Shown here one piece after another: positions 1 to 64,000 of a DNA stretch of 64,000 nucleotides. The translations under genes were made by a program, and so were the position numbers. Under the pieces are notes generated by a model. The model was not told where the DNA came from, made no database searches, and saw only the letters and a program-made list of their open reading frames with translations. Origin of the DNA: Dillenia suffruticosa (Eukaryota; Streptophyta; Magnoliopsida; Dilleniales; Dilleniaceae); assembly GCA_033439265.1 (NCBI GenBank), contig JAVTVX010000009.1:1911609-1975608 (forward strand). The letters run 5' to 3'. Positions within the stretch are counted from its first letter, which is position 1, and each line of letters opens with the position of its first letter.

Positions 1-310
1 TTTAAAAATTGATCTTTTTGAGCAAAATAAACAAAACCCAAAAAAAAAAACGAGAAATCTGAATTATCAAATCTAAGGCCAACTAGTCCTAAGAAAATTC
101 TCCACTTAGGATTCAAACCACACAAAATCTTCCAAATCCACTTCATGAAATGTGGAGATACAAGGTACAGACCCCATTAAAAATGTTGAACCTCAGAATC
201 AGGAAAAGAAAAAAAACAAAGACCCAGAAAAGCTGAAACATAACATAAGAATGCCAAAGATGAACAAATAGTTAAAATCAGCACAACCAATAATGATAAA
301 GTGAGAGAAC

Positions 311-395
311 CTGAGTTAAGTCTAGCAGCTTGGACAGCAGCGAAGTGTTTAGCAGAGTGAACTCTTGAAGCCCAAAAGTCCATGTCCATGGACAC
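311..395 (-). CDS. Di19-like zinc-finger protein, first exon only (partial gene)
   Basis: The exon reads from ATG at 395 to a donor at 310-309 (AACTCAG|GTTCTC) and encodes 28 residues with the core MDMDFWASRVHSAKHF. This matches the N-terminus of Drought-induced 19 (Di19) family proteins, small nuclear Cys2/His2-type zinc-finger proteins linked to drought and ABA responses; the zinc fingers would be encoded by later exons beyond the left edge. The remainder, 1-310, is the start of intron 1, and I see no second exon in it. Two in-frame ATGs (395 and 389) could start translation; the second fits the family better. The 5' leader upstream (396-480) is CT-rich on the minus strand, typical of plant 5' UTRs, with a possible TATA (GTATAATAG) near 500. 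The family call rests on one short exon, so it is moderate. Confidence 0.6.
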
Positions 396-790
396 CGCTT
401 TGTTTCAGTCCCTGGAAATATGGAACTTGCTTCACCGGTGACCAACTGGGATGAGACAGAGAAGAGAGAGAGAAATGATGGTAGGTTTGCTTACTCCTAT
501 TATACTCGACTGACATCCGAAAGGCTTCTGACCAAAAAAAAAAGCTACTGCCTATTGATGATTGACACGTGGCACATCAAAATACATAACTTATATCATT
601 ATTTTTTTCTCAATTATTATGTAAACTAATCATATGCATGAATTAATTAATGAATTATCTATAAATTGTTATATTATCTGTGAGGTTCACATTAATCATC
701 TTCCATGCCTTAAAATAGCTGGGTGGCAAGTGGCATGCACGTGGGAAGTGTCAAAGTTATAAAATTCAATAAATATTAAAAATACATCAG

Positions 791-792
<2 letters not shown>

Positions 793-824
<32 letters not shown>
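793..824. repeat. (AT)n microsatellite
   Basis: A perfect run of about 16 AT dinucleotides, flanked by further AT-rich sequence to about 970. Confidence 0.95.
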
Positions 825-829
<5 letters not shown>

Positions 830-2284
830 TTATATTCATAAAAATTTAATATTAAAAAAATTATATAGATATATATCATATATTAAAATCAAATCAATTA
901 TTTTAAATATAATATCAAAATAATATTTAAATTATTTTTAATATAATATTAAAATAATATTTAAAATTATCATATTCATATTTAAAATATATTTTTAATA
1001 TGACTTATTCGATTTTCTTTTATCTATAACTATTGCTAAAAATGGGACTCTAATTGGAGTTTGGCTAGAATGGGAAAATCACCTACGGCTTTTGATTCCA
1101 AATCTTGCAATTATATAGAGAAAAATGAATATGGGTAAATAGAGAGAGACGATTGGCAATTGCCCCTCAAATTAAAAAAAGAAGAACTATATATAATTTT
1201 AAAAATTATAACTACATATATTATTTGTTTCTTAAAAATTATAATACTCGTTTTAGAAAATATATTTTTAAACCCATGTGATATTTTGTTTTACTTAAAT
1301 AAAATTCCCGGTTTGATCTTTGTGGCGTCAATCGTATGACTTTTAGTTTCAAAGAAAAAAAGGAAAAAAAATAGAGTGTCAAATTTCAAGCATACCAGAT
1401 GAACTACTATCGATGCTTAATTGTTCCGGTAGTTAAATAATATTTGGATTCAAATTTTATGTGTAGATAAAATAGATGAAAGAAAAGATTTACCTTTTTA
1501 AGAATTCAATTCGACTCAGATCTAATATAATTATTGAATATCGATAATTTATACCCAGAAAAATTTATACCCAAAAAGAGAGAGAGAGGTGGGGGGGGGG
1601 GGAGATGAACTATTAGTCTAAAAAAAAGGTTAATCTAAGATATAATTAAATTCAAGCTAGAAATAGGCATAATACAAAACACTTATGTCAAATAAATTAA
1701 TGAAAAATTAAAAGGGAGTTGCTTCAATGAAAAGGAAGGAGACCAAATTAAAGAAACATATGTATGGGATATGACTGACTGGGGACAGTGCATTGCACCT
1801 ACAACTAGAAAAAGGGGCAAAGAATCAATCACATGAGACTATGGTGGGACATTTCTCTAGTCAGAAAAGCAATATTTACAATAAAAAAACATACACATAT
1901 TTCAAAAGCTGACAGCCCATAGAAGGAAAATATGACTATTATTTTTTTATATATTACTTTTTTTTTAATGAACATATGGGCTCGATCTAGTAAAACGACT
2001 GTTGGTACACATAGATTACATACCTTTAGTTCCTTGCAAAATCCCACCTCTTTTAGGTCTTGTGAGGACTTCAGAGGTCTTCAATTGGTTGAAACGATTG
2101 TCAAGTTGCCATTTTCCTTTTTTTTTTTTTTTTTGTTTTTGGTGAAGAGAATTTAGTGGGACCAATTTGAGTTCTGTGGCTCCAGCACTCCGCAGCCTCT
2201 TGGCAAAGGCACGATGAGTCACTTTGGACTAGGATTCAGTCTTATCCACAAGGCATATTTTTCTTAATCACCGGAGTCCATTTA

Positions 2285-2420
2285 TTATATTAGAACAATT
2301 TAAATTCGATTCGAATTAAATTAAACGTTCAGACAAAACTTTCCGAGCGTTTATTCATTCTATATATATTTTAAATCCGAAATCTTATTTAAGAGAAATC
2401 AGTATTATCAACAGATATGA
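2285..2420 (+). repeat. Copy of a dispersed degenerate repeat family
   Basis: It contains the recurring order seen across the window: a GATTCGAATTAAATTAAAC-like stretch, then ACAAAACTTTC, then a T-rich part, then ATCTTATTTAAGAGAA, then CAGTATTATCAAC. Related copies lie near 8345, 21115, 31315, 33565, 44155 and 49215, all in the same orientation. The origin is unknown; it may be an old MITE or SINE family. Confidence 0.5.
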
Positions 2421-4119
2421 GTATAACACATGCTATTAGAATATAATTATAAAAAAAATTGTGTACTTCAAATTTAACAGTCCCCAAGAGAATAGTCTAA
2501 TAATCATAATTTCCTTCCCCAACTTAATGACAGATTCAAATCTTTATATAATAAAAAAAAGATATAAACAAGGTTGCGGGGGCAAACGAAGGGTGGACAA
2601 GAGTAATTGGCCTTTGAAATTAGTAAAAAATATATATATATAATTTTAAAAATTATTTAATATGCATCGAAACTACATAATATTTTAAGAATGATTCATC
2701 CGTTGTTTTTAAAAAAAATTGAGATTTGACTCAATTAAAATTAGATATTATTTTTAATATAAAAATTTATTGATAAATGATAATTTTTAGGGAAATTTGA
2801 TTTTTATTTATAAAATTTTAATATTTTTATGAAAAATGTTATAATTAAAATAAAACAAAGTCTAGATGAATTGAGGTTCTTTTTTTTAGTTAATTGTTGG
2901 ATCTATTAAGAAGCAAGTTATCTCATGCCTTTCTTTTTATTTCTAAAATTCAAATCGAATTTTTTTTTTTTTTTTTGGTGAGGGACTCATTAAAGTGTGA
3001 ACTCTCTCTATAACTGTTTTTTCTATTTTCAAAATTTAAATTTAAACTTTTAATTAAAAAAATTTAATATCTTTGTCAAGACCAACAAGGCATCTGTCAA
3101 TATAAGTTTGTTGAGCTTGCTTACCAAAAAAAAAAAAGTTTGTTGAGCTTTTCCCATGTAGGGCTTAAAACTCTAGTACCTTTGGGAGTGAATAAATGGG
3201 CTTTTCCATGGGCCGTCCTTAGGGTCCATCTGGCCCGGTTCAATTACCCCCATTTGGTTTTTCATATCTCTCTCTCTCCCCCCCCCCTCTCTCTTCCTTT
3301 TGTCTTGATCATCTGATATTTAGATTATCGAACTAATTCGATTCAAATATTATAACAATCAATTTAGCAATTGATTCTTTCAACTCCTATTTTTCTATTT
3401 CCAATACTTAAACTCGAGATTTTGATTAAAAAAGTTTAATATCATATCAATAAATCTACAAGATATTGGTTATTTTTCATATTTCATAGCCAATTAAAAC
3501 CACTATTTCATTGGCCCATCGGCAAAAACACTAAATTCTTTTAATCAAAATTTCATATTACATTTTGAAAATAGAAAAAACATGCATGAGGAGAGGTTTG
3601 CTCCTTAATGTGCTTGACAATTAGCTCAAAAAGGAATAGTTGAGACCAATAAAATTAATTATCGGATATTGATCATTCAAGTAAAAAAAAAACCAATTGA
3701 ATTCAACCAAACACAAATAAAAGACAATAAATTCGAATTGGAATGTTTTTCCAGAAATTTTTGTTCCCAATTTTTTTTTTTTTTTGTTTTGATTTTAGAT
3801 GGAGAGCATCTATTGAATATGATATTTTCTAAATATTCTTAAATTTTTTATATTTATAATATTTATTTTTATGTTTGTAATAATTATAATAATGAGTTTT
3901 CTATATAAATCCAACGTATTATAATATTTTATTAAAGTAATGGGGTATCGAACCCTCATATTTTATATTGCTTTCTATTTTTAACATAGTACATAGGCAT
4001 GTTTAAATTTATTTTTAATATAATATCAAAGTCGTATTCAAAATTTTTTTAATATATTAATAGAGACATATTTAAATTTCTTTGATCGGGAGAAACTCTC
4101 TGGCTCATCACCAAACAAG

Positions 4120-4259
4120 TTATTGCAATATATTGATTTGGGCAAAGAAATTGAGAATGGGAGAGATTGTGACATCCATGGCTTCAGTTTGTTGCAATAT
4201 ATATTGCTTTGGGCAAAGAAATGGAGATTGGGAGAGATTGTGACCTCCATAGCTTATGA
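4120..4259. repeat. Two-copy tandem repeat, period about 70 bp
   Basis: The stretch TTGCAATATAT followed by GGGCAAAGAAAT, GGGAGAGATTGTGAC and TCCATGGCTT at 4120-4189 recurs at 4190-4259 with a few substitutions. No coding potential is evident. Confidence 0.85.
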
Positions 4260-7199
4260 TTTATAATAATTTCAAACATGGCATTGTTGAAGTTGCACTT
4301 GCATTGCAAGCATGCAATTATTTTATTTTTTTATTTTTTTATTTTTTTTTGCCATTGTCTCCACTTGATTGAAATTATTGTTGCTTGTCCCTGGAAAGGT
4401 AAAATTTGCAAATCAACCTTTTTACAGAGGAGAGAGACTCATCTAATATGATTAACAGAACAGAAAATAACTTTTGACAAGATGATTACTATGAAAAAAG
4501 AAAAGTATGCAGAAAATGTCAAAAGAAGAAAATTCAAAAACCTGTCTGTTGCTGTCACATGAAAGGTCATGAGGATGGCCTTGGTCTTAAGCATCTTTCC
4601 TGATAGGAAAGTATAGATTGATTCCCCCCTCCCTCCATAAAGTATATATGGAAAAAAAAAAAAAAAAGAAACTACTCCCTATCCAATTTTCATGGTTTGG
4701 CCTCAAATAGTCATTGTCATTCACTCTTTTGAGCTAAACCCTAAAATTAAAAATTTTTGACAATTTTTCTCTTTCTTGAGCTAGAAATTTTGGCGTTGTC
4801 TAGACTCGAATTGAAAATCTTTACTGTGTTAGTCTGACATGATAATCAATTATGCGATAATTCGCTTTTACTAAAATTTAATAAAACAAGTTAAAAATTT
4901 CAAAAATATCATAAAAAATTTTAAAAATATTAGTGGAACTTTATAAAATGTTTATTTGTTGAAAATTATATTCTCAAACGTCTCTCCCTCACTGGCCCGA
5001 CATGCGGCGCTTCTTATATAAATTTTTAATTTTGCCTTTGATAACGGCGCATCGCATGGACTTGAAATTCCTTAATAATGTCTAAACTGCTAAAGATGAT
5101 GTTTTGAATTCCTTAATAATGTCACATTACTCTTGTAAAGTGAACCATACAGGACCACTTGATTAGTAGATTAAAGGTCATTTAACCCATTAAACAAGAA
5201 CAAACAGGCAAATGATTACAATGAACACTGTCTCCTTATTATGTTTTCAATGCCTCAAGATCTCATAGAGGGAATCTGTCCAAGAATCAGATGGCATAAT
5301 CCAACACACTCTTTTAGTCAACTTATACTTTTCTATTACTATTTCTTTTTCTCTTTTTTTTTTTTTCCTTTTTGGTGGGCTATGCTTCTCTATCATTATA
5401 CAAATTACAAAGCCAAGGAGGAATTTTTAGGGTTGGAACCCATCATTAGGAACTGAGGCCTAAGTTCTTGATTTGAGTCATTTGGAATTTAATTTGGTGT
5501 ATAATAGTTGTAAAGGTAGAAGCTGAATCATGGGTCAAACCTCAGCTTTGGCTAAAAAAAAAATGTTTTGGCTCCAAAAATAGGATGCAAATATTTCATT
5601 ATATCTAAAAATATTTATATATTAAAATATTAATTAATTAAACTGATAAAATTTATAGAAATCGTTGATCCCATTCTGGGAGGATTTATGGCAAGATATC
5701 CCCCACCCCAACCCCCCCCCCCCCCAAAAAAAAAATTGCAGTCCTTGGACAAGAATTAGAGGATTTTTTTTTTAATTTTTATGAATCATCGGTATCCGAT
5801 AACAATAATAGGTTGGATTGGACCATTGGACAAAACTTTTTCAATGTTGTTTAAATAATATCGATATTCAGTCATTCAACCAACTAAATATTAATAACTA
5901 TAAAAGCGTTTTCACTGGCTTCTCGGGTAACTATAAAGCCTTTCTTGCTTGTTATTATAAGTTCTTAAAATAAAAAAGTTCTTTTTGCTCAAATCTGCAT
6001 TTATTTATGAAAGTGATTAAGAAATAAAACGCATCTTGTTTGGTGCAAGCGAAAGCAAAATTTGCCTTTTATATGCCTTTGAAACATGCTGCTAAAATGA
6101 AAGACCATTCAAGTAAAGTCACTTTAGTACTAAAATCATGGGGTCATGTCTCCCCAAACCTAGAGTACCACATTGAAGGTAGGCCAAAAGTTACTTTATG
6201 ATTCTACAATATTTTGTTCGCTAATCATTTCATACTTTATCTAATCTAACCCATTATTGTTATTTCCATAAAGCCAACAATTTTGTATTATGAAGGATGA
6301 TTAGGCACTGCTTAATCAAACTGTGAGCAAGATGATTTAGAGATTAAGTAAATCTGCATTGTTTTCCATGCATGACTCACAAGGGTATTAAAACAAGAAC
6401 AACATCAACAAATCTAAATTGAGAATAGAATGAAGTAAAACTTGGTATTATAATTTATTAATAGTTCATTTATCTTTTAAGTTTAAATTTTCTTTTATTA
6501 TGGTATCAGATTCAGAGTCAGAGTCAAAATCAGAATCAAAGCGAGAACCAGAGATAACACCAAGCTATATTCAAATATCTCTAATACAGAACAAGAATAT
6601 ATCTAATACGAAAGACAGGAACATCCAAACATAGATATCAAGAGCCCTTAATATATTTAAATTTTATAAAACAATGGTTTACCACCAAATTAGTGTAGTT
6701 TTGTAGCCGAAGTGTTTATATTATTTTTATAAGTTAATACGGAGATATTTATATCATTTTCTACATGTATTGACATATATTATAGAATATTCCACACATT
6801 AAATATTAAATGAGATAAGCAGAGTTTTTCTTAATAGTATGATTTGAACCGATAATTTTCGATTCTCGTTATATCTTAAATTTTATGGAAAAAAACCATT
6901 TATATAAAAAATTTAAGCTTGTAAGAGAGGTATACATACATACATACATATATTTATATATATGTATATATTAGTAAATTAACAAATATATCTGAAACAT
7001 GTAAGCATCCCTTACATTCTTAAACTTGGTTGTCTAATACATGAAAATCCCAACAAGTACTTGACTCAAAGACTCATATACCTTAAAATATCATTAACAT
7101 GAAGTACATGAAAAGAAAAATCCTAAAATTGCGAAGAACAATATCATGATAATCTCATGATAATTGTAAAGGCACCAGGCAAGACCTAATATGCCTTTT

Positions 7200-7582
7200 G
7201 CTCCAGGAAGAAAGGGAAATCATAAACTAAATAATACAAAGAATTGAAAAGAAGAATTTAAAGAGCAGATCGATCGGACCAGGAGTGCTTGATTCCCCAT
7301 GCAATGGATGATCTCCATATCTTATTTCTCCGAGCTAGGAGGGACCTAGAAAATCCATTAATGAGTAGCTAGAGAAGCCACCAGTCTCTTTAAAATGACA
7401 GAGAAGCCTAAACTCATTCTCTTCAACTGATGAAACATGGATGAACACTTTATCAAAGGTGAGAGAAACAGCAACCATTGTTTGAGAAAACAAAACAGTG
7501 GCTGTAGAACTGGACACACAAATACTGAGGTTATGTTTGAAATGAACATGAGGGACAGACAAAAGAGGACATATATATACTA
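7200..7582 (-). ncRNA. Probable long non-coding RNA carrying a miR166 target-mimic site
   Basis: On the minus strand a TATA-like box (GTATATATAT, about 7580-7571) precedes a stretch that is visibly richer in GC than its flanks and contains only short, unremarkable frames (the longest is 75 codons). About 280 nt downstream of the box lies a site complementary to miR166 but interrupted by a 4-nt bulge at the position where Argonaute would cut. This is the layout of endogenous target mimics, of which IPS1 with miR399 is the archetype; miR166 mimics have also been predicted in plants. The role, sequestering miR166 and so relieving class III HD-ZIP mRNAs, is inferred. The transcript ends and any introns cannot be placed. 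A (GA)n tract sits just upstream (7604-7625). Confidence 0.5.
7274..7298 (-). promoter_or_regulatory. miR166-complementary site with central bulge (target-mimic candidate)
   Basis: The minus strand reads GGGGAATCAAG, then CACT, then CCTGGTCCGA. Canonical miR166 is UCGGACCAGG followed by CUUCAUUCCCC. Its nucleotides 1-10 pair perfectly with CCTGGTCCGA. Nucleotides 11-21 pair with GGGGAATCAAG except for one mismatch at miRNA nucleotide 14. The extra CACT is unpaired exactly between miRNA positions 10 and 11, which would block slicing. IPS1 has a 3-nt bulge; this one is 4 nt. Confidence 0.6.
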
Positions 7583-7603
7583 GGTAAGATTCTATATGAA
7601 GAT

Positions 7604-7625
7604 GTGAGAGAGAGAGAGAGAGAGG
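7604..7625. repeat. (GA)n microsatellite
   Basis: A GA-dinucleotide run lying just upstream of the presumed minus-strand promoter of the candidate non-coding RNA. Read on the minus strand it is a CT tract, common in plant promoters and leaders. Confidence 0.9.
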
Positions 7626-7629
7626 TCAT

Positions 7630-10600
7630 ATGTTAGAAGAAAAGCTTTATCTAAGGAAAGCATTAACTTGTAAATATTTTGGTGGGCACGCATACAGTAG
7701 ACTGTTGACACTCCAAAATCTTATTCTTTTTCTTATATTCCCGCATGCATGTCCCCCTTTTGTGCACAGTGTGGGCACGATTTCACAAGAAAAGAGTGAA
7801 CGAAGGAATTAGAGGCTAAAATGGGTTTTTCCTTTTTTTTTTTTTGGAAAAATGCTAATCAGTATTTTATTTCAAATTAAATATTAGACAATTATTATGA
7901 GACAGATAAATGGTTTTAGAAGAACCTTTTTCAAGACAAGCTGTGTTGTTTCTTTTTTTTTTTTTTTAAATTGATTTTTGCTTTGAAACTTTGAAGAAAA
8001 ATGCCATTGGTGTCCTAAAGCTAGGACTCCCTCCCTACTACTAATAAAGCATGCCTTACAAAAGGAGCTTTAGGGATGTGGGGGGTTAGAATTGGTTTTC
8101 AATTTTGGTCGGTTTTGTCAAAAAGCTTTCTAATTTTAATGCTGGACTTTGGATATGTTGCTTGATCTGTGGGCCTCCTTTACAACCTTTGAGGAATCAT
8201 AGCTAGGTGATTTCCCCCTTTTTTTCTCATGATCCAATGGAGTTGCTTTAGGTGATTGATTATCGTCCGGTAGAGATTGGCTAAAAGATTAGAAATTGTT
8301 GTCCTTTTGTTTGTTCTTGTTTGTGTGAAATTAAACTTATTTAATTATTTTTTTAATAAATCATTGATATCTAATAATTACGTTATAGGTTGAATTTTTA
8401 AGAAAAAAAACTCTCATAATATTATTTTATTTATACACATAATTCAAATTCAAAATCTTATTTAACAAGAATCGGTATTCAACCAGTAAACCAATTATAT
8501 ATTGATACGTGCATATATTATATTGTAGTTGTGAATGCGATCCCATTTCGATCTCTCTTAAATTAGTTGATTGTATTCCATTTGTTTAACTTATCCTTTT
8601 TGCCACCCAAAACACGATATATATTTTTGTTAGGGCATGGAGTAGATTCCAAGTAATGAAGTTTTGCAACACATAAGTGCCAAAATAGTGACACATTTAA
8701 GATGCACTTCTCACAACTTTGATGATTATCTTCTAAAATTTTCTGACTTTATACCTAAAGTTTATTAGTTGTATTTACCATATATGTATTTACCAGATAT
8801 GCATGATCTGTTAAACTATTGCAGATACCCTGTAAATTTATCGAGATATACCAAAAAATAATGATTAAAGTTTTTATCGTTATAAAAAATAAAAACTTAT
8901 GGGGAATGATTAACAATGTATTCAATACAAAAGTATATCTAAGATGGCCCCTCTAATTTCTTTAGAGGCCTAACCCCATCCTATACTATTGGCATAATTA
9001 TAATAATTTGATCAATTATTTGCACTCTATCCTAAATAAAATCATAGCTAACATTAAGATGGACTATAAAGTTCTTCCTCATTTATTAAATGCAAAAAAA
9101 TATTAAAGGGTTGACTTAATCTCTTTATTTTAATCAAGCGAGTCGAATTATATTATAATTTTAAGGTTTATTTATTAGATAGTCGGGTATAAATATTAAC
9201 TTCAATTTTTATGTAAAAAAAAATAGGTTGGCTTGTACAATTAATAAAATAAATCTAAATTTCATAAAATTTTAAAAGAAAACCCTTAAAAACTCGACTT
9301 TAGTCTTCACTTTCTAAAATAAACTGAGTTGATTATCTTCCTCGTTTACAGAAGTTTTAAAAATTTTTAAATTCATTTTCGAAAAATCTTTTATTGGATC
9401 TGATTTATCCGATATTAATCTATCTACAATAATAAAAATTTATTCTACCAACTATATAATAATCATCAGCATCGTCTCAATAATGAAAAGCAAAAGTAGC
9501 ATGTGTAGAACAAAAATATATGAATCGTATTAATTTTATTTGATCATCTGATTAATTATATTATGGGGTTTAATTTAGAGATTCTCTCATAATATTTATT
9601 TTTTTTATTTTTAAAATTTGAATTTAAAATTTGAATAAAAAAATTTTAGTATCAACATATTAAATTGATATACTTGTCTGATTATCTTTTCAAATCAACG
9701 GTCTATATGTCACCCTCGTGCCGGAGGACCACAGTACTTCCACTGCGTTACGCTCAACCGAAACTTGTCCTTCTATTTCCTTTTACATTATTTTTTCAAA
9801 AGAAAAAAGAAAAAGAAAAAGGTTGAAGGCTCCACTTGCCCCTTGGACCCATCTTCTTGACACATGTCAAGGTCAGAGGCGGCTCGTTTCGCACGCTCAT
9901 TTTCTCGTGGGCTTGTGGTCCTTTTGCCATTGCCAGAGACTTCGCGTGGAAGACAATTAATGCGGGGAAACACGAGATTGGGCCTTTTAAGTGGGCCACC
10001 CGTTTGCTATGGTAATAAAATTATGCTTTTTTTTTTTGGTGCTATAATAAAAACTATGCTACTTGCTGCCAAAGGGTCCTTAAGATTTCATGTTGATGTT
10101 CATGTTCCCCTTTTTCCATCGCTGGGGCCTAAAGTCAACCATCCGAACATGCCTTTTGGGAAAAGGGCAAGAGCAGAAGACTTCTCCCTCAGGAGGACCT
10201 TTGGGGTCTATTGGGTGTTTGCTTCCTTTCATTTGTTTACATCACAATCAAATCAAACAAGCTTAATATAATACTTATGGATCAATCATTTTATCAATAA
10301 TTAATACTTTTTTTTTATCGATATCTAATTAGTTTAATCAATATATACTAATATCTCTCAAATAATATCTATTGATTTAGTGAAAATGACGTTATACTTT
10401 TAAATCAAGAATAGGGTTCAAATTTTTAAAATGGAATGAATTAGTTAGAAGCACTCCCTCTTAAAGAGAATTCGACAGCTGTTCAGATCGGATTAATCAG
10501 AATATTTTTCAAATATCAATTGGTTCATGTAACTAAAAAAAAAAAGGAAAAAGTTGGCTTAAATATAATTCGTAAAATGTTTGTTTCAATTTATCTCAAT

Positions 10601-10725
10601 TATCCAAATTCAATCCATGACAGTACTAGAATTGAGATTGAACTTCGTATTCTAAAAGATAACTAGTATTCATCGATAATGTTTAAAATAAATGAACTTA
10701 TTCTGGTTTACGAAATTGGTAAGCT
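7630..10725. other. Intergenic region without recognisable genes
   Basis: AT-rich DNA with poly-T and poly-A runs. The stretch 9700-10270 is more GC-balanced and holds open frames up to 135 codons (9864-10271, plus), but none has recognisable motifs and overlapping frames are open on both strands, so none is called. A dispersed-repeat copy lies at about 8345-8500. Confidence 0.5.
8345..8500 (+). repeat. Copy of a dispersed degenerate repeat family
   Basis: It has the same module order as at 2285: ATCATTGATATCTAATAAT, then CTCTCATAATATTATTTTAT, then AATTCAAAATCTTATTTAAC, then GAATCGGTATTCAACCAGT, then AAACCAATTAT. This is one of the better preserved copies. Confidence 0.55.
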
Positions 10726-12850
10726 TGTCACATCTTGATCCACGGGTTTTGGGATATCACAATCGCCGCATTATCTTGAAACACATGTGAACCTCACTCC
10801 GTATTTCAAGTTATTGTATCAACAATAGCCAACACAATCTTTTCTTTCAAATCCAAACATCAAATAAGCAACCCGATCATCCAAATCTGACTTTCAATTC
10901 ATCACAAACCATTCTATAATTTCAAAGAAGAATTCGTATCAAATTCTATCAAAAATAATTCTCGAATAATTTCAAAAAAAATAAAAAGAGGTTCTTAATT
11001 TAAGTATACAAAACTATATTCAAATTCAAATATACGTAATATAAAGTAGATTTTTAAAATAGTTATACAGTTTGCCTCCCATTTGGATCCACTTAATGAC
11101 TCAAAAAAAAAAAAAAAAGACTAGTACATGAAGGAATCCGACAAAATAAACTTTTTCAAATCCGGCACCAAAAGACCACAAGTTTCAACTAAGTTTTCTC
11201 TATAAAAATGAAAATAAAAGAGATGAATATTTTAGTAAGTGAAATAACATGCTATGACAATAAATGAAGGATAATTATAGACATGTCAACTGTAATTTCA
11301 AATCATGTCATTATATAAATAAATTTCCATAATTCCTTGCCAAATATCAAGTTTCAAATGAATTTAAATAAATCATGAAAAACAAAATTTATGTATCCAA
11401 TTTAAATTTATTTCTTTTTCAAAATTTATGGAGTTGCCAAAAATATAACTGCTGAGAATGGTCTACCGCAACTAAAGGCGTAACCACCAAGTTGTTTTCA
11501 AGTTTTTCCAACTCACAAATACCTTCAATTTTGGCTTGGCTTGGGGCCTTCTTAGGGGGTGTTACCAAACTAGTCCGAAAAATAATAACACTAGTCTTGG
11601 AAATGCCTCTCAGGCATAGCTACCACCACATCGCTTTGTCGGGCCACACCATAGGAGGAATGACTATAACCATTAGAGCATGCATTCAGACACTATTTTA
11701 CAAATCTCATAACATGTGTCAAAATGTGACAAAATAGTTCAAACATTTATCAAATTATGAATTTAATGTTAACAAGTTCAACATATATCAATATATATGG
11801 TACATTATTTCAATTCAATATTTGGATACATATTTTATTCTAAACTCTTTTTTGGGACACTTCACAATCAAAACTAATTTATAAATCAATTTTAAAAATA
11901 TTTTTTTAAATCAAATAAAACATTTACTCATTCAAAATCATAACCATGCCTCCAATCTCTTAGGAGGAAAAACACTCCCGATCTATAATTCAATCAAAGG
12001 TAAATCACTTCTAAATTTTCAATTGTTTCAACATAAAACAATAAAAACAATTTCATCACTTAAATATAACTTGATATTGGAGTTAACTAATTTTTTTTCT
12101 TTTTTCCATTTTGTCATAATCCAAAATTTCAAAGTTATCAAATCTTGTTTAAATCCCTTTCTAATGCATATCATAGACCTAGGGAAATAATTCTTCAATC
12201 AAGATTTTTCCCAATTTTAACATAATATAAACCCTAAATCTAAATTCTCAATTTAAAAATTTCAACTCTCACCCTAAAATTTAAATACTTATATAAATAA
12301 TACAAATCTAAATTGAGAAAGATGATTTATATCAAATGGGATCATCAATTTCGTTCTAAAGTCTAGCCACAACAAATTCTAACTTTTCTCTCTTTACAAA
12401 AAAATTCTAAATTACAATCATTAAAATCAAATTCATAATTAATTGAACTAAATCTATGAAAATAATGAGAATTATCCTAATCTCATAGTTGAATCAAATC
12501 CTTCGAATTGAGTCACCAAACCCAATGTTTCTCTCTTTAAAACTCTTAATCTCTCACTAGAATCACACTGTCTCGTATTTGTTTCAAGGCTTGAGAGCCT
12601 AAGTGTGTGGGTTTTGCCTGAATTTGATTGATCCTTAAAGAAAGGAGAGAGAGAGAGAGAGAGGGCAAGAGAGAGAGTGAGCCGATAGGGAACGAGTAAG
12701 GGAAGGGGTGGGGTTAGACATTCAGGTGAGATAAGAGAGTGGGAAGGTGAGGGAGGAAGAAAGAGAGAACAAGTGAAGGGGTTGGGTTTGATCGAAATGG
12801 TGTGGGGTTGTGTGGGTTATTTATTTATTTATTTATTTTTGATGTTACAA
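10726..12850 (-). mobile_element. Possible Ty3/gypsy-type LTR remnant (Tekay/Del-like)
   Basis: On the minus strand the block starts with a CT-rich leader (about 12790-12640, holding a GA/CT tract), continues through a long AT-rich transcribed-looking stretch and ends in GATGTGACA at 10726, with TGTGATATCCC shortly before. The middle (about 11440-11740) carries the GC-balanced segment often seen in Tekay/Del LTRs. These are impressions of LTR style from memory. I did not find a paired LTR, primer-binding site, polypurine tract or pol fragments, so a solo LTR or an unrelated spacer is equally possible. The open frame at 11492-11737 (plus) has no recognisable features. Confidence 0.3.
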
Positions 12851-13380
12851 AGCTGCTCTTTATAATTTTATATTGATAAATTATCTTTTATGGTTTAATT
12901 TTTAACAAATTATTCTAAGAAAATAAAAAATCAACATAATACTCTCTGTAATTTATTATTATTGTTTTTTACAACTTATTCTTAGTATCTCTAATTTATT
13001 ATAATTTACTTTTTAAAAATTAAAAAGATATAAAAAATTCACATTTTCAATGAAGCGACAATCCCCAGTACCCCTATAGACCAAATCTAGATGGCTTAAC
13101 AAAAAGTTTCAGTGGCACGATCTAAGTAAACGATAACAATTTTTTTATATAAATTTTAATATTCGATAATTATATTGAATTCGATTAAATTTATAAATTA
13201 AAAGCAAACAACTTCAGTATAATAAGTGAGAAAGAGTAATTTGCTAATTTAAGCAAATAATAAGAGACTTTTTGTCGGATTTAAAATCTCCGGGGTTAAT
13301 TGTTAAGTGGGAAAAGTACATTTTTTTTTATTGGCATTTTGCAATTATAATAAATAATTATAATTATGGAATTAAAAAAT
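12851..13380. other. AT-rich upstream flank of the PPR gene
   Basis: No gene is seen. A (TTTA)n tract lies at about 12818-12840, and a degenerate dispersed-repeat piece at about 13140-13210. Confidence 0.5.
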
Positions 13381-13390
13381 TTCGGGTCGA

Positions 13391-13464
13391 ATTGGGCTTG
13401 GGGGCCAACCTGGTTCGGCCCGCGAAATCTCGCCTGATATGATTGCCGGCAACCTAAAACCCTC
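13391..13464 (+). promoter_or_regulatory. Proximal promoter with site II and telo-box-like motifs
   Basis: A site II-type motif TGGGCT (13393-13398) and a GGCCC (13417-13421) are followed by a telo-box-like AAAACCCT (13456-13463) and another AAAACCCT (13469-13476). This combination is common upstream of plant genes for organellar and translation-related proteins and fits the PPR gene that starts 82 nt further on. No clear TATA box is present. Confidence 0.45.
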
Positions 13465-13545
13465 GAGAAAAACCCTCACTTCGTGTCGGTCATCTTCAGA
13501 CTTCATCTCCTAAACAGCTAACCCAAAATCCTCTTATCAACAACC

Positions 13546-15414
13546 ATGAAGCGAGCAAAGATATCTCTCAGACTCATCAACATGATCATGTCTTCATCAG
13601 CTTCAGCTCTCTCTTCCTTTTCTCACTCTCCTCATTTTCAGGTACCTCCAATCTCTCACCTTTCACAATCTCTCTTTTCTCTCTCATCGCACCAATCTCA
13701 CAATATCCACCAAAAATTGTTCTTTTCATCAAAACGCAATTCAATTTTAGAGCTTGTTTTAGCTAATGAATGGTCTGAAGAGGTTGAAAATGAGTTAAAA
13801 GCCTCGCAACCAAGATTGACCCATGAGACTGTAATCTATGTTTTGAAGAAACTAGACAAAGACCCAGAGAAGGCTTCAAGTTTCTTCAACTGGGTATCGG
13901 AGAAAACCAGGTTTCGACCCAGTTCTTCGATTTATAGTATCATGCTTAGGATTTTGGGCAGTAAAGAAACTATGAAGCCATTCTGGATCACATTAAGGAA
14001 AATGAAAGAACAAGGGTTTTACCTTGATGAGGAAACATATGTAACAATTCTCGGAGTGTTTAAGAAGGCTAAAATGGCAAGTGATGCTGCAGCCTTGACC
14101 CATTTTTACAATAGGATGCTTGAGGAGAATGCAGTGGATGAGAAGGTGAAGAGGGTAGTTGAGGTTGTTTTGAGGTCTGAATGGAGTGATGAGGTGGAGA
14201 AGCATTTGGAAGAGCTTAAAATTGTTTTATCGGATAATTTTGTGCTAAGGGCACTGAAGGAACTACGTGGGTGCCCTTCAAAAGCCTTGAGGTTTTTCAA
14301 TTGGACTGGTCAATATAAGGGGTTCAAGCACAATACTATTACTTATAATACTGCTGCTAGAGTGCTAGGCCAAAGTGATTCGATTAAGGAGTTTTGGGCC
14401 ATTGTGGAGAAGATGAAAACTGCAGGTCATGATATGGATATTGATACATATATAAAAATTTCGCGGCTGTTTCAGAAGAATTACATGCTTAATGATGCTG
14501 TTAAGCTTTATGAGTTTATGATGGATGGCCCCTTTAAGCCCTTGGAGCAGGATTGCAGTCTTCTTTTGCGTAAGATTGCGTCGAGCAACAAACCGGATTT
14601 GGATTTGGTATTTAGAGTTTCAAACAAGTATGAAGCATCGGGAAATTTCCTATCTAAGGCGGTTTATGATGGAATTCATCGGTCTTTGACAAGTGTGGGG
14701 AAGTTTGATGAAGCAGGGAAAATTATGGAAGTCATGAAAAATGCTGGCTATGAACCAGACAACATCACATATAGCCAACTTGTCTTTGGACTATGCAAAG
14801 TGGGGAGATTTGAAGAAGCTTGTAAAGTTTTGGATGAAATGGAAGCATCTGGATGTGTTCCTGATATCAAGACCTGGACCATTTTGATCCAAGGATATTG
14901 TCGAGCTAATGAAGTTAGTGAGGCAATGATTTGTTTTGCAAAAATGATAGAGAAAAATTGTGAACCAGATGCTGATCTTTTGGATGTCCTGATTGATGGA
15001 TTATTTAGACAAAAGAAATTGGAAGGTGCATATGAGTTGCTAGTTCAGCTGGTAAGCAACTTTCGTCTAAGACCTTGGCAAGCTACATATAAAAATCTTA
15101 TTGAGAGACTTCTAGGGACTATGAAATTTGAAGAGGCACTAAAACTCCTCCGCTTAATGAAGAAACAAAATTACCCGCCGTTTCCTGATCCTTTTGTTCA
15201 GTATATTTCTAAGTTTGGTTCAGTGGAGGATGCACAAGAGTTCTTGAAAGCACTAACTGTGAAGGAATATCCATCATCTTCAGCTTATCTTCATATTTTT
15301 GAGTCTTTCTTTAAAGAAGGTAGACACTCTGAGGCAAAAGACCTGCTCTATAAATGCCCTCATCATATTCGCAAGCATGCCGACATTTGTAAACTTTTTG
15401 GTTCTGCAGCTTGA
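13546..15414 (+). CDS. P-class pentatricopeptide repeat (PPR) protein, organelle-targeted
   Basis: A single uninterrupted frame encodes 622 residues; most plant PPR genes lack introns. The first 60 or so residues are rich in Ser, His and basic residues with few acids, consistent with a mitochondrial or plastid presequence. Helical PPR motifs of about 35 residues follow. The clearest is at residues 406-440 (NITYSQLVFGLCKVGRFEEA onward, ending VPD), followed by 441-475 (IKTWTILIQGYCRANEVSEA onward). There is no E or DYW extension, so the protein is P-class, a group that binds organellar RNA for splicing, stability or translation. The length and two-block layout recall Arabidopsis At3g48250 (BIR6, required for nad7 intron 1 splicing), but that is from memory. 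The start at 13546 is the first ATG in frame; MIMSSSA about 12 residues later is an alternative. It converges with PCH2. Confidence 0.9.
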   Translation: MKRAKISLRLINMIMSSSASALSSFSHSPHFQVPPISHLSQSLFSLSSHQSHNIHQKLFFSSKRNSILELVLANEWSEEVENELKASQPRLTHETVIYVLKKLDKDPEKASSFFNWVSEKTRFRPSSSIYSIMLRILGSKETMKPFWITLRKMKEQGFYLDEETYVTILGVFKKAKMASDAAALTHFYNRMLEENAVDEKVKRVVEVVLRSEWSDEVEKHLEELKIVLSDNFVLRALKELRGCPSKALRFFNWTGQYKGFKHNTITYNTAARVLGQSDSIKEFWAIVEKMKTAGHDMDIDTYIKISRLFQKNYMLNDAVKLYEFMMDGPFKPLEQDCSLLLRKIASSNKPDLDLVFRVSNKYEASGNFLSKAVYDGIHRSLTSVGKFDEAGKIMEVMKNAGYEPDNITYSQLVFGLCKVGRFEEACKVLDEMEASGCVPDIKTWTILIQGYCRANEVSEAMICFAKMIEKNCEPDADLLDVLIDGLFRQKKLEGAYELLVQLVSNFRLRPWQATYKNLIERLLGTMKFEEALKLLRLMKKQNYPPFPDPFVQYISKFGSVEDAQEFLKALTVKEYPSSSAYLHIFESFFKEGRHSEAKDLLYKCPHHIRKHADICKLFGSAA

Positions 15415-15428
15415 GATTATGCTTGAGC

Positions 15429-15434
15429 AATAAA
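15429..15434 (+). terminator. Poly(A) signal AATAAA for the PPR gene
   Basis: A canonical AATAAA lies 15 nt after the TGA stop of the PPR gene. It would give a very short 3' UTR, so a later signal may also be used. Confidence 0.45.
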
Positions 15435-16188
15435 ATTCATTCTCACCATTCTTTTATCAGAGTACTCTTACCCTAGAAATGAAAGATATTCTGAAACAAC
15501 CTCAGTTCTTAGCTCGAGCTTCTCTGTTTTCATAATGCTGTCATTGTCAGAAGCAAGTTTGAATGGTTTCCACAAGTGTTGTGGTTATATTGCATCCATA
15601 TGTTGTTACTAGCACTGCAAAACTTGGCATTCACTCTGCTTTGGGTGCTTTTTTTATCTTGGTTGTGATCTCATGGAAGTATAGCATACTTTATTCATGT
15701 TTGCAATTCTAAGTTGTTTGTGTTGCACCTGATTCATGGCCCTATCTTTGTCAGGCACTGATGGTACACAAGACACTCAGCCTTTGTGTTTTAAAACAAA
15801 CATCTCTCCCTTCTTACTGAAAATGGGGGCTTTCTAGTCCTCTAGTTAAACATTTGTTTTCTCAGGTTCTCACTCTTCCATTTATCCATTGGAAAAAAAA
15901 CTAAAAGAAAGTACTATCTGTACCAACAAGTCAAATTCGAGAATTCTCCTCTTTTGATTAATATGAATTTCAACTTCAAAATAGAACTGATGTAAGTCCA
16001 GAAAAGCTATACAATATTTCATAGCTTGGTTTGCTACAGACATTTTCTGGGGAAACTTTTGGAGTGAGCTCTTGCCCACGTCCTAGAATATATTACAGGG
16101 ACAAAAGATGAAGTACAAGAAATGATGAGAGCACAGTATCATTTGTGGTAATCAAAGAGGTTTCCTATGCAAAGGCATGACTCATACA
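15435..16188. other. Convergent 3' flanks of the PPR and PCH2 genes
   Basis: No gene is evident. The stretch has fairly balanced base composition and probably holds the two 3' UTRs, reading in opposite directions. Confidence 0.4.
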
Positions 16189-19100
16189 TCACTCTGGTTG
16201 TGCAGAACGCTCCCTGTTTGCAGTATCTATCATTGTGCGTAGAAACTTGCTAGGGGTGCAACTGTATGGGTTGGACAGAGCTGCATGCGCCAAGAAAGGA
16301 AGCTTTCTCAATGATCTTCCACTCAAACCCTGAAAGTGATGATAATAGCACAGTTGTAATTGTTTTCCCATTATTGTTTGTCATTGTAGGAGTTTAGGAA
16401 GTCAATAAACAGGTAAATTTGTTCTTACTTCACATGCTTCTGCTGCTTCAAGCAATTGTCTGCAGAGATTGATTGAAACCGACTCTTCTAATTCTGGGAC
16501 ATGTAGTTTGTCTTTCAAACTAGCATAGTTTGGCAGAACGAAGTTGTCACAACCCTAAAAATGCAAGGCCATGTCTCAGTTTACATTGCGGGAGTAAAAA
16601 GGTTCTTGTACGAGGTATGAAAATGAAGCTACCATACATCAAGGTTTATTAAGATTCCTGCTCGGAGGAGTTCCTGTAGGCATGACTTTAGTATTTCATA
16701 ACGTGCTTGAAGAGATGGAGGGCTCACATATGCTTTAATATCAGCTCGATCAACAAAAGCTATATCTGCAGATCAGCAAAATTGTCTGTTTGTTATTTGT
16801 GTATGAAGCGCATTAAATCCTAACATAAAAATAAGAACTAAGCTATGTTTCTAGGAAGGACAATTGCACAGGTGACAGATTGAACTCCAAAAGATCAATC
16901 AAGGAAAAACAAACAAGAACTCTCTTCAGATGCGTGTTTAAGTCAGCAGCATCATTGACTCAACACCAATGCCCATGTTTTCGTAGGCACAAAAACACTT
17001 GGAAACAGCTAAAAAGTCATTAAGCATTAAAATGCTGAATAGAAATCAAGTTAAAAGAGATATAGAGCACTGCAATGAAGAAACCCAAAGAGTATTATAA
17101 AGAAGAATATTATCTTTGCATTAGCATTTAAGGGAAAGCATGAATCTGCACAATGTGAATTCACAGCATACCAATAGCAGCAGTTATATTGGATGTCGTC
17201 AAAATAATTACATTTGGTGCAGATTTCAGTTTATCCAGCTGGGTCAGGAGAGCATTCACAACCTGGAGCCATTTTAAGTTGCAGTGAGAATTAGAAGATA
17301 AGCACATTGTCAAGCCATGCATAAAATGAGCATGCTTCCATTGCATATTACTCTTATAGAATCAGAAGGTTCAGAGCCGGATAAAGCCGCCTTTCTAGCA
17401 GCAGCAAGACTTTCAACTTCATCTGCATAGCCATTGTGCACATAAAGCATAAGCTGGAATACTGAATAAAAGCATCAAAGTCCCACAAATTATGATAATG
17501 ACAATTCTCACCAATCAAAACAAAGACGAGATTGTTCTCCTCTTCTACCATTTCTTGAATTTTTTGGAAAAGTTTTGCTACCTAAAGTGAAGAACATCAG
17601 TTGATACATCAGGCCACATTCCAAAACTCACCAAATACATCTTTAGCTAGAAGCACTTAGGCAATACAAGGGGTAGGCAGAAATGGCCCAAAACATGGAA
17701 ATGTGCGACATTATTAACGAGTGATTCAGACACATGTGAAACCTATCTTATATCATCAGTCTGCACACATTGCTCATTATGCTGAACCAAAAAATTGCAT
17801 ACTTTAGCCAAAGAAACATTGTTCTATTCTATAAAAGATTTACATGGATATTGTTATCTTGCAACTCATTATCCCCACAGTAGTAAAATGTTTCCAGCAA
17901 GCAAGATTATTTTTGAAACAAACAATGAAGGCCAACTCCAACTAAGTATTAGTATTCAATTCTGATCAGACTGAGTTCGGCTACTTTAATCATTGACAAA
18001 AATCATAAAATATGTAAAGCTCAAGCAGAAATAACACAAGGCAAGAAACAAGCTATTGAAATTGAAAGCAACATGAAACGAAATATTAAAAGGTTGACAT
18101 ACCAATTTCCCACTTTCAGAAAACCATTTACTAAACAAAGAATGAGCATTAACTTCAACCAGCTGGCACTGGGGATATCTGTTTAGGAAGATATATAGCT
18201 AAAATAGTCAAAGATAGTCTAGACAGAGACACTTCAGGTACATTGCCACAAAATTCGTCCAGTAGAATTTGGTAGCCAATCAAAAATGTAGTTCATACCT
18301 GGAATTGAAACGTATAGATAGTTTTTGAGCTAATGCTTTACACAAGGAAGTCTTCCCAGTACCAGGAGGTCCATGTAAAAGAACAATGCTGCACGCCATA
18401 TAGGTACCATAATTGAAAAACATATATATTATGTGATTGTACCAAGGATGAAGAAAAAGCACAAGAAAATGGATGCTAGCCATTTCCCAATCGAAGATCA
18501 TCAAGACAAAAAAATGTAAGGGCTTTGCTCTAGAAGTTCCTCACCGGTTCCAAGAAACAAGAAAAGGATTAACACCCTTATCCGTAAATACCAATGCACT
18601 TGCCGCATAATGTAGCAACCGTTGTTTAAGACCAGATTCATAGATTAAGCTGCATAAGCAGAAATACCAGAAAGAGGGTTACATGCCATTCTACCATGTT
18701 ATACATTCCAACCATAACATGTATGACCATTGCAAGAGACCTTTCCCACATGCCATCAAATTCTTTGGCAGGAAGAATCCATTCATTGAAGCTAGATAGC
18801 TGTCCATCACCTGTTGATTCTTCACATGGTCCTTCCTCGCTAAGCTGACAGGCAAAATTAAAACACAATTTGAAATTGACAATTTAAGTGATAACTACGT
18901 GCTCATTATCCAACAGGTACTAAAGTCAAACACTAAAAGAGAAATTAAGTACCCCTCCCCATTCCCTCACAGGAGCTCACAATGAATAAGAAAGGTTGGT
19001 CTATAAGGAAGTGGGAGAAAACAAAGAGTAAAAAAAACAATGCAATACAAAATTGGTATAAAAGAACAAAAGCATCAACAACAGTAGCCACATAGAATGA

Positions 19101-20599
19101 TAGAAGATAATTGTTGTGCATACAAATAAAAAAAAGGCTAATAAGTTGTTTATGAGGCGCCAGAAATATAAAAAGAAGAATGCAAAATGAGATGTGAGAA
19201 ACTCAAGTCAAGAAAATTAAGTAATAGATCAACCTTTTGCAAGTGTGTTAAGATCAACATGGCAGAAGAAGCATGCAAGACATGATGACTTAATTGAGAT
19301 GCTATTAGCGAAAATGTATCCAAAAAACGATAGCTATCAGTAGGATGCCAATAAAAAATTTGTATTAAGGTAAGGCCATTCTACACTAACACAACCAAGT
19401 ACCTGATAGACATGCACAACAGGTTTGACTTGCCAGAATAGAAGAATATCATGGTTGTCTACCCATTCATCTAAAAAGAAAAAGAATGAACATGTTAAAC
19501 ATCAGAAATAAATAGTTAGCATATTCCCAATCTTTAAAATATTATAGTGGGCATACCAGTGTCACAAATGCAGATTTTTTGAACATTCTCCAAAAGAAAT
19601 GGATCATCTGCCGGAACTGGAACAGGGCCATCAACATAGCTCATACTCCTCTTCTCAAGCATCCTTTATGTGAATAAAATCAATCTCTATTTTATTTTTT
19701 CCAACAGAAGACCAATATTTATGAAACTGGAAATTTTATCATGCATCGAGATCCTAGACTTTAGGAGGACGCGAGCTAACTGGGTTCTAAAAGGGGTGAT
19801 CAAATATGCTATTTGCAGCGTGCAGACTAGCAGGAGACTGTACTGAAAAAAGCAAACATCAATCCCAAGTGTTCTTTGATGTATATTTGCATAGAATCAA
19901 GTGCAATGCACAAGAGAAAGTCAGTGAATGCTAAACACTATGTTAGATGGTCTTTTCACTTTGCGCAGTTACATGTTGCAAGGTGACACAACATGGGTTC
20001 GGTTATAGCTGTGATATGCTTCATTTTAGTGAAAATTTCGTCAAAACGAGACACATACCTGTGTCAAACCCGTACTCACACACCTACCCCTCATACTCAA
20101 GCGCACGTAACATAGGCTAAACACCTTTTTATTTAAAGGTATATCCAGAATTTATGAATAAGTGACATGGAAAGCTCACCATTGAGTAAGCAAAAAAAAA
20201 ATACCCTTTGCATTTTTTTCCTTCTCTTTTCAATTAGAAACCGAAATATTTGAACAGTTATCTTTCCTCAATTAAAATGTGCTCACAGATATAATCCCAA
20301 ACCTCTCAACAGCAATCCGAACATCCTCAGCACGAGCTGTACTAGAAGCCTTCAAGCAAACCTCAACTGCACCCAAAAGTTTCAGGAAAGAAAAAACCCT
20401 CAAAACCCAAATCAGATAGAGAGAGAGTATGTGATTTTACTTTACCTGAAACGAGAAACTTGTCTTCGGAAAATTTAGGGCAGGAATTATGTTCCGGAAC
20501 GGGAACAGGAACAGGAAGAGGGACAGAGCCATTTTGATCGGAGGAAACTTCAGGTTGAATCGTCGGATTTGGTTCGGAAATTTCCATTGGAGTATTCAT
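16189..20599 (-). CDS. PCH2: PCH2/TRIP13 AAA+ ATPase (pachytene checkpoint protein 2 homologue)
   Basis: Fourteen exons join in one frame to 464 residues: 20599-20446, 20366-20303, 19663-19557, 19470-19403, 18844-18741, 18649-18545, 18388-18299, 18178-18103, 17581-17512, 17422-17352, 17262-17172, 16765-16638, 16554-16429 and 16329-16189. All junctions show GT-AG. The AAA+ core carries Walker A GPPGTGKT (207-214), Walker B LVFVLIDE (274-281), sensor 1 ILTTSN (N328), a DRAD arginine-finger region (R340) and a sensor 2 GLSGR (R423). TRIP13/PCH2 is a hexameric remodeller that unfolds HORMA-domain proteins. In plants it acts on ASY1, removing it from synapsed meiotic chromosomes and promoting its nuclear import. 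The length is close to other plant PCH2 proteins. The N-terminal 40 residues are low-complexity, with a Pro-Val repeat. Exon 3 uses a weak AAAG acceptor, the least certain junction. Confidence 0.93.
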
Positions 20600-20818
20600 G
20601 CTTGAGCTTAGGGCTTTGATTCAGATCATGGAATTCAAGTTGAGAGACGATCAATAAGAAGGAAGACAGAGTTGATTCGATTCGATTCGACTTCCAGGAG
20701 GATATTTTGTGCAGATGCAAAACCCTAGCTAGGGCTTGAGGAAAAAGTGTTCTTCGAAAATGAGCGGGAAAACCGAAATAAAAATAGGTGTTCTGATTAT
20801 CGGACCCCGAAGGGAAAG

Positions 20819-20829
20819 GTTATATATAG
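20819..20829 (-). promoter_or_regulatory. TATA box of PCH2
   Basis: CTATATATAACC on the minus strand lies about 220 nt upstream of the PCH2 ATG. This places transcription start near 20795 and leaves a leader of about 195 nt. Confidence 0.5.
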
Positions 20830-20911
20830 TTAGAATTGATATTCTTGCCGACCAATAGAACATAGACACGTAAGCTCTTTTCCTGTAGCTATCAACTGGG
20901 TCCCACCCCAT

Positions 20912-22367
20912 TTTTAATTAAATTAATGAAAAATCACAATTTTTATAAACAAAATTTAAAAATTAATATTGAGAAGAGATACAAAGATTTAGAGAGGCAT
21001 CTTGATCAATTTTATCTTAGGGAAAACTTGTTATTTCTCGCAAAATTGGTATTATTTTAATTTGAAATTCATGATTACTAAGAAATTATGTTTTATCCGT
21101 AAAAATTGTGATTAAACTAATAATATCTGATAATCATGTTTAATCCAATTAAATCCGATTTGATCTGAATTAAATTTTTAAAAAATAAAACTTTCTCGAT
21201 AATTATTTTTTTATACATAAACTCAAATTTAAGATGTTATTTAAAGAGTATTAATATTTAATCGCTAATCATATTGAGTCATGTATCAAACTATAAAATC
21301 TTATTTAAGTCTAGTCCAGCCAGCATCGAGTTTTCTTAGAATGAGAAAGTGTAAAATTATTCTTAAAGTGTCTCAAAATTATATGTAAATATTTATATTA
21401 TATTAATAATTTTTTATATTAAAATCTAACCCTACGGTCGACCGAGCCAAGGTTAACCGGCTTATTGGTAACCAAAGCTCGTGGCTCATGGCTCACCTTT
21501 GTGGGACAAGAGAGAAAACATGTGAACTTTTTAACCCTTGGTCAGGGTAACTTTTGTTTTTGGTAGGGCAGAGCCCATAAATGTTCTGTAACCCCTGGGC
21601 CTACTCCAGGTCACATTGCAACAAGGGGTGATCCCAGGTTCATTGCTATTGCCAGGTACTCGAGGAAATAATTTAGTAATACAAATTTTATATTTAAATT
21701 CTTATATAATAAAAAAAAATTACACGACCAATTATTGCTTCAGTCCCTGAAAATAAGAAAATTTTTTTGGTCAGGGTTGGAACAAGACTGTTTCCTTGAA
21801 AACAGAAAAAAATGAAAATTAAGAAAAGAAAAGTAATTCCAAATTTTTGACTACTTAACTATTAATATTTAAAAATTTAACTATTCTGATTTGAGTAATT
21901 ATGAACTCAATTTAAGACCAGTTATCCCGGTGCTTATTTTTTCATTTCAAAATTTAAAATTAAAATTTTGATTAAAAAACTCTATTGCACCGAGACTAAA
22001 TCTACGAAACATTTGTGTGTGTATATACAATAATACTTTAGAAAAGGAAGTCAATACGGCTATCCCTTAAAATTTTAAAAAAATAGATATGTATAATTTA
22101 AAAAATTAAAATATTATATATTTTTTAAAAGTTATAAAGATCCTCTTAAATTTATAATTATTAATTTTTGATATAAAATTTTCACTTTACCTCTGCCTTT
22201 AATGCAAATTAATTAAGCCAAATTGGAGGAATCTCTGCGGAGAAAAACAAAACATTGCAAGCAAGAATTTCTACCAAAAAGACAAAGGGGACAGTAAGAC
22301 ATCTTACTATAATCATGACTTACATAAAATGGTCCAAAAATAAGAATCCCAGACAAATGTTTGATCA
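20912..22367. other. Intergenic region between PCH2 and the small plus-strand gene
   Basis: No gene is seen. From about 21200 onwards the sequence is paralogous to 38262 onwards, which marks the left end of tandem-duplication copy 1. The match runs to about 21560, where copy 2 loses the next 1.5 kb. Confidence 0.6.
21115..21290 (+). repeat. Copy of a dispersed degenerate repeat family, at the duplication boundary
   Basis: The modules ATATCTGATAATCATG, then ATCTGAATTAAATTTTT, then AAAACTTTCTCGATAATTAT, then CATAAACTCAAATTTAAGAT, then AATCGCTAATCATATTG follow the family order. The copy straddles the left breakpoint of the tandem duplication (about 21200), and its partner lies at 38223-38340, so this repeat may have seeded the event. 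Confidence 0.5.
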
Positions 22368-22390
22368 ATGAACACCGAGAAGAGAGAGAG

Positions 22391-22410
22391 AAACAAACAA
22401 ACAAACAAAC
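22391..22410 (+). repeat. (ACAA)n microsatellite in presumed 5' leader
   Basis: AAACAAACAAACAAACAAAC follows a short GA tract, about 180 nt upstream of the ATG of the small gene. Confidence 0.8.
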
Positions 22411-22585
22411 CTATCTCAATCCAACGTTCCTCCTTCAAATCCTATGGCCAAATTCCCACACATGCTCACATCTGGAAAAAAACCCTTCATCAATCTCTCC
22501 ACATCAACAATGTGAGGCTCTCATTTGCTAGTCATCAATGGCTCATGCCAGACTTTGGTAGAGAAGAAAAGGAAAGAACTTTATT

Positions 22586-22975
22586 ATGAAGAAAAGCAAT
22601 AAGCAAGAGGTTGAAGAAGTTGAAATCCTCAAGGCCGTGGCGCAAGCATGGATAAGCCACTCTGGGAGCTCAAAACCCACCAATGAATTCGATGCATATC
22701 ACTTGAACTTCAAGCACAAGCCATCAAGGTTCAAGCTAGAAGCAGTGAACAAGCCATTGATGGCTGACAGTTTTAGGAGCACTGCTACTTGGGATTTTGG
22801 GCAGTCACTTTTGGACTCTTATGAAATTGTGGCAGTGTCCAAAAGGATCGAGTCTGGTCTGGCGTTTCATGACCCTTTTTCGGATGAATCAAGAAGGGTA
22901 ATGAGGAGGAGAAAAGAGAGTAAGAATAGCTTGAGAAACTTGTTTAATCAGGCATCTTCAAAAGAGATTCGATGA
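22586..22975 (+). CDS. Small conserved plant protein of unknown function
   Basis: A complete single-exon frame encodes 129 residues. The composition is coding-like, charged and free of low-complexity sequence, with no signal peptide or membrane segment. The order ILKAVAQAWISHSGS (about residues 14-28), FDAYHLNFKHKPSRFKLEA (about 35-53), WDFGQSLLDSYEIVAVSKRI (about 69-88) and the basic tail RRRKESKNSLRNLFN (about 108-122) matches what I recall of an uncharacterised family shared by many dicots; no function is known to me. The basic tail could serve as a nuclear-localisation signal, which is speculative. An upstream AT-rich region and a (GA)/(ACAA) leader support a normal promoter. The equivalent interval in duplication copy 2 (38620-39010) has lost this gene. 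Confidence 0.75.
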   Translation: MKKSNKQEVEEVEILKAVAQAWISHSGSSKPTNEFDAYHLNFKHKPSRFKLEAVNKPLMADSFRSTATWDFGQSLLDSYEIVAVSKRIESGLAFHDPFSDESRRVMRRRKESKNSLRNLFNQASSKEIR

Positions 22976-23855
22976 GGAAGATGTTCCTCATGAAAAATGA
23001 TAATCAATTTTGATCCTAGGATGATTACTTTCTTCTTCATAGGCATTAACGTAAATTCTGTTCTGGTTTTTTATTTTTATTTTTATTTTCTTTCTTTTCT
23101 ATGAGAATACAATTTTGTTCACATGAGAAAAACTTCAAGTCTATGTGCTCTCGCATTTTAGGTAAGGAACAAATGGCCAACATTTCCTGTGGCTGAAGTT
23201 GAACATGAATCTGTCCCATTAGATCTTGAAAAGAAAACCATTTTTTTAAAGTCCCTATACTAATCCTATTCATTCTAATTTCATCACGTATATTCAGAAA
23301 CAAAATTAAGTTATATTAAAAAAGTCAGCAATCAGACAAACTAAATTTGACAGAACCCGGTTTATTCGTTACAGTATTATATTTTGGTATTAAACTGAGC
23401 TTTGACTATATACTGTGTGTGATCATTGGAAAAGCAAAAGTAAGAAACTGTGTGAGCTTTGACTCCCAACAAGGTGTTAAAGTGATCATTGGTCCCAATA
23501 TACTGTCTGTGATCGTTCGTCATGTATATATGATTGCACTTCTAGCACGGTGAGAGTTTCGACTCCAAGCGAACAATACTCATGTTCAGGGGTCGTTGCG
23601 CATACCACCTTTGTGTACCAGTTCAAAAGATCACTCGTGGATATGCATAAATGATGGTATATCAAACATTCTGTGCTAGTTTCAAAAGCACACTCATGGA
23701 CAAGCATAAATGATAGTATATCAAACAAGCCAAGAATGATAGAATAACAAATTAGAAGTACACATAAAATCAACTAGAAAAGAAAAGGGACAGAGAAAGG
23801 CAAACATATTGGACCAATGGAATGGTAGTTCAAACTAGGTTCCCTTGATTGATCA
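22976..23855. other. 3' flank shared by the small gene and P450 copy 1
   Basis: From 23050 to 23855 the sequence is nearly identical to 39010-39811 of copy 2. The minus-strand frame at 23486-23773 is shared, with breaks, by copy 2 and looks like transcribed 3' UTR rather than protein. Confidence 0.5.
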
Positions 23856-25493
23856 TCAAGGGTTATAACATTTAGGTACCAAATGGAGCGGAGTTTTCTT
23901 ATGAAGCATAAATCCATATGATTCAGTCATGTCCAAGTCCTCCCTAGTTGTCCCCATTGGAAGATCCCAGTCAAACCAATACAAGAGATTGACAATGAGA
24001 TATTCCACATTTGCTAGACCAAATAGCATTCCAGGACAACTTCTTCTTCCTGAACCAAACGGAATAAACTGAAAATCTTGCCCTTTGAAATCTATCGGAT
24101 TATTATAAAACCTCTCCGGGTGAAACTCCTTGGGCATGTCCCAGAACATGGGGTCCATCTGAATGGCCCATGCATTGATCATAACTGTTGTTTTTGGAGG
24201 AATATCATAGCCTCGGAGTTTGACCCATGATTTTGTTTCACGGGGAATCAAGAAAGGAACGGGGGAATGTAATCTCAGAGTCTCTTTGATGGCAGACTTC
24301 AAGTGGTCCATTTGATTGATGTCATTCAAATCTACCTCTCCTTTCCTTCCTACTACTCTTCTTACCTCTTCTTGAGCTTTCTTCAATGCACTAGGGCTTT
24401 TTGCGAACTCTGCCATTATCCACTCCAATGTGAAGGAAGTAGTATCAGTTCCACCAATTAGCATGTCCTACAAAACAAAACATTAAGTTTGTACATGTAC
24501 ATATGTATATGTGAATATATATATATTGAGAGAGAGAGAGAGAGAGCAAGATTATACAAGAATGAGTCCTTTGATGACCTCCCGAGTGAGTTCAAAGCCG
24601 AGATAGCCATCCTTTCTAAGATGAAGAAGAACTTCAACAAAGTTTTTCTTCTCAGATTGCTCATTTTCTATCATGTTGTTCTCGTGCTTTTTGACTACTT
24701 GATCTAGAAAACCATCCATTTCATTAAAAATCTCTTTCATTTTCCTATTACAGCCAGTAAACTTATCCATCCATCCAATGGAAGGAAAAGTTTCTCTAAA
24801 GCTGAAAGCAAACATGAGATCCATAGCTTTCAATGAAACCTGTCCAAACCTTATCCATGCTTCATCACCTTCATATTTTTCACCAAGAACACACCTGCAA
24901 ATTATATTATTTACTGTACTATTTATCAACTCACTAAGATTAACCAAAACTTTTTCTTCGCAAGCCTCACGTATTTTTTCAATCAAATTTGCTGTTTCCT
25001 CTTCCCTAATGAACTGAAATGATTCTACTCTTTTGGAGCTCAGGAGCTCAGAAACACAAACGCGCTTTAGTTGCCTCCAGTACTCACCATAAGGAGAAAA
25101 CCCAAGCTCCTTGCATCCATAAAAAAAGGTATTGGCAGCCGCTGACTGGTGCCTATTTGCAAAAGTCATGTCGTTGGTTTTCATGATGTCCATAGCAACC
25201 TCAGGTGATGAAACAACGAGTGTTGGAATTTGTCCGAAATGCAAGAGCATGAGAGGCCCATATTTCTTAGAAAGAACACCGAGTGAGTGATTCGGCATTG
25301 AACCAAGCTGATGAAGGTTACCAATGAGGGGAAATTTTGGAGGTGATGGAGGCAACTTGACATTGCTAGAAATTCCTTTGAGTTTAGGAATCAGGACTAT
25401 AGCCAAGAAAGCTAGACAAACAACAAAAGGGACAAATGTTGGTGTTTTCGGCACTAGTTGCACATGTTGTTGCAACAACTGTTGTTGATCCAT
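23856..25493 (-). CDS. Cytochrome P450, CYP71 type (tandem copy 1)
   Basis: Two exons, 25493-24558 and 24467-23856, are separated by a 90-nt GT-AG intron and encode 515 residues. A hydrophobic N-terminal anchor (about residues 19-37) precedes the proline-rich hinge PPSPPKFPLIGNLHQLG. The I-helix has GGTDTT (317-322), the K-helix ExxR is E374 with R377, PERF is at 429-432, and the haem loop FGSGRRSCPG (449-458) has Cys456 as the thiolate ligand. All parts of an active microsomal monooxygenase are present. CYP71-clan enzymes act in specialised metabolism (terpenoids, phenolics, cyanogenic or defence compounds); the substrate cannot be read from sequence. A TATA box (25525-25534) lies only about 30 nt above the ATG. 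It differs from copy 2 at 41 residues by my count, 40 of them before residue 417. Confidence 0.93.
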
Positions 25494-25524
25494 TGAGTCC
25501 TAAATTTGTAAAATCTTCTGCTAC

Positions 25525-25534
25525 TATATATAGA
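25525..25534 (-). promoter_or_regulatory. TATA box of P450 copy 1
   Basis: TATATATATAG is conserved at the matching place in copy 2 (41479-41487). Its position gives an unusually short 5' leader if it is the only promoter element used. Confidence 0.5.
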
Positions 25535-26323
25535 AAGAGTTCCGCTTTCTTGAATAGAAAAAAATAATATTTAAATGTTTTTAATACGACAACAAAATAT
25601 AATATTTTCTTTATACCAATATCTACCTGATTCCATGAATAATATCTCTTAAATAAGATTTTAGATTCAAATTTTTTTTATAATAAAAATAAATATTATG
25701 AGAATTTAAGAAATTAATTTCAATTGGGTTGTCAAACATCAACTTCCCATAGGGATGTTAATTCAACGTCAATTCAACCTAAAATAAATTATTGGGTGAT
25801 AGCACTAAAATAATAAATCAAATATTTAGGCTTCCTAGACCTCCATCGTTTCTCCTTATTCCTCCATCTCTGACATCTTAGCTTCTAATACTGCCTTGAG
25901 ACAGTGAGTGCCTTAGCAATGCAAAATCTTTCACAAGAAAACTATCTTTTTATCACCCCAATGAAGTGCCAAATGATATCTTGCATGCATGCTTCCATGG
26001 CAAAGCATCCATGTTAACTTCTCTATCTTATGGAAATTCATTTTCGTCTTGGCTGTTCATGGATTAGACTACTGACAACCTTGAATCATGACCTCTGTTA
26101 AAGATCACGGGGTCCAAGTTTCTCCCTTCCCGTTGCCTAAAGCTAAGACACCCCCAAGAAAAAAAAAACAAAAGATAGTTTAAAATTGTGTTATAGTAAA
26201 GACTTTACTCTGCACACTAAATTAGGCTACACTAGCCATCTGTTTCTCTTAAAATATATTGAGAATTTTTATCCCATTCTTCAAACTAGGTGTCCCTTCC
26301 ATTGCATCACTAAAGAATGCCAA

Positions 26324-26354
<31 letters not shown>

Positions 26355-28641
26355 TTTAACTTATGATGTACCATGTAATGCCAATGTCGTTTTCTTTCCA
26401 ATTAGAGATTTGTTAATATGATATCAAGGTTATGAAGTCTTGGGTGGGTGCGGCCATGGGGACAAAAAATCTTGGTGGCTACAATTTTGCCTATTTTTGC
26501 CCCTGATTAGATCTTTGTTGTCTCTAGTTTTTTGCACTCCCATGTCGTCTTAATCACACAGGAACATGTTCTTCCTAAACCCCCAAACCTTCCTGAGTTA
26601 TTAGGTCATGAAATCGAGATATCTCACCCATTCAAACCTCCCACCCCCACCACCCACCCCACCAAAATAAGGGACAAACAAGAGAAAATAATTTCATGTC
26701 CTTCCAGACAAAGGTCGGTGAGGCGATTCCTTTTACGTGGTTGAGAAGCAGAGATTAAGCTGACAGAGCAACAACCACAGTGAGAGTACCATTAAGGATG
26801 TCCCCACAGACAGAGAACTACAACAAACATTGCATTGGAGAAGAAAAGCGTGGCCGAAGGATCTTCGGATAGGATATCTTATTAAGGATTATACGCATAG
26901 CGTGGAATGTTACGATAATCGTGGCTGATAACCTTCATCCGATTCAAGTGCTTTCCAGCTGCTTCACATGATTTATGAGATAATGGTAGATATATGTGTT
27001 CAAAGAAATCAAGTAAACTCAAAACACCAGTATAGGACACGAAGAAACTGACAATGGCCCATGAGAAATCACCCTCCATTCCCTGGAATTTACGGATTTT
27101 CTCACCCATCAATTGCATTCACAAGGGCAACCAATTATGGGCCTCCATAGTTGTTGTTGATGGCACAATTACCGTAGATGGGGGCAGCCATAGCAGGGTC
27201 CCCACCCCCAATCTCAATCATAAGTCTCACGCACTATCTAGAAAGAGAATTGAAAGCCGGAAAGGCTTTTTGCGCGTTAGAAGGTGTTGGAAAGAGAGTT
27301 ACAGTCACCAAAAACCATGGTCGGAGGTATACTATTAGAATTATTCACATGCATCGGAAGCGTAAGAAATTATGCAAATTAATTAGTCGAAATTTTTGAG
27401 TAAATATCTCGATGTAGGATCTCTAAAAATCAACCGAATTGCAAAATCACTCGTATGGATCGCTCGATCAAGATGGTAATTATAGAATTGAACTACCATG
27501 ACACTTCAACTCAAAATCCGGTGAATCAAATGACAAGCAATCTCTCGATTATATTCTCACTTTAAAGAATATGTATATTGCTAACTTCTCTCTCTAAACA
27601 ATGTATCCTGAAGTAAGATTCAAAAATCAAATCGCATCACCTTGGAGAAGTTAAATCACACATAATAAGCGGGATAAGGGAAAAGATACATTAGGGAGTT
27701 ATTGATCATAGATTAACTACCCATTTCAAATTTAATCTCTTTTTTTTTTTATACTTGTGGTAAAAGCCACTCATGGGCATTTTTACCAACATATACTTTG
27801 CTTTCGCTCATTTTAGTTCAATTTTATACTGTAATTTATGCATTATATTAGTATGAATCTCTTACATGGCCCATAAATTACTATTATTTTTATAATTATT
27901 GGTGACGATACATGACTCAATAGCCCATAACCATAAAACTCAAAAACTATCAAATCCATAACCACAAAACCCACAGACCACCAAGAGACCTCTCAGTAAG
28001 CATATGAGACAATCAAGTATGTGCTCGGTCAAACACTCTTGGTTAAATCTCTTCATCACTGGTTTTGTCCAACACTCTCGATTTAATCTCTCAAATACCG
28101 TTGAGTGGTCTTTCACCAAATAATATCTCCGCCAAGCAAATCAAGATCATGGTCAATTGAGATTTGAATCTCCCTTAATCTTGGAAATAATCTAGCTCGA
28201 TAAGGAAGAAAATCTCCATAACAAGTTAAACTTTTCTTAATCCCGTAATATTTTAAATTTCTTAAAAATCTTTGATTACAAATTTTGTAATTTCAAAAAA
28301 TCTCTGGCAATTTTTCTATAAGGCAATTAGGGTTTTTATACCCTTAAGTAATAGATTTATTATGCATACATATGTTATATATATTGAGCAAAGGTAACCC
28401 ATCAGGTATATTCTTTTAGCACAGCACTACATGCACACATTATTCAGATGTTACATGAGACAAATTTAAGACTCTTCTCAATTTGTTTTCACAATCTTTT
28501 TATTTCTATTTTTGATTTCAGTGTTAGAAGTTCCTCCGTCAGCACTTTCAACAAGTATTTTGTAGAGCTTTCCATTCATGAAAATCCAGCTGGTGCATCA
28601 GCATTGATTCCCCGTTCAAGTGGCAGATAAAAAATACAACT
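25535..28641. other. Repeat-rich spacer upstream of P450 copy 1
   Basis: No credible gene is present. The interval 25560-26540 (block A) recurs at 28700-29570 and 41490-42780. The interval 26510-27050 (block B) recurs at 30610-31590 and 42760-43310, and 27850-28630 recurs at 43330-44110. The last part has the look of a retroelement terminal repeat, but no ends were found. An (AT)n tract lies at 26328-26354. The open frames at 26882-27118 and 27054-27338 are not preserved in the other copies. Confidence 0.55.
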
Positions 28642-28697
28642 ATTGGTGTTTTCGGCCCTGGTTGCACATGTTGTTGCAACAAATGTTGTTGATCCAT
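28642..28697 (-). pseudogene. Stub of a third P450 copy (first 18 or so codons only)
   Basis: From ATG at 28697 the minus strand reads MDQQHLLQQHVQPGPKTP, clearly the start of the neighbouring P450s (MDQQQLLQQHV in both), then stops matching at 28642. The upstream region to about 29570 is paralogous to the P450 upstream regions at 25500-26540 and 41450-42660. The rest of the gene is deleted, so this is a non-functional relic showing that a third P450 unit once lay here. Confidence 0.85.
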
Positions 28698-29625
28698 TGA
28701 ATCCTAAATGTTCAGTGCAATTCAACCAAAAGTAAATTATTGGGTGATAGCCCTAAAATAATAATCAAATTTCTCGGCTCACTAGGCCTCCATTTCTTCT
28801 TATTCCTCCATCTCTAACATCTTAGCTTCTAATACAGCCTTGAGACATTGGGTGCCTTAGCAATGTAATTTTTTTTCACAAAAACAAGCTCTTTACCACC
28901 CCCATTGAAGTGCGAATTGATATCTTGCATGCATTTTTCCAATTTTCACAAAAAAAATGCATGTCTCCAATTCATTTTCGTCTTGGGTAGTTCATGGATC
29001 AGACCATTGACAACTTTGAATCATGACCTGTGTTAAAGATCAAGGGTTCCAAGTTTCTCCCTTCCCATTGCCTAAAGTTAAGACAACCCCCCCCCTAAAA
29101 GGAAAAAAAGGAAGAAAAGATAGTTTGAAATTTTTTGTTATGGTAAAGACTTTACTCTGCACTAAATTAGGCAACACTAACCATCTGCTTCTTTGAAAAT
29201 ATATAGAGAATTTTTACCCTATTGTTCAAACTAGGTGTCCCTTCCATTGCATCACCAAAGAATGCCAATTGTCGCTATTTCTATTGACTTATAATCGCCC
29301 ATGTAAAGCTAAATTGCAGTATATTTGCCTATTTTCAGTACATTATTGGAAAATAACATTAACATGGGGACTATGTCACTCCCTTTAGACATTATCAAGA
29401 AAGTGTGACATGTAGGAATATTGACAGTCGATTTCTTTCAAATTAGAGATTTGATTCTATGATATTAAGTTTATGAAGTCTTGGGTGGGCGCGGCCATAG
29501 GGACGAACCATCTTTGTGGCTATAATTTTGCCTCTTTTTCCCCCCTGATTTTGGAGTATTAAGACATGACATTCACGAGTTATGCGAGATTTTTATCTTT
29601 GAATGGGATCCAATTGAGATATCCA
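28698..29625. other. Upstream region of the lost third P450
   Basis: Paralogous to 25500-26480 and 41450-42640 through stretches such as CTTTACTCTGCAC and AACTAGGTGTCCCTTCCATT. No gene is present. Confidence 0.7.
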
Positions 29626-30609
29626 CACTATTAAAAAAGAACAGGTTTTTAGCGGTCAAAAAATTCGTCGCTAAAAGTCATTTTTTGTCGTTGATACCTT
29701 TCAGGGATGAATTTTATTCGTCGCTAAATATCAGTAACGGATTTAGTTCTATCGCTAATATCAGTGATGGAGTAGCGACGAAAAAAATTCGTCGTTGATT
29801 ATTAGCGACGGAAAAAAATCCGTCGCTAAAAAATGAAATAGAAAAACAAAAAGAAAAAAAATCAGCAACAGATTGGGATCCGTTGCTGATTTTTTTTATC
29901 ACTAAAATAAAAAAACCCCATCTCTAATAACGTTGGCCTGCCCGTGTCAAGTTTCGAACCCGTGCTAAGAAGGAGAAGAACACCACCACCACCGGATCAA
30001 ATTTAGCTTTTTATTATATTCTTTTTTTTTACTTAACATTTTTACCTCATATTTTTTTAATAATAATAAAATTATATAAAATTATAATTTATTATAATAT
30101 AATAAAATAATTTTATTTTATCTTAAAATAAGATAATAAAAATTTAAAATAATAAAATAATATTATTCTTCTACAAAATAAAAATTAAAATAATTATTAA
30201 ATAAAAATTTTAAAATTTTAAAATTTTAAAAATTTTAAAAATTAAAAAAATTAAAAAAATTAAAAAAATTAAAAAAATTAAAAAAATTAAAAAATTAAAA
30301 AAAATCCTTCGGTAATCTGTCGGTAATCTTTCCGTTGGAATTCCGTTGCTAATTTTTCCGTCGGTTATCCATGACTAATTTTTCTATTGCTAATCCGTCA
30401 CTGATAGTATTATATAATTTTTTTTATTTTTTATTTTTTATTATTGACTACTACAGAGACGGATTAACGACGGAAATATTTTCGTCGCTAATCTGTCGTA
30501 AATCATCTGGTGTTCTATTTGATGATATTTCGTTAAAAATTTATCGTTATTAGCGATGGAATTTTTTTATCAGAAATTTTTCATCACTAAAAATATATTT
30601 TCTAATGAT
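29626..30609. mobile_element. CACTA-like non-autonomous DNA transposon 1
   Basis: The left end reads CACTATTAAAAAAGAAC; the right end, read on the minus strand, is a degraded CATTAGAAAATATATTTTTAG. Subterminal regions on both sides carry the inverted motif pair TTAGCGACGGA and TCCGTCGCTAA many times (29650-29840 and 30300-30590), typical of CACTA elements. There is no transposase frame, so movement would require a partner element. The centre holds a TTCGAACCCGTG piece (29953-29964) and an (ATTAAAAA)n tract. A clean 3-bp target duplication is not visible. Confidence 0.7.
30237..30300. repeat. (ATTAAAAA)n tandem repeat
   Basis: A short unit of TTAAAAAAA repeats with small length variation inside CACTA-like element 1. 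Confidence 0.85.
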
Positions 30610-31314
30610 ATATTCGGACAGAACTACAACAAACATTGCATTTGGAAAAGGAAAACATGGCCAAAGGATATTTTTATCTTTGAACGGAACCCAAATGAGA
30701 TTTTCGCCCTTGCATAGGATATCTTAAGATGGATTATACCGCGTTGGAACCAAGCAGAGGAGATTTTTTCCGGACAACTCTCATACTCATTCGTACATTA
30801 AAGTTTAATAAGTTATATACAAATTGAGTAGAGTCTTAATTTAGCAATTGAATTATTTTTTTTATGATTTCGAGATTATAGAAAATATTTTTTTAAAAGA
30901 ATATAAAAAAAAATTTACTTACATATATACTCAATTTTCTTTTATCCCATGTTAAATTAGGAAGCATTTTATACATGGATAAACCCTTCAAATTATATTC
31001 AAATAAATCAAAAAAGCACAAATTGCTCATGATTTTTGGCTCACAAGAAAAGAAAAGAAAAGAAAAGCTCAACCTAACAATAATGAATCCTCCCAACGCC
31101 TAAAATATTATTCAATTTTAATTCGAAAATCTCACCATTTTATTCATAAGAAGGTATCGCACTGTATCGAAGGCATAATCGTGCATATCAATAAGATAAA
31201 CACCAATCGATATGAAATTCAAACTCCAATGTTACAATAATCATGACTGATTCCCTTATCCTCACTAATTACCCTATCCCATCCGATTGCTTTCAAGTTG
31301 ATTCACGTTATTTT

Positions 31315-31480
31315 TATTTACTTGACTCATCGATATCCGATAATCAATTTATTAATTTTAAATAATTTGATTCGAATTAATTATTGGGCTATTAACCTAT
31401 TTTTTCTATTTTCAAGAGTCAGATTTAAAATTTTGACTTAGATAATCTAATATTTTTATCGCTTATTTTTTTTGTCCAAA
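31315..31480 (+). repeat. Copy of a dispersed degenerate repeat family
   Basis: CATCGATATCCGATAATCAA, then TTGATTCGAATTAATTA, then GAGTCAGATTTAAAATTTTG, then ATAATCTAATATTTTTATCG. The order is the same as in the other copies. Confidence 0.45.
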
Positions 31481-32498
31481 TATTTTTATCATTGTACCAA
31501 CAATATGTTGGCGATTCACATGATTTATGAGATAATGGTGATACGCATGTGTTCGAACAAATCAACGAAAAAAAATCAGTGCGAACCAACCTGAAATCTC
31601 ATAAAAAGCAAAGAAAAATTTCTCCCAACTTTATTATAAAAAAATAATAGAAAACACAAAAGAAAAAATCTTAATTCGAACTATCAGTAAAAATTTTTAA
31701 AAATTCTCTTTTTTAATATAATATACAAAAAATATTGAAAAATTAGAAAAGACTAAATAACTTATTTAATTTTATTTTTTTTATTCTTGCCTAATCTGTA
31801 TTCAATGAATAATTTGTTGGCCCTAACTAATATGATTTTAACTAATTATCATGTTTATTAAAGGATATGTTATTCTTATGTTTGTTTGTTGTATTTTGAA
31901 GATTTAAATTTGGGAATTTAGTTAAGAGAATTTAATATTTTTGATAAAAAGTCAGGTTTATTTACTTTCATTTAACATGTAAAAAATGTTATATAAATGC
32001 TAAATATTTTTGAAACCTCAGGGGGACACCCCGGGCCGCCTGAGGTCACATCTGACAGTAATGGTCCTCATTCCGATGGCAAGTTTGTTTTCATGTCCAA
32101 AGAGTCCTATTCTGCTACGTAAAGTCCGAATGCACCCAAAACTCAAAAGCCCACAAAACTATAGAGGAACATTGGATTTGGGGCTACAACGTTAGAAGTT
32201 TTAAAATAGGGCAGATGGCCCTATCGCAGATCTTTGATTGGGGCATTTAGATAAACTCAAAACGTATATATAACTTATCATGTTTACTTGGGTTGATAGA
32301 GCATAGTAGTCTTCTGTACCGGCTATCAAGCTTCAAAATGACCAATGACTGGTATAAGTTTATACATCTGACCAGCTGAAGCTGTTGAATTAGTTGGAAG
32401 CTTATTGGACAACAACTTTTGCATACTTGTAAGAATACTCAGCAATGTAAGAGATCAGTTGATTGATTCTCCTCTTTCTTCCTCTATTTCTGTTCTCA

Positions 32499-32501
<3 letters not shown>

Positions 32502-32537
<36 letters not shown>
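32502..32537. repeat. (TC)n microsatellite
   Basis: About 18 TC units. The matching place in copy 2 (45442-45476) has a shorter tract broken by CC. Confidence 0.95.
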
Positions 32538-32540
<3 letters not shown>

Positions 32541-33564
32541 CTTTTCTCTTTCAATTACCTCACCAATTACAATTCCAACCACCATTCCATGGACCAGCAT
32601 CGGAATCCGCATCTATTCCATCTCTTACTGGAATTACCATTCAGCTCTCCTCTATTCTCAGCATGCTTTATGTTTGTCATGGCTTACGATCAATGTCAAA
32701 GTGTGCATTCAACAATGAATGTTGAAGGAATCAAATGCCTTTTTTAGGAACTCATGGCCTAGCTTGCATGAAACGAAAAATAAAGATGAATACAAAACGA
32801 TACAAAAAAAAATGAAACATAGTCAAATACATAAATATAAAAATATAAGGATTTTTATATAAATATTAATTATTTTATAAAAATAACATAATAATTATAT
32901 TTTATAATAAAAATATAAAATGATCAAATATGTAATTATTAATCATAAGATATAATAATATAAAAAATATAATTATAATTAAATAAAAATAATTTATTAA
33001 ATATGAAAAATGTATAAATATAAAATATAAGAATTTTTATATAAATATTAATTAATTTAGTATATTGAAATATTTTAAAAATAGAAAAACATCGGTATTA
33101 AGATGTTTTCTTGTATTGTATGGCTACCATATGGATCTTCCTGTTTTAATGGCATTATTTCAAAAGAGTTGATGCATATGATGTCTCGCACAGTCTCCTC
33201 CATTATTGAGAAATTTCTCCCTTCCTTTCCCTACATCATGCATAGAAGAATGATGATGCTTTCGTTTGTTGTTTTGTTACAATTTAATGTGGGCTCTCTA
33301 TTTCCATTTTTTATTAGACCTTTTGTTGTTTGCCTTTTATTTCTTTCTTTTTATCTTGAATCGGCTCAAATAAAAAGTAAGAAAAAAATTATGTAAATTT
33401 AGATGTAAAAATATTTAAAGATTACGAAGATAGTAAGTTAAAATTTATCGACATTTTAAAATTTTAAATCAGTTAAAAAAATCGTACCAAAACTATGTTA
33501 AAAAAGATAAAACGATACAAGTATTATTGGATTTTATATATATTTTTTTTAATTTTCTTCTTCT

Positions 33565-33720
33565 TTTGTTATTAACCATTACTATCTGATAATTATATTA
33601 AATTTAAGTAAATTCGATTTGAATCAAATTAAACTCTTAACGAACAAAATTTTTCTAAAGTTTATTTATTTTTTATTTACAAGAGTTGACTAGCAGATTT
33701 TATTTAAAAATTATGCAAGT
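33565..33720 (+). repeat. Copy of a dispersed degenerate repeat family
   Basis: TACTATCTGATAATTATATT, then GATTTGAATCAAATTAAACT, then ACAAAATTTTTCTAAAG, then GATTTTATTTAAAAATTATG. Paralogous to 49215-49385 in copy 2. Confidence 0.55.
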
Positions 33721-33942
33721 AGATATTGCTTCTTTTTTATTATTTTTTCTCTTCTAGTCTTTCTTCTCTCACTCGCAAAATATAACATTTGTACGATGAT
33801 AATACAATTCTTAATTTCTATAGAGTTTATCTATAATTGTTATTATTATTTTTTCAGAAAGGCCACAGCCAGATGTCGTTCTGACTTGCTCTTGTCCAAT
33901 CCCCTAATTTTTTTTTGTTTCAAACAGTTGACATTTGGAGAT

Positions 33943-36029
33943 ATGATATCCTCTACTCTCCCAATTGTTGCCGCCAAAACCTCAACTCCCGGAACTACTA
34001 TTCCCCAATTTCTTGAAAACCCTAAAGCCCTAATTCTCCACCATTGCAAGACCTGTAGAGATCTCAATCAAATTCATGCCCATGTCATCAAAACCCGCCA
34101 ACATCTCAACCCCATTATTGTCGAAAGCCTCCTCGAATCCGCCGCCATACTCTTCCTCAATCCACGGACTATGCTGTCTCCATTTTCGATCAAATCGATG
34201 AACCCAATTCGGCTGCTTATAATGTAATTACAAGATGCTTCATTTTGAAACATTCTCCTCATGAAGCAATTAGATTGTTTAAGAAAATGGTAGAATGTTC
34301 TGTTGAGCCGGATAATTTCACTTTCCCTGTATACTAAAAGCTTGCTCTAGATTGCAAGCTGTAAACGAAGGCGAGCAAATCCATGCCCAGATCGTGAAAC
34401 TTGGATTTTGGTCAAATGGGTTTGTTGTGAATTCTTTGATACACGTGTGTGCTAGTTTTGGAAAAATTGAGGTTGCGCGTCGCGTGTTTGATGGAAGGTC
34501 TGATAGGGGGATTGTTAGTCGGAATTCATTGTTTACGGGGTACACTAAGAGTGGGCATTGGGAAGAGATTGTGAATTTGTTTAGAGAAATGGTTCGGTTG
34601 GGTGTTAATTTTGATGAGGCTACTTTACTTGGTGGTTGATGGCATGCGGGAGACTAGCAGATATATGGTTAGGTGAATGGATTACTGAGTATATTAAGGA
34701 AAATGGTTGATGGGAAATGAGGCATTAGTTACTTCCTTAGTTGATATGTATGCAAAATGTGGCCATATAGATGTAGCGCAGAGATACTTCGATCAAATGC
34801 CTGAAAAAGATGTTGTATGGAGTGCGATGATATCTGGATAGAGCCAGTCGGTTAATTGTAGAGAAGCACTTGATCTGTTTCATGAGATGCAGAAGGCAAA
34901 TGTGGATCCCAGTGAAATCACTATGGTCAGTGTGCTTTCCTCTTGTGCTGATCTTGGGGCTTTAGAAACAGGGAAATGGGTCCATTCCTTCGTGAAGAAA
35001 AGGAGGTTGAAGCTGACTGTGACTCTTGGTAAAGCCTTAATTGATTTTTATGCAAAATGTGGATGCATAGAAAACTCGGTTGAAGTGTTCAATGAGATGC
35101 CTCTGAAGAATATATTGTCTTGGACAGCACTAATCCAAGGCCTGGCTAATAATGGACGAGGGAAAAAAGCGCTCCAGTTCTTCCTACTGATGCAAGAAAC
35201 GAATGTTAAGCCAAACGACGTGACATTCATTGGTGTTCTTTCTGCTTGTAGTCATGCCCGTCTTGTTGATGAGGGTGAGGCTTTCTTTGTGAGCATGAGT
35301 AGGGACTTTGGCATTGAACCAAGGTTGGAGCATTATGGTTGCATGGTTGATATCCTTGGTCAAGCTGGTAAGATGGAAGAGGCTTATCGGTTCATAAAGA
35401 ATATGCCAATTGAACCAAATGCTGTTATATGGAGAACCTTGTTGGCTTCAGGCAGAATTCATAAAAATGTTGAAATCACAGAAAAATCAATAAAACACCT
35501 TGTGAAGTTGGAACCGATGCATAGTGGAGATTATATTCTTTTGTCTAATGTTTATGCATCAGTTGGTAAGTCAGAAGATGCACTGAGATTGGAGCCAAAT
35601 GAAAGAGAAAGGAATTAAGAAGTCCCTGGGTTGTAGTTTAATTGAACTCGATGGACAGATTCATGAGATTTTGGCTGAAGAAAATAAACATCCATATGCA
35701 CAGGAGATTTACGATGCAACTGAGAGCATGATGAAGAGGATAAAGTTAGCTGGCTATGTGCCCAACACAGCAGAGGCAAGATTAGAACCGGTGGACGATG
35801 ATAGGGGAGCTTCAGTGTCTCACCATAGTGAAAAGTTGGCAATTGCATTATGCATCATCAGAACTTCGCCAGGAATTACAATTAGAATATCAAAGAATTT
35901 GTGGGTGTGCATTGACTGCCACAATGCAACAAAGTTCCTATCAAAAGTTTTTCATAAATTGTGGTTAGGGATCAGAATCGTTTCCGTCATTTTAAAGATG
36001 GTATTTGCTCCTGCAAAAATTACTGGTGA
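33943..36029 (+). pseudogene. Decayed copy of the DYW-class PPR gene
   Basis: This is an unprocessed duplicate of the intact gene at 49609-51705, alignable from start to stop. Against that gene it has one-base deletions near 34151 and 34326, a two-base deletion near 34630, a one-base deletion near 34704, a three-base deletion near 34816, an in-frame TAG at 34839-34841, a two-base deletion near 35590 and a four-base deletion near 35955. The longest remaining frame (34887-35618) covers only the middle PPR motifs, and the final DYW tripeptide is out of frame. The start is shifted one codon upstream, because the original ATG is now ATA. Nothing suggests it is still translated as a whole; a transcript could still be made from its conserved upstream region. 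Confidence 0.93.
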
Positions 36030-36762
36030 ACACTACATGGCCTCAGTCCTCTAGGCAAGTTAGGTCAAATTTGGGGCATTCTTTGGATGATACAACTCAA
36101 CTAATTCATTTATGGATAGAGGATTCATTTGGAGAGAAACCAGGCTGCCTTGTCTTCTGTTTCCTGCCTGTTTCCTGCCTAGTGTGTTTTAGTTGTACAT
36201 CCATACACGACAATTTATAGAATTTCTTTCTCATATCTTGCTTTCTTGTTTGCCCTCATTGATGGTGACATTGAAAAGGGTTTTAGATCCACTTAAGAAT
36301 ACAGTAGGATAGAGAGGCTTGTTTCTTGAGTCATCCAATAGCACCAAGGCAGGGGAAAAGCTGTACAAAACTCTTTTCAACTCAAGCTATTCGGTCACAA
36401 ACATTTTCTCTGATAAAGAAAAAGGGTGATTTGCAGTTTTGAATTGGATGACATCACCTGTATAATCCTTTGTTTGTTCTATGGGTTTCATATAAGGTAC
36501 TTATAGCCAGAGCTTGTGGTTGCACCACTGTCAGAGTCCATTAAGTAGCAGCAAGTTCAATAAGGCAATAAATTCATCTATCTGGCCAGCAAAATTTGAA
36601 AGGATAAGTGGATGGCTAACATTATATTATTTCGTCTAAATGTTATACAAGATGTTTCTTTTTCCCATGTACTAAGCTTTGTGTGCAGCATCTTTTAAAA
36701 TGAGCGACGTGCTTTTCCCATTATCTATGGTTAAGAGCACTTATTGAAGCAAAAGAAGAAAC
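36030..36762. other. 3' flank of the PPR pseudogene
   Basis: Almost the same as 51706-52436 downstream of the intact PPR gene. It probably holds the old 3' UTR and then the spacer to the kinase fragment. No gene is seen. Confidence 0.6.
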
Positions 36763-36911
36763 ATTAACCAAGTTTCTAAATTCGATTCGCGGCTTAAGTA
36801 TGGAAAAAATTACATTGGGAGGGAAGCCCCTTTAATGGGCCACTGCAAGCCCCGAACTGGGTTAGTCAGAGTATGGCTCCGGATACCGGTTGGTATAGCA
36901 CAAAAAAAAAA
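36763..36911 (+). mobile_element. Short poly(A)-tailed insertion, SINE-like
   Basis: About 149 bp present only in copy 1 and absent from the matching place in copy 2 (52437-52454, which instead keeps 18 bp of kinase coding sequence). It begins with AAATTCGATTCGCGG, which resembles a Pol III B box, runs through the GC-balanced GCCCCGAACTGGGTTAGTC and ends in an 11-A tail. This layout suggests a 5'-truncated SINE, but I cannot name a family. Confidence 0.45.
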
Positions 36912-37653
36912 ATCTTTGCCTTGGGGGTGTCCCCTAAATCATGATGTACAGTCATCAAAGAGCTTGTACCTGCTGATTCTGGTGGCAAGATAGCATTCTC
37001 GGAAGTAAAAATTCGAGCAGGGATGGCAGGTTCAGGAGGTGCAATAGTGGAAAGACAATGAAGGAGCATATGGATGATTTGGCTAAAGTTGGGTCGAGCA
37101 TTTGGATCTTCCGTCCAACAGGAAGTCAATCTTATGGCTAACTCTTCTGGGAGATTTTCTGCATTAGGCCTCACATTCTGCATCAACAAACACGTTTGAG
37201 CTTTTGACAATTATATTATAAACAAACCACTGAAAGAATAAGAGCTGTTAAACCAAAAGATAATTACTTTGAAAGCAGCAGCACAAGCGGCTAGAAGATT
37301 TGACATGCCTTCAAATGGCAACTTATTGTGCAAGAGCTTACACAACACTATAGCAAAACTGTAGGTGTCCACTTTATGGTTGTAATGTGTCTTCTCACCA
37401 TGTCTCAATGGTACAATGATATACAACTATGTTTAGAAGAAACGGTCAATGATGGAACCACATGCGCTCATCCATGAAAGAAACTGGAAAGAAGATGAGA
37501 GAAAACTAGAATTGTGGCTGATGACCTGCCTCCGGGGCCATCCAACGATAAGTGCCAGTTTCAGCTGTCGTCATCTCTGTTAGTGACTCTTCTCTTGCTA
37601 AACCAAAATCTGGTAGTTTTACGGTTCTGTGGTCTCCAGTCAAGATTAAGTTT
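36912..37653 (-). pseudogene. 3' fragment of a Raf-like Ser/Thr kinase gene (copy 1)
   Basis: Recognisable exons are 37653-37530 (activation segment, with [15 protein letters not shown] and GTYRWMAPE), 37426-37268 (HYNHKVDTYSFAIVLCKLL, LPFEGMSNL) and 37177-36912 (DPNARPNFSQII and the tail to DTPKAK). They match the C-terminal half of Raf-like MAPKKK proteins of the HT1/MRK1 type. Upstream exons are missing because the duplication breakpoint at 38058 cut the gene inside an intron. Further damage: a one-base loss at the 37653 acceptor puts the first exon out of frame, its donor is GC rather than GT, the conserved Trp of VLWELL is Cys, DFG is preceded by Pro rather than the family's usual Ala, and the last codons are replaced by the SINE-like insertion. 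Confidence 0.85.
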
Positions 37654-39811
37654 CTGCCAGAAAAAGGAAAAAAGAGATGTCAGGTACTGTAACTGCATTG
37701 CAGAATCACATAACACAAAGATAAATGATTTATGGCATTCATCACTATGTTTTTGCCTGATGAAAGTAGTCTAGCTACAACGAAAAAGTCACTCATTATT
37801 ATGGCTTTATCATTGGAGTTAACCATGAGCCACAAGCAATGCAGAAAAATTTGAGGTTAATAGCCCCTGAAATGTAAGCAAAGTGTCCTACCATTCCCAC
37901 AACATTCTTCACAAATTAAGACCAGCAGTAGTACATTTTGCCCATTCCACCAACAGAAAGGGGGAAAAAATGAGAGCAGGAAATTAGCTTGATGCAACAC
38001 TTCTGCTGTGGACTCATGATAACCAGATATGAACCGTATCATCATCAGAGGTACTTGGTACTTTTTTTTTTTTAAATATTAATCTCACTCTCACTTTTTA
38101 TTAAAAATATATATATATATATATCTTACTCTCACAATTTTTTTTTATCTCGGATAATTTTTTTTCATTGAATTTTTCTAACTTTTTAAATTCGATATTG
38201 ATTAAATTTGCGCTAAATAAAGAAATAAAATATTTTTTTGATTAATTAAGATAGAATAGCAAATTATTTTTTTTGATACATAAACTCAAATTTAAGATAT
38301 TACTTGAATAGTATTAATATTCGGTCACTAATCATATTAAATTATGTATCAAAGTATAAAATCTTATTTAAATTGAGCAAGCACCGAGTTTTCTTAAAAT
38401 GAGAAAGTGTAAAATTATTCTTAAAATGTCTCAAAATTATATGAAAATATTTATATTATATTAATAATTTTTTATATTAAAATCTAACCTTACCGTCGAC
38501 CGAGCCAAGGTTAATCGGCTTAATCTTAACCAAAGCTCCTGGCTCATGGCTTACCTTTGTGGGGCAAGAGAGAAAACATGTAAACTCTTTAACCATTGGT
38601 CGGGGTAACTTTTATTTTATTTTATTTTATTTTATTTTTTTTAGTAGATGATTGCGCTTAAATGAGTGTAATATTTGTGATTGATTTTGTTTTATTTTTA
38701 AATAAATATTATACTAATATTTATATTTTGTAATATTTGATATATTAGAATTGATGGAGAAATTTATTAAGAAAAGTGAAGAAAAAATGAGTTAATTAGA
38801 GCAATTACACATAGGATGAAAAATTGGACAGCAATGCTCTTTCATTAGCACGTGACCACGCTGACCCCGCTAATTTTTACCGACCAAAATGTGTCCATTG
38901 CTGATATCAGCGACGGATTAGTAACAAAAAATTTCCATCATTAAAGATATCCATCACGCTGATTTAAAAAATTAAAAATATATATATAAAAAAATCAGCA
39001 ACGAAAAAATTTTCTATAAATTCTATTCTGGTTTTTTTTTTTTTCCTTCTTTTCTCTGAGAATACAATTTTGTTCACATGAGAAAAACTTCAAGTCCATG
39101 TGCTCTTGCATTTTTTAGGTAAGGAACAAATGGCCAACATTTCCTGTGGCTGAAGTTGAACATGAATCTGTCCCATTAGATCTTGAAAAGAAAACCATTT
39201 TTTTAAAGTCCCTATACTAACCCTATTCATTCTAATTTCATCGCATATATTCAGAAACAAAATTAAGTTATATTAAAAAAGTCAGCAATCAGACATACTA
39301 AATTTGACAGAACCAGGTTTATTCGTTACAGTATTATATTTTGGTGTTAAACTGAGGTTGACTATATACCGTGTGTGATCATTGGAAAAGCCAAAGGAAG
39401 AAACTGTGTGAGTTTGACTCCCAACAAAGTGTTAAAGTGATCATTGGTCCCAATATACTGCATGCGATCATTCGTCATGTATATATGATTGTACTTCTAG
39501 CACGGTGAGAGTTTAGACTCCAAGCGAACAATACTCATGTTCAGGGGTCGTTGCGCATACCACCTTTGTGTACCAGTTCAAAAGATCACTCGTGGATATG
39601 CATAAATGATGGTATATCAAACATTCTGTGCTAGTTTCAAAAGCATACTCATGGACAAGCATAAATGATAGTATATCAAACAAGCCAAGAATGATAGAAT
39701 AACAAATTAGAAAGTACACATAAAATCAACTAGAAAAGAAAAGGTACAGAGAAAGGCAAACATATTGGACCAATGGAATGGTAGTTCAAACTAGGTTCCC
39801 TTGATTGATCA
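37654..39811. other. Duplication junction and 3' flank of P450 copy 2
   Basis: 37654-38058 is kinase intron. 38059-38261 is junction DNA with poly-T and (AT)n (about 38107-38124). 38262-38620 matches 21200-21560. 38620-39010 replaces the 1.5 kb that in copy 1 holds the small gene, and contains (TTTTA)n at 38612-38640 plus a CACTA-like scrap. 39010-39811 matches 23050-23855. Confidence 0.6.
38860..39010. mobile_element. Fragment of a CACTA-like element
   Basis: It contains GATATCAGCGACGGATTAG and AAATCAGCAACGAAAAAATT, the subterminal motif type of the two larger elements, but has no terminal repeat. It sits exactly where copy 2 has lost the small gene, so it may mark the deletion event. Confidence 0.5.
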
Positions 39812-41439
39812 TCAAGGGTTATAACATTTAGGTACCAAATGGAGCGGAGTTTTCTTATGAAGCATAAATCCATATGATTCAGTCATGTCCAAGTCCTCCC
39901 TAGTTGTCCCCATTGGAAGATCCCAGTCAAACCAATACAAGAGATTGACAATGAGATATTCCACATTTGCTAGACCAAATAGCATTCCAGGACAACCTCT
40001 TCTTCCTGAACCAAACGGAATAAACTGAAAGTCTTGCCCTTTGAAATCTATCGGATTATTATAAAACCTCTCCGGGTGAAACTCCTTGGGCATGTCCCAG
40101 AACATGGGGTCCCTCTGAATGGCCCATGCATTGATCATAACTGTTGTTTTTGGAGGAATATCATAGCCTTGGAGTTTGACCCATGATTTTGTTTCACGGA
40201 AAATCAAGAAAGGAATGGGGGGATGTAATCTCAGAGTCTCTTTGATGGCAGACTTCAAGTGGTCCATTTGATTGATGTCATTCAAATTTACCTCTCCATT
40301 CCTTCCCACTACTCTTCTTACCTCTTCTTGAGCTTTCTTCAATGCACTAGGGCTTTTTGCAAACTCTGCCATCATCCACTCCAATGTGAAGGAACTAGTA
40401 TCAGTTCCACCAGCTAGCATGTCCTACAAAACAAAACATTAAGTTTGTACATGTATATATGTATATGTGTATAGAGAGAGAGAGAGAGAGAGAAAGATTA
40501 TACCAGAATGAGTCCTTTGATGCCCTCCTGAGGGAGTTCAAAGCCGAGACTGCCATCCTTTTTAAGTTGAAGAAGAATTTCAACAAAGTTTTTCTTCTCA
40601 GATTGCTCATTTTCTATCATGTTGTTCTCGTGCTTTTTGACTAATTGATCTAGAAAACCATCCATTTCATTAAAAATCTCCTTCATTTTCCTATTATAGC
40701 CAGTAAACTTATCCATCCATCCAATGGAAGGAAAAGTTTCTCTAAAGCTGAAAGCTAACATGAGATCCATAGCTTTCAATGAAACCTGTCCAAACCCTGT
40801 CCGAGCTTCATCACCTTCATATGTTTCACCAAGAACACACCTGCAGATTATATTATTTGCCGTACTAATTATCAACTCACTAAGATTAACCGAAACTTTT
40901 TCTACGCAAGCCTCACGTATTTTTTCAATCAAATTTGCTGTTTCCTCTTCCCTAATGAACTGAAATGATTCTACTCTTTTGGAGCTCAGGAGCTCAGAAA
41001 CACAAAGGCGCTTTAGTTGCCTCCAGTACTCACCATGAGGAGAAAATACAAGCTCCTTGCATCCATAAAAAAGGGTATTGGCAGCCGCTGACTGGTGCCT
41101 ATTTGCAAAAGTCATGTCGTTGGTTTTCATGATGTCCATAGCAACCTCAGGTGATGAAACAACGAGCGTTGGCGTTTGTCCAAAATGCAAGAGCATGAGA
41201 GGCCCATATTTCTTAGAAAGAACACCGAGTGAGTGATTCGCCAATGAGCCAAGCTGATGAAGGTTACCAATGAGGGGTAATTTTGGAGGTGATGGAGGCA
41301 ACTTGACATTGCTAGAAATTCCTCTGAGTTTAGGAATCAAGAGTATAGCCAAGAAAACTAGACAAACAACAAAAGGGACAAATGTTGGTGTTTTCGGCAC
41401 TAGTTCCACATGTTGTTGCAACAACTGTTGTTGATCCAT
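39812..41439 (-). CDS. Cytochrome P450, CYP71 type (tandem copy 2)
   Basis: Exons 41439-40504 and 40423-39812, with an 80-nt intron, give 515 residues, the same length as copy 1. The membrane anchor, PPSPPKLPLIGNLHQLG hinge, I-helix GGTDTS (317-322), E374/R377, PERF (429-432) and haem loop FGSGRRGCPG with Cys456 are all intact. Relative to copy 1, several substitutions fall in or near likely substrate-recognition regions: Y-to-H in FSPHGEYW, AWIRF to ARTGF, and PFLIPRE to PFLIFRE (residue 387, a position that is usually Pro in this clan). Residues 417-515 differ from copy 1 only at 455 (S to G). A similar TATA box is present at 41479-41487. It is likely active, perhaps with altered substrate preference; the substrate is unknown. 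Confidence 0.93.
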
Positions 41440-41478
41440 TGAATCCTAAATGTTCATAGTCTTCTGCTACTATGCTAC

Positions 41479-41487
41479 TATATATAG
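41479..41487 (-). promoter_or_regulatory. TATA box of P450 copy 2
   Basis: CTATATATAG lies about 40 nt above the ATG and is shared with copy 1. Confidence 0.5.
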
Positions 41488-41489
41488 AG

Positions 41490-44400
41490 AGAGTTTCCCT
41501 TTCTTGAATAGGAAAATATAATAGTAAAATGTTTCAATAGGACAGCAAAATATAATATTTTGCTTGTACCGATGCTTACCTAATTCAGTGGTTAGTACGA
41601 TTTTATATTCAAATTTTATTATATAATAAAAACAAGTGATATGACAATTTTATTTTTAAGGATCTAGCTCGAATCACATTAGATTTGATCTGATCCAATA
41701 TGATTACATTATATTAATAGTTTATAAAAAATAATATTTTACTCGTTATATTTTAAAACTGAAGTAAATTTTTCATTTTAGGATATTTTTAGTTCTATAA
41801 AAAAATTAAAAAAAAAAGACAAATTTTTATATAAAAATAATTTAATTTAAGAAATTAATTTCAGTTGGGTCGTCTAACATCAACTTTCTTATAGGGATGT
41901 TAATTCAATGTCAATTCAACCTCAAATAAATTATTGGGTGATAGCACTAAAATAATAAATCAAATATCTAAGCTCCCTAGACCTCCATATCGTTTCTCCT
42001 TATTCCTCCATCTCTGACATCTTAGCTTGATCTAATACTGCCTTGACACAGTGGGTGCCTTAGCAATGCAAAATCTTTCACAAGAAAACTATCTTTTTAT
42101 CACCCCAATAAAGTGCCAATTGATATCTTGCATGCATGTTTCCATGGCAAAGCATCCATGTTAACTTCTCTATTTTATGGAAATTTCATTTCGTCTTGGT
42201 TGTTCATGGATCAGACTACTGACAACTTTGAATCACGACCTGTGTTAAAGATCAAGGGTTCCAAGTTTCTCCCTTCCCATTGCCTAAAGCTAAAACGCCC
42301 CCGAGAAAAAAGGAAGAAAAGATAGTTTAAAATTTTGTGTTATCGTAAAGACTTTACTCTTGTGTTATCGCTAAATCAGGCGCCCCTAGCCATCTGTTTT
42401 TCTTAAAATATATTGAGAATTTTTACCGCATTCTTCAAACTAGGTGTCCCTTCCATTGCATCACCAAAGAATGCCAATGTCTATTTTTTTTTTTTTTTAA
42501 CTTATGATGGACCATGTAATGCCAATGTCGATTTCTTTCCAATTAGAGATTTGATTCTATGATATTAAGGTTATGAAGACTTGGGTGGGTGTGGCCATGG
42601 GGACGAACAATCTTGGTGGCTATAATTTTGCCAATGTTTTCCGCTGATTAGATATCGAAAGTTTTATCTCTTAAAATTTTAATTTCATTCGAATTAAATT
42701 TAATTAAATTCACAGAATCATCGAACTCCTAAAAAAAATATATAGTATATGTTTGTTGTCTCTGGTTTTTTGCACTCCCATGTCATCTTAATCACACGGG
42801 AACATGTTCTTCCTAAATCCCCAAACCTCCCTGAGTTATTAGGTCATGAAATCGAGATATCCCAACCACCCACCCCACCAAAAAAAGGGACAAACAAAAG
42901 AGAATAATTTCATGTCCTTCCAGACAAAGGTGGGTGAGGCGATTCCTTTTAGGTTGTTTGTTTGTTTGTTTTTTTTTTTTATTTTCATCATCAGTATTTA
43001 GATTTTATTGATTAATCTGATTCGAATATTATGAAACTTATTTTAAAAGTTAATTTTTTCAAATTCTTTTTTATCATTTTTAAAATTCGAGATTTCTAAT
43101 TAAAGAATAAAGTATCCAACTACACGATTCAAAATAATTTGATATTCCTTTTAGGCAGTTGAATAATGGTGACATATACGAGTTCAAAGAATGATTCACG
43201 TGATTTCTGAGATATTGGTGATATCTACGTGTTCAAATAAATCAAGTAATCTCAAAAAACCAGTATAGGACATGAAGAAATTGACAATGGAACGTGAGAC
43301 ACGGTGGTCCATCACCCTCCATGAATCTCTTACGTGGCCCATAAATTACTATTACTTTTATAAATTACTGTGGTACATGACTCAATAATTCGTAACCATG
43401 AAACCCAAAACTATCAAATCCACTAAATCATAATCACAAAACCTACATACCATCAAGGGGCTTCTCGGTAGCTCGATCGAACACTCTCGTTTAAATCTTT
43501 CGATCACTGCTTGATCGAACACTCTCGTTTAAATCTTTCGATCACTGCTTGATCGAACACTCTCGATTTAACATCTTGACAACTACCGAGTAGTCTTTCA
43601 CCAAATAATATCTCCTCTGAGTAAAATAAGATCATGATCACTCGAGATTTGAATCTCCCTTAATCTCATAAATAATCCAACTCGATAAGAAATGAAATTT
43701 TCATGACAATTTAAATTTTTTTACTCCTATAAACTTTTAAATTTCTTAAAAATCTTTGATTACAGTTTTTATAATTTCAGAAAATTTTTAATCATTTCTC
43801 CATAAGATAATTAGGATTTTTACACCTTTAAGTAACAGATTTATCATGTATACACATGCTATATTATTGAGCAAAGGCGACCTATCATATATGTTTTTTT
43901 AGCACTACATATACACATTACTCAGAGATTACACTAGACAAATTTAAGACTCTTCTCAATTTATTTTCTCTCTCTTTTATTTCTATTTCTAATTTGAGTG
44001 TTAGAAATTCCTTCGTCAGACCAATTTCGACCAATATTTTGTAAATCTTTCTATTCATGAAGATCCGGCGGACGTATCAATATCGATTCCCCATTTAAGT
44101 CGACAGATTATTTTATCTGTGGAATAAATCCACATTCAACAACTAGTATTTTATAATTATGTTAAATTTAATTAAATTTGATTTGAGTCGATTTAAATCT
44201 TTAGAGACAAAACTTTGTCTCGGTGTCTATTTTTATCGTATATAATATTCGAATATAAGATTTTTGTTAAAAAATAAATATCTAACTTCAAGACTAAATA
44301 GTTACCAAAAATTTATTTTAATTTAATGTTTCCCTATGATTAATAATTAGACAAGATGCCTAAGCACTTGCGGCCCGCAAGTTGCCATGTTGACAGCAGA

Positions 44401-45504
44401 AGGGTAGGTTCTCGATTCGGTGTCTCTTCGGCATCCTTAAACCAAATTTTACGCATTTTTTTAAGGGGGCAAAATTATATTTTTAAAAATTTATAGTCAA
44501 AATAAAAAATTATATAATTAAAATTTAATATAAAAATATTCATAGATGAAAATACTCATAATATAATATAATATAATATAAAAATAAAATAACTCATAGT
44601 ACAACAAGTTTAATTTTTGTTGGAGATGCAAATCTTGCGAACCAAATTGAAATTCTCATAACTTTATTAAAAACAAAAAAGATGTAAATAAAATGTCAAT
44701 AAAAATTTTAAAGATTTCTCTCTTTAAATATAATATACTAAAAATATTGAAAAATTAAAGACACTAAATAATTTATTTTCTTTCATTTGACATCTATTTT
44801 TTTTCATAATCGATTTTATTTGAATTTTATTTAATTAATTTTATTCAAATATAATGATATTTATTTATTTTAAAGGTTAATTTTTTTAAAATTTCTTTTC
44901 GTTATTCCCATTTGACATATAAAAAACGCTGTATAAATGCAAAACGTTTTTGAAATCTTTGGGGGACACCCTGGCCCGCCTATGGTCACATCTGACATTA
45001 ATGGTCCTCATTCCGATGGAAAGTTTATGTTCATGTCCAAAGAGTCCTATTTTGCCACGTAAAGCCCTAATGCACCCAAAACTCAAAAGCCCACAAAACA
45101 GTAGAGGAACATCAGATTTGGGGCGACAACGTTAGAAGTTTTAAAATAGGGCAGATAGCCCTACCGCAGGAGATCTTACGTTGGTGCATTCAGATAAACT
45201 CAAAACGTAAATATAACTTATCATGTTTACTTGGGTTGATAGAGCATAGTAGTCTTCTGTACTGGCTAGATTCAAAATGACCAATGACTGGTATAAGTTT
45301 ATACAGGTGACTAGCTGAAGCTGCTAAATTAGTTGGAAGATTATTAGACAACAATTTTGAATACTTGTAAGAATACTCAGCAATGTAAGAGATTAGTTGA
45401 TTGTTTCTACACTTTCTTCCCCTATTTCTGTTCTCATTCCTCTCTCTCTCTCCCTCTCTCCCTCTCTCCCTCTCTACTCTTTTCTCTTTCAATTACCTCA
45501 CCAA
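41490..45504. other. Repeat-rich spacer upstream of P450 copy 2
   Basis: No gene is seen. It is paralogous to parts of 25535-28641 and 31600-32565. A 40-bp unit (TCGAACACTCTCG followed by TTTAAATCTTTCGATCACTG) is repeated in tandem at about 43475-43570. A CT-rich tract lies at 45442-45476 just before the CACTA insertion. Confidence 0.55.
44155..44310 (+). repeat. Copy of a dispersed degenerate repeat family
   Basis: AATTATGTTAAATTTAATT, then TTTGAGTCGATTTAAATC, then ACAAAACTTTGTCTCGG, then AATATTCGAATATAAGAT, then AAATATCTAACTTC follow the family order. Confidence 0.45.
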
Positions 45505-46402
45505 CACTACAAAAAAACACGGATTTTCGCAATGGAAAAAATTCGTCGCTATTTTGCGACGGATTTAGCGACGAAAAACTTTTTCGTCGCTAATTTACCA
45601 CAAAATTTGCAACGAAAAGGAAGTCGTGGCTAAATTAGCGACAGACACATCATTCGTAACAAAATTCATCGTTAATTAGTGACGAAAAAATTTTCATCAC
45701 TAAATTCGTCGCTAATTAGTGACGAAAAAATTTTCGTGACTAAATTCGTCGCTAATTGGGGACAAAAAATTTTTTGTTGCAAATTTCATCGCTAAATATG
45801 GTAAAATTTTGCCACACATTTAAAATTCGTCGCAAAATTTAATCTTTTTTAAATAGAATTTTATTTTTTTATTTTTCTTTTTATTTTATTAATATGTAAT
45901 ATTTAAGTTAAAAATTAATTTAGCGACGGATTTGTTTTCCGTCGCTAGATGAAAATCTCAATCCGTATATCTGGTAATTTAGCGACGGATTAAAATCCGT
46001 CGCTGAATTTAATCAAATTTTATTTTATTTTTATTTTATTTTAATAATTTCAGCGACGGATTCCAAATCCGTCGCTGAATTTTATATTCTTTTAATTATA
46101 ATTTTATTTTATTTTTATTTTATTTTATTAATTTATATTAACAAATCATATTATTATTTTATAATATTTTAATTTACATTTTATTTTATTATATTATATT
46201 TCATTTTTTAGAAGAATAATGTTATTTAATTCTTAAAAAAACCATATATTTTATTTTATTTAAATTATATATATATTTTAATTAATTTATTATTTTTTTA
46301 CTTTTTTGTTTGATTTAATATTTTTTATTATTGTATAGGTAATTTTCTTTTATTTGTATTATTTTATTCAATAATATAAATTTTTTAATTAAATATTAAT
46401 GC

Positions 46403-46866
46403 CTGCGCGCGGACGCGGGCGCGGGCGCATGCACGCACGGGCGCGGGCGAATGCACGCACGTGCGCACGGGCGCCTGCTTGCCTGGGCGGCCGAGCCCTA
46501 CGCGCGCCTGTCTCGGCTCCCGCGCTTGCCTGCCTGGGCGCCTAGGCAGGCGCGCAAGCGCCCAAGCAGGCAGGCGCGGGCGCCCAGGCAGGCAGGTGCG
46601 GGCGCCCGCGCCCCAGCAAGCGCGAGCGCACGCCCGTGCGTGCCTGCTTGCGCGCCTGTGCCGGGGCGTGCCTGCCTGGGAGCCTAGGCAGGCGCAGGTG
46701 CCCAGGCAGGCGTGCGGGCGCCCAGGCAGGCAAGCGTGGGCGCCCGCGCGCCTTGGGGGCCGAGGCAGGCGCGCGGGCGGCCAGGCAGGCAGGCGCGAGG
46801 GCGGCCAGGCAGGCAGGCGCGAGCGCCTGCACCCCAGTAGGCGCGCGCGCACGCCCGCGCGCCCTT
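46403..46866. repeat. Very GC-rich island made of short palindromic units
   Basis: About 460 bp almost without A/T runs, in a region otherwise dominated by A and T. It is built from degenerate units such as GGCGCCCAGGCAGGCAGGCG and the opposite orientation CGCCTGCCTGGGCGCC. One unit, CCTGCCTGGGCGCCTAGGCAGG split as CCTGCCTGGGC and GCCTAGGCAGG at 46529-46550, is a near-perfect palindrome. Frames stay open on both strands only because stop codons are AT-rich; the translations are Arg/Ala/Pro/Gly repeats, so I do not call a gene. Strong secondary structure is expected. Confidence 0.85.
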
Positions 46867-46892
46867 TGTTTTAATACTAAAAAAACATACAG

Positions 46893-46960
46893 GTGGAGGG
46901 ATTCGAACCTTGGACTGATTTATGTAAAATACATATCACCACTGCACCACCGCTTAGTGT
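46893..46960 (-). other. tRNA-like scrap inside the CACTA element
   Basis: On the minus strand, GGTGGTGCAGTGGTGA resembles a tRNA A-box/D-arm, and about 33 nt later GGTTCGAATCC matches a B-box/T-arm, followed by CTCCACC, which could pair (6 of 7) with GGTGGTG. The anticodon arm is not convincing, so it is not called a tRNA gene. A second TTCGAACC occurs at 47579-47586. Confidence 0.4.
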
Positions 46961-48113
46961 TGGTGTTGTGTGATAATATTTTTGTTTTCTTTTTTCCACT
47001 TTTTTGTTTCTTATTCTTACTTTTTTTTTTCCTTTGGTTTTTTTTATTTCTATTTTCATTTTCTATATATAATAATTTTATTGAAATTTGAATAAAAATA
47101 TTTTGTGATTAAATATATAAATTTTTTAAATTATTAATGTATTATAATTTTTTGATAATTATAATTTTATAGTTTTGAGATGTATTTTTAAATTATGGAT
47201 TAAAAAAATAAAATAAAAATGAAAAATAATAGTAAAATAATAAAATAAAAGAAAAAAGAAGAAATCAAAATATAATATTAATATATTTTTTAATTAATTT
47301 ATTATTTTATTTTAAATTAGTATTTTATTATTTTTTATTTTATTAAAAATTATCATATTTATTATTTTTAATTAATATTATTTTAGGTTGGTGGTATAAA
47401 TAAAAAAAGTTTTTATATTTATTATTTTAAATTATTATTATATATTATTTTATTATTATTAGAAAAATGTGAGAAAAAGATAATAAATAATAATAAAAAA
47501 AATTTATATCACAATAATATCTTTGACTCGGTAGTTTACAGGTTGCGTGTGTGCAGGGGTTCGTGCAGGAGTTCGGAGTTCGAACCACGGTGGAGGCAGA
47601 AGGCGCGATATTTTCCAGCAATTAAGAGTTGATGCTGCGCGGGGTGCTGGCTCGGGCGGGCAGGTTGGTGCTGGGGTGGGTGGGCACGTGGCTCTGCCGG
47701 CTCATGGGCAAGGTTTATGGAATCAGCGACGGATTCGGAATCCGTCGCTAATTCAACGACGGATTTTAGCGACGGATTTCAAATCCGTAGTTAATTCAGT
47801 TACGGATAATTTTTTGATGGGTTTGTTTTCTCCTAAATTAGCGATGGATTTTAGCGATAAAAATTATCTGTCGCTAAATTTTGCGACGAATAATTTTTCA
47901 TCGCTAAATTTTGTGACGAATTTTAGCAACAAAAACTTATTTGTCGTTAAATTTAGCGGCGGATTCCAGATTTTCGTCGCTAAATTTTTGCGACGCGTTA
48001 TTAGCGACGAAAAATTTTTCGTCGCTAAATCCGTTGCTAATGTTTTTAGCGACGAATTTTTTTAAAATTTTCGTCGCTAAATTTGTGGCTAAAAGGCTGT
48101 TTTTTTGTAGTAT

Positions 48114-49608
48114 AGTAACAATTCCAACCACCGTTCCATCGACCAGCACCAGAATCCGCATCTCTTCCATCTCCTACTGGAATCCCCATTCAACTCTCCT
48201 CTATTCTCAGGAATCTCAGCATGCTCTAGTTTTGTCATTGGCTTACGATCAGTGTCAAAGTGTGTATTCAACAATAAATGTTGAAGGAATCAAATGCCTT
48301 TTTTTTTTTGGGAACTCATGGCCTAACTTGCATGTCTATAAAGAAACAGACTAGTTATACAAACTCTCTCACAACCTAATGTTCTCATATTTAAATCATT
48401 ATACAACAAAAAAAATGATCTTGCTTGCATGAAAAGAAAAATAATAATGAATACAAAACGATACAAAAAAATATAATTTTGTAAGAATACAATAAATGGA
48501 AATACATGAATTTTTATATAAATATTAATTATTTTATAGAAATAATGGAATAATTATATTTTATAATAAAAATCTAAAATGATAAAATATGTAATTATTA
48601 ATTATAAAATAAATAATATAAAAAATATAATTGTAATTAAATAAAAAATAATTTATTAAATATGAAAAATGTGTAAATATAAAAATATAAGAATTTTTAT
48701 ATAAATATTAATTAATTTAGTATGTCGAAATATTTTAAAAATAAAAAAAATGTTAGTGTTGAGATGTTTTCATGTATCCTGCGGCTACCGTATGGATCTT
48801 CCTGTTTTAATGGCATTATTTCAAAAGAGTTGTTGCATATGATGTCGCACGATCTCCTCCATCATTGAAAATTTTCTCCTTTCCTTTCCCTACATTATGC
48901 ATAGAAGAAAGATGATGCTTACATTTGTTGTTTGGTTACAATTTAACGTGTGCTCTCCATTTCCATTTTTTTGCCTTTTATTTCTTTCTTTTTATCTTGA
49001 ATCGGCTCAAATAAAAAGTAAGAAAAAAATTATGTAAATTTAGATGTAAACATATTTAAAGATTCCGATGATAATAGGTTAAAAATTTCTTGGCATTTTA
49101 TAATTTCAAATCGGCTAAAAAAAATCATACCAAAATTATGTTAAAAAAGAAAATAGATACAAGTGTTATTGATTTTAATATTTCTTTTTTTTCCCCTCTT
49201 CTTCTTCTTTTAATATAAACCATTACTATCTGATAATTATATTGAATTCGAATAAATTCAGTTCAAATTATATTGAATTTTTTTTAACAAAAAAAAAAAA
49301 ACTTTTTTAATGCTTATTTTTTTCATTCACCAGATTTGACTATCGAATTTTATTTAAAGAGTATTTAGGCATAATTACTAAACCAAATAGATATTGCTTT
49401 TTATTTTTTTATCTTCTTAGTCTTTCTTCTCTCACTCACAAAATATAACATTTGTACGATGATAATACAATTCTTAATTTCTATAGAGTTTATCTATAAT
49501 TGTTATCTTTATGTTTTTCCGAAACGCAACAGCCAGATGTCGTTTTGACTTGCTCTAGTCTAAAGCCCTCATTTCTTTTGTTTCAAACAATTTACATTTG
49601 GAGGTCTG
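48114..49608. other. Upstream region of the intact DYW-PPR gene
   Basis: Continuous with 32570-33942 of copy 1 and carrying its promoter and leader. There is no obvious TATA box near the ATG. No gene is seen. Confidence 0.55.
49215..49385 (+). repeat. Copy of a dispersed degenerate repeat family
   Basis: TACTATCTGATAATTATATT, then GAATTCGAATAAATTCAGTT, then GAATTTTATTTAAAGAGTAT, then ATAATTACTAAACCAA. Paralogous to 33565-33720. Confidence 0.55.
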
Positions 49609-51705
49609 ATGGCCTTTACTCTCCCAATTGTTGCCGCCAAAACCTCAACTCCCGGAACTACTATTCCTCAATTTCTTGAAAACCCTAAAACCCTAATTCT
49701 CCACCATTGCAAGACCACTAGAGATCTCAATCAAATTCATGCCCATGTCATCAAGACCCGCCAACATCTCAACCCCATTATTGTCGAAAGCCTCCTCGAA
49801 TCCGCCGCCATACTTCTTCCTCAATCCACGGACTATGCTGTCTCCATTTTCGATCAAATCGATGAACCCAATTCGGCTGCTTATAATGTAATTATAAGAG
49901 GCTTCATTTTGAAACATTCTCCTCATGAAGCAATTAGATTGTTTAAGAAAATGGTAGAATGTTCTGTTGAGCCTGATAATTTCACTTTCCCCTGTATACT
50001 AAAAGCTTGCTCTAGATTGCAAGCTGTAAACGAAGGCGAACAAATCCATGCCCAGATCGTGAAACTCGGATTTTGGTCAAAGGGGTTTGTTGTGAATTCT
50101 TTGATACACATGTATGCTAGTTTTGGAAATATTGAGGTTGCGCGTCGTGTGTTTGATGGAATGTCTGATAAGGGGATTGTTAGTTGGAATTCATTGTTTT
50201 CGGGGTACACTAAAAGTGGGCATTGGGAAGAGATTGTGAATTTGTTTAGAGAAATGGTTCGGCTGGGTGTTAATTTTGATGAGGCTACTTTACTTGGTGT
50301 GTTGATGGCGTGTGGGAGACTAGCAGATATAGGGTTAGGTGAATGGATTAGTGAGTATGTTAAAGAAAAAGGGTTGATGGGAAATAAGGCATTAGTTACT
50401 TCTTTAGTTGATATGTATGCAAAATGTGGCCATATAGATGTAGCGCGGAGATACTTCGATCAAATGCCTGAAAAAGATGTTGTTGCATGGAGTGCGATGA
50501 TATCTGGATATAGCCAGTCAGGTAATTGTAGAGAAGCACTTGATTTGTTTCATGAGATGCAGAAGGCAAATGTGGATCCCAGTGAAATCACTATGGTCAG
50601 TGTGCTTTCCTCTTGTGCTGATCTTGGGGCTTTAGAAACAGGGAAATGGGTCCATTCCTTAGTGCAGAAAAGGAGGTTGAAGCTGACTGTGACTCTTGGA
50701 ACAGCCTTAATTGATTTTTATGCAAAATGCGGATGCATAGAAAACTCGGTTGGAGTGTTCAATGAGATGCCTCTGAAGAATGTATTGTCTTGGACAGCAC
50801 TAATCCAAGGCCTGGCTAATAATGGACAAGGGAAAAAAGCTCTCGAGTTCTTCCTACTGATGCAAGAAAAGAATGTTAAGCCAAGCGACGTGACATTCAT
50901 TGGTGTTCTTTCTGCTTGTAGTCATGCCGGTCTTGTTGATGAGGGTCAGGCTTTCTTTGTGAGCATGACTAGGGACTTTGGCATTGAACCAAGGTTGGAG
51001 CATTATGGTTGCATGGTTGATATCCTTGGTCGAGCAGGTAAGATGGAAGAGGCTTATCGGTTCATAAAGAATATGCCAATTGAACCAAATGCTGTTATAT
51101 GGAGAACCTTGTTGGCTTCATGCAGGATTCATAAAAATGTTGAAATTGCAGAAAAATCAATAAAACAGCTTGTGAAGTTGGAACCGATCCATAGTGGAGA
51201 TTATATTCTTTTGTCTAATGTTTATGCATCAGTTGGTAAGTCAGAAGATGCACTGAGATTGAGGAGCCAAATGAAAGAGAGAGGAATTAAGAAGTCTCCG
51301 GGTTGTACTTTAATTGAACTGGATGGAGAGATTCATGAGATTTTGGCTGAAGAGAATAGACATCCATATGCACAGGAGATTTATGATGCAACTGAGAGCA
51401 TGATGAAGAGGATAAAGTTAGCTGGCTATGTGCCCAACACAGCTGAGGCAAGATTAGAAGCGGTGGATGATGATAGGGGAGCTTCAGTGTCTCACCATAG
51501 TGAAAAGTTGGCAATTGCACTAGGCATCATCAGAACTTCACCTGGAACTATAATTAGAATATCGAAGAATTTGAGGGTCTGCATTGACTGCCACAATGCA
51601 ACAAAGTTCATATCAAAAGTTTTTCATAGAGAAATTGTGGTTAGGGACCGGAATCGCTTCCATCATTTTAAAGATGGTATTTGCTCCTGCAAAGATTACT
51701 GGTGA
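49609..51705 (+). CDS. DYW-class PPR protein (organellar RNA editing factor candidate), intact copy
   Basis: An intronless frame encodes 698 residues. After a short N-terminal region (CKTTRDLNQIHAHVIKT near 30-50) come PLS-type PPR triplets, for example YNVIIRGFILKHSPHEAIRL, WNSLFSGYTKSGHWEEIV and WSAMISGYSQSGNCREALDL. E and E+ motifs follow, then a DYW domain. The deaminase-like zinc signature is complete: H630-S-E632 in SHHSEKLA, C658-I-D-C661 in CIDCHNATK, and the terminal CSCKDYW. DYW proteins edit specific cytidines to uridine in chloroplast or mitochondrial transcripts; the target site and organelle cannot be read here. The start at 49609 is the first ATG and fits the family. The copy at 33943-36029 is a pseudogene, so this gene presumably carries the function alone. 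Confidence 0.95.
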   Translation: MAFTLPIVAAKTSTPGTTIPQFLENPKTLILHHCKTTRDLNQIHAHVIKTRQHLNPIIVESLLESAAILLPQSTDYAVSIFDQIDEPNSAAYNVIIRGFILKHSPHEAIRLFKKMVECSVEPDNFTFPCILKACSRLQAVNEGEQIHAQIVKLGFWSKGFVVNSLIHMYASFGNIEVARRVFDGMSDKGIVSWNSLFSGYTKSGHWEEIVNLFREMVRLGVNFDEATLLGVLMACGRLADIGLGEWISEYVKEKGLMGNKALVTSLVDMYAKCGHIDVARRYFDQMPEKDVVAWSAMISGYSQSGNCREALDLFHEMQKANVDPSEITMVSVLSSCADLGALETGKWVHSLVQKRRLKLTVTLGTALIDFYAKCGCIENSVGVFNEMPLKNVLSWTALIQGLANNGQGKKALEFFLLMQEKNVKPSDVTFIGVLSACSHAGLVDEGQAFFVSMTRDFGIEPRLEHYGCMVDILGRAGKMEEAYRFIKNMPIEPNAVIWRTLLASCRIHKNVEIAEKSIKQLVKLEPIHSGDYILLSNVYASVGKSEDALRLRSQMKERGIKKSPGCTLIELDGEIHEILAEENRHPYAQEIYDATESMMKRIKLAGYVPNTAEARLEAVDDDRGASVSHHSEKLAIALGIIRTSPGTIIRISKNLRVCIDCHNATKFISKVFHREIVVRDRNRFHHFKDGICSCKDYW

Positions 51706-52395
51706 ACGCTACATGGTCTCAGTCCTCTAGGCAAGTTAGGTCAAATTTGGGGCATTCTTTGGATGATACAGCTCAACTAATTCATTTATGGATAGAGGAT
51801 TCATTTGGAGAGAAACCAGGCTGCCTTGTCTTCTGTTTCCTGCCTTGTGTGTTTTAGTTGTACATCCATACACGAAAATTTATAGAATTTCTTTCTCATA
51901 TCTTGCTTTCTTGTGTGCCCTCATTGATGGTGACATTCAAAAGGGTTTTAGATCCACTTAAGAATACAGTAGGATAGAAAGGCTTGTTTCTTGAGTCATC
52001 CAATAGCACCAAGGCAGGGGAAAAGCTGTACAAAACTCTTTTCAACTCAAGCTATTCGGTCACAAACATTTTCTCTGATAAAGAAAAAGGGTGATATGCA
52101 GTTTTGAATTGGATGACATCACCTGTATAATCCTTTGTTTGTTCTATGGGTTTCATATAAGGTACTTATAGCCAGAGCTTGTGGTTGCACCACTGTCAGA
52201 GTCCATTAAGTAGCAGCAAGTTCAATAAGGCAATAAATTCATCTATCTGGCCAGCAAAATTTGAAAGGATAAGTGGATGGCTAACATTATATTATTTCGT
52301 CTAAATGTTATACAAGATGTTTCTTTTTCCCATGTACTAAGCTTTGTGTGCAGCATCTTTTAAAATGAGCGACGTGCTTTTCCCATCATCCATGG
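51706..52395. other. 3' flank of the intact DYW-PPR gene
   Basis: Likely 3' UTR plus spacer, nearly the same as 36030-36762. No gene is seen. Confidence 0.55.
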
Positions 52396-54402
52396 TTAAT
52401 AGCACTTATTGAAGCAAAAGAAGAAACCTTTCGGCTTGTTTTCCATCTTTGCCTTGGGGGTGTCCCCTAAATCATGTAGAGTCATCAAAGAGCTTGTGCC
52501 TGGTGGTTCTTTTGGCAAGATAGCATTCTCGGAAGTAAAAATTCGAGCAGGGATAGCAGGTTCAGGAGGTGAAATCGTGGAAAGATTCTTCACAAATTAA
52601 GACCAGCAGCAGCACATTTTTACCATTCCACCAACTAAAAGTGAGGGAAAAATAAGAACAGGAAATTAGCATGTAACAACACTTCTCCTGTGGAGACATG
52701 ATAACCAGATATGAACCATATCATCATCAGAGGTACTTGGGCAGCCTGACACTTCATGAGGCCAAGGACCATAAATCAAACATGTTCCTTTTGCTTCTTG
52801 ATTGATTACCATCTGTCCTAATAACCTTTGAGTTTCACTAAAGATTGAGCCAACGTTTCTATTTGAGTTTCCTACCTTGGATTTTGAAGCAATCTGTTTC
52901 ACAAAATCGTCTGGTGAGGCCCACCATTGCCCTTTCTGATCCTACTGTGGACTCAAGGTACATGTTCCACAGACTACTTCATCTACTTAAATTTTCAAGG
53001 TTAACTCAGATATGGGCCCACAAAACTGAGTCAGAAAACATCTCTGAGGAGAGCATTTCACTTCTACATTCAACCGGATGTGTGGCAGAATGAAGAGCTA
53101 CATTAGGTTGATACAGCAAGATATCCTAATAAAATCCAACTCTTTTCTCATGCAAAATTTCACCCAATCAACATTGCTCTCTCAGAAGCCCTTATGTATG
53201 GGAAGTTACACCGCAGGATTTTCCTCATAAATTGATATGCACCTCAATTTCTAAATTTCGAGTGCCAAGGAATTTCAGATGACTCAGAAATTTATACAAA
53301 CAAGATCAAGAAAATAAGTCATTTAGAAATGGACCATGCAATCTGTCCCTGCCAAGATTAAGCAAGTCATGAATGGTTTTGGACAAAATATGAACAGATG
53401 AGATAAAGAATAAGCTATATGTCATTGCACATAATCATCATACTGTGCTTCTTGTAAAGCTTGCTCACTTATCGGATAAACCGCAAATCTGATCTAGTTG
53501 TGTCTCCACAAAATATGATAGAGAAAGAAAACATATAAAATTATATCTACCAGGTTTCAGATCACGATGTATGATCCCATGAGAATGCAAGCATTCCATT
53601 GCACGAGCGATATCAAGGGCAAAACCAATGGCAACACGTGTCCAAGCACCTTGGCCGCATATTTAACAAATATTTGCGTAGTGTCCCACCAGTTAACAAC
53701 TCTGTCACTATCACCATTGCCGGCTCCTTGCAGGCACCAATAAACTGTTTTAGGAGAAACCACGTCAGCATCTTAGTTTTGCAGACATGAAACAAGTAGA
53801 TTAATGTAGATCACGTTAGTAACAAATACAACGTTAACCAAATTCTTGTGTTGAACTCTGGACAACATTGCAATCTCTCTTGCAAAACGCGCTTCATTTT
53901 TGGCAATCTCTTCAGGAGTGTCCCCTCCATGGACAATTTTAATGGCAACAGTCTGGTTTTTGTATCTGAGGATAGCCAAACCAAACAAACGTCATACGAA
54001 GAACATTTCCACATGATTGGATGCTGAACCAATTACAGCTCAAGGGCTGAACTGACTACATCCAAGACTATAAAACCAAATCTGAACGTTTCCCCCATTC
54101 TAATGAGAAGATTGAGATATTCTAAATTCAAAACATATTAGAACCAAGAACTCAATCAGGGTTAGAACAAACCCTTAATTGAATGAATCGCAGGTAAAAA
54201 AATTGGCCAAGCTTGCACATATTTAGAGCAGTTCAAAAGCAGAAAGAGTCATGAGAGGGTAAGTGCAAACTTACTTTCCCTCGTATGCTTTGGCATGGGC
54301 ACCTTCACCAATCCTAGGACCAACAAAAAGATGCTTGGGATCAATCAACCATTTTGAATCTAAAATGAACGCATCAGAGTAGTATCCGTTCCCAGACTCC
54401 AT
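52396..54402 (-). pseudogene. Raf-like Ser/Thr kinase gene, deleted and frameshifted (copy 2)
   Basis: The 5' exons are intact in outline: 54407-54275 (ATG 54402; IDPKHLFVGPRIGEGAHAKA), 53965-53833 (TVAIKIVHGGDTPEEIAKNE with the ATP-binding Lys) and 53744-53551 (FIGACKEPAMVIVTELLTGG to the catalytic-loop HRDLKP). They belong to the Raf-like MAPKKK group of HT1/MRK1 type. Two lesions break it. In exon 3 a 2-nt loss in an AC repeat (about 53635-53639) shifts the frame before the catalytic loop. All exons from the DFG motif to subdomain XI are missing, because 859 bp present in copy 1 (37056-37914) is deleted at 52585/52586. Only the C-terminal tail (52590-52396, ending CFNKCY) remains. The glycine loop also has Ala where the family has Val (HAKAYEG), and the K of KNLVK is Asn. 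Confidence 0.88.
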
Positions 54403-55430
54403 CCTTCCTAAAACAGGAAAGGATTTAACATTTACCCAACAACAAAACCCAAATGCCCATCAAACTATTTAATGTAAACAGTCAATGTATTACAATTTTT
54501 TAGGAGACAGTAAACTGAAAAACTGATGAAGACATGTTCTGAAGACTGTGTTCTGCCACAAAAGAGGTTGGCTTCCCAACATACAAAACCGCGTCTCCAA
54601 AAATAGGCGCAGATATATATATATACACACTTAAAAACAGTTGAGGATACTTTTAGTACTTGTGTGTCCTTGAAGAAGCAAAAAAACTATGAAACCCCAC
54701 GTTTCAAGAGAGACCCAGAAAAATAAGCCCTTAAAAAAGCATTGGGAAGAAAGGCAAAATCACAAAGAAAGATCAAATTTTTCATCAAAATCCCACAGCC
54801 CCATTTGAGACCATAAAGAATTGCAATGGGGCAAGGTTAATTAATGGGTTTAGGTACAGACCCCCTCACTCTTGATCTACAGACAGTATCATAGAAAGGA
54901 TTGTGTCTGTGTTTCTCCAAGTAATAAAATTAGAGAGAGAAAGAGAGAGAAAGATTAGGGGGAGGGGAGAACCGGAGATATTTCAGAATAATGTAATAAA
55001 GACTGTGGCTGCCATAAACTACTAATCTGCACATGCAAACTGTTCTTGTCAACATGGGGACAAACCCACTCAATGAGAGAAATTGCCTGGACAAGATCCT
55101 ACCTTCTCCTACCTTTATTTCACTATGATTAATGATAAAATAAGGTGACTTTGGTAAGGTCCAGATTAGATTGGGTATCTAGACCATGTTGTGGTGATAC
55201 CTCAATATTAGTTTTCGTTCATAAAGAGGAAAAAAAAAAAAATTCTAGTGCATTGCACTTGCTATGTTGGCTTTGGGATTCTTTACCAAAATTAACCCAT
55301 TTGAAAGAGAAAAAGGAAACAAGTTACCGTGGGCGCTGTATTAGTACTAATGAACCATATTATAATTTGAGAGTAATATTAAGATATATGATCTCCATTG
55401 AAGCCCTCAGTTTGTAACTCTCATTTAAAA

Positions 55431-55457
55431 ATATATATATATATATATATATATATA
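55431..55457. repeat. (AT)n microsatellite
   Basis: A perfect run of about 13 AT units. Confidence 0.95.
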
Positions 55458-56117
55458 CGTTAATGATATTTTTTATATGTTGGAGTTCGTTTGGTATTAA
55501 ATTTAAACATTTTATCATTTTACTTAAAATAAAATCAAATTTTTATCTGATGTATATTGAAAAGGTTGTAGAAATGCGAACGAGTTGCACTTACACCTGA
55601 TTCGTCGATTTTAGTCTCCCTTTGTATATAAAATAAATAAATTAATAAATAAATCCCTCTCTGTGGGATTTTCCTTGGTATAAAGTTTTATAGATATTGG
55701 CATTCTCTCGTAGGAATTGATGCTCTAATCTGGCGTCGCCTACTCCCTTGGTAAGCCTGCCCCAGTATTTAATTATTTTTTAAATTAATCGATATTTAAA
55801 ACTATATTTTAACTAATTTAGTCCTAATATTATCGGATCTAATATAACATTTTCAATTTTCACGTTTCAAACCTCAAACTGAAAATCGATTAAAATTGGT
55901 TCTAATCGTAATCTTCCCTTACTGGCCCGATGCTGGTCCTGACATTTAACTCCTAATGACTCATACATTCCATCCTCCCGTAACTGCTGGTAAACTTAGA
56001 AATAAGTTTTTAAAATTCTTAACTAAAGAAAAGGAATACTAGTAATAAATTAAAATGTCCAAAAAACAGTAAGCTCTCTTATGCTCCCTCTTTCTTTCAA
56101 TCTCCACCTCGCTTTCT

Positions 56118-56122
<5 letters not shown>

Positions 56123-56154
<32 letters not shown>
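56123..56154. repeat. (GA)n microsatellite
   Basis: A perfect run of about 16 GA units between the kinase pseudogene and the NBR1 3' end. Confidence 0.95.
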
Positions 56155-56156
<2 letters not shown>

Positions 56157-56503
56157 CAGCAAGGGGTTAAAAGATGCTTACCACTCGGTAAACGAAGCAG
56201 AAGGCAAAGACCAACTAGAGGAAATAGACAGACGAGTAACTTGTTATCAGCAAACGAGCAGAAGCAGATATGCCAAAATCCAAGTTTTCATAAGCATACC
56301 ACCAACACCAACGGAGCTCCATAAGCATAGATAGCTCATGGGTAGCCCATAATGTCATTACAAAATATGCATAAATCCATCATAATACCACACACACTGA
56401 CATGTTTCACATGGACATCACATATCCATTATTTATGTTTCATTAATTTACTACTAGCATCGTCCATCATCCATGTAGAAATCAGAGACACGGCTAAGAC
56501 ACT

Positions 56504-59500
56504 TCAATGCAGCTTCTCCTCCCCAGCAATCAGATCCATTACCACACGCTTGATACTCCCATTGTTCTTCTTCAGCAGCTTCTTGTTCATTTCTCTATCA
56601 CAGAAACCCTACAGTAGAGACAGTTGAGAGCGGAGGCATCTTCAAGACCATGAATTTAGAATTACAGAAAATGAGATAGAACCTAAGTCATGATGTAATC
56701 AGGCTTACCATCTCATTCAGCTCTTCAAGGATCGGATCCCACTCGGAAACACCACAGAGATCATCCACCGATTGCTCCATGTCGTACTCATTCCTTCGCA
56801 AGATCTCCTTGTTCAAATCCACTTGCTTAAATCCCATGTCTTCTAGTTCCTTCAGAAGAGTTTGCTCCACATTATGGTTTCCAGATGGCCATGCAGATGA
56901 TGTTGGCACATCCGGCGCTGTTGCTGAAACAGGGACAGGTGGTGATGAGAGGTCAATGATGGGATAAGACACTATAGGAACCTCAGATGAAACTGGTTCT
57001 GAAACACCACTGCCAACTATCAAGGTATCATTTGTAGGGAAATTCAGATCATTAAAATCTGATGGCTTCTCAGCAAGACTCTGTTTCCCAGACTCTTCAG
57101 CAGCTTCAGAGTTGTGAGGCTTGGACAAGCTAGCACCAAGCAAGTTAATTTTTTTGTCCGCAGCTTCACCAGGTCTTGGAATGCCACCGCTGAGAAAGTT
57201 GTTTGATTCTTCATCGGCGGAGCATCTTACCGTCTCCTTAGATTTGTTCGAGTCCAGTCCACTAGGCAGAAGGGGTTCAACATCCACATCAATGACTTGA
57301 GCAACCCTGGCATCACTTTCTGGAGGCAGATTCAGGTTTATTCCACCACAACCGAAGGATGCAGAATCCTCCTCAACGGTCACCACCTAGATTGAAAACA
57401 AAGAAGTTAATAAAACAGTGCGATAATCAACCAAACGAATCACCACGTACCTCACTTAAGAATGTCATGAGCACGTGCACCATAATACCTGAATAAGAAC
57501 CCAGACACGCTGTCCAAACTTTTGGCCAGATGGCAGCGCCATTCTCCAGTATGAGGTGTAGCGACCAGGCAGTTCAGGTGCTTTGAAATCAACTGCCACA
57601 TCAAGCTCTTTCTCCACGGGCAAACCATTCTCTGGGATCTGCCCAAAGGAAAAAAGGGGGGGACATTAAAAATGGTTTCTCAAACAAAAACCCAGGAATA
57701 ACCGGAGGCAGATATATCTAACAGGGAGACCCAAATTTGTACCTCTAATTCAACTGACTCAGTTGTAGAGAATCTATCTCCCCCAATCCAGATAAGCAGT
57801 GTCCCTCTTGGCCAAACAGTAGTGCCATTGTTCCTCATCCTCCAAATCTTTGTAAAATCTGTTGATGGTGATAGAATGGTGCCATCCATAACATTTACAT
57901 CAAGAATGAAGCGGCTGTCTAGCCTAGGTCGAACTGGCTTCATCCCGCAACTTCTCATGACATGCGGTGGATGAGATGGTCGAACCCAATGGGGCTTCAA
58001 CTGGTGCAAAAAGCTTTAATCAATTAAACTGAATCTGAGGTTCATAAGATTTAAGTCTATGGTATGCAGGATTTTCTTCTCAGCCAATGGACATGATGGA
58101 ATTATCAACATACCGGAGGATAGAATCCCTTGAGAGGCCATGGTTGATGAAAAGATGCTGGTCGGTCCATCCTAACAAAATCAGCTTCATTACCAATCTG
58201 CGAGAAGCAGATGCTGCACAAGTCATAATCTTCTTTCCTGCATGGAGGAAAGAAAAAATCACAAAATCAACTCTAGTAACTCAAACGCAGAAAGACAAAT
58301 AAAAAAGCACCACTTAAATAAGCTTCTTACACTTTCGACTTGAAACGGGGACCTGTAATTGGACGAACACCACAGCCATCACACTGAACACCCCTATGGA
58401 AGACAACAGCTCCATCACTGTGATGATAACCTCTCCGAAATGGAGGAGGAATTGGTGCTGCTGGCTTAGGAGGTACATATGGCTCAGTTGACAGGGGCAC
58501 GCCACTAAAAGGGCATGTATTAGTATACGCAGTCCAAGAATATGGCATCATCGCAGAGTTCCCAGTTGGCACTCTTGAAGAGTTCCCAGCATCTGTAGGA
58601 TATAACACACTCGCACCACCACCTCCAAATTCAGCAGCACCCTGGGGAGGAACTGTAGTAGAATGTTTGGTTGGATCAACCAAACCACCAGAGGCAGCAA
58701 AGTTTGAACCACTTAATACATGATCAACACTAATAAGATCCTTGGACAAAGTTTTTGGTGCAGATGGTGCCAGATTAGAATTCTCTAAGGACTTAGAAAT
58801 GGAACCAGAGAGTCCATTGGCAGAAACAGGGGCAGTATTTCCAGATGTCTCTGTGCATCTGCTTTTGTGTCCAAGGTCTTGCTGCTCCCGAGTCATCGTA
58901 GTTCCAGGGTCTACCACTTTAGAACCTGAAGGTACCATCTGCAAGTTTGAGCCATCTTTCAGAGCCTCTGGATGCTCAGCAAGGGATGGATCCACAACTC
59001 TAGAAGCATCACTTTGTGTGCTAGCAACTGGATCAACTTGTGACTGAGAAACAAGGTCAGGGAGAGATATCCCCCGGCTTGAAAGGAGCTCAATAAGCTC
59101 AGCAAAAACTGGAGCAGATGTCGAAGCCTTTAAAGCCATGTCAAGAGACAACTTTGAAAGAGTTTCCTGAAATGGCTCTGGTACAAACTTCAAAATTTCA
59201 GCAATACTGGCATTAAGGTTAGGTACTGGCTGCCAAGCTCTGGGTGACCTCATGGGAGTAGAAGTTCCACTCGATCTGCCAAAAGATTTAGCAGTTTTAT
59301 CTGTATTTAACGATACATTAATCCTCACAGGATTGAGACACTGCCTAATCACATCATGAAGATCCTCATCATCGACTAGTGCAACAACATCACCATCTTC
59401 ATCAACATATGTGAGCTTAATATCAGCATCCGAAGCAAGATTAAATAGACTGAGGACCTTCATCCGTAGACCATTCATGTCAAGATTCAATTGCTCATCA

Positions 59501-61033
59501 TCCTTGATAGATACATTGAAGCGTCTAAGTGTATCACCAAATTTAGCCTGAAAATTTAGATAGGCAGACAAAAATCATCAAGAAAAAAAATATTGTTTTG
59601 AACACTGAATCTCAATAACTCGTCACAATGTATAACATGGTAAAAGCACCAGCACTCAACCATCATGTTTTTCTAATCCATATACTAGCCAACAGTTGGG
59701 GGTGAAGAAGGGCAATATTGACTGCAATATGCATTAAGAAAAAGGGGAAGGGATCAACATAGAAACAACAAAACAACTGAAAGAAGGGTACAGTGATGCA
59801 CCGATAATAAAACTAACACACCATATCCTACAATTTGAACACCCAGAACAGGACATTCTGATTTCACAAAAATCCCAACCAGCAGAACAAAGTGGAAAAA
59901 AATGCAGTGGTTTCATGCAATCTAAAGTGTCATGAGACAAATCACATTTCATAAAAAACATCAGTTGGAAAAGTCCAAGCCAGAAAAAACAGAAAGGTGA
60001 ATCCACAGGCTAAAAAAATGATATAATCAGATCTCAAATACTGAAGCAACAGCAATAATGCATACAGAAACTATGGTACTGGAAAAAGATAAATTCAAGC
60101 AGAGGTCAAAAAATTAATAAAAATAGGCCAAATTAGAGGACAAATGTACAAAGCTTTATACTCGTCATCTTAAAATGTCTTTCTAGGGTTTTATTTCAGC
60201 CGCTCTACCTCATGAGGTACGAGGTATAAATACCATCTCAAAACTTTAAAATTCAAAGAACTTGTTTCCAAAACCATAATCAAACTCAATCAAAAAAGGT
60301 CAAATTAGAGGGCAAATATACAAATGTTTAGACTAATGCAACCAAAAAGAATACAATCCACATCTTAAGATGTCTTCCTAGGGTTTTGTTTCGGCCCCTT
60401 TACCTAGTGGGGTTTGAACATATAGACACTATCACAAAACTTGAATCAAAATCAAAATAAAAAAACTAGTTTCCAAAACCATGATCAAATTTAACAAGAA
60501 TACAATCCCACATCTGAAAATGTCATTCTAGGGCTGTATATTGGCCTCTACCTTATGGGATTTGATCAGAATCAACATCTGTTTCCAAAACCATAATTAA
60601 CACCACAAACAAGAAGAATGGCAGAAGGAAAAAAAAAATGAACAAGAAAGGAACAAAATTATGGAAATGTTAATAAAAGCAAAGCATTAAAGAAAAAGAT
60701 GATCATATCACACATCCAAAAATGAATCAAAACACGAAGCAAAATCAAAGAACTTTTATTTAAAGCCCTAATAACACTATATACAGAACCAGGCAGCCAG
60801 AATCACGACAACAAACACAAATACGGAACAATAAACACACAGAATCATGATTGCGTTACTCAAACCCTAATTAAAATCACTGACTCATTCACACAAGCAC
60901 ACAAAGAATAATGAACAAGGAAACACTCAACACAAAACAAGAACAAACAAATAACCAAAAATTATACCATTAAAGAACAGAATAGATTTTTTTAATAATA
61001 AAAAAAAGGAACCTTGACAACCACAAAAGCCAT
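56504..61033 (-). CDS. NBR1: NBR1 selective-autophagy cargo receptor
   Basis: Seven exons join in frame to 850 residues: 61033-61013, 59547-58331, 58237-58114, 58000-57743, 57638-57489, 57386-56709 and 56608-56504. Domains in order: PB1 (about 2-87, with the acidic OPCA stretch YVDEDGDVVALVDDEDLHD), a long Ser/Pro-rich linker, a ZZ zinc finger (C396, C399, C420, C423), the four-tryptophan FW/NBR1 domain (about 478-590), and two C-terminal UBA domains (about 764-802 and 806-848). The ATG8-interacting motif WDPI (806-809) sits at the start of the second UBA, as in Arabidopsis NBR1. The protein links ubiquitinated aggregates to ATG8 on autophagosome membranes and polymerises through PB1. Exon 1 codes only for MAFVVVK and is followed by a 1,465-nt intron. 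Exon 2 ends in a GTAAG donor that splits a Val codon. Confidence 0.95.
60110..60600. repeat. Three degenerate tandem repeats in NBR1 intron 1
   Basis: Units begin near 60125, 60295 and 60495. Each contains CATCTTAAAATGTC-like sequence, then TTCTAGGGTTTTATTTC, then CTACCTCATGAGGT or its variant, then CATCTCAAAACTT and TTTCCAAAACCATAAT. A fourth, longer copy lies at 62570-62710 as part of the upstream duplication. Confidence 0.8.
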
Positions 61034-61198
61034 GTTTGAGATTAATCAGAAGGATGAGAAGAAAATGCTCCCGGTGAGCCAGGATCAAAGGACTCAAACA
61101 CAAAGAGAGCGAAAGGATAAGCCACTTTCATCTCCCCTCCCCTCCCCTCTCTCTAGTCTCACAAAACCCTAACACAATCCCCTCTCTCTCCACAAGTC

Positions 61199-61210
61199 CT
61201 TTTATAAAGA
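61199..61210 (-). promoter_or_regulatory. TATA box of NBR1
   Basis: TTTATAAAAGGAC on the minus strand lies about 165 nt above the ATG and just upstream of a CT-rich leader (61190-61130). Confidence 0.55.
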
Positions 61211-61299
61211 GATGAGTGACTTGAGCCATAAGACGAGGGTCAAACCTTTGGGGGCTTTTCATTTTCTTAGTTGCAAAGATAACCGACTAATTCTAAGGT

Positions 61300-62560
61300 T
61301 CTGCGAATATTTCTACCTTAAGTTTTCACAATAGAAACAGCAAACAACTCTTTATTATGTATTTTAACGTTTTGGATAACCAGGAAAATTATCTGATAAG
61401 AGGATATTGGATATTATATTTGAAAACTTTTAGCTTTGATTTGGTGATTAAAAAAACAATTTGTTCTTATCGGTTCTATTCTTCTAGTAAGTTCTTCATA
61501 TCAAATTCCTAACTTTTATTTACAAAATACCTCTACTCTACCAAAGGGGGACTAGGCAATAGGCGATTAGTATTTTTTCCCCCTTTTCTTAAGAAAAAGA
61601 GTGTAGTGACTAAAGCAATTACCTTATTTGATAACATACTATAAAAAAACTCAATAAATTATAAACCTATTTGTATCTTTTAAATCTTCTAGGGCCGTTC
61701 TATAAAATTAAAGTTAGACTCAACTCAAATTAGATAAAAGGTTTTCAATACAAAAATTACTGATTTAATAATAATTTTAATTCTCTGTATAGAGATATTT
61801 GACTTTTACTTATATTACTATATTTTGTACTTTTTTTTCCCTTTACTTTAGTTAAGAAAGGAAAAAAAATGAAAGAGCTAAGATCAGCCAAATAGAAACA
61901 AAATGAGGATTCCTATCCCTACAACTCCTTAGATTTTCTAAAACCAACAAAATACGACCTGGGAACATAACATGGCTTACACCTCTTCACGAAAAGTCTT
62001 CTTTGAATTTATAATTCTAATCTTGTAGATAACATCCTTTTCTTTCTGTTTGGTAATGCTTAAGAAAGTTCGACCGGGTTTGATTTGTCTTAATTAGTGT
62101 TTAGTCATATTCTCCTAAAAACAATTCATAAATTAAGTCAAAAAAATTATTTATAAAGAATATAATATTTTATAAATAGAATTCAAACTTTCTATAAAAG
62201 AAATTTAAACCATTATTGCATTAGTAAATTTTTTGTACTGATAATCTCACTTAATCTCTGGTGAGAGTGGCCTCGACTTTCCTGCTCTAACAAAATCTCA
62301 CCATCAACCCTTTCCCAACCAAAAGATCTGGAAAAGAAAGGGGGGGGGGGAAGTGACTGCGTACGAGGCTTTAAAGTCAGTAAAAAGCCCATTATCTAGT
62401 TGTCACTCTAAGCTTGTTTAGGAAAATCTCAGCTGAGCTCAATTCACCTTAATTGGAGTCTATTTTTCTATTTTGAATATGATTTTTTATAGTAATAAAT
62501 GTGTGGTTTTGCAAGTGAAATCAAAATTTTTTTATAAAAGGAATTTAACTTGTCATTATA
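61300..62560. other. Spacer between the NBR1 promoter and its duplicate
   Basis: AT-rich DNA without a recognisable gene; a poly-G run lies at 62341-62350. Confidence 0.5.
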
Positions 62561-63040
62561 TTAACATTACAATACCCACATCTTAGAATATCTTTCTAGG
62601 ATTTTATTTCAACCCCTCAAGCTCATGGGGTTTGATCATATTAACACTATCTCAAAAACTTGAATCAAAATCAAAGAAATTGTTCCCAAAACCATAATTA
62701 ACACCACCAGCAAGAAGAATATGACAGAAGAGGAAACACTTAAAGACAAAATTATGGAAATATTAATAAAAGCAAAGCACTAACGAACAAAATTGTGGAA
62801 TAAAGCATTCCAAAAACGAATAAAAATGAAGCAAAATCAAAGACCCCTCCATCCAAATCCCTAATTACCACCACTCATCGACAGATAGAATCACAAAACA
62901 TTCAACAATTACACAGAACATGAACAATTGCACAAAACCCTAATTAACATCACGTTGATTCACTCACACAAACACAAAAACAGAGAAAGAAGAAAAAGGA
63001 AACATTCAACAATAAACATGAACTGAGTAAAAAAACTAAC

Positions 63041-63061
63041 CTTGAAGACCACCGAAGCCAT
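63041..63061 (-). other. Second NBR1-type first exon (alternative exon or relic)
   Basis: ATG at 63061 opens seven codons, MASVVFK, followed at once by a GTTAGT donor (63040 onward). Length and phase equal those of NBR1 exon 1 (MAFVVVK), so splicing to the exon 2 acceptor at 59548 would give a full NBR1 with a slightly different first PB1 strand. A CT-rich leader and an AT-rich TATA-like stretch (about 63320) lie upstream. Whether it is transcribed is unknown, so it could also be an inert relic. Confidence 0.6.
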
Positions 63062-63271
63062 TTTGAGAGATTGATCAGAAGAAAATGATGGAGAAAGCGT
63101 TCCTGGTGAGCCGCCAAAGGAATTAAAAAGAAAAAAAAAAACCCTAACCCTAAAAATTTGAACAGAATGAACTTTTTTTAAGAAGAAAGACGATATTTGC
63201 AGAGAAGGTTTCAAACTCAACGCGAGAGAAAGAACCGCTGAAAGATCTCTGAGCGTACCCGTAAGCCGCTT

Positions 63272-63273
<2 letters not shown>

Positions 63274-63304
<31 letters not shown>
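63274..63304. repeat. (TC)n microsatellite in the duplicated leader
   Basis: About 15 TC units in the upstream NBR1-like leader. The matching part of the real promoter has only short CT runs. Confidence 0.95.
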
Positions 63305-63308
<4 letters not shown>

Positions 63309-63400
63309 TCTCTGTGAACAAGTTATTTAATGGAGAGAGTGACTTGGAGCATACGACGAGTGTTGGGACTTTTGGGGCTTTTCATTTCCTTAGTAACTAA

Positions 63401-64000
63401 GAAAAGTTTTCATTTTTTTTTTCATTTTATATGATAATCGGAATAATTCAAATAAGTATATATTCTAATTAAAGAATTAATTTTTCCGATATACATTCAT
63501 TTAAATAAAAGAATTTAATATTTTATTATTAAAAATAAATTTGATTCATAAAAGGAGAGGGGTGAGAAGAGGAAGGAAAGGATGAGATTTACTTCACTTC
63601 ATGGATGTAAATACATCTTTTTCTTTTTTATTCGGTAGAAATGAAAAAGAAAAAAATTGGTGATACTTTTTTTATTCGGTTATAATAAAAAGTAGAAAAA
63701 AATATCATTTTATTTTTTTAACTTGATTTATCTCTATAAAATAATTTTTTATTTTTCTAATTTAAAATATTTTTTAAAAATATAATTTTTTAAAAAATAG
63801 TTATTTATTATATTTTTTATAAATTATTTTCACTATTACTTTATATTAAATAAAATTGAAGTAGTAATATAAAAAAAATAAAATCTTCGTCGTTAATGAA
63901 AAAATAATTTGTTCAATAAAACTGTAAATTTTATTATTTTATATTAAATAAAGTCGAAATAAAAAATTAATATATAATTTAGTAAATATTAAAAAAGACA
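63401..64000. other. AT-rich right edge without genes
   Basis: Nothing recognisable is present; long A/T runs extend to the window end. Confidence 0.6.

What the first reader, a model, noticed from the sequence alone, without database searches (positions are those of the whole stretch)
7274..7298. Candidate endogenous target mimic of miR166 in an unannotated non-coding transcript
The minus strand pairs perfectly with miR166 nucleotides 1-10 and with ten of nucleotides 11-21, but four extra bases (CACT) sit exactly opposite the slicing point. A TATA-like box about 280 nt upstream and the lack of a convincing protein frame suggest a non-coding RNA like IPS1. miR166 restrains class III HD-ZIP genes, so a decoy could affect leaf polarity and vascular development. 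The 4-nt bulge differs from the 3-nt bulge of IPS1.
Basis: partly seen in the sequence, partly recalled or inferred. Interest (0 to 1): 0.85.

Follow-up and report, generated by a model that had tools for sequence, protein, structure and literature searches.

The report
Likely miR166 decoy RNA gene pair
A plant intergenic region carries a near-perfect but probably uncuttable binding site for the developmental microRNA miR166, kept in both copies left by a duplication of that chromosome segment, so it is probably a natural decoy for miR166, a known kind of regulator, although nobody has yet shown here that it is transcribed.

Summary
Minus strand 7298-7274 reads GGGGAATCAAG[CACT]CCTGGTCCGA: it pairs with miR166 nt 1-10 and ten of nt 11-21 (mismatch at nt 14), with a 4-nt insertion at the slicing point. 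The exact pattern occurs once in the 596-Mb genome, 0 times reversed; a rough expectation for sites this good is 3e-6 per window.

A syntenic duplicate on C15 (NBR1 neighbour also duplicated, Ks .17) keeps the site, the CACT bulge and the TATA block. The 47-aa upstream frame is not constrained. A MIR166-antisense origin and a plus-strand hairpin are not supported.

Against: conservation of the site above its flanks is only suggestive. Transcription, non-cleavage and conservation in other species were not testable.

The genome also holds four 3-nt-bulge miR166-mimic-like sites in two duplicate pairs sharing a 3' stem-loop; one pair follows a constrained ~100-aa frame.

Verdict: probable endogenous target mimic of miR166, a new member of a known kind (published in Arabidopsis, rice, tomato, citrus). 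Its 4-nt bulge fails the usual 3-nt rule but lies in the range active in synthetic decoys.

The parts
7274..7298 (-). miR166 mimic site: pairs miR166 nt 1-10 and ten of nt 11-21; mismatch opposite nt 14 at 7291
7284..7287 (-). 4-nt bulge CACT opposite the slicing point (can slide one base to ACTC, 7286-7283); kept in the C15 duplicate
7272..7336 (-). best of 1934 66-column windows of the locus between the two duplicates; contains the site
   Evidence: one search shows by permutation that a window this good is not rare enough to stand alone
7562..7589 (-). 28-nt run identical in the C15 duplicate, containing TATATATAT (7579-7571); candidate core promoter about 273-281 nt upstream of the site
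   Evidence: promoter function inferred
7000..7550 (-). putative transcript carrying the site (both ends inferred from the TATA position and conservation only)
   Evidence: no expression data
7335..7478 (-). frame of 47 aa upstream of the site; a frame from the same ATG exists in the duplicate, but Ka .159 and Ks .194 over 38 aligned codons show no constraint
   Evidence: no Pfam match
7712..7744 (-). 33-nt run identical in the duplicate, upstream of the TATA block; candidate regulatory sequence
   Evidence: function inferred

Best explanation
The locus is a minus-strand, mainly non-coding RNA gene whose transcript carries one bulged miR166 site. miR166 loaded in Argonaute pairs with the site over both halves; the 4-nt insertion opposite nt 10/11 keeps the strands out of slicing geometry, so the RNA is not cut and holds the miRNA. 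This lowers free miR166 and lets class III HD-ZIP mRNAs accumulate where the RNA is made. Shown here: site, bulge, matching miR166 genes in the same genome, a syntenic duplicate that keeps them, no constraint on the one shared upstream frame. Inferred: transcription, non-cleavage, sequestration, effect on HD-ZIP III.
For: Exact pattern once in 596 Mb, control 0. With a 4-nt insertion and <=3 mismatches there are 4 hits, the best two being the two duplicates (1 and 2 mismatches), against 2 control hits. Duplicate at C15:2388797-2389493, 84% identity, keeps the site as CGGGAATCAAG[CACT]CCTGGTCCGA and the TATA block. Synteny: the NBR1 exon at window 58330-59574 has its copy at C15:2408592-2409818 on the same strand, Ks .174, Ka .089. 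11 miR166 loci in the genome. The 63-aa frame is absent from the duplicate and the 47-aa frame is unconstrained. Two further pairs of candidate mimics exist. Synthetic 4-nt bulge decoys work in plants (PMC3121747). Published miR166 mimics: ath-eTM166-1, osa-eTM166-2 (PMC8005961) and tomato slylnc0195 (PMC4683531).
Against: No evidence of transcription. Site-versus-flank conservation within the pair is weak: 0.158 of 660 flank windows are as conserved. The site columns give nominal P .041 (7600-6900) or .014 (8313-6900), in an alignment that places the one difference at the site's edge as a gap, and 925 or 222 of 5000 column permutations hold somewhere a window as good as the 65-column block. 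The duplicate loses pairing at nt 21. The predicted fold leaves the site no more open than the rest in the window copy (mean unpaired .37 against .39.51 against .41 in the duplicate). The 4-nt bulge is outside the rule used for published eTM sets (PMC4274897). Only one related locus was found; no other plant species could be examined.
Confidence: 0.62

Rival explanations
1. Decayed or silent relic: the region once held a mimic (or still has the letters) but is not transcribed now; the duplicate keeps the site only because the duplication is young.
For: Divergence of the locus (.149 over 1265 ungapped columns) is near the synonymous divergence of NBR1 (Ks .174); site conservation is not clearly above the flanks.
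Against: A site this good needed selection or descent at some time; TATA block, site and bulge survive in both copies; the 7600-6900 part diverged less (.109 over 667 columns).
Confidence: 0.22
2. Antisense or inverted copy of a MIR166 gene that gained a 4-nt insertion, so the resemblance is by descent from a miRNA gene and not a decoy.
For: One of 11 MIR166 loci (L024) aligns to the 5' flank with score 18.5 (0 of 500 block shuffles; P .001 in 3000 dinucleotide shuffles); its sister L023 scores 14 (P .014 and .031).
Against: 15 of 4958 random window 150-mers score at least 18.5 and 304 of 4958 at least 14; 22 flank comparisons were made, so this is not significant; none of the eleven 3' flanks stands out (lowest P .18).
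Confidence: 0.05
3. Plus-strand miRNA-like gene: the reverse strand TCGGACCAGGAGTGCTTGATTCCCC is a variant miR166 made from a hairpin.
For: The reverse complement resembles miR166 by construction.
Against: Plus strand 7150-7400 folds worse than most shuffles (z +1.51; 191 of 200 shuffles fold at least as well); no Rfam match at the gathering score in the window.
Confidence: 0.02
4. Bulged site that miR166 uses for something other than decoying, for example repression of the short upstream frame without cutting.
For: A 47-aa frame ends 36 nt before the site in the window copy, and a frame of the same length from the same ATG ends about 24 nt before it in the duplicate.
Against: That frame is not constrained (Ka .159, Ks .194 over 38 codons).
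Confidence: 0.07
5. Chance resemblance.
For: Sites with 3 mismatches occur near control level (4-nt pattern: 2 hits with 3 mismatches, 2 control hits).
Against: Rough expectation .027 per genome and 2.9e-6 per window at <=1 mismatch; reversed controls 0.
Confidence: 0.02

Closest known systems
Published endogenous target mimics of miR166 (ath-eTM166-1, osa-eTM166-2; tomato slylnc0195; csi-eTM166)
   Same: Non-coding transcript with a bulged miR166 site; overexpressing or silencing published ones shifts HD-ZIP III mRNAs or leaf shape (PMC8005961; PMC4683531; PMC8215657; csi-eTM166 also PMC8861278; passages read only).
   Different: Here the bulge is 4 nt and expression is unshown. Sequence relation to those RNAs could not be tested; the original Arabidopsis/rice paper (Wu et al. 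2013) is not held.
IPS1/At4 (miR399 mimic, Arabidopsis)
   Same: Central bulge opposite the cleavage site with pairing on both sides (described in PMC6162444, passages).
   Different: Other miRNA, 3-nt bulge; sequence relation not tested.
Synthetic bulge decoys of Ivashuta et al. 2011
   Same: Insertions of 1-4 nt between positions 10 and 11 inactivated a plant miRNA best (PMC3121747, passages).
   Different: Engineered, for other miRNAs (miRMON1, miR171).
Four other miR166-mimic-like sites found in this genome (C9:3040793, C15:3878086, C24:3251245, C26:17097743)
   Same: Insertion near the same position, duplicate pairs.
   Different: 3-nt bulge; shared 3' stem-loop GTTTGCYnrrTsAAGCArAT absent at 7274; one pair follows a constrained ~100-aa frame.

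Membership tests
Endogenous target mimic (rules of Wu et al. 2013 as quoted in PMC4274897) | Bulge of three nucleotides at positions 9-12 | tested here: not met
   Position met, length 4 nt
Endogenous target mimic (rules of Wu et al. 2013 as quoted in PMC4274897) | Perfect pairing at nt 2-8 | tested here: met
Endogenous target mimic (rules of Wu et al. 2013 as quoted in PMC4274897) | At most three mismatches and G:U outside the bulge | tested here: met
   One mismatch in the window copy, two in the duplicate
Endogenous target mimic (rules of Wu et al. 2013 as quoted in PMC4274897) | More than 200 nt from neighbouring genes | tested here: inconclusive
   No annotation is held. The nearest coding region recognised is a PPR frame at 13522; 8 of the 21 frames of >=120 aa and two frames at the site were scanned with Pfam; short exons and sequence left of the window were not checked
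Endogenous decoy (rules of Ivashuta et al. 2011, PMC3121747) | 1-5 nt insertion opposite nt 10-11, no other bulge, at most 3 mismatches | tested here: met
Endogenous target mimic (functional) | miRNA encoded in the same organism | tested here: met
   11 MIR166-like loci, 9 exact in 20 nt, 11 of 11 fold as 3' arm; their expression not seen
Endogenous target mimic (functional) | Transcribed non-coding RNA | tested here: inconclusive
   47-aa frame unconstrained, TATA block kept; RNA not testable here
Endogenous target mimic (functional) | Not cleaved, raises target mRNA | not testable with these tools
   Needs degradome and overexpression
IPS1/At4 family | miR399 site | tested here: not met
   The site pairs miR166; no Rfam family reaches its gathering score in the window
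MIR166 gene (antisense origin) | Flanks homologous to MIR166 loci | tested here: not met

The most novel reading that the evidence does not exclude
This plant buffers miR166 with a layered set of at least six decoy loci retained as duplicate pairs: a non-coding pair with an unusual 4-nt bulge (this locus), and an older family in which the mimic site with its own 3' stem-loop sits, in one pair, behind a conserved small-protein frame, so that one RNA would make a peptide and hold miR166.
Probability: 0.3. Interest if true: 0.68.

Novelty: new member of a known kind. Interest (0 to 1): 0.48.

Why it matters
If transcribed, it is a natural miR166 decoy that 3-nt-bulge searches would miss, which would mean that mimic lists built with that rule are incomplete. 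miR166 and HD-ZIP III set leaf polarity and vascular pattern (general knowledge; tomato data in PMC4683531), and paired decoys kept after a duplication would make dosage control of this miRNA directly testable.

Tried and rejected
Plus-strand hairpin: folds worse than most shuffles. Minus-strand transcript fold: ordinary (z .06). MIR166 antisense origin: one of 22 flank comparisons looked good (L024; sister L023 weaker), but 15 of 4958 random window pieces score as high. HD-ZIP III sites: a 19-mer search with <=1 mismatch gave 0 hits in the genome; I recall that the site is split by an intron in these genes, so the targets were neither found nor excluded. A plain miR166 match in the window with <=3 mismatches and no gap: 0. 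Relatives elsewhere: 3 viral-contig hits to the site pattern lie in unrelated sequence, two of them the same GC-rich stretch. Literature: the site and fragments of the other mimic sites were not found as letters in the held papers. The other searches gave published miR166 mimics but no text that could be tied to this locus; the organism is unknown, and figures and supplements were not searchable. One paper speaks against bulged mimics being easy to find: a grapevine lncRNA survey reports none (PMC6488645, passages). The first alignment of the six mimic loci was in mixed orientation and was replaced. The frame at 9861-10271 was not identified.

Genome size, the 15-27 Mb contigs seen and Ks near .17-.20 would fit Actinidia (n=29), which is recalled and untested.

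Full report
OBSERVATION. The minus strand at 7298-7274 is GGGGAATCAAGCACTCCTGGTCCGA. Against miR166 (UCGGACCAGGCUUCAUUCCCC, recalled; 8 of the 11 miR166-like loci of this genome show this 21-mer) it pairs nt 1-10, nt 11-13 and nt 15-21, with a mismatch at nt 14 and four extra bases at the slicing point. The bulge may be written CACT between nt 10/11 or ACTC between 9/10. RNAduplex gives -30.8 kcal/mol, 0.70 of the perfect-site energy.

CHANCE. The window lies at C9:1911609-1975608 of a 596-Mb, 37-contig genome. The exact pattern with a 2-6 nt insertion and any base at nt 14 occurs once, and never reversed. With a 4-nt insertion and up to 3 mismatches there are 4 hits (1, 2, 3 and 3 mismatches) against 2 in the reversed control; the first two are this site and its duplicate. 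An independent-base estimate gives 0.027 sites per genome and 2.9e-6 per window at <=1 mismatch, any 1-6 nt insertion and three junctions; it is rough and rests on an assumed GC of 34.5%. Allowing for some 25 conserved miRNA families that a reader might have noticed (recalled number) still leaves chance small.

SURROUNDINGS. Between 1 and 13.5 kb I recognised no coding gene; the first recognised is a PPR frame at 13522. This rests on 8 of the 21 frames of >=120 aa and two frames at the site scanned with Pfam and on looking at the rest, so short exons could be missed. No Rfam family reaches its gathering score and no tRNA was found.

THE DUPLICATE. A DNA search with 6900-7700 gave 97 matches (40 of 178 candidates scored): itself, one long relative at C15:2388797-2389493 with 84% identity, and 95 short matches to an AT-rich stretch near query 730-770 or to the CT repeat near query 76-130. 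NBR1, 51 kb away in the window, has its copy 19 kb away from the C15 relative, on the same strand, so the block is syntenic. The NBR1 exon has Ks .174 and Ka .089 over 409 codons. The PPR gene at 13522 has no match on C15 at E <=1e-30. In the duplicate the site is CGGGAATCAAGCACTCCTGGTCCGA: same bulge, same nt-14 mismatch, one pair lost at nt 21. The 28-nt TATA run 7589-7562 is identical, as are 37 nt (7336-7300) just upstream of the site.

HOW STRONG IS THE CONSERVATION. Among 1934 windows of 66 columns the one holding the site is the single best. But a window as good arises somewhere in 925 of 5000 column permutations of 7600-6900, or in 222 of 5000 for 8313-6900. The site columns alone give nominal P .041 and .014 in the two ranges, in an alignment that puts the one difference at the site's edge as a gap. 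In another alignment, 0.158 of 660 flank windows are as conserved as the site. So the duplicate shows that the site survived a divergence of about .11-.15 per base; it does not prove selection on the site.

CODING. The 63-aa frame is absent from the duplicate. A 47-aa frame starts at the same ATG in both copies and ends 36 and about 24 nt before the site; it shows Ka .159 and Ks .194 over the 38 codons that I aligned by hand. The RNA, if made, looks non-coding.

OTHER ORIGINS. The plus strand has no miRNA-like hairpin. Flank homology to the 11 MIR166 loci is not significant after control: the best of 22 comparisons (L024) is matched by 15 of 4958 random window pieces.

RELATED LOCI IN THE SAME GENOME. 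A 3-nt-insertion pattern with <=3 mismatches gave 7 hits against 1 control. Four of the seven form two duplicate pairs by their 3-kb surroundings: C15:3878086 / C9:3040793 (GGGGAATTAAG[CAT]CATGGTCCGA, with CACGG in the C9 copy) and C24:3251245 / C26:17097743 (GGGGAATTGAAG[CCA]CTTGGTCCGA). The other three have 3 mismatches and showed no relation to each other. The first pair has a mismatch at nt 9, and its C9 copy a further one at nt 8, so that copy fails the seed rule; duplex energies are -27.8 and -27.1. The second pair pairs all 21 nt of miR166, with a 3-nt bulge that RNAduplex puts between nt 8 and 9 or nearby and one extra U (-34.5).

The two pairs are related to each other mainly over the site plus a stem-loop just 3' of it: 57 nt, 82%, E 1e-9 between the C9 and C26 copies in a six-locus comparison. 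Three of the four cross-comparisons show this stretch at E <=1; the C15-C24 one does not. A 42-nt 5' stretch also matches (E .004). A pattern for site end plus stem-loop finds these four at 0-1 mismatch, then one at 2 mismatches, with one control hit. By eye, one stem pair is broken in the C15 copy and one is G-U in the C24 copy, so covariation does not support the stem. The first pair follows a frame of 99-103 aa with Ka .032 and Ks .201 over 95 codons, that is, constrained; the second pair's frame shows Ka .132 and Ks .165 over the 50 codons compared. No Pfam match for the two frames scanned.

The window's locus lacks this stem-loop. Outside the site it shares with these loci one 92-nt stretch (74%, E 2e-7) about 1.1 kb upstream of the site, which also matches an unrelated locus (L043) and is probably a dispersed repeat; the remaining matches are short and mostly AT-rich. 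Within pairs the site is more conserved than most flank windows only in the C24/C26 pair (0.044; 0.342 in the C15/C9 pair; Fisher over three pairs .06).

MECHANISM AND KNOWN KINDS. The closest known things are the published miR166 target mimics and IPS1 (passages read). A published search rule demands a 3-nt bulge (PMC4274897), which this site fails. Synthetic bulge decoys with 1-4 nt insertions were the most active, 5 nt less so, 6-7 nt low (PMC3121747). I therefore judge that it works like an eTM and is probably one, with transcription, non-cleavage and effect on HD-ZIP III unshown. The original eTM166 paper is not held, so whether the same sequence family was described there is unknown.

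VERDICT. New member of a known kind; probability of a working decoy about .6. The most interesting lead is the set of six miR166-mimic-like loci, above all the pair behind a constrained small frame.

Noticed in passing
L052 (C15:3878086-3878109 -) and L053 (C9:3040793-3040816 -): miR166-mimic-like pair with a 3-nt bulge and a 3' stem-loop, downstream of a 99-103 aa frame under constraint (Ka .032, Ks .201 over 95 codons); no Pfam match for the C15 frame.
   Followed up: partly
L055 (C24:3251245-3251268 -) and L056 (C26:17097743-17097766 +): miR166-mimic-like pair, site identical in both copies, pairs all 21 nt of miR166 with a 3-nt bulge and one extra U; shares the stem-loop with the pair above.
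   Followed up: partly
window 23856-25499 and 39812-41445 (-); 33694-36054 and 49564-51705 (+): Two similar P450 genes and two similar PPR genes, each about 16 kb apart (similarity judged by reading the translations; first P450 copy, PPR piece 34842 and PPR 49564 scanned). The 49564 copy is one open frame with a DYW domain, the 33694 copy is broken into several frames: probably a local duplication.
   Followed up: no
window 46416-46827: GC-rich tandem arrays (units of 20-24 bp) with long overlapping frames on both strands in an otherwise AT-rich region.
   Followed up: no
window 7712-7744 and 8109-8173: Upstream stretches identical (33 nt) and 94% alike (66 columns) in the C15 duplicate, possible promoter elements of the putative RNA.
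   Followed up: no
window about 8410-8500 (-): Roughly 90-nt stretch upstream of the locus that matches L043 and L052, probably a dispersed repeat.
   Followed up: no
L024 (MIR166 locus on C5), antisense flank: Weak resemblance to the 5' flank of the site (score 18.5), not significant against window controls, possible hint of origin.
   Followed up: yes
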